Assembly (NCBI RefSeq): GCF_025384765.1
Contig: NZ_VHLL01000004.1
Span: forward strand, 124,001 to 188,000
Direction: 5' to 3'
Length of the DNA: 64,000 nt
DNA from: Methanoculleus formosensis
GTDB lineage: Archaea > Halobacteriota > Methanomicrobia > Methanomicrobiales > Methanoculleaceae
Below, one piece after another: positions 1 to 64,000 of the stretch. Positions within the stretch are counted from its first letter, which is position 1. Each line of letters starts with the position of its first letter. The notes under the pieces were generated by a model, which did not search any database, was not told the origin of the DNA, and saw only the letters and a program-made list of their open reading frames with translations. The position numbers and the translations under genes are program-made.

Positions 1-899
1 GGACGGTCCCGATCGTCGTCGCCGGGGTGCTGATCGCCGAGATCCTGATCGCCCTCAAGATCACCGACAGGATAGCGAGCGTCGCCTACCCGGTCACGAC
101 CTTCTCCCACCTCCCCCACGAGTGCGGGGCGAGTTTCCTCCTGGCGTTCATATCGCCGCAGGCGGCGGACGCGATGCTCGTCGACTACTACCACAAGGGG
201 ACGATAGGGAGGAGCGAACTCATTATCGCGGCGCTCATCAACTCCTTCCCGTCCGTCGTGATGCACTGGCGCTACCTCGTCCCGGTCTATCTGCCGCTGC
301 TCGGGGTCTTTGGCCTGATCTACTTCGCCGTCCTGATGGGGATCGGGTTCCTCAAGACCGGGATCGTCATGGTGGCCGGGAGGGTGCTCCTCCATCCGCC
401 GCCCGCGTCAGGGCCGCCGGAGAAGTCTTCCGGGCCGACCCTCTCCCTGAGAGAGGCCCTGCGGGCCTCGCTCGGACCGACCGCGAGAACCCTCCGCCGT
501 ATCCTCGGGATCATGGTCCCGACGCTCGTCATCGTGGCGTTCCTGGTCGAGGCGGGCGTCTTCGACGCCGTCGCGGCGTACCTGGAGGGGGCGAGCCGGC
601 TCTTCCCCATCCCGCCCGAGGGGCTCGCGATCATCGCCGCGAAGTTCGGGTCATACATCGCCGCGGCAAGCGTCGCATCCGCACTCCTCGCCGCGGGGGA
701 TATGACCGGGAAGGATATCGTCATCACGCTCCTTGTGGCGAACCTGCTCACCAGCGTCGTCACCTACCTGCGGTGGCTCGGGTCGTTCTACATCGCGATC
801 TTCGGGCCGAGGCGGGGCACCGAGATCATGCTCCTCTCGGTCACGCTCCAGGACGGCCTCCTCCTGGTGGCGATCTTCCTGCTGGCCTGGTTCTGGTAA
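1..899 (+). CDS. nucleoside-recognition (GATE) domain membrane protein, 5' truncated
   Basis: The reading frame is open from base 3, so the gene begins outside the window; the GTG at 27 is only an internal valine codon. At least 298 residues are visible. Several hydrophobic segments lie on both sides of a charged loop near residues 125-145. The pattern of long membrane helices with small-residue-rich turns, including the PVTTF and KFGSYIAAASVASALL stretches, resembles the GATE/nucleoside-recognition family (Pfam Gate). Members occur in FeoB, nucleoside transporters and SpmA/B-like proteins; the substrate of this subfamily is not known to me. Family assignment is fairly firm, function is not. 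Confidence 0.7.
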   Translation, partial: TVPIVVAGVLIAEILIALKITDRIASVAYPVTTFSHLPHECGASFLLAFISPQAADAMLVDYYHKGTIGRSELIIAALINSFPSVVMHWRYLVPVYLPLLGVFGLIYFAVLMGIGFLKTGIVMVAGRVLLHPPPASGPPEKSSGPTLSLREALRASLGPTARTLRRILGIMVPTLVIVAFLVEAGVFDAVAAYLEGASRLFPIPPEGLAIIAAKFGSYIAAASVASALLAAGDMTGKDIVITLLVANLLTSVVTYLRWLGSFYIAIFGPRRGTEIMLLSVTLQDGLLLVAIFLLAWFW

Positions 900-1054
900 G
901 AGAGAGAGCACGGCCCCGGATGGGAGCCTCCGCCCGCACCCGGAGAGTATTCCGATTTTGCCGTCTTCGTGACTATTCTCACCGGTGTACCCGCGATGGG
1001 AAAATTATTTCATGGAGAAGGGATGAAGCCCGGAAAAAATCGGAGGGAGATATA

Positions 1055-1546
1055 ATGGCAGAAACACGTATCGTCGCTGAGTCGGGAAAGCAGGAGATCG
1101 TCATCTCACGGGAGTTCGACGCGCCGCCCGACCTCGTGTTCAGGGCATGCACGGATCCGGGGCTGGTATCGCAGTGGTGGGCGCCGGAGGGCATCACGAC
1201 CACGGTCGAGGAGATGGACGCGAAGCCCGGCGGCACGTGGCGCGTCACCCAGCGCGATGCCGAAGGCAACAAGTACGCGTTCCACGGCGTCTACCACGAG
1301 GTTACGCCGGAGCGGATCGTCGATACCATCGAGTACGAGACCATGCCGGGCCACGTCCTGCTCGAGACGGAGACGATCGAAGACCTCGGCGGCGGCAGGA
1401 CAAAGGTGACGGACCATCTGGTCTTCCAGTCGGTCGATGACCGCGACGGGATGCTCCAGTCGGGGATGGAGGAAGAGATGACCGGCCCCATGGAGCGCCT
1501 CGCCGGACTCCTGCAGTCGCTGAAACAGAAGGCGCCGGCGCGATAA
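1055..1546 (+). CDS. SRPBCC (AHSA1-like) domain protein
   Basis: 163 residues. The ATG at 1055 is chosen over much earlier in-frame codons because GGAGG (1041-1045) sits just upstream. The START/AHSA1 signature is clear: an early REFDAPPDLVF strand-helix, then QWWAPEG, a strand with GGTWR near residue 60, and a C-terminal helix. This fold forms a hydrophobic pocket for small ligands or binds Hsp90-type partners in eukaryotic Aha1. No ligand can be inferred. A second family member follows at 1712, probably a duplicate, but about 165 bases separate them, so they need not be one operon. Confidence 0.85.
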   Translation: MAETRIVAESGKQEIVISREFDAPPDLVFRACTDPGLVSQWWAPEGITTTVEEMDAKPGGTWRVTQRDAEGNKYAFHGVYHEVTPERIVDTIEYETMPGHVLLETETIEDLGGGRTKVTDHLVFQSVDDRDGMLQSGMEEEMTGPMERLAGLLQSLKQKAPAR

Positions 1547-1711
1547 GTGCGGAGCAGCCGGCCTCAACCAGACGGATTTCCAGTCCTACCGCAGGACTCC
1601 AATTCCGGGCGGCCGCCCGGGGAGGATACCCACGGCCACCTCATCCCGGGCATCACCGATGGGTTAATAACCCCCCGACCGTCATAGGGGCATTCCTGAG
1701 GTGAATACGCC

Positions 1712-2212
1712 ATGGAAGAGGCACAGCAGATCAGGTCGGAGATCCTCGTCGAACGCGTCTTTGACGCACCGCGCGAACTCGTCTGGAAGGCGTGGACAGA
1801 GCCCGGGTATGTCAAACGCTGGTGGGGGGCGAAGGGCTTCACTGAGCCGGTCGTCAGGATCGACCTCCGCGAGGGGGGCAGGTACCTGTTTGGCATGCGA
1901 TCGCCCGAAGGCCAGGATTTCTGGAGCACGGGCGAGTACCGCGAGATCGCCCCCGCGGAACGGCTCGTCTTCACCGACTCGTTCTCGGACGCGGAAGGCA
2001 ACGTCGTCCCGGCCTCGTACTACGGGATGACCGGGGACTGGCCGCTGGAACTCCTGGTGACGGTGACATTCGAGGAGCACGACGGCGGGACGAAGATGAC
2101 CCTGCGGCATGAAGGCGTCCCGGTGGACGAGGACCGCGATATGGCCGTAATGGGTTGGAACGACTCCCTCGACAAACTCGCAGAAGTATTGAAGGAACTC
2201 TCGCGGGGATAA
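1712..2212 (+). CDS. SRPBCC (AHSA1-like) domain protein
   Basis: 166 residues starting at an ATG preceded by CTGAGGTG near 1696-1703. It has the same architecture as the upstream gene: [14 protein letters not shown], then KRWWGAKGF, a GGRYLFGMR strand and the closing helix. The WW pair and the aspartate-rich loop are typical of AHSA1-type SRPBCC proteins, a ligand-pocket fold with no fixed activity. It is divergent enough from its neighbour to be an old duplicate. It may be co-transcribed with the hydrolase that follows. Confidence 0.85.
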
Positions 2213-2233
2213 CCGGGAGCCTGAAGACCCGGC

Positions 2234-2358
2234 ATGGCTGACCTCCCGATCGTTCTCGTCCTCTCTGGTATCACCGTGGCGGGGGCGGCGGTCGCGGTGC
2301 GCTACCGGCGTGATATGCGCGTGCCGCCCGGGCGCGTATCGAGAGGGCAGGGAGCCGG
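2234..2358 (+). other. frameshifted N-terminal membrane anchor of the following hydrolase
   Basis: An ATG at 2234 opens a frame encoding about 25 hydrophobic residues followed by RYRRDM. The frame then stops at TGA 2366-2368. In the hydrolase frame the codons from 2314 read ARAARARIERAGSRV and join smoothly to the hydrolase start. Membrane helix plus basic linker plus hydrolase is a sensible single protein, so one base appears lost or gained near 2312-2322. It could be a real mutation or a sequence error. Confidence 0.55.
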
Positions 2359-3204
2359 GTGGCCCTGACGGACTACGGGAGGATCGCATACGCCCGGGTG
2401 GGGGACGGCTACCCGATGCTGGCCATCCACGGCAACGCGGGCGGGTTCGATCAGGGCTTGCTGCTCGCCGGGTGGACCATCGGCCCGGGGTTCCAGGTCA
2501 TCGCGCCCTCGAGGTTCGGCTACCCCGGCTCGCCGATGCCGCCTGAGGCGAGCGTTGCCATGCAGGCGGATGCCTACGCCTCCCTGCTGGACGCCCTCTC
2601 GATCGAGCAGGCGGTCGTCGTCGGCTACTCGGCGGGATCGGCATCGGCGCTCCAGTTCGCCGTTCGCCACCCGGACCGCGTCTCGGCGCTCGTCCTCGTC
2701 GAGCCCGTCGCACCGGGGAAGGGGCCGGTCATGCCGAAACCCATATTCACCGTCTTCTTCAAGAGCGACTTCATCTACTGGGCGACGGTCACCGGCTTCT
2801 GGCCGATCATCGGAGGACCATGGGCCGGTGTGCCCCCGGGAAAGCGGCTTAGCCCGAAAGAGAAGGCCGAAGTCAGGACGCTGCTCTCAAGCCTCCTTCC
2901 CGTCAGCGCCCGGGTCGACGGGAGTTCTTTTGACATCTACGTCTCAACCCCCGGACTGCTCAACGCCCCGGAGAGCGATTATCCGTTCGGCAGCATCAGG
3001 ACGCCGGCGCTGGTGGTCAGCGCCGTGGACGATCCGCTGGCTCTCCACGAGAACGCCCGCGCCCTTGCGGAGAAGATCCCGAACGCCCGCCTCCAGGCCG
3101 TATCCGGCGGCGGCCATATGCTTCTCGGGCACCATGAAGAGGTCCGGCGGGGGATCGCGGAGTTCCTGCGGAGGACCGTGGCCTCGCCGCCGCAGCCCCG
3201 CTAA
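2359..3204 (+). CDS. alpha/beta-fold hydrolase
   Basis: 281 residues from the GTG at 2359. An oxyanion-hole HG (AIHGNAGG, residues 21-28) and the nucleophile elbow GYSAG near residue 95 (Ser catalytic) are visible. Near the C-terminus an aspartate in DDPL and a histidine in GGGHML would complete the triad. This is a standard serine hydrolase of the alpha/beta family with unknown substrate. An in-frame open stretch upstream and a membrane-anchor sequence in another frame at 2234 suggest the natural protein began there and was membrane-tethered. Whether the present GTG is really used is doubtful, because no good ribosome site precedes it. Confidence 0.8.
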   Translation: MALTDYGRIAYARVGDGYPMLAIHGNAGGFDQGLLLAGWTIGPGFQVIAPSRFGYPGSPMPPEASVAMQADAYASLLDALSIEQAVVVGYSAGSASALQFAVRHPDRVSALVLVEPVAPGKGPVMPKPIFTVFFKSDFIYWATVTGFWPIIGGPWAGVPPGKRLSPKEKAEVRTLLSSLLPVSARVDGSSFDIYVSTPGLLNAPESDYPFGSIRTPALVVSAVDDPLALHENARALAEKIPNARLQAVSGGGHMLLGHHEEVRRGIAEFLRRTVASPPQPR

Positions 3205-3223
3205 AACAAAAGGAAAATTGGAC

Positions 3224-4066
3224 ATGGCAGAGAACGTGCTGGAAACCGGAGAATGCGTGAGCAACCGGCGGTCGCCCCCGGCGTTCTTCCTCCTCACCGT
3301 TCTCCTCTCCGTCCCGTTCCTCCTCTTCGCCGGAACACCGCTCCCGGGGCCGGCAAACCTCCCCGTGAGCGCGCTCATGCTCGTCTGCCCGGGTCTCGCG
3401 GGCGCCATCCTTGTCTTTCGGGAGGAAGGGGGCGGCGGTGTCAGGAGGCTGGTCGGACGGGTCGCCGACTTTCGGAAGATCGGAGCCGCCTGGTACCTTC
3501 CGATCCTCTTCCTGATGCCCGCGATCATGCTCATCTCCTACGGTGCCGCGCTCTTTTCCGGCCGGCCGCTCCCCGCCGACCCTTTCGTCCCGTATCTCAC
3601 GATCCCGGTCTTCGTCCTCCTCTTCTTCGTCGCCGGCGCATTCGAGGAGGTTGGCTGGACAGGATACGCCACCGACCCCCTGCAAGAGCGGTGGAGCGCT
3701 CTTCTAACCGCACTCATCATCGGGGCAGTCTGGGCGGCCTGGCACTCCATCCCCTGGATCCAGCAGAACAGCCCGGTCTGGGCGGCGGGGCAGGCCCTCT
3801 CGACGGTCGCGCTCCGGGTCCTGATCGTCTGGCTCTACAACAACACCAGGGGAAGCGTCTTTGCGGCAAGCCTCTTCCACGGCATGGTGAACGTTAGTGA
3901 GTTCTCGTTCCCGAACTACGGTTCCCACTACGACCCGGTCGTAACCGGGGTGATCACGCTGGCGGTCGCGGTCGTCGTGACGTATCTCTGGGGAGCGGAG
4001 ACGCTTGCCCGGTGGAGGCATGGCCGCCGGAGGATAGGCGAAACGAGGCGCAGGCTCCGGGGGTGA
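3224..4066 (+). CDS. CPBP family intramembrane glutamic protease
   Basis: 280 residues with about seven or eight membrane helices, starting at the ATG 3224 twenty bases after the hydrolase stop. The conserved CPBP motifs are present: EEVGWTGY (EExxxW-type motif, about residue 141), then HSIPW in a later helix, and FHGMVN near the C-terminus. Members (Rce1, PrsW-like, bacterial CPBP) cleave membrane substrates or prenylated CaaX-like tails using the Glu and His residues. The natural substrate here is unknown. It is probably co-transcribed with the hydrolase. Confidence 0.85.
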   Translation: MAENVLETGECVSNRRSPPAFFLLTVLLSVPFLLFAGTPLPGPANLPVSALMLVCPGLAGAILVFREEGGGGVRRLVGRVADFRKIGAAWYLPILFLMPAIMLISYGAALFSGRPLPADPFVPYLTIPVFVLLFFVAGAFEEVGWTGYATDPLQERWSALLTALIIGAVWAAWHSIPWIQQNSPVWAAGQALSTVALRVLIVWLYNNTRGSVFAASLFHGMVNVSEFSFPNYGSHYDPVVTGVITLAVAVVVTYLWGAETLARWRHGRRRIGETRRRLRG

Positions 4067-4120
4067 GGGATCGAGCGCCAGCACTCAAAGGTACCCGGAT
4101 CCCGGACTAAAAAAGAGAGT

Positions 4121-4954
4121 TCAGAAGTATGAACCGCCCTTCTCGAACGCTTCCCGTCGATCGCGTGCCATCTGCGCCAGCCGCTCCTCCACCTCCGGGA
4201 CGCCGAGGATGTAGCCCTTCCAGAGGTCGGTGTAGGGCTCCTCGGGCACGACGATGATCCCCTTATGCTCCGCGACCCGGTCGAGGATGAGCGCCGCCGC
4301 TTTATCGGCGGGATACGCGTCGTCGGGGATCCGCAGTTCGCCCCGGGCCTGTCCGTCGATGCCCTTGTTGAAGATCGGGGTGGCGATGTTCGCCGGGCAG
4401 ATCGTCGAGAAGTAGAGCCCTTTATCCGCATACTCGTACTTCAGGCACTCGGTGAGGCCGGTGACGCCGTACTTCGTCAGGGAGTAGAGAGCCTGGAACG
4501 GGGGCGGAACGATGCCCGCTATCGAGCTGGTGTTCACGACGTGCCCGAATCCCTGTTTGAGCATGATCGGGACGGCGGCATGGACGCCGTAAACGACGCT
4601 CCAGATGTTGGTATCGATGATCGCCTTCCAGTCCTCGAGGGTGGCCATCTCGAACGGGATGGTTCCCCCGACGCCCGCGTTGTTGAAGAGGAGATCCAGC
4701 CTGCCCGCCTCTGCCGCCGTACCTTCGATGCCCTTCTGCACCTCTTCCTGCTTCGTCACGTCCATGACAAGCGGGCGTGCCCGGTCGCCGTAGGCGGAGA
4801 GCTGCCCCGCGGCCGCGGCAACCTTCTCCCGGCTCCGGCCGGCCATGTAGACGATTGCCCCCCGCTTCAGGAGTTCTTCGCTGATCGCGTACCCGATCCC
4901 GGAGTTCGCACCGGTGACGATGCAGACCTTGCCCGTATAATAATCAGAATCCAT
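4121..4954 (-). CDS. short-chain dehydrogenase/reductase (SDR)
   Basis: 277 residues. The Rossmann cofactor motif TGANSGIG is at residues 14-21, NNAG at 91-94, catalytic Ser in NTSS around 142-144 and the YSLTK catalytic pair Tyr157/Lys161. This is a classical SDR, so it should reduce or oxidise a carbonyl/hydroxyl substrate with NAD(P)H. It lies 14 bases downstream of the acetoacetate-decarboxylase-like gene, and the two form an operon, which suggests a shared keto-acid or hydroxy-acid pathway. The exact substrate cannot be told. Confidence 0.9.
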   Translation of the reverse strand: MDSDYYTGKVCIVTGANSGIGYAISEELLKRGAIVYMAGRSREKVAAAAGQLSAYGDRARPLVMDVTKQEEVQKGIEGTAAEAGRLDLLFNNAGVGGTIPFEMATLEDWKAIIDTNIWSVVYGVHAAVPIMLKQGFGHVVNTSSIAGIVPPPFQALYSLTKYGVTGLTECLKYEYADKGLYFSTICPANIATPIFNKGIDGQARGELRIPDDAYPADKAAALILDRVAEHKGIIVVPEEPYTDLWKGYILGVPEVEERLAQMARDRREAFEKGGSYF

Positions 4955-4968
4955 AATCCTCGCCTCGC

Positions 4969-5763
4969 TTACTCAATCACCCTTGCGCCCATCGCGCGGA
5001 GGATGGCTCTTCCCTCGACCATTACCGCCTGCGTCACCCGTTTTATGGGCAGGGCCGCGAGGCTGTTGACGATGTAGTACTGGGCCGGGTTCTGCATCGG
5101 AGTCATCTCGGTCCATTTCAGGCTGCCCTTTCCGAGCTCTGCCGTCTCCACCTCCATCCCCTGGGGATAGAGGACGAACTGGGAGAGGTCCGCTCCCGGA
5201 GCCCCGACCTTCGGGATGTACCGCCACCCAAGGGTGTTCATGGAGAGGAACTGCGACTTCAGGGCATCCAGGTCCCGCCCGGTCACCGGTCCTGCTGCCT
5301 CGAAGTTCATGTTGAGGAAGGTGTTCCCCTCGTAGCTGACGGTCGTGGCGAAGTTGGGCCGGACGATATGCAGGTCCTCGATATCCGCATATATCTTCGG
5401 GATGCCGGTCTGTTCCCGTCCCCCGAGGATGGGAGCGGTCTTGTTCTCCCAGACCACCAGCGTATAGGCGCCGTCGAGTTCGTCCTTCTTCCCGTGGAAC
5501 CGGACCGGCGCCGCCACGTTGATCAGGTTGTACTGGCCGCCGTGCATCCAGTTGATCTCGGTGAACTTGTTGAACGCGACCTGCACCTCGGGGGCCAGGA
5601 GCTCAAACCCTTCCGGGATGTAATTCTCAAGAAGGTCTCTCTCGGTCTCGTACGTGATAGAGAGTCCGGTCGCCCTCTGCGTGACCAGTGTCTCCGGGTC
5701 GAACTTTCCCCCTCCAAAGTGAACCGGCATCAAGTAGGTAAAATCGTCCTGTGGTCGGAACAT
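4969..5763 (-). CDS. acetoacetate decarboxylase (ADC) family protein
   Basis: 264 residues. The ATG at 5763 is preferred to a TTG at 5775, because GGAG lies six bases before it. The ADC fold is recognisable: an N-terminal strand-rich half, then [13 protein letters not shown], which contains the lysine (about Lys123) of the family's Schiff-base region. The C-terminal half carries a long beta region. True ADC converts acetoacetate to acetone; many archaeal relatives act on other beta-keto or unsaturated acids. The neighbouring SDR supports a keto-acid role. Substrate uncertain. Confidence 0.8.
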
Positions 5764-5991
5764 ACTGTTCTCCAATCTGCTTCATATCATCCCATAAGGC
5801 ATATACCTTTTGAATATCATCTCTCCTGCACCGTATTTCAAAAATCCTCATTTTAAACCCCTTTTTTCCAACCAGAGGCAATTTCCGCGATCCGCGACAA
5901 CGTCGTCAGATCAGCGCCGTAATCCGGCAACGATATCAAGAACGGGCTCCGATCATGGTGCGACAGAGCCAGCCGGCGTCGGAATACAAAC

Positions 5992-6031
5992 GTATAAATA
6001 AATCGATAATTCAGATCAGAGTATTTACTCT
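5992..6031 (+). promoter_or_regulatory. TATA box and dyad operator before the paired membrane proteins
   Basis: GTATAAATAAAT at 5992-6003 is a good archaeal TATA box about 80 bases before the ATG at 6083. Around the expected transcription start lies a perfect inverted repeat, AGAGTA-TT-TACTCT, at 6018-6031. A dyad in that position is a likely repressor site; the regulator is unknown. Confidence 0.5.
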
Positions 6032-6082
6032 ATCGACGGTAATTATCCATCGGTCTCTGGATAGAACCGGGGAGATGCCATT

Positions 6083-6715
6083 ATGGGATATGCCAGCCAT
6101 CCGGGAGAGAAGAGCGATCCGGTCGCGAGAACGGAGTCCGATCTCTCCCTCGAGGTCGCCATCCTGCTCGTCTTCGGGATCTTCATGCTCCTCTTCGGCC
6201 TGCTCCTCTTCAGGATCCATACGGGCGAACTCCCCTATGCCCCTGACAGCACCTACGGGCTCTTTCTCGTGATTGTATCGTTCCAGATCATCACGATGGG
6301 GAAGACCCCGTTCGGCGATCTCCGGCGTTCGTGGGCGGTCGTAGCGCTCGGGGTATGCACGGCGGCCGTCGGGATGACCGCCTGCTTCATCCCCGGGCTG
6401 CTCGCTGACCAGGTCCGCATCCTTGTCGGATTGCTCCTCTCTCTCGGAGGGGCCGCTCTTCTCGCGCAGTTGTTCATCTCCGAAGATAAGGCCCGGCTGT
6501 GGCTGAAGATCCCCGGGATCCTCCGGCACCTGACGATCGCCTGCATCATCGTGTACGTGCTCTCGATCGTTCTCGGCCTCGTCACGCTCCTTCCCGGCAT
6601 CACGACCGACTCCGTGACCGCGGTCATCCTCATCATCTACGGCATCGGCTTCTTCTACCTCGCCTGGTGCATCCAGAAGGTCGGCCGGCTCTACCCCCCG
6701 GAGGGATCGGCGTGA
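6083..6715 (+). CDS. integral membrane protein, paralogue of the next gene
   Basis: 210 residues with about six hydrophobic helices and a polar N-terminus. I recognise no catalytic motif. A conserved block, MGKTPFGDLRRSW followed by a glycine-rich helix ending CFIPGLL, recurs in the next gene as LGETPMGQYRRSW and CIVPGIL, so the two are tandem duplicates. The stop overlaps the next start (GTGA), so they are translated together and may form a heteromer. There is some general resemblance to HdeD/DUF308-like proteins, but the helix count and motifs are not decisive. The upstream dyad suggests regulated expression. Confidence 0.75.
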   Translation: MGYASHPGEKSDPVARTESDLSLEVAILLVFGIFMLLFGLLLFRIHTGELPYAPDSTYGLFLVIVSFQIITMGKTPFGDLRRSWAVVALGVCTAAVGMTACFIPGLLADQVRILVGLLLSLGGAALLAQLFISEDKARLWLKIPGILRHLTIACIIVYVLSIVLGLVTLLPGITTDSVTAVILIIYGIGFFYLAWCIQKVGRLYPPEGSA

Positions 6716-7317
6716 TCTCGCACGATCCCCGGACAACCGCCGGCACCGGCCTATCGGGGGAGGCATCCCTCCCCCTCTCGATCGCCCTGGTCATCCCGGT
6801 CGGCGCCCTCCTGGTCCTCCTCGGGCTGCTGCTCTTCCCGGTGAACCTCGGATTGATCCCGTTCTCCCCGGACGGCCAGCTCGGCCTGCTGCTCGTCATC
6901 ATGGCCATCCAGATGCTGGCCCTGGGCGAGACCCCGATGGGCCAGTACAGGCGCTCGTGGCTGCTGATCGTCATCGGGATCGCCTTCGCCGCGATGGGAG
7001 TCTTCTCCTGCATCGTTCCGGGCATCCTGACCGACGTGATCCGGCAGCTTCTTGCGGTCCTGAACATCGCCGGGGGCGCGATACTCCTTACGAAGCGGTT
7101 CCTCCCGATGCTGCAGGGTGCCGCCGAACCGGCTCCTCTCCCGCCCATCCTCAAACGGCTCCTCGGCACCCTGACGGTCTTGAACGTCGTGGCGATCGCG
7201 TTCGGTATCAGCATGCTGCTGCCGGGCCTCGTTCCGGGGATGGTCATCGCGGGGATCGTCGTGATCAACGGCCTGCTTCTCTTTGCCCTGGTATCGATCC
7301 TATTGAGGATCAACTAG
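6712..7317 (+). CDS. integral membrane protein, paralogue of the previous gene
   Basis: 201 residues from the GTG at 6712, which overlaps the previous gene's TGA by three bases; this coupling fixes the start against a far longer in-frame extension. About six hydrophobic helices. The shared block ETPMGQYRRSW and the following helix pair match the upstream gene. The middle loop near residue 137 is proline- and alanine-rich. Function unknown. Confidence 0.75.
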   Translation: MISHDPRTTAGTGLSGEASLPLSIALVIPVGALLVLLGLLLFPVNLGLIPFSPDGQLGLLLVIMAIQMLALGETPMGQYRRSWLLIVIGIAFAAMGVFSCIVPGILTDVIRQLLAVLNIAGGAILLTKRFLPMLQGAAEPAPLPPILKRLLGTLTVLNVVAIAFGISMLLPGLVPGMVIAGIVVINGLLLFALVSILLRIN

Positions 7318-7695
7318 TGCTCATTGTCATTTAATACTATGAATTCCCTGGCACGACCATTCTGTGTGGAACCATACTTCGCCCCGGGTTGCCTGACACG
7401 AAGATGCCAGATTTCGTTTTGCTGAATCGGATATGAATGTGGGGAGCAGGCTCGATGAAGAACAGATTCTGGATGAGGTTTCACCCCGGTCATGCCCCCT
7501 CCCCCCCACCCCACCCGCGCTTCGCGCTCCTCCCCCGCCCCGGGGGGGCGGGGGCAGTGCGTGGCGATAGCCGGGGAAAGCCGTGCCCCCGGAGTGCAAT
7601 CAATCGGAAGTGACTGATGCACTCCTGCGCATCAAAATTCATAAAATTAAGGGGCACGATGCACTAGCCGTCACGGCACTGCAGCGTTCCTTCGA
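7318..7695. repeat. intergenic region with GC-rich dispersed repeat
   Basis: No gene is seen in this stretch. At 7491-7571 lies a C/G-tract element that, read on the minus strand, matches the element at 61546-61618: GGCTATCGCCA, CTGCCCCCGCC, a G-tract and GGAGGAG follow in the same order. The core can fold as a GC-rich hairpin. Parts before and after show nothing recognisable. Confidence 0.6.
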
Positions 7696-8004
7696 TCAAC
7701 CAGGGGGTAGCTCCTCGTCCCCCATCCGCGCCCTCATCTCCTTCGCCCGGCCGATGAGGTACTCCAGTTCCACGAGTTCTCCGGCGCTCCCGCAGGCGCC
7801 TCTGCTGCATGCCTCGTCGTGCAGCCTCCAGCACTCCTGTTCGATACGGTTGAGGTCGGCCATGGTATGGAGGTGATACCGGGCGAGGATCTCGGCGTGC
7901 TCGCGGACGAACGCGGCGATCTCCGCGAGGAGGGCCATCCTGTCCCCCTTCGGCGCCGGTGACCCCGTGCTGCACCGGTCCGCCCTGGTAGTTGTGCGGT
8001 CCAT
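7696..8004 (-). CDS. small hypothetical helical protein
   Basis: 102 residues, or about 81 if translation begins at the second methionine (MALLAEI). The C-terminal 80 residues are amphipathic helix with regular heptads and conserved-looking charged surface. Codon use has the GC-rich third positions of real genes here, and no competing frame is better. There is one CSRGAC cysteine pair. I do not recognise a family. It lies upstream of nothing obvious and follows the sensor-like gene in the same orientation. Confidence 0.45.
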   Translation of the reverse strand: MDRTTTRADRCSTGSPAPKGDRMALLAEIAAFVREHAEILARYHLHTMADLNRIEQECWRLHDEACSRGACGSAGELVELEYLIGRAKEMRARMGDEELPPG

Positions 8005-8109
8005 GATACGTCCTTGCCGCCGGAAGAGTTATCCTTTCCGGAACGGGCGGGCAAAAAAAGGTTGTGCGACCGGGACGGGGAGTGCGCTCATCCCGGCAGT
8101 TCGCGTCTT

Positions 8110-9480
8110 CTACGATTCGTGAACGAACCCCACATCGACGCCGACAAGCCCGACGACGGCACCGGATGCGTCCCTGACCGGGGCATACCCGGAGAGGACG
8201 GTGGCGGTCTCGTTGCCCCATTCGTCGACGTAGAACCAGGGCTCAGCTGAGGGCCCCTCAAATCCGGCGAGGAACGCGGCGTCCTCCTCCGTGGGCACGT
8301 AGGTGTAGCCTATCGCGGGCGCGTAGCCGTTGCCGTAGTCCGCATCAACGACATACTCGGTGGCGTTCCCGGTCATACGCATGGTATAGACGTAGAGGAC
8401 ACCGGGGTTGGCGTCCCGGAAGGCGCTGAGCCGGTCCTGGATGGCGGTGTAGGCCGGTGCGGTCTCATCGCCGGGTTTGAGCGCCGCCATCGCGGCGCCG
8501 TCGATCTCTCGTGCAGCCTCCACCGCGAGGGCTTTCAGCCGTTCCCCGGTGACCGGGTTCGCTGCCTCGATCGCGACCATCCCGAGACCGGCGCCGGTCG
8601 CGTTCTTCACGGGCGCATACCCGCAGACGACGCTGTAGATCTCGGCCGTTGGCCCTTCAAAGCCGCGAAGGAGGACGGTGTCGAGAGACGTCAGGGTGAA
8701 GCCTTCGCCTATCGCGACCCCGCCGTCGCTACCGTAGTCGGCGTCAACGACGTACTCGGTGGCGTTTTCGGTCTTACGCATCGTGTAGATGTAGTAGATC
8801 CCGGGGTTTTCGGTCCGGAAGGAGACGAGTTGGTCGCGGATGGCGTTGAACGCCGTGGTATTCTCGTCGCCGGGCTTGAGGGCGGCAAACGCGTCGCCGT
8901 CGATCTGCCCTGCAATCTCCACCGCGAGGGCTTCGAGCTGCTCCTGCCCGATCGGGCTGTCCGGCTGGATGCAGACCACCCCGACGCCGGCGCCGGCGGC
9001 GTTCCTCACCGGAGCATACCCGTAGACGGTGGAGTAGATCTCGGCGTAGGGTTCATCGAACCCGGCGAGGTAGGGGGCCTCCGGGTTCGGGACGAAGTGC
9101 CCATCGCCGATCGCGTATGCGCCGAAGCTGCCGTAGTCGGCATCGACGACCTGCTCGATGGCGTCTCCCGTCCTCCTCATCGTCATGATGTAGACGATAT
9201 CGGGGTGTTCAGACCGAAAGGCGTTGAGCCGGTCGTGGATGGCGGTGAACGCCGGGGTATTCTCGTCGCCGGGCTTGAGCGCGGCAAACGCGTCGCCGTC
9301 GATCTGCCCTGCGAGCTCCGCCGCGAGGCTCTTTGCCTCGTCCGGCGTGAGCACCTTCTGCACCGGCATGATCGTGCCGGGGGTCGGTTCGGTCTCGCCG
9401 GGAGCAAATAAGACCATGGTCCCTGCGGCAACGACGATCAGCGCAACGATAGCGACTATCAGGATGTTCTTGACGGTCAT
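8110..9480 (-). CDS. membrane-anchored protein with three tandem PDC/Cache-like sensor repeats
   Basis: 456 residues. A single N-terminal membrane helix (about 5-27) is followed by a short proline-rich linker and three repeats of about 133 residues, beginning near 47, 180 and 313. Each repeat has IDG-AFAALKPGDE at its start, a YxYTMR strand, VVDADYG, and a closing GYAPVRNA-GAGVG strand. This order resembles the extracytoplasmic PDC/Cache sensor domains of histidine kinases and chemoreceptors, but no signalling domain follows. It is probably a surface or cell-wall ligand-binding protein. Cache assignment is by pattern only. Confidence 0.7.
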   Translation of the reverse strand: MTVKNILIVAIVALIVVAAGTMVLFAPGETEPTPGTIMPVQKVLTPDEAKSLAAELAGQIDGDAFAALKPGDENTPAFTAIHDRLNAFRSEHPDIVYIMTMRRTGDAIEQVVDADYGSFGAYAIGDGHFVPNPEAPYLAGFDEPYAEIYSTVYGYAPVRNAAGAGVGVVCIQPDSPIGQEQLEALAVEIAGQIDGDAFAALKPGDENTTAFNAIRDQLVSFRTENPGIYYIYTMRKTENATEYVVDADYGSDGGVAIGEGFTLTSLDTVLLRGFEGPTAEIYSVVCGYAPVKNATGAGLGMVAIEAANPVTGERLKALAVEAAREIDGAAMAALKPGDETAPAYTAIQDRLSAFRDANPGVLYVYTMRMTGNATEYVVDADYGNGYAPAIGYTYVPTEEDAAFLAGFEGPSAEPWFYVDEWGNETATVLSGYAPVRDASGAVVGLVGVDVGFVHES

Positions 9481-9577
9481 TCCAGATACTCCTCTTTCTG
9501 CATTTTATTGCAGAAGAGGGTACTTAAACGCTCGTAAATCTTCCCGGCGATCTGTGGCGTTACGGGGGATTTCGCCG

Positions 9578-10174
9578 TCACCCTCGCCCGGCCCTCGATA
9601 TCGACGCGAGCCAGGCGTGATGTCCTTCGGGCTGGATGGCGTTCTCGAAGACCGCCGGCCGGATGGAGTTGATCCGCCACCCGTCAAGGAAGGTCTCCCG
9701 TATCTCCCGCTCTCTGATCCTCCTCGGGAGCGGGTAGTCGCCGGGGTTTTGGTCGCTGAAGCAGAGCATGAGATACTTCCCGCCGGGCGCAAGAGCGGCG
9801 GCAAGGCTCTCTCTGAAGACCGACCGATCTTCGTCGGAGAGGACGTGGAAGAACCCGGAGTCGATGACGGTATCAAACGTCCTCTCAAGCCCGGCGAGGT
9901 CCAGCGCGTTCCAGACGAGGAACTGCGCCCGGAGCCCCCGTGCCGCAGCCTTCTCTTCAGCCTTCTGGATCGCAAGGGCGGCGGTGTCGATCCCGAGCAC
10001 CTCATGCCCTTCTTCGGCAAAATAGAGGGCATGATCCCCGGTTCCGCACCCCACGTCCAGGACGGAGCCCGTGACTTCTCCCGCCGCGGCGAGGTCGACG
10101 AACGCCTTCTGCGGCCGGCCGATCTCCCAGGGAGGGGTGTTCTGGTAGACCGTATCGAAGATACTCATGCTCAT
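9578..10174 (-). CDS. class I SAM-dependent methyltransferase (TPMT-like)
   Basis: 198 residues. Motif I, VLDVGCGTGDHA (38-49), the acidic residue GID after the second strand and a later IDSGFFH segment define a Rossmann methyltransferase. The N-terminal PPWEIGRPQ is typical of thiopurine S-methyltransferase-like and tellurite-resistance-like enzymes acting on small nucleophiles. The start overlaps the stop of the 4Fe-4S gene (ATGA), so the two are coupled. The true acceptor is unknown. Confidence 0.85.
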   Translation of the reverse strand: MSMSIFDTVYQNTPPWEIGRPQKAFVDLAAAGEVTGSVLDVGCGTGDHALYFAEEGHEVLGIDTAALAIQKAEEKAAARGLRAQFLVWNALDLAGLERTFDTVIDSGFFHVLSDEDRSVFRESLAAALAPGGKYLMLCFSDQNPGDYPLPRRIREREIRETFLDGWRINSIRPAVFENAIQPEGHHAWLASISRAGRG

Positions 10175-10959
10175 ACTGGATCTTGAGACGATTTAACCGG
10201 TTCTGCGCCCCATCCTTTCCCCGCCGCCCCTTGAAACGCCGGGCATCCGGTGACGCAGAGGCTGCACCGGATCGTTGCCGTCCGGGCGACGAGCGGCGCA
10301 AGCGGTGCTATACCCCTGAGCAGGAGTTGCCGTCGGAGCAGCCACTTCACAACCGGGACAACCGGGGAAGGGACCCACACACGCACGGTCCGGCACCGGA
10401 ACGCATCGACGCCGTCCGGCCCGATCGCTCCATTCGGGCACACCCGGATGCAGGCCCCGCACCCGGTGCAGAGCGGAGTGCCGCTCGTTCCGGCCCTCTT
10501 CTCTCGCCCCCGGATCGGAAACGCGGCCACGACACCGCCGAGCAGCAGCCGCGGGCCGAAGCGGGGAGTGAGGAGAACAGTATTCTTCCCGATCTTCCCG
10601 AGCCCCCCGGCCGCTGCGATCTGCTTCAAACGGACGACGCCCTGCACCCTCCCGTCGACAAGCCGCACGGGCAGGTAGAGCGGGACCGGGCGGGCCGGAA
10701 TATGCTCCGCGTTCAGGAGACGGGTGAGCCGTACGGCACTGCTGTCCAGGCTCTCTGCAATCCGGAGCATCTCCCGGGTCTTCTCTTTTTGCGGCATCCG
10801 GTACACCGGGACCGGGACTTCCTTCCCGAAGACGATCACGGACAGGGCGGCCGGGAAGAACTGCAGTACCGCTGCCCTGTCCGCGTCGGCGAGAGCCTCG
10901 ATGCCGACTGAGCAGTAGACGGCGACTCCCTCATCCTCAAAGAACGCTGCAAGATCCAT
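10171..10959 (-). CDS. 4Fe-4S cluster protein, epoxyqueuosine-reductase-like
   Basis: 262 residues from the ATG at 10959; an upstream in-frame GTG would add 25 implausible residues. Residues C164, C167, C170 and C174 (CTGCGACIRVCP) bind one 4Fe-4S cluster. A second, incomplete set near 239-247 (CSLCVTGCP) is joined by other cysteines. The N-terminal half resembles the QueG-like fold used in archaeal iron-sulfur oxidoreductases, without the known cobalamin residues being clear. It overlaps the methyltransferase downstream, suggesting a joint function. Exact reaction unknown. Confidence 0.75.
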   Translation of the reverse strand: MDLAAFFEDEGVAVYCSVGIEALADADRAAVLQFFPAALSVIVFGKEVPVPVYRMPQKEKTREMLRIAESLDSSAVRLTRLLNAEHIPARPVPLYLPVRLVDGRVQGVVRLKQIAAAGGLGKIGKNTVLLTPRFGPRLLLGGVVAAFPIRGREKRAGTSGTPLCTGCGACIRVCPNGAIGPDGVDAFRCRTVRVWVPSPVVPVVKWLLRRQLLLRGIAPLAPLVARTATIRCSLCVTGCPAFQGAAGKGWGAEPVKSSQDPV

Positions 10960-11130
10960 GCCGGCACTTCCTGGAGTATATGGATGCCTGCAGGGGTATC
11001 TACCTTGTGAGCGGAAAAGTTTGAACGCCGTCAATCAGGCTCCGGTTCATACCGCCTGCGGATCGGCGTGCTCGCGAGCGGTATCCAGAGCTTCGCCGGT
11101 CCCGGGGATGACTGCCTCCGACGAAGTAGA

Positions 11131-11523
11131 TCATGCAGGCGTTGTCTGGATCTGGATGAGGTTGCCGCAGGTGTCGTCGAGGACCGCTATGGTCACCCCG
11201 GCAACGACTTCGGTCGGCTCCAGCGTGAACTTCACGCCCTGTGCTTTGAGCCGTTCATACTCCGCACGGGTGTCCTCGACACCAAAGGACGTGGCGGGGA
11301 TATCCTGTTCGAATATTCCTTTCTGGTATGCCTGTGCCACCGGATTGTCGCTTGGTTCAAGCAGAAGTTCGGTTCCGCCCAGATCGTCGGGGGAGACGAC
11401 GGTGAGCCACCGGTACCCTTCGGCAGAGACGTCGCTCTTCTTCACAAAACCGAGCGTTTTGGTATAGAACTCCAGAGCCCTCTCCTGATCGTTTACAAAT
11501 ATGCTGGTCAGTATGATCTTCAT
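11131..11523 (-). CDS. VOC (glyoxalase/bleomycin-resistance) family protein
   Basis: 130 residues from the ATG at 11523; the longer frame upstream has no coding character. The two beta-alpha-beta-beta-beta modules are clear: VNDQERALEFYTKTLGF in the first and DTRAEYERLKAQGVKF in the second, closing with DDTCGNLIQI. Members are metal-dependent lyases, dioxygenases or binding proteins. The closing D-T-C-G-N motif is that of the common small stand-alone VOC proteins. Substrate unknown. Confidence 0.9.
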   Translation of the reverse strand: MKIILTSIFVNDQERALEFYTKTLGFVKKSDVSAEGYRWLTVVSPDDLGGTELLLEPSDNPVAQAYQKGIFEQDIPATSFGVEDTRAEYERLKAQGVKFTLEPTEVVAGVTIAVLDDTCGNLIQIQTTPA

Positions 11524-11611
11524 GGTTGTCGATACCGGGATGGCTGGATATATGTTTCGGCAACAGATAACGATGGAGCGAATATTTTGAGCAGGGTACA
11601 TCGCGATTGGA

Positions 11612-11742
11612 CTACATCCTCGCCGTCGAGATCCGAGGCTGAACTGATGATACGTAAGACCCTCCGCTGCCCGGTATGTCGGAGTATCAATATCCACGGG
11701 GACTCGCGCGGGCTGCATGCGACGCCGTATCGTTGTCGGTGA
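11612..11742 (+). pseudogene. relic of hicB 3' end plus zinc-ribbon gene
   Basis: From 11612 the bases encode ILAVEIRG and a stop, matching the end of the hicB gene at 16511-16768. The ATG at 11647 then encodes MIRKTLRCPVCRS, matching the zinc-ribbon gene at 16773. An in-frame TGA (11740-11742) interrupts it exactly where the intact copy has a glutamine codon between the last two cysteines, and the following codons still read CGYPGAF. It is a nonsense-mutated duplicate. Confidence 0.75.
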
Positions 11743-11829
11743 TGCGGCTATCCGGGAGCGTTCACCCCGGAATGCCGGGAGGAAGGTGATCAGGGATATT
11801 ATAAGGAGAGAGTTCTGCTCTCTCCAGGT

Positions 11830-12420
11830 TTACAACAGGGAATATGCAGAGAGATCCGTCCTATTTATCCCGGTCCTCTCGAATGCCGCGTCCTGGTGCC
11901 CGAGCCATGTATACACCCCTCCATGATACACGACACTCCACCAGGGATCTGGCTCCGATTTTTGCAACTCTGCAGTAAAGTTCACCCCGGCGTCGGCGAG
12001 ATTCTTCACGAAATGGGTTACAGACGTATAGTTATACACTATTTTAGATACGGATCTGTTGTTGACCTTTCCCTGTGCAGAGGCAAAAAACTCCTCCGCT
12101 TTTTGGGAGTGGCGGGCAGATTCCTCGAATTGGCCTGACGCATACTCTATCCGGGGCAGAATAATGGACGATTCGTTCATTCTGTAGTTCCCGGTATGGT
12201 CATCGAGCTCAATTGTGGCATCCGATACATTCTCCAGTGCCATCGACTGATTTTCGAGCGCGAGAGACAGTTCATAAATCCCGCTCTGCATGTCCGCGGC
12301 AATCACCTGCAACTCCATAGCGGACTCGTTCATCTCTGCCGCACCGGTCGGTTCTTCGACGCATCCTGTAGCGAGAATCGTGGCGATGATAAATATCAAT
12401 ATAGGAATTCGGGCCTTCAT
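11830..12420 (-). CDS. secreted lipoprotein, uncharacterised
   Basis: 196 residues. The N-terminus is a lipoprotein signal: basic MKAR, about 14 hydrophobic residues, then LATGC with Cys20 as the lipid-anchored residue. The mature protein is largely helical, with a heptad-like stretch around 35-75 and several N-x-S/T sites that could be glycosylated outside the cell. It would sit on the outer face of the membrane. No family recognised. The DNA is slightly A/T-richer than its neighbours. Confidence 0.75.
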   Translation of the reverse strand: MKARIPILIFIIATILATGCVEEPTGAAEMNESAMELQVIAADMQSGIYELSLALENQSMALENVSDATIELDDHTGNYRMNESSIILPRIEYASGQFEESARHSQKAEEFFASAQGKVNNRSVSKIVYNYTSVTHFVKNLADAGVNFTAELQKSEPDPWWSVVYHGGVYTWLGHQDAAFERTGINRTDLSAYSLL

Positions 12421-12453
12421 AAAAGACCCACTAGCACTCGATCGTTTAAAATA

Positions 12454-13104
12454 TCACCGTCTCCCCGAAGCGTATTCCCGCAGGTATGCGGCGGCCAGTT
12501 CGTATGCCGAACGCACCTTCTCTCGTTCAACCCCCGGCACGCCGCACGCCACGATATGCACCCTCGTCGTGGCGAGGGTTATCTTTGTCGTATCGGAGTC
12601 ACGATAGGGGTAGACGGCGACGATCGCGTCTTCATCCGTCAGGATAACCTGGTTCCTACGGAGCGTGATGGGCGTTGCCATTCCGATGCCGAGGAACTCC
12701 TCGCCCTCCTCCGCAAACCGCATGGCGAGCGCCCCGCTCAGGGTATCGGCATCGAAGGCGGCGATGGGGATGCCTGTCCGGACCGAGGCCAGGTTGTAGG
12801 CATCCACCGCGGTGTTGATCGTCGGGAGCACCTTCCCGGACAGGATCCTTCTCACCAGCGCTTCTGAAGCGGGCCGTGTTTTGGTCGGGTCGACGCCCAC
12901 CCTCCAGAAGAAGTCCCGATAAGCCCTGAAGAGGGGTTCGTCCTTGATCCTCTCCAGCGTATACCGTTCCCGTATCGAGCGGACGATCTCGTCGTTCAGG
13001 GCTTTTAAGGGCGGGGTCGTCTCCTGGATCGAGAGCGGCCCGAGAATGCCCTCTGCAACCGAGAGGCCGGGGAATGTGGCAAGAATCTCCTTATGAATCT
13101 CCAT
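12454..13104 (-). CDS. B3/B4 domain protein (tRNA-editing-like)
   Basis: 216 residues from the ATG at 13104; the frame extends further but without coding character. The pattern FFWRVGVDPTKTRPASEAL, then INTAVDAYNLASVRTGIPIAAFDAD and a strand-rich C-terminus is that of the B3/B4 editing domain of phenylalanyl-tRNA synthetase beta, found as free-standing proteins in many archaea and bacteria. Such proteins may clear mischarged aminoacyl-tRNA or bind amino-acid-like ligands. Confidence in family is high, in role low. Confidence 0.85.
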   Translation of the reverse strand: MEIHKEILATFPGLSVAEGILGPLSIQETTPPLKALNDEIVRSIRERYTLERIKDEPLFRAYRDFFWRVGVDPTKTRPASEALVRRILSGKVLPTINTAVDAYNLASVRTGIPIAAFDADTLSGALAMRFAEEGEEFLGIGMATPITLRRNQVILTDEDAIVAVYPYRDSDTTKITLATTRVHIVACGVPGVEREKVRSAYELAAAYLREYASGRR

Positions 13105-13239
13105 GGCTCGTACCGTTCCTGCGGGATCGAGAGGACGCCTCCATGCCGTCCCGGGGAAACGAACCGTTCCGGCGATGGAGGCACTCATGCCAACGTCTCT
13201 TTCTGCCTTCAAGCATATTGACCTTTGTTCCGCTCCGGC

Positions 13240-13345
13240 TGATTCGAACGCGGGGTCGGCCGATTGCGGATAGGGTCGGCGATCCGGGAAGAGAGCGTCG
13301 TCCTGCCAGATCGGCGCATCCCCGCGAGGATAACGATCTCTCCGG
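13240..13345 (-). pseudogene. P-loop relic of a DUF4143-type ATPase
   Basis: On the minus strand these bases encode EIVILAGMRRSGRTTLSSRI, matching the Walker A segment (G-x-R-R-S-G-K-T-T-L) of the archaeal AAA ATPases that carry DUF4143. Only this core survives; flanking codons are garbled, and the critical lysine reads arginine. It is a short relic at the left edge of the toxin-antitoxin region. Confidence 0.5.
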
Positions 13346-13464
13346 CTCCAGACCGTCTGTCACGAAGGGAGCAGAAGCGTGGCCCCTCTTGATGAAGGGC
13401 GCCGGGGCAGGGCAACTATAATCTGCCTGGAGCACCCACATACGCATATTCCGGGGGTTGTGGC

Positions 13465-13674
13465 ATGGGAGTTCAATACATCTGCGATGCAGACGGTAGG
13501 AAGACCGACGTTATCGTGCCCATCGATCTCTGGGAGAGCCTGACCGCCGGAAAACCTGCAGACGAACCGATCGGGGTTGCCGAGCCCGCGAGATACCGGG
13601 GCATATACCGGGACCGGGATCTCGACCTGGAAACCGAGGCCCGAAACCTGCGGAACGAGTGGAACCGGATATGA
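13465..13674 (+). CDS. vapB: VapB-like antitoxin
   Basis: 69 residues. The gene ends in an ATGA overlap with a PIN-domain toxin, the usual VapBC arrangement. The N-terminus (MGVQYICDADGRKTDVIVPI) looks like a short beta hairpin for DNA binding, and the C-terminus (LDLETEARNLRNEWNRI) like the helix that occupies the toxin groove. Its first 45 bases and some 100 bases upstream recur as a relic at 15327-15490, so promoter and gene were duplicated. Assignment rests on context; the sequence itself is short. Confidence 0.75.
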   Translation: MGVQYICDADGRKTDVIVPIDLWESLTAGKPADEPIGVAEPARYRGIYRDRDLDLETEARNLRNEWNRI

Positions 13675-14060
13675 AACGGTACCTGCTCGATACGAACATT
13701 CTCATCTACTACCTCGCAGATGCCATTCTGCCGGAAAGAGTGGAGGAGATCGAAGATATGCTCACCTCCTCGTTTCGGATCTCGATCATCACGAAGATCG
13801 AGTTTCTCGGTTGGAAGAAGCATACTCCAGAGGGGTATGCGCTGGCCCAGGACTTCATCCGCTCGGCGGAAGTATATCCTCTGACCGATACGATTGCCGA
13901 CCGTGCCGTTCACCTGCGCCGAACGTGCGGGATGAAACTCCCCGATGCGGTCATTGCAGCCACTGCCCTCACGCATGGGTGCGCACTCGCCACCCGGAAC
14001 AGGAGTGATTTTTCCGGGATTTGCGCACTTGAAATCGTCAACCCGTTCGGCGGCGAGTAA
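13671..14060 (+). CDS. vapC: VapC-type PIN-domain ribonuclease toxin
   Basis: 129 residues. The four acidic metal-binding residues of PIN nucleases are present: D7 in LLDTNIL, E44 in KIEFLG, D92 in KLPDAVIAAT and D113 in RSDF. The start overlaps the antitoxin's stop, so synthesis is coupled. VapC toxins cleave tRNA or rRNA when their antitoxin is degraded. All catalytic residues are intact, so it should be active. Confidence 0.9.
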   Translation: MKRYLLDTNILIYYLADAILPERVEEIEDMLTSSFRISIITKIEFLGWKKHTPEGYALAQDFIRSAEVYPLTDTIADRAVHLRRTCGMKLPDAVIAATALTHGCALATRNRSDFSGICALEIVNPFGGE

Positions 14061-14158
14061 GACGGGCAAAGTGGCGCCCGCACGGATCCGGATACATCAT
14101 TCGGGAATATACCATGGTGAACAGGCCCAGGCCCAGCATGACCTGTAGGGGCGTTGCG

Positions 14159-14395
14159 ATGAGGAATTTGCGGTTCCGTATCGCCCTCCGCAAGGAACCA
14201 GAAGGCGGATATACCGTCACCGTGCCGACGCTCACCTGTGCTTGCGTCACCTTCGGGGAGACTGTCGACGAGGCGATAGCGATGGCACAGGAGGCTGTCG
14301 AGGTCTATATCGAGAGCCTGCAGGAAAGGGGGGAAGAGGTTCCGACCGAAGAAGGGCACCTGGAATGCAGGCTCACCGTCGAGGTCCCGGGGTGA
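14159..14395 (+). CDS. HicB-like antitoxin, orphan copy 1
   Basis: 78 residues from the ATG at 14159, chosen because three other copies begin at the same place (MR-L-YRI-LRKEPEGGYTV). The fold is a HicB partial RNase-H-like domain with the GGYTVTVPTL strand and EAIAMAQEAVEVYIESL helix. It lacks a neighbouring hicA. In this copy PGC of the usual PTLPGCVTF is replaced by TCACVTF, an unusual change at the centre of the fold. The 50 bases after the stop are shared with the copy at 19878. Confidence 0.8.
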   Translation: MRNLRFRIALRKEPEGGYTVTVPTLTCACVTFGETVDEAIAMAQEAVEVYIESLQERGEEVPTEEGHLECRLTVEVPG

Positions 14396-14473
14396 ACGCC
14401 CGGGCTGCACCCCGTGAACCGGCGTACCCCGGGATACCTATACTAGAGAGGAAGACGCATATGCCGATCAGGA

Positions 14474-14791
14474 ATGGATACCGTCACCCGCGAGGCCGGC
14501 GGGGAGTGCGCGAGGATCATCGGCATTCTCCGAAGGAACAAGGCGTACCTGGAGGAGACTTACCACGTTGGGTCCATCGGCATCTTCGGTTCGTGCCGGC
14601 GTGGTGAGGAGCACGAGGGAAGCGACGTGGACATCCTGGTCGAGTTCTCCGAGGTGCCGGGGATCTTCGGGTTTCTCAGGCTTGAGCGGCACCTGTCCGA
14701 GATCCTCGGTAGATCGGTGGATCTTGTCGAAAAGAGCGCGCTCAAGCCCCGTATCGGCCACCGCATCTTGAAAGAGGTTATCTACATATGA
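14474..14791 (+). CDS. MNT-type nucleotidyltransferase antitoxin (MntA-like)
   Basis: 105 residues. The minimal nucleotidyltransferase motif is complete: G39-S40 in IFGSCRRGEE followed by D51 and D53 in SDVDILVEF. In MntA/HepT pairs this enzyme AMPylates or otherwise nucleotidylates the HepT toxin to neutralise it. The gene overlaps the HepT-like gene by four bases (ATGA), as expected for that system. Start is the ATG at 14474; the region before it has only a weak ribosome site. Confidence 0.9.
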   Translation: MDTVTREAGGECARIIGILRRNKAYLEETYHVGSIGIFGSCRRGEEHEGSDVDILVEFSEVPGIFGFLRLERHLSEILGRSVDLVEKSALKPRIGHRILKEVIYI

Positions 14792-15159
14792 CGGCCCCGC
14801 GTAGCACGCTCGACTACCTGGACGATATCCTTGATGCCGTCGAGAAGATCGAGATCTTCACCCTGGGCATGTCGTATGAGGAGTTCTCCGAGGACGACAA
14901 GACCGTCTACGCGGTCACGCGGGCACTGGAAGTGATCGGGGAGGCGACGAAGTGCATCCCCCGATCGGTCAGGGAGAACTATCCCGGAAACCCCTGGACC
15001 GAGATGGCCGGTATGCGCGACAAACTGATCCATGCCTACTTCGGGATCAACAGGGCGATCATCTGGAGGACAATCCATGATGATCTTCCACCCCTCAGAT
15101 CCGCGATGCAGGCCCTCCGCGATGACCTGACCGCGGACGGGTCTCCGTTGGGTCCTTGA
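14788..15159 (+). CDS. hepT: HepT-like (DUF86/HEPN) RNase toxin
   Basis: 123 residues. An all-helical HEPN protein with the catalytic R-x4-H motif at R77 and H82, followed by Y84 (RDKLIHAYF). The tyrosine of R-x4-H-x-Y is the residue modified by MntA. Active residues are intact. Together with the upstream nucleotidyltransferase it makes a complete toxin-antitoxin module with RNase activity on tRNA or mRNA. Confidence 0.9.
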   Translation: MTAPRSTLDYLDDILDAVEKIEIFTLGMSYEEFSEDDKTVYAVTRALEVIGEATKCIPRSVRENYPGNPWTEMAGMRDKLIHAYFGINRAIIWRTIHDDLPPLRSAMQALRDDLTADGSPLGP

Positions 15160-15727
15160 GCCGCTCGCCCTCCCGGTCGGGACCCCTACGGCAGCGCGGG
15201 CATCAGGGAGCGTTTATCCTGGAGCGTGAGGTGAGAGAAATGGATGTGGGTTGAATCACGTTGTCTGGAAGGTAATCAAGGTCCCCGCCCCTTTGCTGTA
15301 TAACGAATCTGCCCCGGTACAACTGCCTGTCACGAAGGAGCAGGAGCGGTCCCAGGAGGTGGATGACCCCCTCAATGAAGGGGTTAGAGCAGGACAACTA
15401 TAATCCGTCCGGAGCGCCCACATACGCATATTCTGGAGTGTCCGGCATGGGAGTGCACTACATCTGCGATGCAGAAGGAAGGAAGACCGACACGATTCGT
15501 CCGATTCCGGAACCATACCGTTCGACAAACCCTGCAAAGTAGAATATCTTTGCTATGAGAGGGTTGCGCAGGAACGAGTAGTGCTCGGTCTTGAGCATCT
15601 CGATCGTGATCCCTTGCGGCAGCGGGCCTTCTCGCTCATGCCGCCGTCGAGCCCTGGAGGGGCACCCGCAACCATTAATATTTCACGAAGACCATGATGG
15701 TCATCGAGTTCATGGGTGGTTTTAGGG
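15160..15727. pseudogene. mosaic of vapB promoter duplicate and AlbA_2 gene fragment
   Basis: No intact gene. Bases 15327-15490 repeat the vapB upstream region and its first 15 codons (13361-13505), including ATG 15447 and MGVHYICDAEGRKTD. At 15491 the match jumps to an internal piece of the AlbA_2-type gene: 15491-15621 equals 21402-21533 on the plus strand with few changes. The junction is seamless within GACCGACACGATTCG. After it, ATTAATATTT near 15674 may be the TATA box of the next gene. 15160-15326 shows nothing recognisable. Confidence 0.75.
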
Positions 15728-15970
15728 ATGACAAAGACGCTGAAAGTTCTCTTTGATGGAACGGTCTTCCGACCTTCCGGGCCTGTCGACCTTGAGGCAG
15801 GGAAGAAGTATACAATTACCGTACAACTCACCCCGGAGAACTCCGACGCAACCACCGATCCGGCCTTCGATATAGCGGCACTTGCCGTAGACACCCATGT
15901 CAGCGACCTCGCAGCGGAGCACGATCACTACCTGTACGGAACGCCGAAGCGGGATACCCATGGGCAATGA
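15728..15970 (+). CDS. DUF104-like antitoxin
   Basis: 80 residues from the ATG at 15728. The N-terminal TLKVLFDGTVFRPSGPVDLEAGKKYTITV is the short beta-barrel of the AF2212/DUF104 antitoxin family, a strand-rich module common in archaea. It overlaps the next gene, a PIN-domain toxin, by eleven bases. The C-terminal 40 residues would bind the toxin. Assignment is good by sequence and context. Confidence 0.75.
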   Translation: MTKTLKVLFDGTVFRPSGPVDLEAGKKYTITVQLTPENSDATTDPAFDIAALAVDTHVSDLAAEHDHYLYGTPKRDTHGQ

Positions 15971-16388
15971 TCGGTGTTTCGTTGATACGGGCTGCTGGAT
16001 TGCGCTGCTGAACAAGCGTGACAACCTCCACAAAACCGCCGATACGATCTATAAGCGCCGGATGGAATCCGGATCCTCTCTTGTCACCACCTCATCCGTG
16101 CTCACCGAGACATTCAACGCTCTCGCCAACCCCGCATTCAAACCGTCCGTTATCGCGTTCCGTCGCCGCCTTGAGTCGTCGCCCCGGGTGGAGATCGTCT
16201 TTGTCGATCCCGTCCTGTGGTCGAGGGGATGGAATATCTACGAGCAGAGGCTCGATAAAGCGTGGAGCCTCACGGATTGCATCTCTCTTGCGGTCATGAA
16301 GGAGCGGGAGATCTCCGATGCCCTGACCGCAGACCACCATTTTGTCCAGGCCGGGTATCATGCCCTGCTCGCTGAAGACCGGAGGTAG
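15960..16388 (+). CDS. PIN-domain ribonuclease toxin (VapC-like)
   Basis: 142 residues from the ATG at 15960. Catalytic acidic residues: D9 in FVDTGCW, E50 in VLTETFN, D106 in SLTDCISL and D125 in TADHHF. The TDCISL motif is the usual one of this PIN subgroup. It is preceded by and overlaps the DUF104-like antitoxin. Expected to cleave RNA when unbound. Confidence 0.9.
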   Translation: MGNDRCFVDTGCWIALLNKRDNLHKTADTIYKRRMESGSSLVTTSSVLTETFNALANPAFKPSVIAFRRRLESSPRVEIVFVDPVLWSRGWNIYEQRLDKAWSLTDCISLAVMKEREISDALTADHHFVQAGYHALLAEDRR

Positions 16389-16510
16389 CCGCAACAATCC
16401 GGGCGCCACCCGATAGAGTGTCGGAGCCGAAGTTCGCCGGGAGCGTATGGGTTCCGGACGATCGTTCGCCGGGCTACGGCAGCGAAACACAGCTCCAGAG
16501 GAGACACCCC

Positions 16511-16768
16511 ATGAACCCTGTCGAGAAGCATGAAGCGAGAGGCATGCAATACCGTATCCTCCTCCACAAGGAGCCTGAAGGCGGGTATACCATTATTGTG
16601 CCGACCCTTCCTGGTTGCGTCACCTTCGGGGAGACCATCGACGAGGCGATAGCGATGGCACGGGAGGCTGTCGCGGTCTACATCGAGGACCTCGTGGAGA
16701 AGGGCGAGGACATTCCTACCGAGGACAGGCTGCTTGAGTACAGGCTCGCCGTCGAAACCAGGAGATGA
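16511..16768 (+). CDS. HicB-like antitoxin, orphan copy 2
   Basis: 85 residues from the ATG at 16511, which has GAGG twelve bases upstream; a shorter form from the ATG at 16544 would match the length of the other copies. It carries MQYRILLHKEPEGGYTIIV and the PTLPGCVTF core. Instead of HicA it is followed at four bases by a zinc-ribbon gene. A fragment of the same two-gene unit lies at 11612-11742. Confidence 0.8.
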   Translation: MNPVEKHEARGMQYRILLHKEPEGGYTIIVPTLPGCVTFGETIDEAIAMAREAVAVYIEDLVEKGEDIPTEDRLLEYRLAVETRR

Positions 16769-16772
16769 TCTG

Positions 16773-16937
16773 ATGACACAAAAGATTCTCCGCTGCCCGG
16801 TATGCCGGAGCACCGACATCTACCGGGACGCCCGTGGCCTGTTTGCCACGCTGTATCGCTGCAAGCAGTGCGGGTACCAGGGGGCGTTCATCCTGGAATC
16901 CGATGAGGAAGACGATGCTCCCCCGGCGCGAAGATGA
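16773..16937 (+). CDS. small zinc-ribbon protein
   Basis: 54 residues with GGAG twelve bases upstream of the ATG. Two knuckles, RCPVCRS (C8, C11) and RCKQCGY (C29 region), bracket a short beta hairpin, so it binds one zinc ion. The acidic tail ESDEEDD is typical of transcription-factor-like ribbons. It may bind nucleic acid. It appears to be in one operon with the hicB copy before it, and an interrupted copy lies at 11647. Confidence 0.7.
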   Translation: MTQKILRCPVCRSTDIYRDARGLFATLYRCKQCGYQGAFILESDEEDDAPPARR

Positions 16938-17221
16938 TGTTACGGGGAGAACTTGTGGCGTTCTGAAGGAGGGGATCCCTCACCAGAAAGAACGTCCGGA
17001 TCTCGTCCTACCAGGAGACGCCATCAAGAACACAGTCGGCACGCTGGAGGGGGATAGAAACCCCCACTCAATTTTTCTCGGTACCGGGGCAGAGATCGCC
17101 CTGGTAAAACCCCTCCCGGGACAGCAATGTATAGATTAAAGCGCCGGAGGATCAGTATATCCGGAGGCGAGACCGCCTTGATCTCTTCCGGGAACCGGCA
17201 GGAGAACGACCGGGCAACAGA
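16938..17221. other. intergenic region without recognisable features
   Basis: 284 bases between the zinc-ribbon gene and the convergent hicA. Some stretches keep GC-rich codon-like character but no frame starts well. No promoter or repeat is evident. Confidence 0.5.
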
Positions 17222-17446
17222 CTACAGGAGCGCCCGGAACTCGTCGACGGTGATCCCGGCCTGGAAATGAATCGTCTGGAGGGTCTTGGGCGCAAGGGTC
17301 TTTTTGGAATGCACGGGAACTGTGACGATGACATCACGCTGCGCGTGATAGAGGTAATGGTGGCTCCCCCGGCTGCCGACCACCTCGAACCCGACTTTCC
17401 TGAGAGCACCGACCACCTTTGCACCGGTGGTTCTCGGAAGTTTCAT
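17222..17446 (-). CDS. hicA: HicA toxin
   Basis: 74 residues. The dsRBD-like HicA fold is recognisable: KVVGALRKVGFEVVGSRGSHHYLYH with the catalytic histidine in GSHH, then VTVPVHSKKTLAPKTL. The start overlaps the stop of the adjacent HicB gene by four bases. HicA is an mRNA interferase. The catalytic residues look intact, making this the only complete HicBA pair of the window. Confidence 0.9.
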   Translation of the reverse strand: MKLPRTTGAKVVGALRKVGFEVVGSRGSHHYLYHAQRDVIVTVPVHSKKTLAPKTLQTIHFQAGITVDEFRALL

Positions 17447-17676
17447 GTCCCGGCGTTGCTCGTGTTCAAGGGGACAGAGACCTCAACCGGGATTGGTTTG
17501 CCGAGTTTCCGGGCCACCTCGACGTATCCTGCGATCGCCTCCTCGATATGCGCCAGCGCCTCTTCCCAGGTAGGCCCCTCGCTGACACATCCCGGAAGGG
17601 ACGGCACCGTTACGGTATACCCTCCATCCTCATTTTGTTCCATAAGAACCGTATAACGGAGACGAGTTTCCGACAC
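17443..17676 (-). CDS. hicB: HicB antitoxin partner of HicA
   Basis: 77 residues. DGGYTVTVPSLPGCVSEG and the EEALAHIEEAIAGYVEV helix are characteristic of HicB. It precedes hicA and overlaps it (ATGA). It differs clearly from the four orphan HicB-like genes on the plus strand, so it is an independent lineage. It would block the HicA active site and may repress its own operon. Confidence 0.9.
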   Translation of the reverse strand: MSETRLRYTVLMEQNEDGGYTVTVPSLPGCVSEGPTWEEALAHIEEAIAGYVEVARKLGKPIPVEVSVPLNTSNAGT

Positions 17677-17789
17677 GCAATCCCTCTAGTGGAGGATTGT
17701 CCACGAGACTATATAGGGGTTATGGCGGTGATTCTGCAGCCGGTGCGGCCGCAGACTTCGCGGTTGTAGCCTTCGCTTTCACTCCGCAC

Positions 17790-18010
17790 CCGACACCCTC
17801 CCGCCGTCCCTGACGCTCGAAAAACTCCGGCAGGCCCACGGGTCGGTGCCGGCGAACCCCCTCCTCGCCGAACCGATATCTCTCCCCGGCTACATCGAGC
17901 GGATGGGCACGGGAACGCGGGATATGATCCGGCACTGCTCCGAAGCAGGTCTGCCGGAGCCGGAGTTTGCGGTCGGGGGGCTCACCCTCTACCGACCGCT
18001 ACGTAGATAG
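17790..18010 (+). pseudogene. C-terminal relic of an AlbA_2-type ATP-binding protein
   Basis: The plus frame encodes LPPSLTLEKLRQ, then NPLLAEP, GYIERMGTGTRDMIRHC and GLPEPEF, ending at TAG after a few more codons. That order is the C-terminal part of the AlbA_2/Schlafen-like ATPase family (compare FVERYGSGIGRIVDAL and GLPEPEF in the intact gene at 21075). No start or N-terminal half remains. It overlaps the 3' end of the HicB-like gene on the other strand. Confidence 0.7.
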
Positions 18011-18200
18011 CTGAAGACCGTGACGGGGGAATCGGGAGCCCATCCTCCCGGAGCCCCTCGATGTGGAACTCAATCGCCTCGTGCATCCGCTCTTCCGCTT
18101 CCTCGCGGGTCGCTCCGGTCGCCACGCACCCCGGAAGATCCGGGGAGTATGCCGAGTAGTTGCCGTCGGTCTTCTCGACGATGACAAGAAATCGATACAT
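17982..18200 (-). CDS. HicB-family protein without HicA
   Basis: 72 residues: VEKTDGNYSAYSPDLPGCVATG followed by EEAEERMHEAIEFHIEGL is a short HicB fold. The gene lacks a HicA next to it. A mutated copy of bases 17985-18187 lies at 23346-23535. The C-terminal seven residues run into the AlbA_2 relic on the opposite strand, so the natural tail may have been replaced. Confidence 0.7.
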   Translation of the reverse strand: MYRFLVIVEKTDGNYSAYSPDLPGCVATGATREEAEERMHEAIEFHIEGLREDGLPIPPSRSSAIYVAVGRG

Positions 18201-18274
18201 TATTCATCCCTCATTTTAAGTCCTGCCTGTTTGAGAACGCTGTTCAGCGTTCCCGGAGCAAGGTTGTCTGCCAG

Positions 18275-18610
18275 TTATTCCAGCAATAACAGCTCCTTCA
18301 GCAGAACGCTGATCGCTTCCATATCTTCGACCGAACACTCTCCGATCTTCCGGACGAAACGGTCCTCTGAGAGGGCAACAATCTGGAAGACCAGCGCCGC
18401 ACTGTCGGAGGAGAGCCCGTTCTGTGAGCTCTTCTCGATGCCGTAGGTGTGCGGGAACGAGAAGGCCGCCGGGGTCGTCGTGAGCGGGACCACGATGGTC
18501 ATACCCCCGTAGGCGACGGCGAGGACCACGGCGGGCCGCAGCCCGCTCTGCTCGTGCCCCCGTGCATCGGTGAGATCGACGAACCAGATATCACCCCTGC
18601 TCCGGCCCAT
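18275..18610 (-). CDS. MazF/PemK-family endoribonuclease toxin
   Basis: 111 residues. RGDIWFVDLTDARGHEQSGLRPAVVLA is the MazF beta-barrel entry with the conserved G-x-E-x-x-x-R-P substitute (GHEQSGLRP), and IVVPLTTTP is the following strand. It starts one base after the stop of the upstream gene. No classical MazE is next to it; the two upstream genes may supply neutralisation and regulation. Confidence 0.85.
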   Translation of the reverse strand: MGRSRGDIWFVDLTDARGHEQSGLRPAVVLAVAYGGMTIVVPLTTTPAAFSFPHTYGIEKSSQNGLSSDSAALVFQIVALSEDRFVRKIGECSVEDMEAISVLLKELLLLE

Positions 18611-18611
18611 C

Positions 18612-19142
18612 CTAATGCCTCATCGACTGGATACCGGCCCGCTGCCACTCCCCTAGCTCGGCGTCGAGCGCCGCCTTCTCTTCGTCGGTGGGGACGAAGA
18701 GGTACTGTTTCGCCCGGTTGACGCCCTTGACGATCTGCTCGTTTGAGTAGAAGGACTTCATTCTCCGGACTGTCCGGTACGCCTGCTCCGGCGACTGGTG
18801 CATCTCGTAGGCCAGGTACCCGTAGGTCGCCCCGATCTCAAGCAACGACGGGCTTTTATCGAAGAGGCCGGTGAGCCCGGCAACGGCATCCGCCTCGGCG
18901 GGAGAGAGCGTGCTCTCCGTCTCGCACCGGGAAAACTCGTTGGCATGCTGGTAGTACTCCCGCGCAAGGAGCGGTGAATAGGGCCCGCGGACGTAGAGGC
19001 GGAACGGATACACGAACTCGACGCCCTTCAGCCTCAGCAGGTAGACAAACTTCTGGGCGATGAGCCGGTGCTCGAATCGGTCTTTATCCATCCGGAATCC
19101 CGCCTCCCGGAAGCAGGCAATGACTTTGCTTCTATCGTTCAC
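18612..19142 (-). CDS. YwgA-like protein upstream of MazF, possible antitoxin
   Basis: 176 residues from a GTG at 19142 that overlaps the stop of the preceding wHTH gene. The N-terminal half, AQKFVYLLRLKGV and FRLYVRGPYSPLLAREYY, resembles YwgA-family proteins and the SocA/Panacea-type antitoxin fold (DUF4065-like), in which the GPYS/LA element is typical. Panacea-type domains serve as universal antitoxin modules, so a role against the MazF encoded one base downstream is plausible. That is inference. Confidence 0.6.
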   Translation of the reverse strand: MNDRSKVIACFREAGFRMDKDRFEHRLIAQKFVYLLRLKGVEFVYPFRLYVRGPYSPLLAREYYQHANEFSRCETESTLSPAEADAVAGLTGLFDKSPSLLEIGATYGYLAYEMHQSPEQAYRTVRRMKSFYSNEQIVKGVNRAKQYLFVPTDEEKAALDAELGEWQRAGIQSMRH

Positions 19143-19473
19143 AGGTATCACCCTCGCAGCCCAGGAGTTTGCAGAGCCAGCCCTGGACACGCCGCCACTC
19201 GGCGAGCCCTTCAGGGGTGATGGCGTAGAGGTCCAGTTCCTTCCCTTCGAGCGTCACCTTCTCGGAGCGGAGGTACCCCATCTCGACAAGTTTCTTGAGG
19301 TTTGCGTAGAGCACGCCGTCACTCAGGTTCAGCCCGGCCTTGAGCTGCCGTGCGGTGGCCCCGTCCTCACCGAGGTCGGAGAGCGCCCAGAGTATCTCCA
19401 GGCGCACCCGGGAGATGAGAGCGCTGTTCACGCCCTCGGATTCTTCCACGATTGTTATCAGATCGTCAGGCAT
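19132..19473 (-). CDS. winged-helix DNA-binding protein
   Basis: 113 residues. RVRLEILWALSDLGEDGATARQLKAGLNLSDGVLYANLKKLVEMGYL is a winged helix-turn-helix of the PadR/ArsR-like archaeal type, followed by the wing and KELDLYAITPEGL. It heads the three-gene operon with the YwgA-like and MazF genes and would be expected to autoregulate it. There is no obvious ligand domain. Confidence 0.8.
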   Translation of the reverse strand: MPDDLITIVEESEGVNSALISRVRLEILWALSDLGEDGATARQLKAGLNLSDGVLYANLKKLVEMGYLRSEKVTLEGKELDLYAITPEGLAEWRRVQGWLCKLLGCEGDTCER

Positions 19474-19619
19474 AAGCGACTTTCAACTTTGAGTAGATGT
19501 TGGAGCGGGAGGAGATAAAGGGTTCGGAGATCTGCGGATTGCTCCGCTATGGAGTAAAGGCCCGGCCTGGTGTGGGCAAGCTGCACATCCTGGAGAAAGG
19601 CAGGACGTTTTTCAGGCAA

Positions 19620-19748
19620 TCACTTCTTAGATCTGCCGGACTTCGTGGCTGTGTTGTTCGGGTTGAGCTGATTCGCCCTGTTGTCCGCTGCTGCTTTGTG
19701 TGAGGGGTTGTTGGGGTTCTTAACGTCCGCACGCTGATTTTTTGCCAT
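19620..19748 (-). CDS. conserved-looking 42-residue basic protein
   Basis: 42 residues from the ATG at 19748, with AGGT eight bases upstream. The sequence is strongly polar, with NPNNPSHKAAADNR and NQLNPNN repeats and a basic KSGRSKK tail. I have a general memory of similar short NPNNP-rich proteins in bacteria and archaea but cannot name a family. The repeated asparagine-proline steps suggest an unfolded or helix-capped peptide. It lies between the MazF operon and the third orphan hicB. Confidence 0.55.
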   Translation of the reverse strand: MAKNQRADVKNPNNPSHKAAADNRANQLNPNNTATKSGRSKK

Positions 19749-19877
19749 GCAACCTGCTTGTTTCGATTCTTCATATGCTTTTTCGTCGACCCAAGAAAGG
19801 ATGGTCTCCCTATGGGACAGGCACAGATACCCATTATACCCCATCGGGGCCTGTACCATTCACGAGCCGAGTATAAT

Positions 19878-20114
19878 ATGATGAGAAGCCTGAATTACCA
19901 AATCTTCCTCAGGAAGGAGCCGGAAGGCGGGTATACTGTTATTGTGCCGAGCCTTCCCGGCTGTGTCACCTATGGGGAGACCGTTGACGAGGCGATAGCG
20001 ATGGCACGGGAGGCCATTGAACTCTACATCGAGGGCATGCTAGCAAGAGGTGAGGAAGTTCCCACCGAAGAAGGACTCCTGGAATACACCCTCACCGTCG
20101 AAGTCCCGGGGTGA
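19878..20114 (+). CDS. HicB-like antitoxin, orphan copy 3
   Basis: 78 residues starting with two methionines (MMRSLNYQIFLRKEPEGG). The PSLPGCVTYGETVDEAIAM core is intact. The 45 or so bases after the stop equal those after copy 1 at 14159, so gene and flank were duplicated together. No HicA follows; instead about 670 bases without an intact gene come next. ATAAT at 19873 near the start may be a promoter remnant. Confidence 0.8.
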   Translation: MMRSLNYQIFLRKEPEGGYTVIVPSLPGCVTYGETVDEAIAMAREAIELYIEGMLARGEEVPTEEGLLEYTLTVEVPG

Positions 20115-20788
20115 ACGCCCGGGCCGCACCCCGTGAACCGGCGTGTCCGGGGCCACGTTCCGCTGCCGGAGCAGGACTTCACGTTTGACCGTGAAGTCTA
20201 CCGGGCCTGGGGCGGGGAGCCTCGGTCTGGCTGGACGAAGACCCGGACGATCAGAACGATGGTTCTTATGTTTTCACATTTTCACCAGGTTTTCACCAGA
20301 AACCCGGGAAAAGTGAAAACGAAGATGCCGGCCATAATGGTGGAGACTGCTCTATTGGAGAGATATGTACAGAGATACGTACTGATCAGAGGAGTAGTTT
20401 ACACCGATTTCCAAGAACGGAGAGCCTGCCTGCAGGAGCGGGTAACCCGACTTCTGGTGTCTGTGAAATCCGCAGTGGTGAAAACATCCCGGGTATTTCG
20501 GAGGAGATACGGCCGATCAGAGAACTGGCTCCATTTGGTGGATTTTCGGGGTGTAAATCAGGGTGTAAAGATGTGAAAACAGGTGAAAACGTGCAACCAT
20601 CCGCTCCGGTCAACCCTGCGGACTATATCGTCCTCCCGGCGGCAGAGGACGAGCCCGGGCCCGCGTCTGCAACCGGCAGGCCGACGTCGCCGATGAAACG
20701 GGGCGGGGGCTCTACCTCTGTTACGACTGCCTGAAGAAGGCAAAGCGGCCGGCGAAGGCGCAGCCGCTCCCGGGGGTGCTGGAACGCA
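20115..20788. pseudogene. region with broken small zinc-finger gene
   Basis: No intact gene. Several TTTTCAC/GTGAAAA motifs cluster at 20270-20320 and 20460-20590. From the GTG at about 20591 a frame starts MQPSAPVNPADYIVLPAAEDEPG. After a one-base shift near 20655-20665 another frame gives VCNRQADVADETGRGLYLCYDC and continues to a stop at 20803. The two-cysteine-pair design matches the following gene, so it is probably a frameshifted sister. Confidence 0.5.
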
Positions 20789-21019
20789 GTGAGGAAAATC
20801 TCTGATTTCCCGGTCCACCGGACGTTTGAGCGGGTGAAGGTGGAGATCGGCCGGTGCGACGTCTGCAGGGAGAAGAAGGCGGTCTACCGCTCGCGGGAGG
20901 CGCAGGCGAAGGTCTGCGAGGGGTGTTATGCGAGGCTGGTCCGGGAGTGGAATAAGGGGGAGGGGTGCGGTGAACACGTCAGATATCAGGCACACCCCAA
21001 AACAGGAGATGTCCGATAA
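20789..21019 (+). CDS. small zinc-knuckle protein
   Basis: 76 residues from the GTG at 20789. Two cysteine pairs, GRCDVCREKKAVYRS and KVCEGCYARLVREW, form a zinc knuckle followed by a helix. Similar short proteins occur in archaeal viruses and proviruses, but I cannot name a family. Bases 20869-20967 recur as a fragment at 23541-23648. Just after the stop, ATGTCCGATA is repeated three times in tandem (21009-21038). Confidence 0.55.
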   Translation: MRKISDFPVHRTFERVKVEIGRCDVCREKKAVYRSREAQAKVCEGCYARLVREWNKGEGCGEHVRYQAHPKTGDVR

Positions 21020-21038
21020 TGTCCGATAATGTCCGATA
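21009..21038. repeat. 10-base tandem repeat, three copies
   Basis: ATGTCCGATA occurs three times head to tail from 21009, the first copy overlapping the end of the zinc-knuckle gene. Probably a replication-slippage product. Confidence 0.8.
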
Positions 21039-21074
21039 AATGTCTGTTATCCTGCAGGGTATACTCTCGACACA

Positions 21075-22433
21075 TCAGGTTCCCCGGGGACGTGACCGGG
21101 CTAAAACGTACCTTCTGCCCCTTTTCGCACCGACTGCTTCCAGCAAGCCGCGATGGACGAGATCGAGAAGATCACGGTACCGGGTCTTCTCCGATACCTG
21201 CGGCGCAATCGATGCATAGTCCACAGCAGTTATACCGCCGTTTCCTCTGGCAAAGGACATGGCCTGCAGCTGCCGCTCGTTCAGACCGGCACCTCGCAGT
21301 GAATCTTCGGTAAACCGCAGATCCTTTCTCATGCGCACGATGAATCCGAACGAATCGCTTTGAAATTCAGGCTCCGGGAGCCCAGCCTCTGCGAGTGCAT
21401 CCACGATTCGACCGATGCCGGAGCCATACCGCTCGACAAACCCTGCGAGGTAGAATATCTTTGCTATGAGCGGGTTGCGCAGGAACGAGTAGTGTTCGGT
21501 CTTGAGCATCTCGATCGTGATTCCTTGCGGCAGCGATCCGGGATTGTGGAACCGTATGGCGTCGTCGTAGACACGGATCTGCGTCTGGATGTCGGTATTG
21601 AAGTAGTCCCGGTGGATAAGCGCGTTGAGGAGCGCTTCACGAATTGCCAGTAGTGGATAGTCCCAGATCTCCCTGCGCTGAAAGGACTCCTGCATTGCGT
21701 CCGCCGAGATCTCATATCGGACATCGATGAGGCTTTTCACCCGCTCTTCTGCTCGTGTGAACTGCTGGATGAGGTTCCCGGAGAACTCCTCATCCCCGAT
21801 GATGATATCCCTCCCTTTGAATCGGCCGACCCGGGTAGTGGTGTTGATGAAGAATCGTTGTGGTTCTTTGCCAAAGAGCATGATAGCGGCATTGGTCAAT
21901 TTGCCGTTGACAGTAAGTTCCAGACGGCGCAGAATCGCGTCCACGGGCTCTTCTTCATCTGCGGTATCGAGTCGGTTCGACCGCTTTGCCAGATGAACGA
22001 ATGTTCTGACGGTATCGGGATCGACATCGTCGATGGAGTAGTCACCGGTGAGCGTATCCCAGGTTATCCTGGATTTACGGATCAGAAAATGAACAAGTTC
22101 CTGTCCGGCAAGGTCGAACGTGTTGCTTCCGCTACGCTGATAATACCGGCCGTCGCACGAGACGGGGACAGGAGAGGGGGAGACCGTGATGCTGATAATG
22201 TCGTTTTCTGCGACCGTCTCGGCAACAACGGAGGGGGTTATGCCAAGTTTGTTTCGGATCTTGTTGGGCAGTTCTCGTAAGAGCCGTTTCACTTGACGGA
22301 CGCCGACCGGTCTCCCGGCATCATCGACGCCGATCTTAAGCACCCCACCGTTCGTATTTGCAAATGCACAGAGGGTCTTGAGATATTCGTCCTTCCAGGA
22401 CTCCTTGAATTCAATGTTCTGGCTCTCGATCAT
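21075..22433 (-). CDS. AlbA_2 (Schlafen-like) ATP-binding protein with GHKL-like domain
   Basis: 452 residues. The N-terminal AlbA_2 domain is seen in ESQNIEFKESWKDEYLKTLCAFANTNGG-type text (residues 3-30) and the strand-rich 90 residues after it. The central-C-terminal part has AIREALLNALIHRDY and the FHNPGSLPQGI glycine loop of the HATPase_c_4 domain, then the FVERYGSGIGRIVDAL segment and a winged-helix tail. Members are annotated as RecG-like or transcriptional regulators and are common in defence and TA regions. Pieces of such genes occur at 15491, 17790 and 22840. Confidence 0.85.
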   Translation of the reverse strand: MIESQNIEFKESWKDEYLKTLCAFANTNGGVLKIGVDDAGRPVGVRQVKRLLRELPNKIRNKLGITPSVVAETVAENDIISITVSPSPVPVSCDGRYYQRSGSNTFDLAGQELVHFLIRKSRITWDTLTGDYSIDDVDPDTVRTFVHLAKRSNRLDTADEEEPVDAILRRLELTVNGKLTNAAIMLFGKEPQRFFINTTTRVGRFKGRDIIIGDEEFSGNLIQQFTRAEERVKSLIDVRYEISADAMQESFQRREIWDYPLLAIREALLNALIHRDYFNTDIQTQIRVYDDAIRFHNPGSLPQGITIEMLKTEHYSFLRNPLIAKIFYLAGFVERYGSGIGRIVDALAEAGLPEPEFQSDSFGFIVRMRKDLRFTEDSLRGAGLNERQLQAMSFARGNGGITAVDYASIAPQVSEKTRYRDLLDLVHRGLLEAVGAKRGRRYVLARSRPRGT

Positions 22434-23045
22434 GGTGGATGCAGTTGACTACTGATACTACATCGACGGTCATTCTCTTATAGGCTTCCCGCCGACCGGG
22501 ACGAGGCACTTAGGGGGTTCTAGTTGCTGATACTGTCTGCCCTCTTCATGTTCGAGCCTGGACGCTCGAAAAAAAAGGACCAGAGATATGTCCCGCACCG
22601 GGCATGAGAACTACACACTGCCCCCATATGTACATCACGGTTCACAGGGCCGGGTCTCCCCTCTTCGTAAAACTCTGGATCGAGCACTGCATCGTCCTAT
22701 CTCTTCGGATATCGCTTTGCGGGGTATGTAACCGGTATGTAATCAGGAGTGTGGATCTCCGGGGAAACCACCCCCTCGATCTCAACCGTGGCCGCATTCC
22801 CTCCGCAACACACTTCCACAATCTCTGAGCCCGGGCGAGTGTATGGGCACGAGGACGCGGGGCATGATCCGGCACTGTACTGAGGCCGGACTGCCGGAGC
22901 CGGAGTTTGCCGTCAGGGACGGGTTCCGGACGATAATCCTCAAGTTATATTCCCGGTATAAGATGCTAACAGCGGAGTAACACCCGCACGGATACCCTTT
23001 ATGCATCATCGGGTGATGTATTATCACGAGCAGGGGTGCAATCCG
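22434..23045. pseudogene. intergenic relics; C-terminal fragment of AlbA_2 gene at 22840-22980
   Basis: No intact gene in about 610 bases. On the plus strand 22840-22980 encodes CMGTRTRGMIRHC, then GLPEPEFAVRDGFRTI and ends at TAA 22978-22980. It matches the relic at 17790 and the C-terminal region of AlbA_2 ATPases. Bases 22450-22830 show no clear relation to anything else in the window. Confidence 0.65.
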
Positions 23046-23279
23046 ATGAGAAGCCTGCAATACCGTATCCTCCTCCGGAAGGAGCCGGAAGGCGGGTATA
23101 CCGTCACCGTACCGACCCTTCCCGGCTGCGTCACCTTCGGGGAGACCGTCGATGAAGCGATAGCGATGGCACGGGAGGCCATTGAACTCTACATTGAAGA
23201 TCTCCAGGATAAGGGCGAGGAAATTCCCACCGAGGAAGGGCTCCTGGAGTACACCCTCACCGTCGAAGCCCATGCCTAA
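23046..23279 (+). CDS. HicB-like antitoxin, orphan copy 4 (with truncated hicA)
   Basis: 77 residues (MRSLQYRILLRKEPEGGYTV). The core is intact. It is the only copy still followed by remains of hicA, whose ATG overlaps the last codons of this gene. This shows what the other three copies have lost. The ancestral HicB/HicA order in this family was therefore hicB first. Confidence 0.85.
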   Translation: MRSLQYRILLRKEPEGGYTVTVPTLPGCVTFGETVDEAIAMAREAIELYIEDLQDKGEEIPTEEGLLEYTLTVEAHA

Positions 23280-23349
23280 ACTTCCGGCACTTACGGCCCA
23301 GAAAGTCATCAGGATTCTGGAGAAGAAGGAGTCTGGTGATCGGGAGTGA
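23272..23349 (+). pseudogene. truncated hicA
   Basis: The ATG at 23272 encodes MPKLPALTAQKVIRILEKK, the typical first helix of HicA, then ESGDRE and a stop at 23347-23349. The remaining two thirds, with the catalytic histidine strand, are absent. The break coincides with the start of a duplicated HicB fragment. Confidence 0.8.
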
Positions 23350-23650
23350 CTCACCCTCTGCCGACCGCTATGTAAATTGCTGAAGATCGCGGCGGCGGAA
23401 TCGGGAGTCCGTCCTCCCTGAGTCCCTCGATGTGGAATTCGATCGCTTCATGCACCCGCTCTTCCACTTCCTCGCGGGTCGCTCCGGTCGCCACACACCC
23501 CGGAAGATCCGGGGAGGATGCCGAGTAGTTGCCGTCGGTCTGCGGGACGGGGAAGGCGGTCTACCGCTCGCGGGAGGCGCAGGCGAAGGTCTGCGAGGGG
23601 TGTTATGCGAGGCTGGTGCGGGAGTGGAATAAGGGAGAGGGGGTGCGGTG
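23346..23650. pseudogene. mosaic: hicB fragment joined to zinc-knuckle fragment
   Basis: Bases 23346-23535 are a mutated copy of 17985-18187 (the minus-strand HicB-like gene and the start of the neighbouring relic). Near 23540 the match switches abruptly to 20869-20967, part of the zinc-knuckle gene, up to 23648. No frame is complete. The following 200 bases up to 23852 hold no gene and become A/T-richer, which marks the left edge of the DISARM block. Confidence 0.75.
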
Positions 23651-23852
23651 AGGGGCTCTAATTTCAGTGAGATTTCTCTTCACAGAAGTCCGCATAAACG
23701 ATTGCGGTTGGACAGGCTTGCCCTGACAAGGCAAATGCGCAGAGGTGCTTGCACAAAACATGATTCACATATCGATCTGCATGGGGGTTAGTAAGTTTGC
23801 ACGAGGCAAAGTGATAAGGTGACTCCAGAACACTGAAGTTGTACCTGCTGCT

Positions 23853-24269
23853 ATGGTCGACTGTTATCCCAAAGAAACAAGAAGCCGCGTGATGTCCAAA
23901 ATCCGATCAAAACAGACACGGCCAGAGATTTTGCTGCGGAAATCACTATGGCGAAGAGGCTGGAGGGGATACCGGATAAATGTTAAGAACCTTCCCGGCA
24001 AGCCGGATATTGTGTTCCGATCCCAGAAGGTTGTCATTTTCGTTGATGGATGCTTTTGGCACAAGTGCCCGATATGTTTTGTTGAACCTAAATCCAATAG
24101 AGATTATTGGCTCCCGAAAATAGGAAAGAATATTGCGCGCGACCAAGTTGCCGGTGAGCAACTGCAAAAGATGGGATGGAAAGTCATTCGCATATGGGAG
24201 CATGAGATAAAAGAAGATGTGGAGAAATGTGCTGAGAAAATAATTAAGCAGATTTCCTCTAAAATGTGA
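23853..24269 (+). CDS. vsr: Vsr-type T:G mismatch (very short patch repair) endonuclease
   Basis: 138 residues, full length for Vsr. RSRVMSKIRSKQTRPEILLRKSLW opens the fold with E25. The metal-binding aspartate is D52 in LPGKPDIVF, and FVDGCFWHKCP supplies the conserved histidine (H70) and zinc cysteines. Vsr nicks 5' of T in T:G mismatches that arise when 5-methylcytosine deaminates. It opens the A/T-rich block that also encodes a cytosine methyltransferase at 39389, its natural partner. No good ribosome site is visible; a leaderless start is possible. Confidence 0.92.
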   Translation: MVDCYPKETRSRVMSKIRSKQTRPEILLRKSLWRRGWRGYRINVKNLPGKPDIVFRSQKVVIFVDGCFWHKCPICFVEPKSNRDYWLPKIGKNIARDQVAGEQLQKMGWKVIRIWEHEIKEDVEKCAEKIIKQISSKM

Positions 24270-24542
24270 TGTTCCCACCAATCTACGCTTTGAATCATAT
24301 GTGCATAATGGCAATCCCAATTCCGAAACCTATTTCTGACAGGGCTCCAATTCCCAATACGAGGGAACAGAACGGACATAGGTTCACATAAATCTCTGCC
24401 TAGATCTGAGGATTCGGCAGACGCATATTGGGAGAATATACTATTAAGGCATTGTAGGAGTTCGGTACTCTGGAGTCTGGACAATGGCTATCTCAACTTC
24501 AATAAGAAGTCTATCTATCTTCATTCAGTAAATAGACAATCT

Positions 24543-26888
24543 TTGCTATTTTTTAAGTCAGTTATTGTAAAGAATAGAAGGGCGTTGCTTGTTTATCCCT
24601 CGAATAAGATGACGATAACGCCTCTTCTGGCACTTGAAGCCCTCTATTACCGCCTGCATGAAAAAAAACTGCCATCTGGGCGCAATCGGTTGGTGATTTT
24701 CAGCAGCCGAGTCGAACTCCGGCAGGACATCAAATATCATTTTACTTCGTTGAGAGCAGGAACGATGCCCATATATCTCGATGCCTTTCTCTTAGGCAGG
24801 GTTACCTCCAAAGGCGAGGTTGTCAACGTAACGCCGAAGAACGGCGAGCCAAAACTAATAATCTCTCCAGGTGTTGCGGCTCTGCCCAACAGTGATGTCG
24901 CAAGGAGCATATTCGGTGCAATTATTGAGGCAACACCAGATATAAAAGAAGAGCAGGCGCAACAGATATTTAGATGGGCCCAACTGAATAAAATACCTTG
25001 CTTATTTGTTGTATCTCCTGATCCGCCCACTGAATTAGCCCGAACATTGATTGGAAAGGGCATTATCTACTGGGGATGGGAACCCGAGTCACTTGTGGAA
25101 GACTGTCGGGCTGATGAGGCAAACCTCAAAAAAGGTATTTTCAGCTTAGATCACCCATTCTGCAGAAACTACAAAGAGATCCGCAACAAGGCCATTGGTG
25201 TTAAAAAAATCATCATACCGGTTAAAGAGCAGAGGCTCAACAAAATGCTCCTAGAGTTGCGGAAAGACTACTGGGAGCTCGCACGAGCTGCAGAGTCAAC
25301 CAACTCTCCACGCGCAGCAGATGTTACAAAAAGACTTCTTGGATGCATCTACGCTCTTGAAGAGATAACATCGCCGCTTGCATACGCGGAAATTGAGCTG
25401 AACAGACGATGGGGCACAATCCCAGTGAACCGGCGAATTGCTGCTCTTAAGACTCATTGTGAAGCGATACGGACTGAACAGCCCTTCTTTGTCTCCTTTG
25501 CGCTTCGCTCCGCAGATAAGGTGCTCGAAGCTTATGGATACATGGCGGACACAAAAACTGGAAAACATCCAATCATTATTCAGATCATCAAGGAGGCAGT
25601 TGCCAATGAAAAATCAGTTCTTTTTGTGTCTAAGAATGAAGCCCTTAATGAAGGGCTGAAGACATATCTCGAAGTTGAAAAAGAGTTGAGCATCTCAAAC
25701 CTCAAGAATCAAAGGATTGACTTCATTCCAGTCAGTCAAATTTACAGAAATGTAGCCGATGTAAATATCGTTGACACTTGTATCCTGTACGGCTGCCCTC
25801 GCTATTACCAGAAAGACATACTCTCCTACGCAAGAGCAAGGAGCATTGGAATCATTGCGTATGAGTCTGAAATTCCCGCAATAAAATACATTCAAAATGA
25901 GACAGATAATAGCCTGAGCTTTTTCTCCGATGCCTGCAAGGCAAAAACAATTGAGAGGCTTTTGGGTGCGAAACCCGACGGGAGAACTCCTAAAAAGAGA
26001 CCAAGGGAAGAAAAAAAGAACACTGCCCTCATCTTCATCGATCCTCAGGATGCAGAGATGGGAGAATTCGCTCCCAAAGAAATTTTTTCAGATTTTCTCT
26101 CCCTCGATTGGCGCATTGACTTTGAATATGCCAATGAAGCAGAGGCCAAATCAGCGGATCAGCGGCTAGGGAAAGGTCTCTCTGATGAGATAACCGCTGC
26201 AAAGATATCCCTCACTGGAGATCGTTGCATTATACTGCACGCAGAAAAAACAGTCCAGATATATGATAACTCTACAGATAAAGTCAAAGATCGTGAGGCA
26301 AAAAATCTTAAAAAGGGTGATTTTCTCATCCTTATTGAGAACTCTACCCGAAAATCTCTTGCAGAATCGGTCATCAGCAAAGTTGAGGCGCACCCTGCGA
26401 TGATGGAGGCTGTGGTGTATCAAAAGACGTGGGTGCATTATTTGAGGCAAGCCCTTGAGGAGAGTGGAGACACCTTCATCGAGATAATTCGTAAACTGCA
26501 GGAACATGGCGCCAAAGGCCCGTCTACTCCAGGTGCCATCTTCCAGTGGGTTAACGGGGCGATTATTGGCCCTCAAGATCTAGAAAACATTCGCAGAATC
26601 GGTATTATTTATGAAAAGCCATTTCTCGTAGCGAAATTCGGTGACATTGCACGGGCGATTCAGAGACTTCGGAACATACATCGCAGCCTCGCCCGAAGAC
26701 TAAATAAATTGATTCCACAGGCGGGGATCGAGGCAGATCTGAAGGATAAGGAGAACACGGTGATAGACAAAGAACTCGAACTCTATCTTGAGGATTTCGC
26801 AAACATTGTTTCAATTGAGCGTATTGAGGCAGTAGAGATTTTAGAGAACGTCTCATCGGGAGATTTGGACAAAGTCACGTATAATTGA
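24543..26888 (+). CDS. drmE: DrmE-like protein of class 2 DISARM
   Basis: 781 residues counted from a TTG at 24543, but the true N-terminus is uncertain: the frame is open back to 24309 and reads plausibly, yet it contains no ATG, GTG or TTG there. An ATG at 24299/24308 lies in another frame that ends near 24390. The protein shows RecA-like strands (RRALLVYPSNKMTI, SVLFVSKNEALNEGL, DTCILYGCPRYYQKDIL) but no clear Walker motif. The C-terminus is helical and charged. Identification rests mainly on size and position directly before drmA. Together with drmA, drmB, drmC and a cytosine methyltransferase it matches the class 2 gene list. Confidence 0.65.
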   Translation: MLFFKSVIVKNRRALLVYPSNKMTITPLLALEALYYRLHEKKLPSGRNRLVIFSSRVELRQDIKYHFTSLRAGTMPIYLDAFLLGRVTSKGEVVNVTPKNGEPKLIISPGVAALPNSDVARSIFGAIIEATPDIKEEQAQQIFRWAQLNKIPCLFVVSPDPPTELARTLIGKGIIYWGWEPESLVEDCRADEANLKKGIFSLDHPFCRNYKEIRNKAIGVKKIIIPVKEQRLNKMLLELRKDYWELARAAESTNSPRAADVTKRLLGCIYALEEITSPLAYAEIELNRRWGTIPVNRRIAALKTHCEAIRTEQPFFVSFALRSADKVLEAYGYMADTKTGKHPIIIQIIKEAVANEKSVLFVSKNEALNEGLKTYLEVEKELSISNLKNQRIDFIPVSQIYRNVADVNIVDTCILYGCPRYYQKDILSYARARSIGIIAYESEIPAIKYIQNETDNSLSFFSDACKAKTIERLLGAKPDGRTPKKRPREEKKNTALIFIDPQDAEMGEFAPKEIFSDFLSLDWRIDFEYANEAEAKSADQRLGKGLSDEITAAKISLTGDRCIILHAEKTVQIYDNSTDKVKDREAKNLKKGDFLILIENSTRKSLAESVISKVEAHPAMMEAVVYQKTWVHYLRQALEESGDTFIEIIRKLQEHGAKGPSTPGAIFQWVNGAIIGPQDLENIRRIGIIYEKPFLVAKFGDIARAIQRLRNIHRSLARRLNKLIPQAGIEADLKDKENTVIDKELELYLEDFANIVSIERIEAVEILENVSSGDLDKVTYN

Positions 26889-26897
26889 GGTAACCAC

Positions 26898-29800
26898 ATG
26901 CCAGGTTCACAAGGAGCAGACAACCTCGTCCGAGGCAGATTTGCAAGGGCGGTTTTGGCGAAAATTCGCCGAAGTGTTGATGGATCAGTTTCTGATAGAA
27001 TTCTCGATGAGAAGCCTTCGAGAAAACTCTTCATTGGAAATTTGAGTCCAAAAAAACCTCTTCCAGCGGTGTCATCCATCTACTCCAAAATCGCCCCCTC
27101 ATCCGCCGGCCTTGAGATTTTGATAAATAAAGATGATCTAGAAACCGCTAGGATTCGGATTCGGATCTCCGGGGTGTTTTACTACAAAGTATTCCCTAAA
27201 CGGGAAGAGCAACAGGAGATCTACGAGCAGGAAGATACAGGGGTTTACAGTCGAGATGCGGGAGGTCAAGACGAAGAATTTGAGGGTGAAGAGAGTGATT
27301 CTTCAGAGTCGGGGTACCGCCTGAGGACTGCATACAGGAAAATAAAGCCCAACCCTGTCGAAATTGAAGTTTTCCTATTGGATTTGATAAGTGCTGATTG
27401 GCATGGAGCGGGCACATTCCCAGAAGCAGAGCGTCTTGCTACGCAGGCGAGAGAGATTTTTGCAGATGATCCCAACAGGTTTCGAAGGCGGGCGCATTCA
27501 TCATCTGATAGGAGGGATAGGGAGCAGGAGGAGCTCGTCCCCAGATGCGTTCTTAAGGACGAAGAATCGTGGAGCGGCTTCTTGAACGATTGGGGAACAA
27601 GCATCCCCGAGCCGAGTTGGAGTGTCCAGTTGTCATATCGGGCCACAGATTACAGCGATGACTGCATCAAACTGACCCTGCTTTTGGAAAACGTTGTAGA
27701 GGAGAAAAAAGAACAAAACGACGTGGAAAACTCAATATTTGAGACTGAGATGTCTGCTAAGCCGATCAACTTTGCATTCCAAGATTATATCCTTGAGTAT
27801 CTCCGGGATGACTATAAGCATGAGGGAAACATCCATGCAGCCGGAGTTAATTGCTCCATTGTAAAAGAGGATGGGGTTATCCGCATCGAGCATATGCCTG
27901 TATTTGTTCAGAAAAAATACAAATCACAGGAACCGATAAATCTGAACTTCTCCAGCCTTGCGAAAGATCCAATCCCAGTTCTGATGACTCTCCATCAATT
28001 GATGGAAGAAGAGGTTATGAGACTTGAAACTGCATTCCAGAGCCGCACAGATCTGACCGCTAGGGGACGCCACTGCTTGCGGGATGATTTAGATCAGTTC
28101 ATTGCAGAGACAAGGCGCTTCAAATGCGGGGTAGAGCGGCTTCAGACTGACGATGAGGCGATGGAAGCGTTTTCCCTGATGAACAGGGCGTTTGCACAGT
28201 CAAGCAAAGGCTTTGATTCATGGCACCTCTTCCAGATTGTTTTTATTGTCATGGAAATACCCGATATCTTAGCAGCATCAGGACGCGGCAGTTCGGACAC
28301 AGCAGCTGATGTTGACTTGATATATTTCCCGACTGGGGGAGGAAAGACAGAGGCGTACCTCGGCCTTGTGGTGTTTACTATCTTCTTTGATCGGCTGAGA
28401 GGCAAAAAGGAGGGGGTTTCCGCTATTACAAGATTCCCGCTTCGTCTCCTCTCGCTGCAGCAGCTTCAAAGAATTGCGGATATCTTCGCCCAAGCCGAGA
28501 AGATCCGGAGAACTCACTCGGTTATTGGAGGCCAGTGCTATGCGCCTTTCAGCACAGGATATTATGTTGGCCAAGGGAACACCCCCAATAAGGTCTATGA
28601 GGGCGGTTCGCGATTCAACGGAGTGAAAGATGAGATTACTCCTATCAATACGGATTCAAGCCTGCGGGAAAAGTATAAAATTATCTCCTGCTGCCCATTC
28701 TGCGGTAAAGAGTCTATAGAACTTCGCGGAGAAACCGCTTCGCTTCGAATTATCCATAAATGCACCAATCCAGAGTGCGGTGAAGAGATTCCAGTGTATA
28801 TTTCGGATCAAGAAGTATACCGATATCTCCCGACATTTATTATCGCAACACTTGACAAGATGGCAACTGCCGCTTGGAGCAAGGAATTCAAGTCGATATT
28901 CGGTAAAGTTTCTGGAAAGTGCCCCCAACACGGATTTGTCATAGGGGAACACTGCCTATATAAAAAGAAGCATTACCACAATGAGGATCCGAACCTCTGC
29001 ACCGTTGAGCATTACCTGCCCGTAAACCTGTATGATCCGGTTCCATCGTTAATCATTCAGGATGAAATGCACTTAATAAGGGAATCTCTTGGAACATACG
29101 ATTCGCATTATGAAACGTTCTTAGAGCACTATATCCAGGAGTTGGCAAAGGGAAAGCCGGTCAAAATAATAGGGTCTTCTGCAACGGTGACAGATTACGG
29201 GGAGCAAATCCGGCATCTTTACATGAAAAAAGGCCATCAATTCCCTTCAAATCGGTCATTCTATGCCTGGGAGGATGAGGAGGAAACAGCACGGCTCATT
29301 GCTGGTGTCATGCCTCACAATAAAACCGTAATTTACGCGGTGCTGGATATTCTAAAACTGTACTATGAGGAAATTTATGAACTGAAGAATAATCCTCGCA
29401 GAGCGCTTGAGATGAATGTCGGTTTTTCTTCAGAGGAGGAAGTGCGTGCAACTCTCAGAGATTACGATTTAGGGCTGAGTTACAACCTCGTCAAACTCGA
29501 GGGAGACGCCGTTATTCAGTCGATCAGAACTATGGTCAATGTAGATCTCAGAAAGAAAGGCATCCGTGAAATGGCAACTGCTCCAATGACAGGCGATGTC
29601 ACGTTTAGCGATGTGAAAGGAGTGCTCTCAACCGTAGAAAGTGAGACACCCGGAGCCAAACTTGATCTCATCGTTGCAACGAGCATGATATCACATGGGG
29701 TAGATATCGACAAAATGAATTTCATGGTCTTTCGCGGGATGCCGAGGAATATGGCGGAGTATATCCAAGCCTACAGCCGTGTCGGGCGAAAGTATCCTGG

Positions 29801-30326
29801 AGTTATATTTGTTGTTTTCAACCCGGCTCGAGAGCGGGATCAGAGTTACTACAAATATTTCGAGAAATATCACGAGTACAAAGACGTTCTCGTTGAACCA
29901 GTTCCTCTGAATCGATGGGCAAAATTCGCCGTAAATCGGACACTGCCAGGAATATTCTCTGCCTGCGTAATCAACTTCCTTGAGAAATCTCCCGAAGTAA
30001 GCCCATACATGTCCGGGGATTTCCGAAAAGCGTTTGAATCAAGGCGGATTTCTATCGCCCAGATTACCGAATTCGTGCTCTCATGCTATAACTGCAACGG
30101 CCAGGATATGGGACCGTATTTTGAAAAATACATCAGAGAGCGAGTGCAGGACTATGTGGATCAAATACTCAGCACCGATGGTAATCGATTCATTCCATTC
30201 GTATTGTCTGACACCCCTATGAACAGCCTCAGAGATATGGATATCCCTATAGAAATTGCACCAACCCGTGAAAGCTTTGACCCGATGAGAATGGTGAGTG
30301 TTCAGTATTCTAGGAGTGTGGAGTAA
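26898..30326 (+). CDS. drmA: DrmA, SF2 helicase of DISARM
   Basis: 1142 residues starting nine bases after drmE. Walker A FPTGGGKTEAYL is near residue 477, the DEMH box (IIQDEMHL) near 720, motif III GSSATV near 757 and motifs V/VI ISHGVDIDKMNFMVF with QAYSRVGRKYPG near 930-960. Between motifs I and II is a zinc-binding insert (CCPFCGKE, CTNPECG). The N-terminal 450 residues have no known motif. In DISARM, DrmA with DrmB forms the DNA-binding complex that recognises unmodified phage DNA. All helicase motifs look functional. Confidence 0.9.
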   Translation: MPGSQGADNLVRGRFARAVLAKIRRSVDGSVSDRILDEKPSRKLFIGNLSPKKPLPAVSSIYSKIAPSSAGLEILINKDDLETARIRIRISGVFYYKVFPKREEQQEIYEQEDTGVYSRDAGGQDEEFEGEESDSSESGYRLRTAYRKIKPNPVEIEVFLLDLISADWHGAGTFPEAERLATQAREIFADDPNRFRRRAHSSSDRRDREQEELVPRCVLKDEESWSGFLNDWGTSIPEPSWSVQLSYRATDYSDDCIKLTLLLENVVEEKKEQNDVENSIFETEMSAKPINFAFQDYILEYLRDDYKHEGNIHAAGVNCSIVKEDGVIRIEHMPVFVQKKYKSQEPINLNFSSLAKDPIPVLMTLHQLMEEEVMRLETAFQSRTDLTARGRHCLRDDLDQFIAETRRFKCGVERLQTDDEAMEAFSLMNRAFAQSSKGFDSWHLFQIVFIVMEIPDILAASGRGSSDTAADVDLIYFPTGGGKTEAYLGLVVFTIFFDRLRGKKEGVSAITRFPLRLLSLQQLQRIADIFAQAEKIRRTHSVIGGQCYAPFSTGYYVGQGNTPNKVYEGGSRFNGVKDEITPINTDSSLREKYKIISCCPFCGKESIELRGETASLRIIHKCTNPECGEEIPVYISDQEVYRYLPTFIIATLDKMATAAWSKEFKSIFGKVSGKCPQHGFVIGEHCLYKKKHYHNEDPNLCTVEHYLPVNLYDPVPSLIIQDEMHLIRESLGTYDSHYETFLEHYIQELAKGKPVKIIGSSATVTDYGEQIRHLYMKKGHQFPSNRSFYAWEDEEETARLIAGVMPHNKTVIYAVLDILKLYYEEIYELKNNPRRALEMNVGFSSEEEVRATLRDYDLGLSYNLVKLEGDAVIQSIRTMVNVDLRKKGIREMATAPMTGDVTFSDVKGVLSTVESETPGAKLDLIVATSMISHGVDIDKMNFMVFRGMPRNMAEYIQAYSRVGRKYPGVIFVVFNPARERDQSYYKYFEKYHEYKDVLVEPVPLNRWAKFAVNRTLPGIFSACVINFLEKSPEVSPYMSGDFRKAFESRRISIAQITEFVLSCYNCNGQDMGPYFEKYIRERVQDYVDQILSTDGNRFIPFVLSDTPMNSLRDMDIPIEIAPTRESFDPMRMVSVQYSRSVE

Positions 30327-32155
30327 TGCAGAGGGGAAAAAGCCAGGTTCTCTTCCGCTATCTGCCTGAATGTGTCATTGATCATTCTGATACGCAGGCA
30401 ATTGCGAAGATTTCGGCATGGAATTCGATCAGATCTGAGTCAACCAATGAATCCCGCCTAGCATCAGAGATCCTGCACCGCCTTGAGCGCTTTGGAAGAA
30501 AGCGTGGATACCCTCAAAGCCCTCGCGCAAGTTCGTTTGTATTTTTGGAGCCGAGTGCAATTGAAGCCGATCTCTTTCCACTGACGTTTATCTGCAACGA
30601 GTGCGGCAAAGCCTACTCATTTGACAGCATTGAGAGATTTAGGAATCAATTCACGCGCAGTGGGTACCGTTGCACATGCGGCGGCGGACTGAGGCAGTTG
30701 GACTTGATCAACTATCACATCTGCGGCAAAGTGTCGAGCTTGCGGGTGCGAGGATGCCCCACTCATGGATTCAGTCATATCGTGCTTCAAACCGGCAACA
30801 GCAGCCGCATTTCCAATTGGCGGTGGAGGTGTAAAATATGCGGGGTCGAAACGGGCAAGGTGATGGGGTGGTGTGACGAATGCAATCAACCAATGGAAAC
30901 CGCTCCGTTCAGAAAAAGCCAAGTGTTCTATCCGCACTCAATTTCATTAATCAATACAAAAGGCATCAGCAGTTCAGAGAGTTACGACAACCCAGACACT
31001 CTTAGACTATACATTGCGCAATACCTTGGAGTAATTTCTCCTGAAGATTACGCCGACTATCAGGACACTGCTAGAGCCGATTCAAAGCAAGAAGAGGCAG
31101 AGCGGATCAGACAGAATATGATACAGAAAGGTATACCTGAAGAGATTATCCGGCAGGTTATCGGCACTCCCTCCGGTTCGGATCGGCACCAGAGGAGGCA
31201 AGAAGCTCTTCAGGAGGCAGAAAGGGGTCTTTCACTTGATAATGATGCTTTAACTGCTATTGTCTCGTCATTGCAAAGTTTCCAGGATACGATTGCCCTT
31301 CCAGGCTCAAAAGAAGTGAATAAAGTTCTGAGTGAAGCGCAAGCAAGAAACGATCCGAATCTTTCAAGGATTGCACGGTTCCCAGATGCTCTCAAGCGGG
31401 CCGGCATCAGCGAAGCATACGTTGTAAACGATCTTCCTGTCATCTCTGCAGTCTTTGGCTACTCACGATCCACCACAGATCCTGGAGAATGCGTACTCCG
31501 CGGATTTGCCCCAGATACTAAGTATCCCGATAAAACACCCGTATACGTCAACCCAACAGAGACTGAGGGAATTGTGATTGTTTTCGATCGGTGGAGAATT
31601 CTTCGCTGGCTTCAGGAGAATGAATTTATTTCGGAGGTCCCAAACAGAAACGACGAGAGAGAACTCAAACAATGGTTCCTCAGAAACATTAAAACAAGCG
31701 ATATCCCAGTTTATGATGAGATCTCAAGTGCTTTTGCAGAGACAAAATTGGTTTACACCCTCATCCATACAATATCTCACACTCTGCTGAGAAAAGGCGC
31801 CGGCCTTGTGGGCATGGATAAGGACTCACTTGCAGAGATAATCTTCCCAGAAGTCCCTGCAGTTGCAATCTACACAAACAATGCCCATGATTTCCAAATC
31901 GGCGGCATGCACACTCTCTTTGAGACGGGCATTATCCCTTGGATCGATATGGCCTTTGAGAGCGCTGAAACCTGCCTGTATGATCCCGTCTGCATCTCAT
32001 CTGATGCATCCTGCCACGCCTGCCTGCACATAAGCGAGATATCATGCGTACACTTCAACCGTGATCTCGGCAGGCACTATCTGGTTGGGCGGGAGAATGA
32101 ATGCGGCCGCTTGCTGGGATTTTGGGAGCATGAATTTATCAAAAAGGTTGAATAA
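30326..32155 (+). CDS. drmB: DrmB, DUF1998 protein of DISARM
   Basis: 609 residues; the ATG overlaps the drmA stop by one base (TAATG). The N-terminal third carries several cysteine pairs (FICNECGKAYSF, CTCGGG, RCKICGVE, WCDECN) for zinc binding. The C-terminal third is DUF1998: HTISHTLLRKGAGL near residue 480, then IYTNN, GGMHTLFE and the cysteine set CLYDPVC to CHACLH. DrmB partners DrmA. Order, overlap and domain identity make this assignment strong. Confidence 0.92.
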   Translation: MQRGKSQVLFRYLPECVIDHSDTQAIAKISAWNSIRSESTNESRLASEILHRLERFGRKRGYPQSPRASSFVFLEPSAIEADLFPLTFICNECGKAYSFDSIERFRNQFTRSGYRCTCGGGLRQLDLINYHICGKVSSLRVRGCPTHGFSHIVLQTGNSSRISNWRWRCKICGVETGKVMGWCDECNQPMETAPFRKSQVFYPHSISLINTKGISSSESYDNPDTLRLYIAQYLGVISPEDYADYQDTARADSKQEEAERIRQNMIQKGIPEEIIRQVIGTPSGSDRHQRRQEALQEAERGLSLDNDALTAIVSSLQSFQDTIALPGSKEVNKVLSEAQARNDPNLSRIARFPDALKRAGISEAYVVNDLPVISAVFGYSRSTTDPGECVLRGFAPDTKYPDKTPVYVNPTETEGIVIVFDRWRILRWLQENEFISEVPNRNDERELKQWFLRNIKTSDIPVYDEISSAFAETKLVYTLIHTISHTLLRKGAGLVGMDKDSLAEIIFPEVPAVAIYTNNAHDFQIGGMHTLFETGIIPWIDMAFESAETCLYDPVCISSDASCHACLHISEISCVHFNRDLGRHYLVGRENECGRLLGFWEHEFIKKVE

Positions 32156-33039
32156 TGACGTTTGAAACAGCATTCAGATTGAAAGATCCCAATGCTGTCC
32201 GGAAGACCGAAAAAGCCGTACTGTCTCTGGCAGAGGGAGGGCTCCTCATTAGAGGAGCGGATATACTAACTGGAGTTGAGAGGGAGATATCCCTGCCCGT
32301 CAACTCCGGCCTGCTGTATGATCTGATCTCAGGCGGCGTTATTGTTAGCCGGCATCCTTCTAGGAATATTGAAGATTATTTGTTTGAATTGAATCTCGAT
32401 GTTGCAGGAGAATTTTTCCAGAGAGAATCTTTTGCAGCGGAAGTTGTGCAACAGTATGAAATGCGCAGGTCCAGCACGAAGCCGCTTGGGATCTCATATG
32501 CAGCGACGGTCCCGATTGAGTTTCCGAATGCCGCTGAAGGCTTTGAGGAGATAGAGCCCGCTTTAATACGCCTTGTCACTGAAGCTGAGAGAGACTTGTG
32601 GATTGTAAATCCCTTCTTTGATGAATACGGCGCACAGCGCCTCCTCCCTTCAATGATCGGAGCAGCGAGAAGCGGCGTAAAGATATGGATACTTGGGAGG
32701 CAGCTGGGGAGAGCATCTGGACCGGGACCGAATGCAGCTGTCCGGGATGTTGCATCAGTGTTTATTCAAGAGGAACTGGCGCCCAGGCTTGAGATCAGGG
32801 ATTTTTATCGCCAGGATGAACAAGGCCATCAACTTTATGCACTCCACACTAAGATGATGATCGCTGACGAATCGATAGCCTATATCGGAAGCGCGAACCT
32901 AACGAGGCACTGCCTCCGCAATAATTTTGAACTGGGTGTCATCCTGAGAGGCGAAGGTGTCCGCCCTCTTACTGATTTGACAAGAAGCCTTTGGTGTGAA
33001 GCAGAATCTATCGATCTAAAAGAACTAGTGGATTTGTGA
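32155..33039 (+). CDS. drmC: DrmC, phospholipase-D-family nuclease of DISARM
   Basis: 294 residues; its ATG is one base into the drmB stop. One HKD motif is obvious: ALHTKMMIADESIAYIGSAN around residues 230-248. Active PLD nucleases need two HKD motifs, so it should dimerise. The preceding half contains the LWIVNPFFDEYG strand and the RSGVKIWILGRQ element of the fold. In DISARM, DrmC is accessory; loss is tolerated against some phages in the studied bacterial system. Confidence 0.9.
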   Translation: MTFETAFRLKDPNAVRKTEKAVLSLAEGGLLIRGADILTGVEREISLPVNSGLLYDLISGGVIVSRHPSRNIEDYLFELNLDVAGEFFQRESFAAEVVQQYEMRRSSTKPLGISYAATVPIEFPNAAEGFEEIEPALIRLVTEAERDLWIVNPFFDEYGAQRLLPSMIGAARSGVKIWILGRQLGRASGPGPNAAVRDVASVFIQEELAPRLEIRDFYRQDEQGHQLYALHTKMMIADESIAYIGSANLTRHCLRNNFELGVILRGEGVRPLTDLTRSLWCEAESIDLKELVDL

Positions 33040-33043
33040 GAAA

Positions 33044-34966
33044 ATGGGATGTGGATGGATATCAACCCTGCCTGAATTTCTGGACGCACCTGCGGAGGAA
33101 ATTCTTGAGTCATTGAAAAACTTTATCGGCGAGAGAAATCCCTCACAGGAGATCGCATGGAGCAACAGCATTGCAGTAATGCAACAACAGTTTCGCCGGC
33201 TGCTTGATCTTAATGCAGATACAGCTGGTTATTCTGTTATCCTGGAATATGAACTCCCAAGAGAGGGCGGGAGGCGACCAGATGCTGTCCTGCTCGGAAC
33301 AGGGTTCATAGCAGTTCTTGAATTTAAGGATAAGAGGGACCCTAAATCTTCAGACATTGATCAGGCTGTTGCATATGCCCGGGACTTGAAGAACTATCAT
33401 TCGGAGTCCCATACAGCAGCATTTTACTCGATACTTGTTCCAACAAAAAACAGTGCGGCCCCTGTCATTAAGCCGTCTGCCCTAATAATATCGCCGCATT
33501 TTCTTGCTGACGAGATAAATGTCATCAGCAGAGCGCATAATGGGCCCCAAATTAATGCTGAAACATGGGTTCAAGGAGAGTACGAGCCTTTGCCGACGTT
33601 AATTGAGGCTGCATACCGGTTATTCAACAGTCAGCCCCTATCACAGATCAGGAGTGCAAAAAGTGCTAACATTCCTGAAACGGTCAAACGTATTGTCGAT
33701 ATATGCTATGAAGCGTCGCAGACGGGTACTCGTCACCTAGTTTTGCTGACGGGAGCGCCAGGAGCAGGGAAGACGCTGGTAGGGCTGCAGATTGCACATA
33801 CTCCAGATCTCAAAGAGCTTACAGTCGAATGCGACACACGAAGGAAAGGGGCTCCTGCAGTCTTTCTATCTGGCAATGGCCCTTTGGTGAACGTGCTTCA
33901 AGATGCTCTTAAACAGAAATCTGGAGACAGAGCCCCTCTTGTGAAGGGAATAAGAGCATATCTAAAGTACCATTGCTTCGAAAGGCCGCAGTCGATACCC
34001 CCAGAACATATTCTAATATTTGACGAAGCCCAGCGTGCTTGGAGCTCTGACCTTGTTTACAAAAATCATAAGGCAGAAGTATCTGAACCGGACCTCCTGC
34101 TGAGCATTGCAGAGAAGATCCCAGAATGGAGCGTCATTCTTGCGCTAATTGGTGAAGGGCAGGAGATTTATCAAGGGGAGGAGGGTGGAATTCAGCAATG
34201 GGCGGATGCCTTAAGCAAATGTGATACCGCAGCATGGCAGGTCCACTGTCCACCGCATTTGAAAGATGCTTTTGCAGCCACAACAACTTCCTGCAACAGC
34301 GACCCCTTCTTGCATTTGAATGTCTCTTTGCGGACCCACCAGGCCGAAACGCTCCATACATGGGTCGCTCTTCTCCTAAACAACCCGCTTGACAACCTGA
34401 ATGCGCTTCAGCGAATGGCTAGTGAGATCACTGCATCTGGTTACCCCCTATATATCACCGACAGCCTTGATGCCGCAAAGGCATATGTCCGTGAGCGTTA
34501 TGCCAACAGTGATAAGCGGTTTGGGCTGCTCGCGTCACGGTATGCAGGTGGTCTCCAGCAGATTGGCATCGATAATACACAATACTGGGGACGAGAAAAC
34601 CGCCATAAAAACCTGAACTACATTCGATGGTTCAATGCAAATCCTCGTGAACCTGAATCCTGCTGCTCTCTCTCCAGGCCAGCTACAGAATTTGAATGTC
34701 AGGGTTTAGAGGTTGATTTCCCTGTTTTGGTATGGGGGGACGATTACACCTTTGATGGGGAGCACTGGGACGCTAAAATGCGGACTACCGCACGGATCAA
34801 GGATGTGCGGACAATCCGAATGAATGCATATCGTGTGCTGATGACGCGAGGACGGGATGGACTGTGTGTTTATATTCCAATTAATAACAGCAAGTTTGCC
34901 AAACCGCTTAAGCAGACTTATACCATTCTCCACCAGTCAGGTATGAGAGAACTGCAGAAGATCTGA
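33044..34966 (+). CDS. nuclease-DUF2075 ATPase/helicase fusion, DISARM accessory
   Basis: 640 residues, five bases after drmC and so in the same operon. N-terminal PD-(D/E)XK-type nuclease features: RRPDAVL near residue 78 and AVLEFKDK near 90-96, giving D and E-x-K. The middle and C-terminal part is DUF2075, an SF1-like ATPase: Walker A TGAPGAGKTL near 238-247, Walker B LIFDEAQRAW near 325, and RVLMTRGRDGL near 598. It is not part of the standard DISARM list. A DNA-end processing or nuclease effector role is inferred. It converges with the large helicase on the other strand. Confidence 0.8.
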   Translation: MGCGWISTLPEFLDAPAEEILESLKNFIGERNPSQEIAWSNSIAVMQQQFRRLLDLNADTAGYSVILEYELPREGGRRPDAVLLGTGFIAVLEFKDKRDPKSSDIDQAVAYARDLKNYHSESHTAAFYSILVPTKNSAAPVIKPSALIISPHFLADEINVISRAHNGPQINAETWVQGEYEPLPTLIEAAYRLFNSQPLSQIRSAKSANIPETVKRIVDICYEASQTGTRHLVLLTGAPGAGKTLVGLQIAHTPDLKELTVECDTRRKGAPAVFLSGNGPLVNVLQDALKQKSGDRAPLVKGIRAYLKYHCFERPQSIPPEHILIFDEAQRAWSSDLVYKNHKAEVSEPDLLLSIAEKIPEWSVILALIGEGQEIYQGEEGGIQQWADALSKCDTAAWQVHCPPHLKDAFAATTTSCNSDPFLHLNVSLRTHQAETLHTWVALLLNNPLDNLNALQRMASEITASGYPLYITDSLDAAKAYVRERYANSDKRFGLLASRYAGGLQQIGIDNTQYWGRENRHKNLNYIRWFNANPREPESCCSLSRPATEFECQGLEVDFPVLVWGDDYTFDGEHWDAKMRTTARIKDVRTIRMNAYRVLMTRGRDGLCVYIPINNSKFAKPLKQTYTILHQSGMRELQKI

Positions 34967-35022
34967 CGGCAGGCAGATCTTTCGCAGGTCAGTTTTCACA
35001 CCTATAACTGCATTTAGATGTT

Positions 35023-38000
35023 CTATTCCTCGCCCCTTTCGGGAATATAGGTGAGGATTTTGACTTCATGTCCATCTATACTAGCAGCCCCGATTTGAGT
35101 TCTGCAGAGATCTCTCAGGACTTTCCAGAGCAGCGCTGAATTATAGTAATCAAGATCAGATGGAACATAATTGATCAACTCTTCTGAGCAAATTACAATC
35201 AGGCGCTCCTCTGATCGAGTGAAAGCAACATTTGTTCTGTTTAGATTGAGAATGAACTCAACATTGCTGCTGATGGCAGAGGGATCGCTGACTGTTGCTG
35301 ATACAATAACCGTTGGGCGCTCGCCACCTTGCAGGCGCTCAACAGTGTCAATAATATCGATAGAATTATTGTCTATAAACAGATCGGTCAGTTGGCTCCT
35401 TTGAGCTTTATATGGAGTAATGATAGCAACGGAGCTGACTGGCAGATTATCTCCTGCTTGTATGATCTCCTGGATTATCTTTATTTCAACGGTGTTGTAT
35501 CGCCGGGATTCCTGTTCTGAGTGAAGCACAAGATAAATGCCGCTACCGCCACGCCAAATACATTCCCATGAACCCAAATCGTCCGCTTGGACGTTTGAAA
35601 CAGACTTTTTAACCCCTTCTAGAGCAATGCCATCCATTTTATATATGCGAGAAATTAACTCGACAATCTGAGGGGGGAGTCTGAACGTGCGGTTTAATCT
35701 TGATACACAAAGTGAACTCTGCGAAGGCGCTTCACTTGCTTCACTGAGATTTAATATTGACTGGAACGCGCTTAAATGCGGCTGATAGTACACAACGGGA
35801 GGTCGGTCTTCGTCCTCCCAATCGTGTGCAACAATTGGAGCAAGCTGACGGTGATCTCCAACGAGCATAATCTCACCGTTCTGCCTCACAAGTTTAGCAA
35901 GCGCAAGGAAATGGGGAAACACCATCATACTGGCTTCATCCACAATGAGGATTGATACACTGAAGCCGCCTAGGTTTTTGTATTGTTTGCCTCCATCGAG
36001 TTTATTAGCCATTTTCAGGATAGTGCTCGTTGTTCCTCCAATTATTACCACTGAATTTTTAGTCAGATTATCAACTTTTCTCTTGCAAGAATCTGCATTG
36101 ATATTTTCAATTGGAGCGGGAGCTGGATGCTCCCCCATCTTTTCCCGGTTTGAGTGCACTTTGGCTATGGTAATATAGGGGCATTTCAAGCCGTCCTTGG
36201 AAGAACATTGAAGAAATTCTTCTCTGTTTTGTGCCATTTTATTTAGTAGATTATTAACCGCGGTATGTGTATGCGCCGCAACCAGAACTACGTCTCCAAC
36301 ATCGCAACGATTTAGTATCCGCATGAGAACTGCTACGGAGGTGGTTGCAGATTTACCCGTGCCGGGGGGGCCTTGCAGCAATTGAATTCGTGTGTTGAGG
36401 CCGTCTAATATTCCCTTCTTCTGGTCATCTGAAAGCGGATATCTATTATGGAAGCTAAATCCATTAACTAAGGAAGAGTATGTTTCCATCACGTGGGCTT
36501 CAATCGGCTCCTTTTCAGCGATATTTGGGCTTTTGGGGTCAAACCATTCTCCCACATGGTTTGACCGAGGCGAGAGAAGTTTCTCCTCAACTCTGCCTGC
36601 TACATAGTCCGACACATTTTCATCGATAGTGGCAAAAGGAAAAACAACCTCATTTGACGGGTATCCTCGGCTAGATAACAGATACCTTGACTCTCCAGAG
36701 TATATAACATGGAGAACAACTTCCCCGGTGCTCCAGTCTATCGATGTAATGGTGCAGGTGCTTCCTCCACGACGGAGCTGACCTATCGTTTGCCCCCGGT
36801 TTGGATCCCCTAAGCATGGACTCAGTCTGACGAAGGAACCCTCCCCAAATGCGCAACGCTTTCGCAATGACGCGAGATCGATATCGTAACCATCCAGTAT
36901 TATTTCTGCCTCAAGATCAGTTGAACTAGTGGAAAACACATTTCTTAATGGAATGGTTTTTCCTGAAGGAACCCTATTAATAGACGGCAATAGATTCTCT
37001 GAGATCCAGTTGGCACACTTAATGTAATGATCCAACTGCAGAAAATCGATTGCAGAATCGATAGCATGCGACACGTCCAGATTGAATACTTTCAGTTTGT
37101 CAATATTTAAGTGAGGCTTTTCGAGATCAGGATTTTTATTCTCGATGTTCTCCTCGATCCAGCGGAGTGCTGTTGCCCTGGCCTCTAAGTAAGCCTCTAT
37201 CATACCTGTTGCACTGCCTGCTCTTAGGTATCTCGAAAGATGCTCTCTTCCAAATTCGTCCAGGTCCGGGTCATCAAGGTCTGGAAGCATTGGGGATTGC
37301 CAATAGGCATGCCAATATGGGAGCGTTAAATTATCTTCAAATCGGCTACGCATTTCGAATAAATGCTTGCATCCCTCATCTTTCTTCTTAGCCCATTCAC
37401 TGGTTTCTGGCCAGTAGTTCAACTTCGTTTTAAAGTCAAATATATCCTGAGTGAATAAACGGTCTAGAAAAACAGTTTCACCATCCACTTCCCTGCGCCA
37501 ATGATAGTGCCTTCCAAACCAAGGGAGCGATGCAACGACAGAAAGGCCGCGCCCTGTCCAGCCAAGGGCAAATCTCCTATCAACCTCTTGCTGAACACAG
37601 GAGTATATCAGTTGTTCTAATCCTGCTCGGCAACCGAGCAATTCATTTAGATGGCTTAGAAGATTTGTATTGACTCTGGCGCATGCATCAACAAGCCTCT
37701 TCATTTCGATGGGTGACCAAACATAGAAATGAATCGGCGCCATTTTTGGTTTTGATGCGACAAGGGATGAAATTGCCCTTACCAGCTCGTAAAAGAAGTC
37801 ATGAATCAGGGATTCTTCAACGCCGTTATCATGCAACATCTCTCCAGTCCACTCGCGTCGGATTGTCTTAAGAACAACCTTGCTGAAGTTCTCATTAAAT
37901 TCAGAATATTCGTACTGACGTTTGCCATCTGGCCATTTGCCTTGATATCTTCGTTCCTGCAAGTGGGGTATGAACAGGGGTTTCTTCTGTTCGTCAAATA

Positions 38001-39204
38001 TAATTGGGGTATGGACTTGGCCATCACTTCTGGTTACATGTGCAGCAAGGGCAAGGAGCCGGTTTTCGGCATAATCATACTCAACCGCCAAGTAGACTCG
38101 GATTAGACGAGTTCCATTTTGGTCGTGCTCAGGGAGTTGACTTTGAATATGATAGCCATAAGACCATACAGGAAATGTTTCTGGATCTTCCTCCCCTCCA
38201 GGCAGAGTCTTTCTCCGGACCCTTGCTTTGTTGATAAGATGATCAAGATTCTCATTAAACCCAGGATCCGCTCTAATGCACTGTGCGACTGGGCTGTCAG
38301 CGTCGAGTTGAGCTAAATCATCAATACTGTTTATGCCATTTCTGCGCAGAACTCGGACGATTGAAGCATTTGCTGAGATCAACTCAATTCTTCGGAAGCG
38401 TGCGCTTTCTGGGAAGCACTGGATGTTATAGATGCACCCATCACACTTCTTCTCCAGTTGGTAACTCAAATCCTGCAGATTTGAACGGACAATTCGATCG
38501 AGTTTTCCATCGGATGCGAGCATCCGCCGAAGATCCTCTTCTTCCCGTTCAAGATTGGGAATTGGTTCAAGATCCTGAATGCCCTGTATGCTGTTAGTTG
38601 TCTCGTCTATTCTCGCCACAATGCATTTTATATTCTCATCGCGCACACGAGTTCCGTTGATCCACACGCCCTCATCCTGAATCATCTTGAGGAGTATGAG
38701 CCGATAGAGGGAGACCTGCATCCGATGATAAGTCTGGTCGCTCCTGCTGGCTTTGCATTCAACCAGCAACACAATCGGGCTCCCGTTTTCCCACCTGACA
38801 AGAACGAAGTCGATATTACCTTTCAGATGGAATGCTCCGAGGGATGTGTCGACATGGATTTCGCGTCCATATGCTTTCTTATCAGGAGTTAAATTTTGGA
38901 TTTCGTGGTAAAAATCATCCCAATGGGTTGCTCTTTCAGTTTCTATTTTGCCCTGGATATTTGTTACGTCGTTATAGCCGCTTTTTTTGAGTGTTTTTTC
39001 CCACTCATCCTCAAACATTCTTCCTCTTTTCTGTAAAATTAAATCAAGAGGATTCAGCCTTCGAGTAAAGAACGGTACATCTTTCCTTATTTCTGCATCG
39101 TGAGTTACTAGAAAGAAACGACGTTCGCAGGAATCACACCGAATAAATTCTCCAACATCAGTTACTTTAATATCTGTTGTATATTCGCTGTCGTTTTCAC
39201 CCAT
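35023..39204 (-). CDS. Dna2/Cas4-like Fe-S nuclease fused to SF1 (UPF1-like) helicase
   Basis: 1393 residues. N-terminal RecB/Cas4-type nuclease: CDSCERRFFL at residues 19-28, GNIDFVLVRW near 130, VECKASRSDQTYHRMQ near 148-162, and a trailing CDGCIYNIQC near 255-264, so the four cysteines for a 4Fe-4S cluster are in the Cas4/Dna2 order. About 650 residues without motifs follow. The C-terminal SF1B helicase has GPPGTGKSATT near 948, IVDEASM near 1086, GDHRQLAPIV, ITPYKAQRSQL and LNRTNVAFTRSEERL near 1324. Dna2 relatives cut 5' flaps and resect ends. In this block it would be an additional nuclease for invading DNA; that is inference. Confidence 0.85.
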   Translation of the reverse strand: MGENDSEYTTDIKVTDVGEFIRCDSCERRFFLVTHDAEIRKDVPFFTRRLNPLDLILQKRGRMFEDEWEKTLKKSGYNDVTNIQGKIETERATHWDDFYHEIQNLTPDKKAYGREIHVDTSLGAFHLKGNIDFVLVRWENGSPIVLLVECKASRSDQTYHRMQVSLYRLILLKMIQDEGVWINGTRVRDENIKCIVARIDETTNSIQGIQDLEPIPNLEREEEDLRRMLASDGKLDRIVRSNLQDLSYQLEKKCDGCIYNIQCFPESARFRRIELISANASIVRVLRRNGINSIDDLAQLDADSPVAQCIRADPGFNENLDHLINKARVRRKTLPGGEEDPETFPVWSYGYHIQSQLPEHDQNGTRLIRVYLAVEYDYAENRLLALAAHVTRSDGQVHTPIIFDEQKKPLFIPHLQERRYQGKWPDGKRQYEYSEFNENFSKVVLKTIRREWTGEMLHDNGVEESLIHDFFYELVRAISSLVASKPKMAPIHFYVWSPIEMKRLVDACARVNTNLLSHLNELLGCRAGLEQLIYSCVQQEVDRRFALGWTGRGLSVVASLPWFGRHYHWRREVDGETVFLDRLFTQDIFDFKTKLNYWPETSEWAKKKDEGCKHLFEMRSRFEDNLTLPYWHAYWQSPMLPDLDDPDLDEFGREHLSRYLRAGSATGMIEAYLEARATALRWIEENIENKNPDLEKPHLNIDKLKVFNLDVSHAIDSAIDFLQLDHYIKCANWISENLLPSINRVPSGKTIPLRNVFSTSSTDLEAEIILDGYDIDLASLRKRCAFGEGSFVRLSPCLGDPNRGQTIGQLRRGGSTCTITSIDWSTGEVVLHVIYSGESRYLLSSRGYPSNEVVFPFATIDENVSDYVAGRVEEKLLSPRSNHVGEWFDPKSPNIAEKEPIEAHVMETYSSLVNGFSFHNRYPLSDDQKKGILDGLNTRIQLLQGPPGTGKSATTSVAVLMRILNRCDVGDVVLVAAHTHTAVNNLLNKMAQNREEFLQCSSKDGLKCPYITIAKVHSNREKMGEHPAPAPIENINADSCKRKVDNLTKNSVVIIGGTTSTILKMANKLDGGKQYKNLGGFSVSILIVDEASMMVFPHFLALAKLVRQNGEIMLVGDHRQLAPIVAHDWEDEDRPPVVYYQPHLSAFQSILNLSEASEAPSQSSLCVSRLNRTFRLPPQIVELISRIYKMDGIALEGVKKSVSNVQADDLGSWECIWRGGSGIYLVLHSEQESRRYNTVEIKIIQEIIQAGDNLPVSSVAIITPYKAQRSQLTDLFIDNNSIDIIDTVERLQGGERPTVIVSATVSDPSAISSNVEFILNLNRTNVAFTRSEERLIVICSEELINYVPSDLDYYNSALLWKVLRDLCRTQIGAASIDGHEVKILTYIPERGEE

Positions 39205-39388
39205 CCCTAGACCCTCGGTGACAGTTGGATACTAATCATAGATGCATCTCTGCTGGTTAAAATACCCTCTATGTTTGAGCAAGTGATATTACGCGAGAAC
39301 TTGTAAATAGGTTCGGCTTGGTCCTTACACAGAGTTTTGCGTCTCAGAAATCCTGCATTAGTTGCTAAGCTAAATGTACCCTAATGAA
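39205..39388. other. intergenic region upstream of the Dna2-like gene
   Basis: 184 bases between the methyltransferase stop and the Dna2-like start, both minus strand. On the minus strand GGGTATTTTAACC at about 39257-39269 could be a TATA-like element for the Dna2-like gene; GAGGG and AGGG just before its ATG could serve as ribosome site. So the big gene may be transcribed separately from the methyltransferase. Confidence 0.4.
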
Positions 39389-40552
39389 TTATTCGCTACG
39401 ATCTATGAGCATCCTTTTAATCTGCTCCGCAATGGCCTTTGCCATCAGTGGAGGCACAGCATCAGCAACCTGCTGATACTGTGAGTCACGGATGCCTTTG
39501 AACTCGTACCAGTCGGGGAATGACTGCAGGCGGGCAGCTTCCCTCACCGAAAGCCCTCGATTCTGGCGTGGGTGAATGAACATGCTTTTCCTGACGTTGT
39601 TAATAGTAGGACTCGGCTCATCCTCTTTTAGACGCCGGTATATTCCAGAGTGACATCTACTTTTGTCCTCGTAGTTCTTAAGCAGATGATCGGGAATACT
39701 CTCCCAGTTTTCCCCTTGCTTGATGTGCTTGTAGCGCTCTAGGACGATATCGCTGCTCTTTGTCGTATTGTGATTCAGCACCTGCGATGACAAAATACTC
39801 CAAAGTGGCGTTTCCCGCATCTGCCTCGCGTAACTGCTCAAATGCTCTGCTTCAGGATACTCATACACATCCTGCAGGCAGCCTGGCTCTGCCTCAGGCA
39901 GATCGAACAGGGCATCCTGCACGGCAACTGCCTTGTCAACGGTCCTCACTGGAAATTTGATTCTGCCACCGTATTCGGGCTTCAACTTCTCTGGTTTTAT
40001 TCCAATGATAATGACTCGTTTTCTTGTCTGCGGGACGCCATACTCAGAGGCATCCAGGATCGCTTTATCCATAACGTATCCGAGCTCATCATGGAGTTTC
40101 TTCTCAATATCTTCGATGATCCCCCCTTTTCCCATTGACAGGAGCCCAACTACATTCTCAAACATGAAGAAATCTGGCTGGAGAGTTTCAACTAACCTAA
40201 TATAATCCTTATATAGGCTATTATATGGATTTTCAGGATTCCGTGTTTTGGTATTTGCTGACGAAAAGCCTCGGCAAGGCGGACCGCCGATAATTCCCTG
40301 AATGCGGAAATTTTTCGCTTCAAAAGTCTGTAAAATCTTATCCGATTCTACAGTTCTAATGTCCTTTGCTTCCGCGCAATGATAGTTGTCTTCGCCCTTG
40401 GCCTCGTGTATTTTCGCGTGATTCAATCTTATCGTATTTAGAGCATCTGGATTGACATCCATGGAGTAGGCGATATCAAATCCCGCCAGTGCAAAGCCCA
40501 AGCTAAGTCCGCCGGGTCCGCAAAAGATATCCAGTACTCCATTTTTTTGCAT
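39389..40552 (-). CDS. drmMII: DNA (cytosine-5) methyltransferase, DrmMII of DISARM
   Basis: 387 residues. All main C5-methyltransferase motifs are seen: motif I DIFCGPGGLSLGF (8-20), motif IV GGPPCRGFSSAN with catalytic Cys93, motif VI FENVVGLL (ENV 132-134), motif VIII QTRKRVIIIG (175-184) and the C-terminal motifs IX/X (SPTINNVRKS, LSVREAARLQSFPDWY). Class 2 DISARM uses such an enzyme to protect host DNA. The recognition sequence depends on the variable region about 230-310 and cannot be read from sequence. It has its own promoter and points away from the right boundary. Confidence 0.93.
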   Translation of the reverse strand: MQKNGVLDIFCGPGGLSLGFALAGFDIAYSMDVNPDALNTIRLNHAKIHEAKGEDNYHCAEAKDIRTVESDKILQTFEAKNFRIQGIIGGPPCRGFSSANTKTRNPENPYNSLYKDYIRLVETLQPDFFMFENVVGLLSMGKGGIIEDIEKKLHDELGYVMDKAILDASEYGVPQTRKRVIIIGIKPEKLKPEYGGRIKFPVRTVDKAVAVQDALFDLPEAEPGCLQDVYEYPEAEHLSSYARQMRETPLWSILSSQVLNHNTTKSSDIVLERYKHIKQGENWESIPDHLLKNYEDKSRCHSGIYRRLKEDEPSPTINNVRKSMFIHPRQNRGLSVREAARLQSFPDWYEFKGIRDSQYQQVADAVPPLMAKAIAEQIKRMLIDRSE

Positions 40553-40980
40553 GCTAGTTCACTAGTGTGTACAGTTTAGTATTTACTATTTAAAAGATAT
40601 CAGCCTTGCTTTGTGTTGCGTAGACATTCTGCCGATTGCTCAACTCAAGATGATTATCAGCCACCCGCACACTGCCACCGCAATATCCAGTTCGCAACAT
40701 AGTATGGCCACACCTGCTCCCGCCAGGCCGGACCGGTCTGCTCCTGTGGCAGCTCCGCGTTCCTCCTGAGCTGCCAACGTCGTTTCTTATGTGAAGGGGA
40801 AGGTTAAGTCGCAAAGATAACGTTAGACTTAGTCCCCGATATCACCATGTCCGGCAGATTTGGAGTAACCACTGCTATGAGTTATGCCCTAAACTCAGAA
40901 TGAAAAACCCAAGCCAACAAAACACTCAGAAAAACAACAGGGACCGGGCGGGAACTGAAAACTCCGCCCCCAAACAACCC
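40553..40980. other. right edge of the A/T-rich block
   Basis: No gene in 428 bases. Base composition changes from A/T-rich to GC-rich at about 40640-40700. At 40960-40990 C-rich runs precede the end of the ATPase gene. I see no tRNA end, direct repeat or integrase here, so the mode of insertion remains open. Confidence 0.5.
40586..40598 (-). promoter_or_regulatory. TATA box of the methyltransferase gene
   Basis: On the minus strand CTTTTAAATAGT lies about 38 bases before the ATG at 40552, a suitable distance for a short leader. The surrounding bases are A/T-rich. Confidence 0.5.
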
Positions 40981-42636
40981 CTAACCCCCCACCCCCAGCT
41001 CCTCCGACCCCGTAATCGCCCGGACAATGCCGGCAACGACCGCCCGCTCTTCCGGCTGCAGCCTCGTGTAATACAGTCGCGTATCCTTCGCCTCGACGAT
41101 TGCCACGGCATCCGCGACCGGCTTCAGGAACTCCTCCCACCCGGCGCCCCCGGACACGATGATCTCGCGGACGGCGCTCCCGACCGCGGAGACCTCCCCC
41201 TTCCTTGCGAGTCGTTTCAGGAACCCTGCCGTCATCCTCCGTGCCGTTGCCGGGTCCAGGCGGCCCGCGTGCCCATACACCGCCCGGATCAGCGAGAGGC
41301 CGTTTGCCCGGTTCCCGGCCAGCAGTTCCTCGCCCGCGAGATCGAGCGCGAGGTGCACGAACTGGTCCGGGTCGTCGGGCTCTTCCCCGGCCTGCAGCGC
41401 CGCGAGCACATCCACCCGCCTCCCGGCCGCGGTCCGGGCCGGCAGGGCAACGCCTTCCATAACACCCGACGCCCCCCGGTGCGTTGTATCGACGGCTGCC
41501 GGCCGCTCATGCCAGACCTCCAGGAACCCGATGAGGGCAAACACCCGGTCCCGGCCGGCCGGCGTTCGCATCGCCCGCCACAGCGCGAAAATCCTATCCC
41601 GGGCCTCGTAGGTCGTCCTCTTCTTCATCGGGCGGGAGACGACGTAGCCCTCGGCCTCCAGCCGCCGGAGCTGCGCGTTCACCGTCGCGAGGTTCAGCCG
41701 GGCGCGCTCTGCGACGTCTTTGGGCGTGAGCGGGGTCTCTGCGGCGAGGATCGTGTCGAGGATGAGCCGCCGCTGCCCCGGAAGCCTCCGGAAGACCTCC
41801 CGGTAGTAGGGCGTCTGCTCGTCCGCCAGCTGAAATAAGGCCTCCGCCGCCTTGCCTGCTCCGCACAGCGAGAGGATCTCGCAAGCCCGGACCACCAGCC
41901 CCGGGTTGCCGCCGACGAGGTGCCAGAGGGCCTCGATGCCGGACTCGTAGTCGCCGAAGTGCTCGATGAAGGCGGTGTTGCCGTCGACCTCCGCGACCCT
42001 CCGCATGAGGTCCTTTGATTCGGCGCAGTCGAGCTCCCGGAGGTGAAAGACCCGGAAGAAGTTGTAAAACGGTTCCTCGTGATCGAGGACGCCGGGAAAG
42101 AGCGACGGCGCCGACGCGATGACCGAGAGGTTATCTGCCCGCTGGAAGACCGACCGCAGCGCCCGGACCTCGGGCCTCCCCATCTGGGAGAAGACATCGT
42201 GGATGTTCTCGACGAAGACCACGACCTGCCTCTCCCCGGCCGATGCGGCGATCCTCTCGACCGCGGCCTCGCGGACCAGCGAATCCTCGCCGAGCGCGGC
42301 CACATCGGAGGTCTCGACCCCCATCCCCGCGAGCACCTGGAGAAAGAAGTCGGAAGCCCTGAATATCGAGTACTCCTCCCCTGCAAGGTTTACCGGGATC
42401 ACCCGGCCGGAGAGCCCATCAAGCATCCTGTGGCAGAGCAGGCTCATCAGGTGGGACTTCCCGGCGCCCCGGTCCCCGACCAGGAGGAAGAACCGCGGCG
42501 TCCCGGAGCCGGACGCCCGGTCCATTTCGTCGAACAGGCTCCCCAGGAGTTCCTGCCGGCCGACGAGAAGGTGCTCAAACGTCTCCCTCTCAAGGGCCGC
42601 GGGGAAAGAGCGGTAACACCTACCAGGTGCCGGCAT
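40981..42636 (-). CDS. P-loop ATPase with winged-helix domain
   Basis: 551 residues. Walker A GDRGAGKSH (54-62), Walker B-like VVVFVENIHDVF near 137, and an AAA/STAND-type lid (GGNPGLVVRACEIL near 245). A winged helix follows near 300-350 (TPKDVAERARLNLATVNAQLRRLEAEGYV). The C-terminal 180 residues are helical without a known domain. It overlaps the end of the upstream ATPase gene by 17 bases. The make-up resembles archaeal Orc/STAND-like signalling ATPases. A role in defence is possible from position beside DISARM but not shown. Confidence 0.75.
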   Translation of the reverse strand: MPAPGRCYRSFPAALERETFEHLLVGRQELLGSLFDEMDRASGSGTPRFFLLVGDRGAGKSHLMSLLCHRMLDGLSGRVIPVNLAGEEYSIFRASDFFLQVLAGMGVETSDVAALGEDSLVREAAVERIAASAGERQVVVFVENIHDVFSQMGRPEVRALRSVFQRADNLSVIASAPSLFPGVLDHEEPFYNFFRVFHLRELDCAESKDLMRRVAEVDGNTAFIEHFGDYESGIEALWHLVGGNPGLVVRACEILSLCGAGKAAEALFQLADEQTPYYREVFRRLPGQRRLILDTILAAETPLTPKDVAERARLNLATVNAQLRRLEAEGYVVSRPMKKRTTYEARDRIFALWRAMRTPAGRDRVFALIGFLEVWHERPAAVDTTHRGASGVMEGVALPARTAAGRRVDVLAALQAGEEPDDPDQFVHLALDLAGEELLAGNRANGLSLIRAVYGHAGRLDPATARRMTAGFLKRLARKGEVSAVGSAVREIIVSGGAGWEEFLKPVADAVAIVEAKDTRLYYTRLQPEERAVVAGIVRAITGSEELGVGG

Positions 42637-43807
42637 GATAGATCCTCCACCAGTCCCGGAGCATCTTCGAGTAGAACCGCAACTCGCCGGGAGTCTCCGA
42701 AGCGACGTAGAAGTCGTGGTTCAGTTGCGCCAGCAGCGCTAAAAACGCATCCTCGCTCCCCGATCCGGTGCTCTGCCGGAATATCTCGTAGGCAATCCCC
42801 GTGGGCAGGGATTCCGCGAGGCTCACCCGGCTCAAGATGGCGCGGGCGGCCTTCGCCTCCTGCCCGGAGTAGGTCGTCTGGAGACGGCGCGAGTAGTGCT
42901 CGAAGTAGTGGCGTCCCTCGCTGCCGAGGATCCTCCTGTTGTAGACCCGCACGACCAGCGCCGGGGAGGGCACCCCTCCTGAGATATCCGCCTCTTCCTT
43001 TAAGCCGGAGAGGACGATCATGAGGAAGTAGGGGATGTAGGGCTCGCCCACGCAGTCGAGAACCGCTCTCCCGATCTCCGGTGAATACTCCCACCCCTCC
43101 CCCTGAAAGACGCGTTCGACGACGGAGAGTGCAACATCTTCGCTGAACCCGCCGACGGCGACTCTCCGGAAGTCGTTGATGACCGGAGTCCCGCCGATAT
43201 GGTAGACGACGTGGTCGATGCTGACCGAGCCCCCGACGATGAACCTCACGTTGGGCGAGACCTGCCGCAGCCGCCGGAACCATTGCAGGAACTTCCTCGC
43301 GTCGTCCTCCTCCATGTTCTGTATGGCAACCGGAAATTCGTCAAGGATGATGCAGACCGGCCCGGTGAGCCCTGCAAAGATCTCATCCACCTTCTTTGCC
43401 TTCTCGTGCCAGTCGTCCGAGAACTCCGCTCGCAGCCGGCTCCGGAGCTTTGCCCTGAAGGCCGGGGTCTCGATCTCATCGATGTTCTCCTGCACCAGGG
43501 CAAACGCCCTGCCGAGTGCCGAGGAGATCCGGGCCTTGACACTCGCTCCCTCGCACTCGACGAGCGCCGTGACGAGATCGGTGATGAACTCCCCGGGCGA
43601 GTTGACGCTCTCGACCTCGAGGAAGACGCACGGCTGGTGCTTGCTCGCGAGATCTCTCTCGATCTTTCGCATGATCGAGGTCTTGCCGAACCGCCGGGGG
43701 GCGACGAGCATGACGTGGTCGTTTGTGATGGTGTTCAGGATGAACACGGTCTCGCGTTCGCGGTCGACGAAGTCGTCGCCGGTTGCGGGGCTTCCTACGG
43801 GCAGCAT
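42620..43807 (-). CDS. archaeal AAA ATPase
   Basis: 395 residues from the ATG at 43807, with CAGGTG eight bases upstream; the frame extends to 43855 but that part is promoter. FVDRERE (13-19) is the usual entry of archaeal ATPases, then Walker A APRRFGKTS (36-44), Walker B CIILDEFPV near 163 and the sensor strand FIVGGSVS near 200. The C-terminus has a winged-helix-like region and no DUF234/DUF4143 nuclease is evident. It is translationally coupled to the next ATPase; both may form a complex. Confidence 0.8.
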   Translation of the reverse strand: MLPVGSPATGDDFVDRERETVFILNTITNDHVMLVAPRRFGKTSIMRKIERDLASKHQPCVFLEVESVNSPGEFITDLVTALVECEGASVKARISSALGRAFALVQENIDEIETPAFRAKLRSRLRAEFSDDWHEKAKKVDEIFAGLTGPVCIILDEFPVAIQNMEEDDARKFLQWFRRLRQVSPNVRFIVGGSVSIDHVVYHIGGTPVINDFRRVAVGGFSEDVALSVVERVFQGEGWEYSPEIGRAVLDCVGEPYIPYFLMIVLSGLKEEADISGGVPSPALVVRVYNRRILGSEGRHYFEHYSRRLQTTYSGQEAKAARAILSRVSLAESLPTGIAYEIFRQSTGSGSEDAFLALLAQLNHDFYVASETPGELRFYSKMLRDWWRIYHAGTW

Positions 43808-43833
43808 GTACGACACCTGACAGATCAAGTGTA

Positions 43834-43863
43834 TAACAAATCTGTTATATAACAAATTCGTTA
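43834..43863 (-). promoter_or_regulatory. two tandem inverted repeats around the TATA box of the ATPase operon
   Basis: TAACAAATCTGTTA (43834-43847) and TAACAAATTCGTTA (43850-43863) are near-identical dyads 16 bases apart. Between them the bases form TGTTATATAACA, a 12-base palindrome that holds the likely TATA element (TTATATAA) about 40 bases before the ATG at 43807. Binding of a dimeric regulator to both would block TBP, so repression is expected. The regulator is unknown; the downstream ATPase contains a winged helix and is a candidate. Confidence 0.65.
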
Positions 43864-44113
43864 TTCACCTGCCGGGCCTGCTTCTCCCGGGGAGCGGGGG
43901 GGCGGCACCATCCTTTGTGCCAGCGTATACGCGAGCGGCACCTGGACAGGAGACCGGAAGAATGGCAGTGGACCGCGACGGCAGGCGGCCCCGGGAGCAG
44001 AGGCGACCGTTCTCCAGAGCAAGAGAAGTGCTGGAACAGTTGACTAGAAACGCCTTGCGGGCAGAGGCTACGCGAGATGCATCTCACGGAAAAACACTGT
44101 CAAAAGAACAACA
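43864..44113. other. intergenic region between ATPase operon and tRNA-Ala
   Basis: 250 bases without a credible gene. A G/C-run at 43885-43910 may fold. Nothing else is recognised. Confidence 0.4.
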
Positions 44114-44185
44114 TGGACCGAGCGGGAATTGAACCCGCGGCCTCTTCCATGCCAAGGAAGCGATCTACCCCTGATCTATCGGCCC
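44114..44185 (-). tRNA. tRNA-Ala(GGC)
   Basis: On the minus strand the acceptor GGGCCGA pairs with TCGGTCC, D-stem GATC/GATC, anticodon stem CTTCC/GGAAG with loop TTGGCAT (anticodon GGC), T-stem GCGGG/CCCGC with loop TTCAATT. A discriminator A follows; CCA is partly encoded (A then TGT on the plus strand side gives ACA, so not full CCA). No intron. Confidence 0.92.
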
Positions 44186-44243
44186 CTGTTACCCTACAAT
44201 GTTGATCGTGATCACATAATAAGGATTGGGGCGGGCCGCTCCC

Positions 44244-45368
44244 CTATCCCCCGCGAGCAAGGGCCGAAAGCCGGGAGATCACCCGCTCCCGCGCATCCTC
44301 CATCTTCGGGCGGACGAGAACGGCGCCGCCCCTGATGCAGGGGACGAGGAGCCCCACCCCCCCCTCCGGCGCAGGAGCCCCGAGGGGCAGCGTGACCCGC
44401 CGGCCGGCCACCTCATAGACCTGTTTCACGCCGCTTCGCTTCCCGCGCTTCGCGGAGGCCCTCCCCTCGATCTCCACGATGTCCAACGCGAAGTCGATCA
44501 CCGGGGCGTTCGCGATCGCGCCCCCGACCCCGAAGGCGTCGGCGACGTCGCGGTAGGCCGCGACCTCATCGCGCGACAACCCGCCCGAGAGGAAGATCTT
44601 CACGTCCGGGTAGCCGTGGACGTCGAGTTCCCAGCGCACCTCTTCAATGATCGCCCGCATGTCCCCCCGGCGCGACCGCGGCGTGTCAAGCCGCACCGCC
44701 GTCGCCCCCGAGGCGGCCGCCCTGACCGCCTCATCCGCCTCATCGGAGAAGGTGTCGGCGAGCATGATCCGCGGCACCTCCGGGCCCGCCCCGCGGTCGA
44801 ACGCGCGCCAGGCCTCCTCCTCGCGCGGGTAGCACATCACGAACGCGTGCGGCATCGTGCCCGCGAGCGGGATCCCCGCCGGCGCACAGGTGTTGCTCGC
44901 GCCGTCCACCCCGCCGATCCAGGCCGCCCGCTCGATCATCGCCGCGATCGCCGGATGCTGGCGCCGGGAGCCGAACGAGAAGACCGGCCGGCCCCCCGCG
45001 GCCAGCTTCATCTGGGCGGCCGCCGTCGCCACCCCTGAGGCGTGGCAGAGGAACCCGAGGATGGCCGTCTCGTAGACCGCGAAGTCCCGGTAGCGCCCCG
45101 ATATCCGGAGGACCGGCTCGTTCGGATAGAAGACCGAGCCCTCCGGCATCGCGTCCACGTCCACCGGAAGGCCTTCGAGCAGCCGCAGGACGTCGTCAAG
45201 CCCGCAGAAGACCCCCCACGGGTCGGGGAGCGCCGCCGCCGTCACCTCCATCGTGACGCGCGGGTTGATGCCGTCCCGCTCCATCACCTCCGCGACCCGC
45301 CGGAAGTAGACGTCCGTACACTCACCGTTCTTGATGGCATCCTCGCCGACCACCAGAAACCTGCCCAT
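44244..45368 (-). CDS. pncB: nicotinate phosphoribosyltransferase
   Basis: 374 residues. FLVVGEDAIKNGECTDVYF at the start, the substrate-site FSFGSRRQHPAIAAMIERAAWIGG near residue 131 and the phosphate loop IFLSGGLSRDEVAAY near 253 are typical of the short archaeal NAPRTase. It makes nicotinate mononucleotide from nicotinate and PRPP in NAD salvage. A cysteine-rich CIRGG element lies near the end. Length agrees with archaeal orthologues. It stands alone; the next gene diverges. Confidence 0.88.
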   Translation of the reverse strand: MGRFLVVGEDAIKNGECTDVYFRRVAEVMERDGINPRVTMEVTAAALPDPWGVFCGLDDVLRLLEGLPVDVDAMPEGSVFYPNEPVLRISGRYRDFAVYETAILGFLCHASGVATAAAQMKLAAGGRPVFSFGSRRQHPAIAAMIERAAWIGGVDGASNTCAPAGIPLAGTMPHAFVMCYPREEEAWRAFDRGAGPEVPRIMLADTFSDEADEAVRAAASGATAVRLDTPRSRRGDMRAIIEEVRWELDVHGYPDVKIFLSGGLSRDEVAAYRDVADAFGVGGAIANAPVIDFALDIVEIEGRASAKRGKRSGVKQVYEVAGRRVTLPLGAPAPEGGVGLLVPCIRGGAVLVRPKMEDARERVISRLSALARGG

Positions 45369-45508
45369 GCCTATTCCGGTCGTCGCGATGGCGTAAATGT
45401 GTATTGAACCGATCCTGCTCCGCCCGAACGGTGAATCTTTACCGCGGGGGCGTCTACACTCTAAGGAGAATGTCGTACGGAGAAGCGTGTACAGGGGAGG
45501 AGGTCTAG

Positions 45509-46180
45509 GTGCTCGGGATCATCGGGGGCACGAGCCTCCTCTTCGCCGACCTGCCGGCGCTTGAGAAGACGACCGTCGCGACGCCCTACGGGCCGGTGGA
45601 AGTGCATACCGGAGAGTTCGCGCTCCTCCTGCGCCACCAGCACAACCTCCCCCCGCACCGGATCAATTACCGGGCGTGCCTCGCCGCGCTCGCCGTCCTC
45701 GGGGTGGAGGAGATCGTCGCGTTCGGTTCCTCCGGCTCCCTGAAACCGGAGATAGCCCCGGGCTCGATCGTCATCCCGACTGACTACTTGAGCGTCACCG
45801 ACATCCCGTCCATCCACGAGTGCACCATCGGCCACGTCCGGCCGGAACTGGACGCCGACCTGGTCCGCACCCTCGCCGGACTGGTGCCGGACGCCCGGGT
45901 GGGCGGGGTATACGCCCAGACCCGCGGGCCGCGGATCGAGACGGTCGCCGAGGTCAAAGCGCTTGCCCGCGTCGCCGACATCGTCGGGATGACGGTCGCG
46001 AGCGAAGCGACGCTCGCCCTCGAACTCGGGATGCGGTTTGCCGCCGTCTGCACCGTGGACAACTACGCGAACGGCCTCGGAGAAGAGACCCTGACCTACG
46101 AGCACATCCTCGCGACCTCCCGGGCGAACTGCCGGAGAACGGAGCTCATCCTCGAAAAGATTGTGGAGCGACTTGCATGA
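45509..46180 (+). CDS. 5'-methylthioinosine (MTA/MTI) phosphorylase family
   Basis: 223 residues from a GTG at 45509 preceded by GGGAGGAGG. GIIGGTSLLF is the phosphate-binding start and RHQHNLPPHRINYRA the ribose part of MTA-phosphorylase-like PNPs. The base pocket is GMTVASEATLALELG, and the CTVDNYANGL end fits. In methanogens the partner DadD deaminates MTA/5'-deoxyadenosine to the inosine form and this enzyme then splits it. The ATGA overlap with the DadD-like gene supports this salvage route. Confidence 0.88.
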   Translation: MLGIIGGTSLLFADLPALEKTTVATPYGPVEVHTGEFALLLRHQHNLPPHRINYRACLAALAVLGVEEIVAFGSSGSLKPEIAPGSIVIPTDYLSVTDIPSIHECTIGHVRPELDADLVRTLAGLVPDARVGGVYAQTRGPRIETVAEVKALARVADIVGMTVASEATLALELGMRFAAVCTVDNYANGLGEETLTYEHILATSRANCRRTELILEKIVERLA

Positions 46181-47484
46181 ACGAGATAATTACCGCCCGG
46201 GGATCGCTCCTGATCGCCGGGGTCACCATCGACGGAGCGACCGTCGATATCGCGGTCGACGAGAAAGGTACAATCGCCGCGATAGGAAAGGACGCGAAGA
46301 AGACCATCGACGCCGATATCGTCATCGACGGCTCCGACCGGATAGCCGTCCCCGGCCTCGTGAACACCCATACCCACGCCGCGATGAGCCTCTTGCGCGG
46401 GTATGCGGACGACATGATCCTGCAGGACTGGCTCTCGCAGAAGATCTGGCCGCTCGAGGCGCACCTGACCGGCGACGACGTCTACGCCGGCACCAGGTTC
46501 GCGTGCCTGGAGATGATCAAGAGCGGCACCGTCGCGTTCAACGACATGTACTTCTTCATGGACCGGGCCGCAGCGGCGGTCGATGATATGGGCATGCGGG
46601 CGACGCTCGCCTACGGGTTCATCGACCTCGGGATGGAGGAGAAGCGGGAGGCCGAGATCAAGGCGACGGAGACCCTGGTCGCCCACGTCAGATCGCTCGA
46701 TAACCCGCGGATCAGAGTGGCCGTCGGCCCCCACTCCGTCTACACCGTCTCCCCCGAAGGCCTCCGCTGGTGCGCCGAATACGCGGCCGAGCAGGAGATC
46801 GGCATCCACGTCCACCTCTCCGAGACCGAGAAGGAGGTCGTCGACTGCGTCGCCCGGTTCGGCAAACGCCCCGCATACCTCCTCGACGACTGCGGGTGCC
46901 TCACCCCCCGGACCGTCGCCGCGCACTGCTGCTGGCTCGACGAGGCCGAGTGCCGACTCCTCGCCGAGCGCGGCGTCACCGCCTCCCACAACCCGGCAAG
47001 CAACATGAAACTCGCCGTCAACCGGGCGATGCCCTACCACTGGCTGAAGGCAGCCGGGGCGAACGTCTCCCTCGGGACGGACGGCTGCTCCTCGAACAAC
47101 AACCTGGACCTCATGGAGGAGATGAAGTTCGCCGCGCTCCTCCAGAAGTTCGCCTGGAACTCGCCGACCCTGCTGCCCGCGGGCGAGGCGATCGAGATGG
47201 CGACCGCGGCGGGCGCCCGGGCGCTCGGCACCGGCCCCGGCACCCTGACCGTCGGCGCACCGGCCGACATCGTCCTCCTCGACGCCCGCGCGGTCTGCAA
47301 CACCCCGCTCTTCCATGCCGACTCAAACGCCGTCTACGCCTGTAACGGCGGCGCGGTCATGACCGTCCTCTGCCAGGGAAGAGTCCTGATGCACGAGCGG
47401 GAGGTCCCGGGAGAAGAGGAGATCGTCCGGGAGGCCGCCGCCGCGGCACGGTCGCTCGTCGACCGGGCACAAGACTCCTCCTGA
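46177..47484 (+). CDS. dadD: 5'-deoxyadenosine/MTA/SAH deaminase
   Basis: 435 residues from the ATG at 46177, overlapping the phosphorylase stop. Amidohydrolase metal site: VNTHTHAAMSLLRG near residue 66, HVHLSETEKEV near 211, an AHCCWLD histidine near 250 and the SLGTDGCSSNNNLDL aspartate near 296. DadD removes amino groups from 5'-deoxyadenosine left by radical SAM enzymes, SAH and MTA, to allow salvage. It is complete and well conserved. Confidence 0.92.
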   Translation: MNEIITARGSLLIAGVTIDGATVDIAVDEKGTIAAIGKDAKKTIDADIVIDGSDRIAVPGLVNTHTHAAMSLLRGYADDMILQDWLSQKIWPLEAHLTGDDVYAGTRFACLEMIKSGTVAFNDMYFFMDRAAAAVDDMGMRATLAYGFIDLGMEEKREAEIKATETLVAHVRSLDNPRIRVAVGPHSVYTVSPEGLRWCAEYAAEQEIGIHVHLSETEKEVVDCVARFGKRPAYLLDDCGCLTPRTVAAHCCWLDEAECRLLAERGVTASHNPASNMKLAVNRAMPYHWLKAAGANVSLGTDGCSSNNNLDLMEEMKFAALLQKFAWNSPTLLPAGEAIEMATAAGARALGTGPGTLTVGAPADIVLLDARAVCNTPLFHADSNAVYACNGGAVMTVLCQGRVLMHEREVPGEEEIVREAAAAARSLVDRAQDSS

Positions 47485-47502
47485 CCAATTTTTCAAAAAA
47501 GA

Positions 47503-49203
47503 TTACGCGGTCTCGATCCTCGAGTCGCTCTCGAGCCCGAGTTCATCGATCGCCATCTCGCGCATCTTGAACTTCATGATCTTGCCCGAGACCGTCATCG
47601 GGAACTCGTCGACGAACTTGACGTAGCGCGGGATCTTGAAGTGCGCGATCCTCCCGCGGCAGTACTCCTTCACCTCGTCCTCCGTGAGGACCGCGCCGTT
47701 GTCGGTCTTGATCCAGGCCATCAGTTCCTCGCCGTACTTCCGGTCCGGGACGCCGATAATGTAGGCGTCGGCGATCTGCGGGTGGGTGTGGAGGAACTCC
47801 TCGATCTCGCGCGGGTAGATGTTCTCCCCGCCGCGGATCACCATATCCTTCAGGCGGCCGACGATCTTGACGTAGTCCTCCTCGTCCATCGTCCCGAGGT
47901 CACCGGTATGGTTCCAGCCGTTCTCGTCGATCGTCGCCCGGGTGGCGTTCGGGTTGTTGTAGTAGCAGCGCATCACGCAGTAGCCGCGGGCGCAGATCTC
48001 CCCGGTCTCGCCCCGGGGGACGATCTTCTTCGTGTGCGGGTCGATGATCTTGATCTCGGTGTGGGGGAAGGGTTTTCCGACCGTCGAGACCCGCCGTTCC
48101 AGGGGATCGGCGGTCGTCGTCATCGTGACGCCCGGCGAGGTCTCCGTCTGCCCGTAGACGATCACGATCTCGGACATGTTCATCTTCTTGTTGACCTCGC
48201 GCATCACCTCGGTCGGGCAGGGCGACCCGGCCATGATCCCGGTGCGGAGGGTGTCGAGCCGGTACTTCGCGAAGTCCGGGTGGGCGAGTTCCGCGATGAA
48301 CATCGTCGGGACCCCGTGCAGCGCCGTGCACTTCTCGTCCTGGACGGTCTGGAGGACGGATTCGGCGTTGAAGATGGGCGCGGGGAGAACCATCGCGGTG
48401 CCGTGGGTGACGGCGGCCATGTTCGAGAGGACCATCCCGAAACAGTGGTAGAACGGCACCGGGATGCAGAGCCGGTCCTCGTGGGTGAACTTCATCCCCT
48501 CGCCGATGATGAACCCGTTGTTCAGGACGTTGTGATGGGTCAGGACGACGCCTTTCGGGAACCCGGTCGTCCCGCTCGTGTACTGGATGTTGACCGCGTC
48601 GTCGAAGTCGAGCGACTCCTCCCGCTCCCGGAGCTCGTCGGGGCTGATGAGGGCGGCCTTCGCCATGAGGTCGTCCCAGGTGTACATCCCGTTGTAGGGG
48701 ATATCCCCGATGAAGACGACGTTTTTGAGGAACGGGAACTTGTCGCTGTTGATCCGGCCGGGTTTCGCCTCGAACGCCTCCGGGCAGGACTCGTAGAACA
48801 TCCCGACGTAGTCGGAGGTCTTGAACCGCCCCTGGATGAGGAGCGTCTGGACCTCCGACTGCTTCATGGCGTAATCGAACTCGTAGGTCCGGTAGGCCGG
48901 GTTGATGTTCACCATGATGGCGCCGATCTTCGCCGTGGCGAACTGGGTGAGCACCCACTCCGCGTAGTTCAGCGCCCATATCGCGACCCGGTCACCGCGC
49001 TCCACGTCGAGCGCCATCAGGGCACGCGCCAGGGTGTCGACGCGCTCAAGAAACTCCGCATATGTCCAGCGGATGTTCTGGTGGACGGAGACGAGCGCAT
49101 CGCTATTCGGATGCGCCGCTGCGATTCGGTTCAGCATCTCACCGACGGTGATGCCGAGCAGGGGTATCTGCGAGTTCCCACACGCGTAACTGCCCTCAAC
49201 CAT
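47503..49203 (-). CDS. AMP-forming acyl-CoA synthetase
   Basis: 566 residues. Motif A5 [13 protein letters not shown] at 208-220, the YGQTETSP motif near 355 and the hinge region [26 protein letters not shown] near 435, with the catalytic lysine in SGKIMK near 545. This is the ANL superfamily: it activates a fatty or aromatic acid with ATP and transfers it to CoA. Its best match in general look is medium- or long-chain acyl-CoA synthetase; substrate not determinable. Confidence 0.9.
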
Positions 49204-49297
49204 TCTATATAAATGGGTTCTGCGACGGTTATATGATTAATGGTTCACTCCGAGCGTAATCCTTATACTGCTTGCCGTCAATGATGTAGAGGACAGA

Positions 49298-49450
49298 GGG
49301 GTCGTGGCCAAGCCCGGAATGGCGACGGGCTCCAGCGGTCTTTGCACGTGATGAACAATGGGTCTCCTGACTAACGGATGATGACCCGTTGGAGCACTGA
49401 TGCATGTCGGAGAGACCCGTCGATCGTGAGTTCAAATCTCACCGACCCCA
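49298..49450 (+). tRNA. tRNA-Trp(CCA) with 79-base intron
   Basis: Acceptor GGGGTCG pairs with CGACCCC, D-stem GCCA/TGGC, T-stem GTGAG/CTCAC with loop TTCAAAT. The anticodon stem ACGGG (49325-49329) pairs with CCCGT (49416-49420). The spliced loop is CTCCAGA, anticodon CCA at 49332-49334. The intron, 49336-49414, sits between tRNA positions 37 and 38. The mature length is 74 bases. Confidence 0.95.
49336..49414 (+). ncRNA. box C/D guide RNA in the tRNA-Trp intron
   Basis: Box C GTGATGA 49348-49354, box D' CTGA 49367-49370, box C' ATGATGA 49378-49384, box D CTGA 49397-49400. The 12 bases before D' pair with GAGACCC (49412-49418), placing the fifth base opposite C39. The 12 bases before D pair with GCTCCAGCGG (49329-49338), placing the fifth base opposite C34. 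So the intron directs 2'-O-methylation of its own pre-tRNA at 34 and 39, as known for euryarchaeal tRNA-Trp. Pairing spans the exon-intron junctions, so it acts before splicing. Confidence 0.93.
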
Positions 49451-49549
49451 CATTCTTATGATCTTCATCGGATACCGCAGGGTATCTCTGGAACTTCTCC
49501 TTCGCGGCTTCACGCCTGGCGGTGCTCGAACTCCGGCCCTTCGGCCTGT

Positions 49550-49630
49550 CGTTCTTCGCGGCTTCGCGTCCTTCGCGTGAGACGGTATTACTATCAGCAA
49601 TCGATATCGCACGCGAAGCCGCGAAGAACG
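49550..49630. repeat. long perfect inverted repeat rich in TTCGCG
   Basis: A 20-base arm at 49550-49569 (CGTTCTTCGCGGCTTCGCGT) is exactly complementary to 49611-49630, with a 41-base spacer. Further CTTCGCG units flank it from 49500. It lies just behind the YetF-like gene and could end transcription or be a mobile palindromic unit. Confidence 0.75.
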
Positions 49631-49652
49631 CGAAGATGTCCTGCAGAGCAGG

Positions 49653-50177
49653 TCACTCAGTCTTCTTCTCCTCCTCTGCGGCCGCCACCTGGCGCCGGTC
49701 GGTCTCCCGGCAGGTGAGCGCCGATATGTCGCCGTCGCTCTCGATGTAGGCGACCCGCACCTCCTCGACCCCGGCAATACCCCGTGCCCGGAGCCGCTCG
49801 ATGAGGTCGTCGTGGGTCATCATCTCCCGACGGAGACTCTTCTCGATGATCTTACCGTCCTCGATCACCTTCAGGGAGTCCGGCGTGAAGATTTTGCGGA
49901 TCCACGGGCTCTTATACTGTCCGATGGAGATGAGCACCGAGAGGATGAGGAGGGTCGAGGCGCTGACGAGCCCTCCAAGGAGGGATTTCTCCCCCGCGGT
50001 GAGCGCCTCAGCGACGCTCTCGGATATGAGCAGCAAGAGGATGAGGTCAAACGGCGAGAGCTGCCCGAACTCACGTCTGCCGATGAGCCGCATCACGAGG
50101 AGCAGGAAGAAGTAGAGCACGACCGCCCGGAGGACGAGTTCCGCGAGCGGCGTCTGGAGGACGAAGAGGTCCGACAT
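49653..50177 (-). CDS. YetF/DUF421-like membrane protein
   Basis: 174 residues from the ATG at 50177; further upstream the frame is non-coding. Three N-terminal membrane helices with RLIGRREFGQLSPFDLI are followed by a soluble domain, SLRREMMTHDDLIERLRARG and VAYIESDGDISAL, the DUF421 order. Function of the family is unsettled; some members are spore-associated in bacteria. A TATA element (GGTATATT, about 50201-50212 on the minus strand) lies some 30 bases before the start, so the message is nearly leaderless. Confidence 0.85.
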   Translation of the reverse strand: MSDLFVLQTPLAELVLRAVVLYFFLLLVMRLIGRREFGQLSPFDLILLLLISESVAEALTAGEKSLLGGLVSASTLLILSVLISIGQYKSPWIRKIFTPDSLKVIEDGKIIEKSLRREMMTHDDLIERLRARGIAGVEEVRVAYIESDGDISALTCRETDRRQVAAAEEEKKTE

Positions 50178-50424
50178 AGGGCGCGACTGCACCGCGACCG
50201 GGCAATATACCTTTTCCCCGCCCGGGAAGAGCGCTCGCGCCCCATCCCGGGCGGGGCGGGGACCCGCTGCCGGGTGAACCCCGCCGCCGCGACCCTCAGC
50301 ACGCGAACCGATCGCCTTCTCCGGCCTTCCAGATCGGGCGTTTCGCGTAAAATGGAATCGGTCCCACCGGGAGGTCTTTAATACCTGCCTCACCAATATT
50401 TGAGCACTATCTGAGGGCATCAAT

Positions 50425-51606
50425 ATGTATCTCATCGGCGAAGCATTGGTTGGAGACGGCGCAGAACTTGCGCACATCGATCTGGTAATGGGGAACAAAG
50501 AGGGCGCGGTAGGACAGGCGTTCGCGAACTCGATCTCGCAGCTCTCGAAGGGGCACACACCGCTCCTCGCGGTCATCAGGCCAAACCTGCCGACGAAGCC
50601 CTCGACGCTGATCATCCCGAAGGTCACCATGAGGAAGGGGTACCAGGTGAACCAGATGTTCGGGCCCGTCCAGGCGGCGGTGGCGAAGGCCGTCGCGGAC
50701 TCGGTCGAGGAAGGCGTCTTTGAAGGGATCGACATCGAGGACACCGTCATCATGGCGAGCGTCTACCTCGACACCGCCGCAGAGGACTACAACAAGATCT
50801 ACCGGTTCAACTACGGCGCGGTGAAACTCGCGCTCCGCCGGGCTCTCGACCGGTTCCCCGACGTCGAGACGCTCCTGCACGAGAAGGACCGGGCGGCCCA
50901 CGCGGTCATGGGATTCAAGGTACAGCGCCTCTGGGACCCGCCCTACCTCCAGGTCGCGATGGACCTCGTCGACAGGAACCACATGCGGAAGGTCCTCGAG
51001 TCGCTGCCCCAGAACGACCACCTGATCATCGAGGCGGGCACGCCCCTGATCAAGAAGTTCGGGCTCTCGATCATCTCCGAGATCCGCGAGATCCGGCCGA
51101 ACGCGTTCATCGTTGCGGACCTCAAAACCCTCGACACCGGCAACCTCGAGGCCCGGATGACCGCCGACGCCGGCGCCGACGCCGTCGTGATCTCCGGCCT
51201 CGCGCCCCTCTCGACGATCGAGAAGGCGATCGAGGATACCCGCAAGACCGGGATCTACACGGTCGTCGACATGCTCAACGTCGAGGACCCCGTCGCCGTC
51301 GTCAAGGATCTGAAGGTCAAGCCGGACGTCGTGGAACTCCACCGGGGCATCGACGTCGAGGATACTGCGTATGCCTGGGGCGACATCCCGGCGATCAAGA
51401 AGGCCGGCGGCGAGCGGCTGCTGGTCGCGACGGCGGGCGGCATCCGCCAGCCCGTCGTGAAGGACGCGCTCAAGGCGGGCGCGGACATCCTGGTCGTCGG
51501 CCGGGCGATCACCGCGAGCAAGAACATCCAGCACGCGGCCGAAGAGTTCCTCCAGGAACTGAGCACCGAAGAGATCGACCAGTTCCGGATCATGACCGAC
51601 TTCTAA
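50425..51606 (+). CDS. fae-hps: bifunctional formaldehyde-activating enzyme/hexulose-6-phosphate synthase
   Basis: 393 residues. The N-terminal 160 residues are Fae: GEALVGDGAELAHIDLVMGNKEGAVGQAF with the catalytic histidine region (His about 17), and TPLLAV. The C-terminal 225 residues are Hps: LQVAMDLVD, ADLKTLDTGNLEA with the catalytic aspartates and lysine, ELHRGID and VATAGGI with the phosphate site near VVGRAIT. The fusion is typical of methanogens. Hps runs in reverse to make ribulose-5-phosphate plus formaldehyde, and Fae condenses the formaldehyde with tetrahydromethanopterin. TTTAATAC about 50 bases upstream may be its TATA. Confidence 0.95.
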   Translation: MYLIGEALVGDGAELAHIDLVMGNKEGAVGQAFANSISQLSKGHTPLLAVIRPNLPTKPSTLIIPKVTMRKGYQVNQMFGPVQAAVAKAVADSVEEGVFEGIDIEDTVIMASVYLDTAAEDYNKIYRFNYGAVKLALRRALDRFPDVETLLHEKDRAAHAVMGFKVQRLWDPPYLQVAMDLVDRNHMRKVLESLPQNDHLIIEAGTPLIKKFGLSIISEIREIRPNAFIVADLKTLDTGNLEARMTADAGADAVVISGLAPLSTIEKAIEDTRKTGIYTVVDMLNVEDPVAVVKDLKVKPDVVELHRGIDVEDTAYAWGDIPAIKKAGGERLLVATAGGIRQPVVKDALKAGADILVVGRAITASKNIQHAAEEFLQELSTEEIDQFRIMTDF

Positions 51607-52133
51607 TCGGTCATTACAACCCTATATTCTCAACCCTATTTTCGTGCATGAACCATGTTGCCCTCAAGAATCATATCTCCGATACCATCGCAGAGAGGGC
51701 AACCAATCCCGGCAGAAAGGAGATCTCCTCCTCACATACATCGCCGAGACGCAGTCTCAGGACGGGGGCTCCCCGGACCGGATGAAGAACAGGTATCACC
51801 TGATCTACCGGGGCGTCCAGACCTTGCACGAGCAGACCCAAAGAACGCTCGATGCGTGGCACCATCACCGATCTGCTACAGGCCACCGGCGCCCTCCGGT
51901 CGTCTGACTACTTCCCGAACTATAGCAGCCTATCCGCCAGCTGCGGGATATCACGGTCTGACGACGTTCAACCTCCGGGGGTGGACAGACGCGGGGTTGA
52001 TACAGGCCGCACGAACCAGGAGAGGGGCAGGACGGCTCTCGACCGTCTTTCTGGACCCAGCACATTGGCAGGCGGCAGAAAAAAATGATTCGTGCTTAAA
52101 ATAACATCTTTTTCTTACTCATCCGTCTCTAGA
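51607..52133. other. intergenic region without a convincing gene
   Basis: 527 bases. Frames exist (for example ATG at 51647, giving MNHVALKNHISDTIAERATN for the first 20 residues) but stop or lose coding character, so degraded genes are possible. No RNA structure or repeat recognised. Confidence 0.4.
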
Positions 52134-52538
52134 TCATATGGAGGACCCGATTTTTACATCAGACAGTTCGACGTAAGCGATATACACAGGGTACTCCGTG
52201 TCGATGAACTCTCTTTCATCCCAATCGGTATCTTCGTCCAGCAGATATCCCCATGAACCGTCGTCGTGCTTAAAAATAACAGCCGTCTCATACATGTCTA
52301 TTTCCGGATCATATGAGAGAACCAGCCAGCAAGGGCCGTCGTCTGTTGGAGCATCATCGATGATATCCCCTGCTCGGTATTTCGGCGCATTTGCCGATGA
52401 TAGTCCTGAAACTGCAGTGGGCTGTTGCACCGTCGGCTGGGGGGTTTCAGAGGTACTAACGGTATCGCTATTGAGAGTGCACCCACAGACCAACAGAAAG
52501 CCAACTAACAGCGCTAGTAATACGACAACTGGTTTCAT
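52134..52538 (-). CDS. small secreted lipoprotein
   Basis: 134 residues from the ATG at 52538. Signal MKPVVVLLALLVGFLLVCGC with Cys20 as lipid anchor, then a Ser/Thr/Pro/Gln linker (about 22-45) and a compact domain with several Trp and Asp residues, YRAGDIIDD and WLVLSYDPEIDMYETAV. The domain seems to be a beta structure. A TATA palindrome lies 26 bases before the ATG, so the message is leaderless. Ligand and partner unknown. Confidence 0.75.
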   Translation of the reverse strand: MKPVVVLLALLVGFLLVCGCTLNSDTVSTSETPQPTVQQPTAVSGLSSANAPKYRAGDIIDDAPTDDGPCWLVLSYDPEIDMYETAVIFKHDDGSWGYLLDEDTDWDEREFIDTEYPVYIAYVELSDVKIGSSI

Positions 52539-52558
52539 ACCATGAAAATCGTGTGCAT

Positions 52559-52570
52559 GTTTATATAAAC
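52559..52570 (-). promoter_or_regulatory. TATA box of the lipoprotein gene
   Basis: GTTTATATAAAC is a perfect 12-base palindrome centred about 26 bases before the ATG at 52538. That distance implies transcription starting at or next to the start codon. Confidence 0.65.
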
Positions 52571-52939
52571 ATAACTTAATTGCACGGCGCACGCCCTCTT
52601 TGCTCTGGTAAAATATCACTTTTTAAGAGCGTACGACCTACAGAGATCGATCTGCAGCGGCGCAGAACCTTCGACACCATCGGGCGGCACGCGCGGGGCT
52701 CTGGCCCTCTCCGTGAGCGTGGGTGTGCTGGTGGTCGCGTTCCAGGTGTGGGTGCTACTGCGGTTCACCCGGCACGCAAGTGGGCCGCCGTCGGCGAGGT
52801 TCTCATGACCGAAGATCTACAGTCATGAACGGCTTCTCAGTCGGTCGAGACCTTTTTCCGGCAAAAATTGCCCGGCGGCGCGGAGACCGAAGCCGTCCCG
52901 AAGAATAAGTTAACGTAACCAGAACGGCAACGAATAACC
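52571..52939. other. intergenic region with a possible membrane-helix relic
   Basis: 369 bases. In one plus frame, roughly 52640-52810, the bases encode ALALSVSVGVLVVAFQVWVL, a perfect membrane helix, then LLRFTRHASGPPSARFS and a stop. No normal start is visible; GTG codons within the helix are the only choices. It may be a relic or very small protein. Confidence 0.3.
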
Positions 52940-53458
52940 ATGTTCTCTCCCGGAGCGGGCACGGACGGGTATCGGCGGCTGAACCGGAAGTGCATGCTCT
53001 CGATGTACATCGACTACGCCGTGTGGTATCTTCTCCTGCTCGCGGCCTATTTCGCCGTGAGGACCTACGCAGAGGGATTCCTGGGCCCCTACTACGATGC
53101 CGTCGGGTACGGTCTCGTGCTGGTCCTCGCGATCACCCTGGTCTACATAGCGGTGGCCCCGCCGGTCTTCTACGCCCGCTACCGCTACCGGATCACCGAA
53201 GACCGGGTGGACGTGCTCTGCGGGATCCTCTTCATCCGCCATACCCTGGTGCCGATCGAGCGGGTGCACCAGGTGGAGATCGCGCGTGGCCCGATCAACA
53301 ACCTCCTCGGCCTCGCCGACGTCACCATAACCACGGCAGGAGGCGAGGCGAGCATCCGGTACCTGGAGGTCGACGAGGCGGAGACGGTGGCCGACCGGCT
53401 CAACGACCTGGTCGGGAGGATGCTCCGGGAGAGGGTGCCGGGGCCTGCAGGCGCATGA
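52940..53458 (+). CDS. PH-domain (bPH2) membrane protein, YdbS-like
   Basis: 172 residues. Two membrane helices near residues 25-75, then the bPH2 domain: RYRYRITEDRVDVLCGILFIRHTLVPIERVHQVEI is the conserved beginning (105-140), ending with YLEVDEAETVADRLNDLV. Such proteins occur as YdbS/YdbT pairs in bacteria; YdbT-like protein follows directly with overlapping ATGA. The pair forms a membrane complex of unclear role; in Bacillus it was linked to resistance to certain bacteriocins. Confidence 0.85.
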   Translation: MFSPGAGTDGYRRLNRKCMLSMYIDYAVWYLLLLAAYFAVRTYAEGFLGPYYDAVGYGLVLVLAITLVYIAVAPPVFYARYRYRITEDRVDVLCGILFIRHTLVPIERVHQVEIARGPINNLLGLADVTITTAGGEASIRYLEVDEAETVADRLNDLVGRMLRERVPGPAGA

Positions 53459-54936
53459 CCGACGATACAGGCGCGCCCGCCCGTCATGGCGAGCCGATCC
53501 GGTGCCACCCGAGCATCGTGGTGGAGCGGTCGCTCTCGGGAATCGTGGTGCTGGGCATCCTCGTCATGCAACTTGGCAGGGGCGCTCTACCGGCCCTGCT
53601 CGCGGCCCTCTTCGTCGGGCTGGTGCTCTTCAACTACCGGCAGTGGAGCCGGACGACCGTCCGGTTCAACGCAACAGACGTGGTGGTGGAGAGGAACACT
53701 CTCTTCAAGACGAAGAAGACGCTCCCCTACGCGAAGATGGCGTCGGTCAACATCAACCGCGGCGTCCTGAACAGGGTCTTTCGGACGGCGAGGCTGCAGA
53801 TCAACATCAACTCGGGGAGCGGCGCCACGGTGCCGGAGGCCGTCCTGACATTTCGCGAGGATCTGGCGGAGGAGATACGGGCGGGGATGGCAGAGCGGCT
53901 CTACGGCAGCGAGAACGTTTTGGAAGACGAGCCGGCCGAACCCACGGTCGTCTTCTCCCCGGCGGACGTGATCGTCCACGGCCTCTTCAGCGTCTCGACC
54001 TACCAGACGGTATCGGGGTTTGCGTTCCTGGTCTACTCCGTCTTCCAGTTATATACCTCCGCAGGGGTGGGCGGGGGAGCACTGGTCTCCCTGCTGATGT
54101 TCGTCGTCGTCCAGGTGGCGCCGTCGGTCTCGCTGATATCCCATTACTACAACTACCGGGTCTACCGCCGGGGCGACACGATATACCTGGAGCACGGCCT
54201 TATCCGGACGTATAAGACGTCGTTTGCCGTATCGAGGATCAACGCCGTCCGGGTAAAGCGGACGCTCGCCGCCCGGCTCCTTGGCCGGTCTTGCATCGAG
54301 GCGGAGGTGGTGGGGCTCGCGTCCGGGAGCGCCGAGAGCCTCCGCCCCGTCCTCTGCCTCTTGAAAGACGATGCGACGCAGCAGAGGCTCCTCGCAGAAA
54401 TTGTGCCGGAGTTCGTGTATGAGGGAGTTCGGGAGAAGCAGCCGGAGGGGGCGAAGGGCGTGCTCCGGGTCCGGGCCGCTGTAGCGTCCTTCGCGCTCGC
54501 TCTCGCGATGATCTACCCGTCGATCGCCGTCTACCGCACGACGGCACCCCTCCCGGGGATCGCCGGAACGGTCCTCCCGTTCGCGCTGCCGCTCGCGACG
54601 GCAGCCGCCATCCTCGTGATATGGTATGCGACATCCGTCTCCTACCGGATCACGGAGTTCGGCACGGACAGCGACCTCTTCACGTTCGTGAACGGCGCCG
54701 TCGACCGCGAGACCGTCGTGATGAACTACGACAGGGTGCAGATGGTCAGGATTACCGAGGGCCCGGTCGCCCGGTTCTTCGGCGTCGCACGGGGGAAGGT
54801 GTACCTTCTCTCGGCGATCGGGGGGGCGAGCGTTGGATCAGGATATTTCGAGGAGGGCCGGCTCGCCGCCATCGGCGAGACCGTCATGGCGCGGATCGCG
54901 AGCGGGGAGTACGATTACCGGAAGAACAGTATCTGA
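53455..54936 (+). CDS. PH-domain (bPH2) membrane protein, YdbT-like
   Basis: 493 residues from the ATG at 53455, overlapping the previous stop. Three bPH2-like domains are visible: about 55-130 (RFNATDVVVERNTLFKTKKTLPYAKMASVNI), 235-320 (GDTIYLEHGLIRTYKTSFAVSRINAVRV) and 395-485 (EFGTDSDLFTFVNGAVDRETVVMNYDRVQMV), each preceded by a pair of membrane helices. This is the standard YdbT layout. It works with the YdbS-like partner in the membrane. Confidence 0.87.
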   Translation: MTDDTGAPARHGEPIRCHPSIVVERSLSGIVVLGILVMQLGRGALPALLAALFVGLVLFNYRQWSRTTVRFNATDVVVERNTLFKTKKTLPYAKMASVNINRGVLNRVFRTARLQININSGSGATVPEAVLTFREDLAEEIRAGMAERLYGSENVLEDEPAEPTVVFSPADVIVHGLFSVSTYQTVSGFAFLVYSVFQLYTSAGVGGGALVSLLMFVVVQVAPSVSLISHYYNYRVYRRGDTIYLEHGLIRTYKTSFAVSRINAVRVKRTLAARLLGRSCIEAEVVGLASGSAESLRPVLCLLKDDATQQRLLAEIVPEFVYEGVREKQPEGAKGVLRVRAAVASFALALAMIYPSIAVYRTTAPLPGIAGTVLPFALPLATAAAILVIWYATSVSYRITEFGTDSDLFTFVNGAVDRETVVMNYDRVQMVRITEGPVARFFGVARGKVYLLSAIGGASVGSGYFEEGRLAAIGETVMARIASGEYDYRKNSI

Positions 54937-55065
54937 GCGGGGGAAGGCCCCGGCTGTGAGAGATCTCGAATCCGGGAAGAGGAATCAGCTCGATCGGTAT
55001 GAGAAAAAGGGTGGCAGGTCAGGGCTCACCGGTAGACCGGGCCCGGTAAAAGTGCGATCGCCTGC

Positions 55066-56793
55066 CTAGAGATCTCTTCTGGTCTTCTGAAGTATCTCCT
55101 GCATCTCCGGGGTCAACTGGAGAACAAGTTCTGCGTTATATGCACCGCTCGGTTTCATCTCTACGGGAGATTGGAATATCTGTTGGGCTGCGATAGCATA
55201 CGACCGCGATTGGGCAGCGGGCGATCCGTCTCTGACCGCCGGATCAACATTGGTCGTAAAGATTGAGACGGTATTGTCGCCGTTATAGACGACCTCGAAG
55301 ATCCGGAACTGCTGGGGGAACTCCCGCAGTGATGCGGTTTCAACCTGCCAGAAACCGAGTTCAGGGCGGTCGACATCCGGAGATTTGATAGGGATCACGG
55401 TATTTTGGTGACGATGCCCCGAGATCCATGCCATGAGATTTGGATAGGTCTGAAGTTTGGCTATCAGATCAACATCAGATACCGCGGCGTACTGACTCCA
55501 TTTCATTAACGAACTCAGACCGGCTTCATCCTCCTGGATGACTATCGGGATGTGTGCTGCGATGATCATGAGCTGTCCTTCAGCCTGACCACTCTCGAGT
55601 TCCTGTACCAGCCAGTCGTAGCGTTCCTGATCGATAGAACCAAACCCGGAGCTGCCTTCACCGGGATCATCGTCCCTCTGGGTATCATCAAGCACAATGA
55701 CCTTTATCGGAACATCCGATCTCGGTTCGAATGAGTAACAGGCAAATCCCGTTGTTCTATCGGACTGGTTGAATCCATGTCCTTTAGGGCTTGAAGAGGA
55801 GTCTAAAAACTCACCGATCCACTCTGTTCTTGAGAGGAAACTGCGATTTTGATCGGCCGGGACTGTTGGGGAACCATCAGGGAAGTCGGTGACAGAGCCT
55901 GCACCGATAATGTCACCATGGGGTGTCCGACCATCGATTGCTCCCATATAGAAGCCACGGCTCTTCAACTGGCGCGGGTCGGAGAAGATATTACCTAATT
56001 CGAGTACGGCGGTACCGGTCAAGGCACTGTTGACGTGATCATCCGGAGGGAAGAGACCCATCCAGAAGTGATCGTGATTGCCGAGAACCTGATACCATCT
56101 GATCGATTCATCAAGCCCTGCCGCTTTGTACTGGTCCTGGTAATCGTTGAGAGGGCCGGGGATTGGATCGTCCCTGTCACCCGAATCGGGGTTGACCATC
56201 CTGCCGTCGAGCACATCGATATACCATTGCAGTTCGTTGTACTGGCCGCTGTTGATTGCGTCACCAAGGAATATGCCGAAGTCGAATGGATCCTCTTTGT
56301 GAAGGGCGTTCACCGTCTGGACCGCTGCGTCGAGGACATGGGTGGTATACAGCATGGCCGGAGAGTATCCAGAAATTACACCCCATTTATAGCCATAATA
56401 GACCACCTGAGCAGGAGACTCTTTGTCGGTGATATGGATATCGCTCATGGCAAAGAAGGTCAAAAGTTGCTCTGCATTGGTATCAGATCCAGGGGTGTAT
56501 CCATCCGGCATGAGGTCCAGTCTCTTCTCATAGTCCAGCCCCTCGCCAAACTCCCAGACCCCATACCCATACTCTGAAAAGTTCGCGACCTGATCCGGAT
56601 GCAGGGCAGGCGACGTCGAAGGGACGCCGACGGGAAGAACAGTTCTGTCAACTGTTGTCAGGACCAGAGAATCTATTGGATAATCCGGTTCTCCTTCTTC
56701 AGGGGGCTGGGTGCCCGGAGCAGTACATCCTGCTGCAGTGATGAAGACCGCGAGCAGGAGAGCCAGTATGGCGCCTACTTTAGAATTGTACAT
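55066..56793 (-). CDS. lipoprotein metallophosphoesterase
   Basis: 575 residues from the ATG at 56793; the frame runs further but the lipobox FITAAGC near residue 23 fixes the start. Calcineurin-like motifs are complete: MSDIHITD near 115 (D-x-H), FLGDAINSG near 170 (G-D), LGNHDHF near 238 (GNHD), IIAAHIPI near 423 (H) and ISGHRHQN near 461 (GHxH). The enzyme is anchored on the outside of the membrane and uses two metals to cleave phosphoesters. I recall a TIGR03768-type family of this size. Substrate unknown. Confidence 0.85.
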   Translation of the reverse strand: MYNSKVGAILALLLAVFITAAGCTAPGTQPPEEGEPDYPIDSLVLTTVDRTVLPVGVPSTSPALHPDQVANFSEYGYGVWEFGEGLDYEKRLDLMPDGYTPGSDTNAEQLLTFFAMSDIHITDKESPAQVVYYGYKWGVISGYSPAMLYTTHVLDAAVQTVNALHKEDPFDFGIFLGDAINSGQYNELQWYIDVLDGRMVNPDSGDRDDPIPGPLNDYQDQYKAAGLDESIRWYQVLGNHDHFWMGLFPPDDHVNSALTGTAVLELGNIFSDPRQLKSRGFYMGAIDGRTPHGDIIGAGSVTDFPDGSPTVPADQNRSFLSRTEWIGEFLDSSSSPKGHGFNQSDRTTGFACYSFEPRSDVPIKVIVLDDTQRDDDPGEGSSGFGSIDQERYDWLVQELESGQAEGQLMIIAAHIPIVIQEDEAGLSSLMKWSQYAAVSDVDLIAKLQTYPNLMAWISGHRHQNTVIPIKSPDVDRPELGFWQVETASLREFPQQFRIFEVVYNGDNTVSIFTTNVDPAVRDGSPAAQSRSYAIAAQQIFQSPVEMKPSGAYNAELVLQLTPEMQEILQKTRRDL

Positions 56794-56867
56794 ATTTTTT
56801 TTAGGATCAAATTGGAGATAAGGCTTTTTGCGGGAGAGTGCCAGATCGTCAGATATATATACCGGAA

Positions 56868-57077
56868 ATGACGGGATACGACAGTACGGATAACAATACT
56901 CCTTTTCGTCCTGCAGCTGCGCCCATTCATAACGAGGCTCACAAAAGTCCGACACCCCATGACGCGAATTGGGAACCTATCGTGGGCGGATCCCCGTTCT
57001 GGGCGGCAGCCGGGGCGATTATGTTCATTATCGGGGTTGGTGTCGTTTTCTTCAGTGCGAGGCGCGGCGGGAAATAA
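56868..57077 (+). CDS. small single-helix membrane protein
   Basis: 69 residues from the ATG at 56868. The N-terminal 45 residues are polar and rich in Asn, Pro and His (NNTPFRPAAAPIHN); a membrane helix follows at about 49-63 (AAAGAIMFIIGVGVVFF), then ARRGGK. Divergent from the phosphoesterase with about 75 bases between. A TATA-like ATATATAT lies at 56852-56859, near enough to serve either gene. Family unknown. Confidence 0.55.
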   Translation: MTGYDSTDNNTPFRPAAAPIHNEAHKSPTPHDANWEPIVGGSPFWAAAGAIMFIIGVGVVFFSARRGGK

Positions 57078-57223
57078 ACGAGTAATTGGCCCCCCGGCGA
57101 ACTCCCGCCACGATTACGGCGCCCGCTATCGGGTCCTGTGTCGAAGCCGGGGGACCAGGCTGGAACGGTTCACCCGAAAGGGCTAATGTCTCAGGAGTGG
57201 TAATACCGTCATAGAGGACTCCG

Positions 57224-57535
57224 GTGCACCCCATCATCCGCGAGAAGATCCCCGATCTCGCCGGCATCGCGGCGCGTCACCGCATGAGGCGACTGGGTAT
57301 CTTCGGCTCGGCGGCGAGCGACCGGTTCGACCCGACGGCAAGCGACATCGACTTCGTCGTCGAGTTCGAGCCGATGACCCCGGTGGAGCATGCACGGGCG
57401 TACTTCGGTCTCGCCGAAGACCTGGCCCGGGCCTTCGGGTGCGAGATCGATCTGGTTGAACTGTCCGCGGTGCGAAACCCGATCTTCCGCCAGGCGGTGG
57501 AAGAGACCTCGAGGGAGATCTATGCCGTCGCGTGA
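57224..57535 (+). CDS. MNT-type nucleotidyltransferase, orphan
   Basis: 103 residues from a GTG at 57224 with GAGG eight bases upstream. LGIFGSAASDRF (G28, S29) and ASDIDFVVEF (D41, D43) make a full minimal nucleotidyltransferase motif. Unlike the gene at 14474 it is not followed by a HepT-like gene: nothing but 190 bases of intergenic DNA comes next. Such orphans may be former antitoxins. Confidence 0.85.
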   Translation: MHPIIREKIPDLAGIAARHRMRRLGIFGSAASDRFDPTASDIDFVVEFEPMTPVEHARAYFGLAEDLARAFGCEIDLVELSAVRNPIFRQAVEETSREIYAVA

Positions 57536-57729
57536 GGGGGGAGGGCATTTCCCAGACCGACGTAGAAGGATGGACCTGATGCAAAAACGTCAGGGATAGT
57601 TACGAGGAGAAATCGGCACATTCCTTGGACCGTAGTCTAAGGGCAAGATTAAACATTCCCTGCACTAAAGAGAAGATTATATTCCTTCATTGCAGATATG
57701 GATAAAAGCATATCTGCAGGATAGTTCCC

Positions 57730-57909
57730 ATGGCAATCAACTTCGAAGAAAACGAAGAGATTATTTTTCAACTTATCTCAGAGCTTGAAACTATTGGTGG
57801 TTTTGATATACCAACTACCATGGATGAAAGAAGAGAGATTGCCCGTTTTATCCTCAAAGTTATCGATGAAGATCTGGAAGCAACGCTGGTCGAAGAGACA
57901 GATATCTGA
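57730..57909 (+). CDS. small acidic protein upstream of the NucS-like gene
   Basis: 59 residues, very acidic (many Glu/Asp), two predicted helices: EENEEIIFQLISELETIGG and MDERREIARFILKVIDEDL. The A/T-rich codon use equals that of the following gene and differs from the surroundings, and the gap is just eleven bases, so they form an operon. It could be an antitoxin or inhibitor-like partner; no family recognised. Confidence 0.6.
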   Translation: MAINFEENEEIIFQLISELETIGGFDIPTTMDERREIARFILKVIDEDLEATLVEETDI

Positions 57910-57920
57910 ATACGAAATCC

Positions 57921-58886
57921 ATGACACACATGAATAAAAATAAGTTGTCTGAAGCCACCTTTGAAAGGTTGACGGCCCTAAAATCCTATAAACTAATATC
58001 TGTTAAGAAGCGCAGACTAAGAGCGACTGGAAGGGGTTTTAACTTTCTCAAAAGTGAAAATAAACAGTACTATCTTGGTAAGATACTCTTAACAGATAAA
58101 TATCGACGTACAAAACATCCTGATGTCTTCCTCGCCTGTTACAGAGAGTTTGTTACGACATCAGAAGAGAAGAGAGCAAGCATAAGAAAGTCTATTTTTA
58201 GCGGAAGGGGAGATGAGGATGAAGATCTTTCCGAGGAGGATTTCACATCCTATAGGGAGTTCATAGAAAACGTTGCCAAAAGATGTGGAAGAGCAGATGA
58301 TATCGTAGGGAAGGTTTGTGATCTGGCCTTGAGAAACACAATTGTCGGCACTATCGCCCCAATCGATTTGCCGGTCGAAGAGTTATCCCAAATCGTTGCA
58401 GAATTCGATGCTCTTGAGAAATTTTTCTTAACAAATGATCCCGGAAAAACGGATTTAGAGGCCAACTCTGAAGGAATCACAACGTTAGTCATAGACAATA
58501 TGTTAGAATTGCATTTAGAGGATGTAGTTCGGCGAAATTTTCATCAACTGTTCCCGGATTTAGAGATTGTTGATAAGAACCAGCATTATCGTACAAGAGA
58601 TGGCACCTATATCGATATCTTCTGTAAGCATAAGCAGGATGACAAATATACCGTCATTGAATTAAAAAGGGACAAACCGCCCTCCAATGCATTAGTCCAA
58701 CTCTTGGACTACATGAATCAGATAATGGAGGAGTTTGATACTAAGAAAGTAGCAGGGATTCTCATATGCAAGGAAATAGATCGGCGAACCAAGTCTGCAT
58801 TAGGTGCAATCCAAGGCAGTCTGCCCGAAGACAGCAACATCTCTGTAATTGAGTTCAACTTAAAAATGGAGTATAGTTGTATGTGA
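57921..58886 (+). CDS. NucS/EndoMS-like PD-(D/E)XK nuclease-domain protein
   Basis: 321 residues. The C-terminal 130 residues resemble the NucS catalytic domain: LEDVVRRNFHQLFPDLEIV, YIDIFCKHK (D near 233), VIELKRDKPPSNALVQLLDYM (E-x-K near 246-248). The N-terminal 180 residues, basic then acidic, do not match NucS and are unknown. NucS cuts mismatched or branched DNA; free-standing relatives occur in defence islands. The A/T-richness suggests import together with the small acidic gene. Confidence 0.75.
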   Translation: MTHMNKNKLSEATFERLTALKSYKLISVKKRRLRATGRGFNFLKSENKQYYLGKILLTDKYRRTKHPDVFLACYREFVTTSEEKRASIRKSIFSGRGDEDEDLSEEDFTSYREFIENVAKRCGRADDIVGKVCDLALRNTIVGTIAPIDLPVEELSQIVAEFDALEKFFLTNDPGKTDLEANSEGITTLVIDNMLELHLEDVVRRNFHQLFPDLEIVDKNQHYRTRDGTYIDIFCKHKQDDKYTVIELKRDKPPSNALVQLLDYMNQIMEEFDTKKVAGILICKEIDRRTKSALGAIQGSLPEDSNISVIEFNLKMEYSCM

Positions 58887-59218
58887 TTTTGGAGGAGAGC
58901 ACCATATTATCGACTGCTGTGACTCAATTTATCCATAAATATGGGTAAGCACCGCAGGTGTGACGGAGACAGGGGAGGGGGCATGCCCCCTCCCCGTCAG
59001 CCCCTCCCCCATGGCGATATCCCCACGGTCCACTGTATTGGGACACGTAAATAGCATCGGACGATAGTGTGCCCCTATTTCATCATCAAAAGAACAAGTC
59101 ACGGTAGCCTGCACGGGCAGACCATACGCTCTGCATGCATGTTCTGCTGCGACCGGGATCCCCAATCCACCCCGGAATCTGCAAAATGAAATTTTTAAGC
59201 CGGGTAACCCCCCGCCCC
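58887..59218. repeat. intergenic region with dispersed GC-rich repeat (half element)
   Basis: No gene. Bases 58966-59027, beginning GAGACAGGGGAGGGGGCATG and ending ATGGCGATATCCCCACG, match 61637-61701 with few differences. The first part is a near-perfect hairpin (G-run, CATGC, C-run). The rest of the interval shows nothing. Confidence 0.75.
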
Positions 59219-60301
59219 TCACGCCCTCTCTTCCAGGTGAACCTTCAGCCCCTCGTTATCGACCGTCGTAGCGATCGCGACCCGGAGCCCCGCCTTCTCA
59301 AGGATCACCGCCACCTCCTCCTCGGGCCGGTCCGTGATGACCGCGATCGACGGGCCGACCGAACTCATCCCGACGAACTCGATGCCGGCGTCGCGGAGCG
59401 CCGCCATGTAGCGGTAGATCTCGAACCCGTGGTGCTCCACCTCGGCGCGCTTCGAGCCCCGGAACTCGATCTCCCATATGACGTCGCCGGCCTTCCTGAG
59501 ATCGCCGCGTTCCAGCGCCGGGATGAGGTCCATCAGGACGAGGTAGGACTTCAGTTCGCGGTCGCGGTAGTCGAGCGTCCGGGCCTTGTTCATCAGGAGG
59601 TCGAACTCCTTCTCCCCCGCCGACGATATATCAGAGGACGGGATGGCGATATACACCTGTTTTCCCTCGGCGAACGCGTGCCGGTAGACGAGCGCCAGGT
59701 CGTCGCCCATCACGACCATGCCGCCGTGGATGCTCGCGGCAGGCCCGACACCGGTCTCGAACCCGAACGCGACGCTCCCGGTCGCCGTCTCCTCGACGAA
59801 GTTGCACCCGAGGAGGAGGCGGAGCTGGTCGCTCGTCAGCGGTGAGCCCACCGCGGTGTTGAGGGCGGTTGCGACCGCGGTCAGGATGGTGCTCGTCGAC
59901 CCGAGCCCGACGTGCTCGTGCTGGTGGTCGCGGGCGCGGATCTTAAACCCGCCCTCATACCCGACGACCTGCCGGAATGCCTCCACAAAGTGCCGGAGGA
60001 TGGGTTCGCGGGTGTAGTCGATCTCGAGCCCTGATGGTGTGCACTCGACCTCGGCGGTGCAGTAGACACCGATGGCAAACCCGATCCCGCCTCCCCCGGG
60101 CCGGTCGGGGGAGAACCGGTTCATGTCGAGCACGGTGAGATGGATCCGTGCAGGAGCGCAGACGACGACGGTGCCGGATACCGGGCTGAGCCGGTAGTCC
60201 TTCTTGAGGCCACACGGCCGGATCTTCTCGCCGGGGGAGAAGGAGGTGAACTCGTACTCGACGAGGTCGAGGTCACCGCCCCGGATCTTCATTATAGCCA
60301 T
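59219..60301 (-). CDS. beta-ribofuranosylaminobenzene 5'-phosphate synthase
   Basis: 360 residues. A GHMP-kinase-like fold: CAPARIHLTVLDMNR (about 49), GGGGIGFAIG near 70 and HVGLGSTSTILTAVATALN near 145. The closing part has GMSSVGPSIAVITD. In methanogens this enzyme condenses PRPP with 4-hydroxybenzoate/4-aminobenzoate, the first committed step of tetrahydromethanopterin synthesis. Despite its fold it is not a kinase. Its neighbour, the DUF2148 gene, ends 15 bases upstream, so they are an operon. Confidence 0.9.
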   Translation of the reverse strand: MAIMKIRGGDLDLVEYEFTSFSPGEKIRPCGLKKDYRLSPVSGTVVVCAPARIHLTVLDMNRFSPDRPGGGGIGFAIGVYCTAEVECTPSGLEIDYTREPILRHFVEAFRQVVGYEGGFKIRARDHQHEHVGLGSTSTILTAVATALNTAVGSPLTSDQLRLLLGCNFVEETATGSVAFGFETGVGPAASIHGGMVVMGDDLALVYRHAFAEGKQVYIAIPSSDISSAGEKEFDLLMNKARTLDYRDRELKSYLVLMDLIPALERGDLRKAGDVIWEIEFRGSKRAEVEHHGFEIYRYMAALRDAGIEFVGMSSVGPSIAVITDRPEEEVAVILEKAGLRVAIATTVDNEGLKVHLEERA

Positions 60302-60316
60302 TTTGTCACTTCGCTT

Positions 60317-60868
60317 TCAGCGTGTACGGTCAAAGAAGATATCCTTTCCCGATGCCCGGAGCGGGATGCCGTAAGCGACGCCGCAACCCTCCAGCCACCC
60401 GAGCGAGAGCGCCCCGACCCCGGCCGAGTACATCACCCGGTTGTCGACGTTGTGGATGCTCGCGGTCTTCACCGCGGAGCCGACGGCGATACCGAGATCC
60501 GCCATCCTGACGGCGCAGTTCGGGCCCCGGAACGGGACAGATACCGGGAGGCCTTTCTTCTGGGCTTCGAGCAGGTCTGCACAGGTGGGATACCCGCACG
60601 CCCCGCAGTCGAGGCCCACGGCGTCGGTGAAGAGCGAGCCGACGAGGAAGCAGGCATCGCTTGCCGCCACGTTTCCCGCGTCCCTGAGGAAGAACCCTAC
60701 ATCGTGCTTCTCGCCGTACTCCCGCATCGCCCCGGCGAGCCTTTCTTTCTCTATGCCGGTGACGATCAGCGTCTTGATGACGTCGGTGCCCTTCGCCTTC
60801 GGAGCGGTGCGGGCAGAGAGCGCCATCAGCCGGGCGACCATCTCTACGGCGTCTGATTCAACGAACAT
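60317..60868 (-). CDS. DUF2148 ferredoxin-domain protein
   Basis: 183 residues. The cysteine set C88, C91, C96 in LDCGACGYPTCADLL with C118 in GPNCAVRMADLGIAVG may hold an iron-sulfur cluster. The C-terminal half ends with SLGWLEGCGVAYGIPL. This is DUF2148, widespread in methanogens and anaerobes, of unproven function. It is transcribed with beta-RFAP synthase. Confidence 0.88.
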   Translation of the reverse strand: MFVESDAVEMVARLMALSARTAPKAKGTDVIKTLIVTGIEKERLAGAMREYGEKHDVGFFLRDAGNVAASDACFLVGSLFTDAVGLDCGACGYPTCADLLEAQKKGLPVSVPFRGPNCAVRMADLGIAVGSAVKTASIHNVDNRVMYSAGVGALSLGWLEGCGVAYGIPLRASGKDIFFDRTR

Positions 60869-60956
60869 GAGAATACGTATCCTCTACCCCAGATAAGGGT
60901 ATGCCCGGAGAGGGGCGATACCTTTTTCCACAGACCCGCAAAGAAACGCAACTATC

Positions 60957-61451
60957 ATGGCACCGGAGAAGAACCTCGAACTTGCCACATTCGGCGCTGG
61001 ATGTTTCTGGGGCGTCGAGGAGGCGTTCCGGCGCGTGCCGGGGGTCAAGGATACCGCGGTAGGGTTCATGGGCGGCACCACCTCAAACCCGACCTATGAG
61101 GGCGTCTGCACGGGAAGGACCGGGCACGCCGAGGTCGTGCAGGTGACCTACGACCCCGATGAAGTCCCGTACCGGACGCTCCTCGACGCCTTCTGGGACG
61201 CCCACGACCCGACCACCCCGAATCGGCAGGGACCCGACATCGGGGCGCAGTACCGGTCGGCGATATTCTTCCACACCCCGGAGCAGGAGGCGGAGGCCCG
61301 GGCCTCAAAGGAGGAGGCAGGCCGCTCGGGAAGGTTCCGCCGCCCCATCGTCACCGCGATCGAGCCCGCGGGGACGTTCTGGCGGGCCGAGGAGTATCAC
61401 CAGCAGTACTTCGCGAAGCGCGGGGGCGGGCAGTGCCGGACGATGTGGTAG
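60957..61451 (+). CDS. msrA: peptide methionine sulfoxide reductase A
   Basis: 164 residues. [21 protein letters not shown] gives the catalytic Cys16 in [28 protein letters not shown] and [23 protein letters not shown] are the standard MsrA core. The C-terminus ends CRTMW, with one possible resolving cysteine. It reduces methionine-S-sulfoxide with thioredoxin-type donors. Single gene, leader with no strong ribosome site. Confidence 0.95.
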
Positions 61452-61869
61452 GGGATTTCTTCTGACTGCCAGGAGGCCCGGGTTTTAACTCGCAGCGCTA
61501 CTATGTGGCATTTAACTTCGTAAAGTCCGTACACGGCTTTCCAGTGGCTATCGCCATGACTGCCCCCGCCCCCAGGGGCGGGGGAGGAGGCCGAAGGCCG
61601 GGCGGGGTGGGGGTTACAGGTTAGCCTTACGAGGTAGAGACAGGGGAGGGGGGATGCCCCCCCTCCCCGTCGGCCCCACCCCCAATGGCGATATCCCCAC
61701 GAAATCCGTGGTTCGTTGCGCGACAGGATCGGAGCACGAAAAGCGTTGAGGCTTCGAGGTGCGCAGCCCCATGTCCACGGTATCGGGCTTACGCTCATGC
61801 CACTGTTTAGAAAAATAGGCTCATGGCCGGATGCAGGGCAGGCACCGCTAAATCGGCACCAACCCCCCT
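61452..61869. repeat. intergenic region with full-length dispersed GC-rich repeat
   Basis: No gene. At 61546-61618 lies the part shared (inverted) with 7491-7571, and at 61637-61701 the part shared with 58966-59027, so this is the composite, possibly complete element. Both parts contain hairpins and share the GCTATCGCCA / TGGCGATA ends, which are themselves complementary: TATCGCCA at 61549-61556 against TGGCGATA at 61686-61693. The interval after 61702 shows nothing. Confidence 0.75.
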
Positions 61870-62295
61870 TCACTCTTTCTGCGCCGGAACCCCGATCTTG
61901 AACCCCACGCCCTCGAACGAGGCGACCCGGCGGTCGCCCGAGTAGACGTCGACGGCATAGACCGAGGTCCTCTCCGTCTCAGAGACCTTGCGGGCGACCG
62001 CTTCGAGCGTCGCTCCTGCAGGCACGGAGAGGTACTGGATATACGCCGAGAGCCCTATCTGGTCCTCCCCGCTCAGGTTCCCGGCGATACCAAACGCGTG
62101 GTCCGCGAGGGCGAAGATCGCGCCCCCGTGGGTCGTGCCGTGACCGTTCTTCATCCCCGCGGTCGGCATGGAGACCCGGACGCGATCGCCCTCGATCGCC
62201 GTCACCCTCATCCCGAGGCGGCGTGCAAATGGGCAGGCGTCGGACCGGCGCACCACATCGCCATAAGCCTCCGGGATGGATCCGGTCTCACCCAT
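61870..62295 (-). CDS. PaaI-type hotdog thioesterase
   Basis: 141 residues from the ATG at 62295. The hotdog core is clear: NGHGTTHGGAIFALADHAFG (about 63-82) is the H-G-G active-site loop with the aspartate that serves catalysis. YIQYLSVPAGATLEAVARKV is the following strand set. It hydrolyses acyl-CoA, likely a phenylacetyl or similar small acyl group. The start is five bases upstream of the next gene's end, so they are in one operon. Confidence 0.9.
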   Translation of the reverse strand: MGETGSIPEAYGDVVRRSDACPFARRLGMRVTAIEGDRVRVSMPTAGMKNGHGTTHGGAIFALADHAFGIAGNLSGEDQIGLSAYIQYLSVPAGATLEAVARKVSETERTSVYAVDVYSGDRRVASFEGVGFKIGVPAQKE

Positions 62296-62299
62296 AGCG

Positions 62300-62998
62300 C
62301 TACTTGTACTCCCGCTGCGTGTAGGTGGCATTGCCGGTCTCGCCGCCGCGAAGAACGATATAGAACCATTCCCAGAGCGACTTGAGCGTCCCGAACTGCT
62401 GGTAGCGCCGCATCGAGAACCCGACCTTCAGGCGGGGATCGAGGTAGACCTTCCCGAGCTTGCGCATCCTCTGCGCGATCTCGAGATCGTCCCCGGCATC
62501 GATGCAGCGGTACATCCCCGCCCGCATGAACGCCTCCCGGTCGAAGGCCGTGTTGCACCCGAGCGTGAAGTATATCGTCCGGGTGTGGTAGCCCAGGCGC
62601 GAGAAGATATTTGCGCCGAGAAGCGAGAGCCGGTTCCTGAAAGAGTCCTCGATCGGATAGACCGTGCCGTAGAGCTGCACGATATCCCGCTCCGCGAAGT
62701 TCCTCTCGATCCGCTCCACCCAGTCCCGGGGGAGGATGCAGTCGGCATCTGTCGTCGCGACGATATCGCCCCTGGCCGCCATCGCCCCGTCGTTTCGGGC
62801 TCCTCCAACCCGCTTGCTCGTCTGGATGAAGACCTTATCCGCAAGGGGCCCGGCCAGTTCCCGGGTCTTATCCTTCGAGTCTCCGTCGACGACGATGATC
62901 TCGTAGGACTCCCGCGGCACCGTCTGGTCGGCGAGCGACCTAAGACAGCGTTCGATGTTCTGCTCTTCGTTGTAAGTCGGCACGACTACGGAGATCAT
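62300..62998 (-). CDS. family 2 glycosyltransferase
   Basis: 232 residues from the ATG at 62998. VVPTYNEEQNIERCLRSL (5-22), IVVDGDSKDKT and ATTDADCILPRDW (the metal-binding D-x-D) mark a GT-A inverting enzyme, and DAGDDLEIAQRMRK is the usual acidic-loop motif. One C-terminal membrane-proximal segment is seen (LWEWFYIVL). It would transfer a sugar to a lipid or protein glycan at the membrane. It precedes the thioesterase and follows another glycosyltransferase. Confidence 0.9.
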   Translation of the reverse strand: MISVVVPTYNEEQNIERCLRSLADQTVPRESYEIIVVDGDSKDKTRELAGPLADKVFIQTSKRVGGARNDGAMAARGDIVATTDADCILPRDWVERIERNFAERDIVQLYGTVYPIEDSFRNRLSLLGANIFSRLGYHTRTIYFTLGCNTAFDREAFMRAGMYRCIDAGDDLEIAQRMRKLGKVYLDPRLKVGFSMRRYQQFGTLKSLWEWFYIVLRGGETGNATYTQREYK

Positions 62999-63068
62999 TC
63001 CTCGATCAACTCCCGGTATAATTGTTGATACCGCGCTCCTATAAGCGTGATGCCGCATCTCCCGGCCG

Positions 63069-64000
63069 TTATCCGGCCAGCTCCCGGTAGAGATCGATGT
63101 GGCGGGTCGCGATCGTCCTGATATCGAACCCCTCCGTGAACGGCCGGGAGAGCGCCGCGTGCCGCCCGAGCAGACCCCGATCCTCGATCAGCGTCCCGGC
63201 CTCCTCCGTGTCGTCGAAGTACACGGCGGTGTCGCTGAAGTTCCCGGTGAACTCAGGGATCCTCCGGGCGACGACCGGCAGGCCGGTCGCGAACGCCTCC
63301 AATGCGACCATCGGGAGCCCCTCCGCGTAGGAGGGGATGAAGAAGAGATCGGCGCTGCAGTAGGCGGCGGTGATGTCATCGACAAAACCCGTGAAGAGGA
63401 CATTCTTCCCGGCATGGCTTTTCCGCTCCTCGATCATGCTGTAGTCCTGGGAGAGCCTCCCGTAGGGGAACCCGCCGACCCAGACGAACCGGACGTCCGG
63501 GTGCCTGTTTGCGAGGGCGAGGAAGTCGTAGATGCCCTTCCTCGGCGTCTGCTGGGCGACGGTGAGCACCATCCACTCTTCCTCCCCGATGTCGTACCGC
63601 TTTCTGAATGCCGCCCGCTTCTCCGGGTTCGGCTGGAACTTCTCTCGGTCCACGCCGTTCGGGATGAGGGTGGTCTCGACGCCCGGGGCGATCTCGTGGA
63701 CCTCCGCATCACAGAGGGGCGAGATGGTGATGATGTGGTCGAAACCCCCGTAGATGTTCGGGTAGAAGTGGTTTACGGTCTCGGAGAAGGCGACGTTCCC
63801 CGTGTTGAGGCGGGGGGTCGAGTGAGCCGTGAGCACCTTGACGCCGTGGCTGTACTTCCTGTTCGTCAGGGCGAGAGGGCCGAAGGTGTGGTAGTGGACG
63901 AGATCGAAGTCGCGGCCGCGGGCGTTCCAGGCCATCTTCGGGCAGGACTCCTCCCTCGCGAGCGCGTTGTAGAGCATCTTCGCCAGGGTGGCGCACCCGA
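63069..64000 (-). CDS. family 4 glycosyltransferase, N-terminus outside the window
   Basis: At least 309 residues; the frame remains open to the right edge (GCATLAKMLYN precedes the first methionine), so the gene is cut. It has the GT-B layout: FDLVHYHTFGPLAL with the acceptor-domain strand, PNGVDREKFQPNPEKR, LTVAQQTPRKGIYDFL, and the nucleotide-sugar E-x7-E region FIPSYAEGLPMVALEAFATG. It transfers a sugar from UDP- or GDP-donors with retention. With the GT2 gene it suggests a surface-glycan cluster that continues to the right. Confidence 0.88.
   Translation of the reverse strand, partial: GCATLAKMLYNALAREESCPKMAWNARGRDFDLVHYHTFGPLALTNRKYSHGVKVLTAHSTPRLNTGNVAFSETVNHFYPNIYGGFDHIITISPLCDAEVHEIAPGVETTLIPNGVDREKFQPNPEKRAAFRKRYDIGEEEWMVLTVAQQTPRKGIYDFLALANRHPDVRFVWVGGFPYGRLSQDYSMIEERKSHAGKNVLFTGFVDDITAAYCSADLFFIPSYAEGLPMVALEAFATGLPVVARRIPEFTGNFSDTAVYFDDTEEAGTLIEDRGLLGRHAALSRPFTEGFDIRTIATRHIDLYRELAG

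Follow-up and report, generated by a model that had tools for sequence, protein, structure and literature searches.

The window analysed here (64,000 nucleotides of a Methanoculleus formosensis contig, NZ_VHLL01000004.1) carries a defence island with a GC content of 45-48%, as compared to about 60-65% across much of its flanks. In this island, drmE, drmA, drmB, drmC, and the gene of a Schlafen-group-3 helicase protein (henceforth S41) form a run on the plus strand, which is convergent with a minus-strand pair consisting of a C5-cytosine DNA methyltransferase gene and a nuclease-helicase gene (Table 1). The methyltransferase gene lies 184 bp upstream of the nuclease-helicase gene on the same strand. 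An earlier note on this DNA, made from the letters alone, had placed the nuclease-helicase between the drm run and drmMII without giving its strand; the coordinates confirm this placement, the strand is minus (the plus strand of 35023-39204 is full of stops), and the S41 gene also lies between drmC and the nuclease-helicase.

Table 1 Features of the defence island and segments of the nuclease-helicase (window coordinates)
Feature	Position	Strand	Basis
drmE	24543..26888	plus	PF24957, NF038316, PADLOC DrmE
drmA	26898..30326	plus	PADLOC DrmA, 654 bits
drmB	30326..32155	plus	PADLOC DrmB, 281 bits
drmC (PLD nuclease)	32155..33039	plus	PADLOC DrmC, 72 bits; PLDc_2
Schlafen-group-3 helicase protein, PADLOC candidate PDC-S41	33044..34966	plus	match over whole length; 4 bp past drmC
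Bad/Dna2-like nuclease-helicase gene (P0001), 1393 aa	35023..39204	minus	uninterrupted ORF, start 39204, stop 35023
SF1B UPF1/DNA2-type helicase core, aa 924-1345	35170..36435	minus	AAA_11/AAA_12; best PDB sequence matches
Helical stalk and beta-barrel, about aa 710-895	36520..37077	minus	secondary structure of AlphaFold2 model
Putative diverged RNase H-like domain, aa 351-695	37120..38154	minus	AlphaFold2 model; hhalign to RNase_H_2-containing proteins
Helical segment with HhH-like GI.(S/T).DDLA motif, aa 266-335	38200..38409	minus	AlphaFold2 model; colinear with TM0106-helicase fusions
Iron-staple PD-(D/E)XK nuclease domain, aa 12-265	38410..39171	minus	PDDEXK_1; conservation in 84 relatives
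C5-cytosine DNA methyltransferase	39389..40552	minus	PF00145

The DNA on both sides of the island (window positions 17976-20106 and 40974-44157) was matched at 93% in a sister species (G092), in which the genes between the matching flanks encode a type I restriction-modification (R-M) system (HsdM, HsdS, HsdR). Since a type I R-M system thus occupies the same site between flanks that are 93% alike, the site was considered a defence exchange spot. The window methyltransferase is 56% identical to the L113/L114 methyltransferases, i.e., the one after drmC in related DISARM loci, but at most 29% identical (full-length matches) to methyltransferases linked to other members of the nuclease-helicase family, and was therefore identified as the DISARM one. 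The two DISARM loci of the order that are closest to that of the window, with DrmA proteins 71% and 69% identical to the window DrmA, show the gene order drmE-A-B-C-C5 methyltransferase-Vsr and lack both the nuclease-helicase and S41. The simplest reading of these gene orders would be an insertion of the nuclease-helicase and S41 between drmC and the methyltransferase, the latter being now inverted.

Pfam models matched the 1393-residue product at aa 64-263 (PDDEXK_1) and aa 924-1341 (AAA_11/AAA_12), and its top PDB sequence matches were DNA2 (5eaw, 5ean, 5eax), SMUBP-2, and UPF1/NAM7. The nuclease domain contains C26 (in CDSC), E65, D132, E149-x-K151, Q163-x3-Y167, and, following these, C254-x2-C257-x5-C263, so that four cysteines form an iron-staple around a RecB-type nuclease with its motifs. 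In the family alignment of 84 members, C26 is kept in 79 (the remaining five being gaps), C254, C257, and C263 in 81-82, and the nuclease residues E65, D132, K151, Q163, and Y167 in 78-83; the same range of 78-83 was obtained for the helicase residues K951 (Walker A), D1089/E1090, Q1120, R1175, Q1292, and R1330 of the C-terminal SF1B (UPF1/DNA2-type) helicase, whose motif set is full. Judged from this alignment, the conservation of Fe-S, nuclease, and helicase residues is far above chance, and by its motifs the window protein is apparently a catalytically intact helicase-nuclease. The earlier note's description of a Dna2/Cas4-type iron-sulfur nuclease fused to an SF1B helicase, with Cas4-like cysteine order and all motifs in one chain, is hence borne out by Pfam, PDB sequence matches, the alignment (n = 84), and the intact reading frame, as is its count of about 650 unassigned residues between the two domains (aa 266-920), for which a Pfam match was absent.

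Structure prediction for the middle region, which the earlier note had proposed, was carried out with AlphaFold2 and yielded confident predicted models both for aa 266-930 (pLDDT 90.9, pTM 0.88) and for aa 351-695 (pLDDT 92.5, pTM 0.92). The strands and helices of the latter segment are modelled in the order beta-beta-beta-alpha-beta-alpha-beta-alpha. Local profile alignment with hhalign related the middle region to TM0106-helicase fusions carrying Pfam RNase_H_2 (E = 7.6e-6), and full-length alignment of the window family with these fusions reached E = 1.6e-47. The usual D-x-E of RNase H is unconserved in the family (D in 23 and E in 25 of 84 members at the two positions), and D377, E463, H492, and Y494 are nearly invariant across the 84-member alignment. 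A fold search of the middle region against the PDB gave no significant match (none at E ≤ 0.001); its weak top matches include RNase H-fold proteins (Argonaute PIWI, RNase H1, Cap18), which agree with the sequence-profile result and prove nothing alone. Based on strand and helix order, profile alignment, and weak fold matches, the assignment of aa 351-695 to a diverged RNase H-like domain is supported, and it is not proven because no PDB fold match was significant. From the known architecture of UPF1/DNA2-type helicases and the secondary structure of the model, the stalk and beta-barrel probably represent the domain-1B region of these helicases. The region of aa 266-930 is conserved across 65 sequences and represents a central region absent from eukaryotic DNA2.

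By architecture, the closest known kind of protein is Bad of Geobacillus stearothermophilus (WP_053413574), to which the window protein was likened through the published description: a 1245-aa DNA2-like helicase-nuclease with Fe-S that shows 5'-3' helicase and ssDNA endonuclease activities, contains a conserved central region in which no known domain was found, and is encoded by a gene adjoining a type III-like methyltransferase gene; its authors proposed that it may belong to a novel class of restriction enzymes (PMC7430649). Shared with the window protein are the N-terminal iron-staple RecB-family nuclease, the C-terminal SF1B helicase, and the central region missing from eukaryotic DNA2, as well as the adjacent DNA methyltransferase gene and a sporadic distribution. 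The two differ in length (1245 vs 1393 aa), in the distance from the nuclease Asp to the Walker Lys (665 residues in Bad vs 819 in the window protein, if D132 is taken as the counterpart of Bad D150), and in the partner, which is a type III Mod (N6-adenine) for Bad and the C5 methyltransferase of a DISARM locus here. Eukaryotic DNA2 has the same nuclease-helicase order and motifs, and its helicase gives the closest sequence match in the PDB, but the window protein possesses the extra HhH and RNase H-like middle, and its gene is island-borne and not ubiquitous. The TM0106-helicase fusions, in which a RecB-like nuclease of the TM0106 family is joined to a helicase (TIGR03491; plasmid loci L125-L128, with McrBC and Mre11-Rad50 as defence neighbours), are colinear with the window protein over the whole length and have the same order of folds in the middle. 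A fold-level relation to their RNase_H_2 region is supported by the profile alignment. Membership in TIGR03491 was nevertheless rejected, as the window protein scored 15 bits against a cut-off of 97.45 and lacks both a Pfam RNase_H_2 match and a conserved D-x-E. An identity as Cas4 was likewise rejected (Cas_Cas4 17.8 bits vs cut-off 22.7), and no Cas gene with a good score was found among the neighbouring genes scanned. Phage origin was dismissed, since phage records and viral contigs hold only helicase fragments and no full-length relative.

The family tree separates two clades. Clade I (48 rows counting the window protein) includes members from cyanobacteria, planctomycetes, proteobacteria, actinobacteria, Bacteroidota, Bathyarchaeota, Methanomassiliicoccales, and two haloarchaeal plasmids, and clade II those from haloarchaea, Chloroflexota, Acidobacteriota, and others. 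Each of the 14 C5 methyltransferases detected within 10 kb in clade I lies no more than 1.75 kb from the family gene, and 11 are either ≤180 bp away or overlap it (binomial p = 4e-7 for this closeness under even placement, with kinship ignored). A C5 methyltransferase within 1.75 kb was present at 13/51 clade I loci as compared to 1/29 in the other clade, and the linkage requires at least seven changes on the tree; these counts are not independent, as the methyltransferase-linked L028, L043, and L062 are close kin, likewise L029 and L059. Other neighbours were a SacI-type restriction enzyme (L017, L020, and Haladaptatus L004) and an HNH enzyme (L028), and the family gene comes after type I HsdR-M-S in L032 and after BREX genes in L044. 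In Pseudomonas (L043, L062), nuclease-helicase and C5 methyltransferase form compact two-gene cassettes. Several clade II members are located near Piwi proteins and Mre11-Rad50-like pairs. At about two thirds of the clade I loci (cyanobacteria, planctomycetes, Methanomassiliicoccales), no recognised defence genes were found nearby and the neighbours are mostly metabolic, in some cases with conserved gene order, which suggests that the protein serves in repair at these loci. The family's linkage to defence genes is therefore partial. The earlier note had regarded homologues without defence neighbours as evidence against its proposal, and such homologues do exist in several lineages.

The domain order, which is the same as in DNA2, would fit a housekeeping Dna2 of the cell. 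This is very improbable: the genome also encodes another Dna2-like protein (G000:C3:204268-208044, 1259 aa), whose gene was found in 29/29 sampled genomes of the genus, in most of them at 71-92% identity, and in 43/150 genomes of the order, while the window gene was absent from the 198 other genomes sampled in the order. In BLASTP, the window protein and the 1259-aa copy align only in the nuclease and the helicase, at about 25%. The earlier note's alternative of a housekeeping Dna2 as the only copy in the genome was rejected on these grounds. There is a modest chance that the gene works as an added module of this DISARM, with DrmAB opening unmethylated DNA and the Bad-like protein contributing the nuclease that the system otherwise lacks or borrows. 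The gene belongs to the locus of a class 2 DISARM (drmE-A-B-C-drmMII), where it is located between drmC and the DISARM methyltransferase, next to the latter and on its strand. Unmethylated DNA stimulates DrmAB, which has a preference for 5' overhangs and may enlist nucleases from outside the system (PMC9142583). Moreover, a Dna2-like gene directly follows a DISARM-like drmA-drmB-1120-aa operon in G156, a genome of the same order; it is of the other (1259-aa) type, with a 1288-aa open frame that is 43% identical to the genus copy, and it is the only Dna2-like gene near DISARM among the 26 other DISARM-bearing genomes. Against a DISARM module, no match to drmA, drmB, drmC, or drmE was present in about 1.1 Mb of flanks around 80 relatives (GTDB genomes), which also answers the earlier note's proposal to count homologues between drmC and drmMII; the nearest orthologous loci run from drmC directly to methyltransferase and Vsr; and among 393 genomes of the phylum, DrmA was found in 21 and the family in 14, with the window genome as their only overlap. 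An extra module of DISARM, the first option of the earlier note, is therefore unsupported as a recurrent arrangement. Its remark that the gene is missing from the DISARM gene list holds, also by distribution, and DNA2 and UPF1 are unmentioned in recent BREX and YprA/DISARM surveys. In the reading we favour, the nuclease-helicase is a module that can be separated and recruited, as opposed to a subunit of the DISARM core.

It is unlikely that the gene is a passenger, i.e., chance cargo of the island, or serves damage control by repairing restriction-made host breaks. The locus is a hotspot with exchanged content, many relatives are without defence neighbours, and the Mre11-Rad50-like genes beside several distant-clade members are as expected for break processing, but tight methyltransferase placement and repeated R-M/BREX partners exceed the expectation for even placement, and the nuclease active site is fully kept. 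The explanation we favour, by a cautious judgement, is a horizontally acquired Bad-type helicase-nuclease that degrades invading DNA as a separable module, with the host being spared by C5 methylation; a degradation arm coupled to methylation-based self-marking would be its most likely role. The earlier note's alternative of a separate defence module nested in the island is thus better supported than the DISARM module by methyltransferase and R-M neighbours, with the reservation that several lineages are without defence neighbours. By analogy to Geobacillus Bad, the window protein would load at ss/ds junctions, travel in 5'-3' direction, and cut single strands. Its targets would be invading DNA that restriction activities from the neighbourhood have opened or broken, in this case perhaps that of DISARM, whose DrmAB favours unmethylated DNA with 5' overhangs, and C5 methylation would spare the host chromosome. 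Cooperation with DrmAB is possible and, given the family distribution, would be opportunistic.

The methyltransferase of the window is of the DISARM lineage and not of those travelling with family members, which speaks against the favoured explanation, as the pairing with the nuclease-helicase may therefore be accidental here.

New in this analysis are the insertion of a nuclease-helicase between DISARM drmC and methyltransferase, the link of the clade of the window protein to C5 methyltransferases and R-M genes, and the resolution of the middle region, in which an HhH segment is followed by a putative diverged RNase H-like domain and then by a stalk with beta-barrel. More speculatively, Bad-type helicase-nucleases might act as methylation-linked restriction effectors of general use that combine with different systems (C5 R-M, type I, BREX, DISARM), and here one of them might supply DISARM's missing DNA-degrading enzyme. 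Due to the clade links to C5 methyltransferases and restriction enzymes, the confident model of the middle region, and the movable Pseudomonas cassettes, both the restriction hypothesis and the borrowing of a helicase-nuclease by DISARM are directly testable.

A single chromosomal site is occupied by DISARM and the nuclease-helicase gene in the window versus a type I R-M system in the sister species, and the site is therefore a defence exchange spot. To the left of the island, several diverged copies of one sequence were observed (about 77-89% identity). A protein with AlbA_2/HATPase_c_4 was also seen in the window, and its PADLOC matches were to pAgo-type models, covering partial model length.

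Positions of the features in the window and in the compared loci
Feature	Position	Remark
DISARM and nuclease-helicase	window 20106-40974	
Type I R-M system	L156 3484-16115	sister species
Diverged sequence copies	window 14168-14403, 16470-16759, 19883-20122, 22836-23549	all match a single stretch of the sister genome
AlbA_2/HATPase_c_4 protein	window 21075-22433	
Schlafen-group-3 helicase gene	window 33044-34966	
Schlafen-group-3 helicase gene	L117 11607-13532	other genome of the order
Vsr	L113 15491-15898	
Vsr	L114 5407-5889	
DISARM-like operon, Dna2-like gene	L120 3-11427; L157 = G156:C1:1731874-1735698	genome G156
Second Dna2-like protein	L121 3269-7045	host
RecB-nuclease/helicase fusion, Wadjet-like genes	L130 3229-12473	

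The second Dna2-like protein of the host is vertically inherited, and its gene adjoins small genes resembling, by eye, the HEPN/nucleotidyltransferase type. In G156, another genome of the order, a Dna2-like gene of this type, the one conserved across the genus, comes immediately after a DISARM-like operon. Piwi proteins or Mre11-Rad50-like pairs are found next to distant members of the family and next to TM0106-helicase fusions (L008, L009, L011; L068, L079, L080, L127). At L130, a RecB-nuclease/helicase fusion lies immediately upstream of a set of Wadjet-like genes (DUF3375, DUF4194, ATPase); JetD was absent from the listed stretch of this locus, and the fusion is possibly its replacement.

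In two related DISARM loci, a gene for the Vsr mismatch endonuclease comes after the C5 methyltransferase; none was noticed at the DISARM locus of the window. The Schlafen-group-3 helicase gene of the window (PADLOC candidate PDC-S41) begins 4 bp past drmC, and in another genome of the order such a gene (PDC-S41) is located immediately upstream of a divergent drmA; it may thus be a recurrent companion of DISARM.
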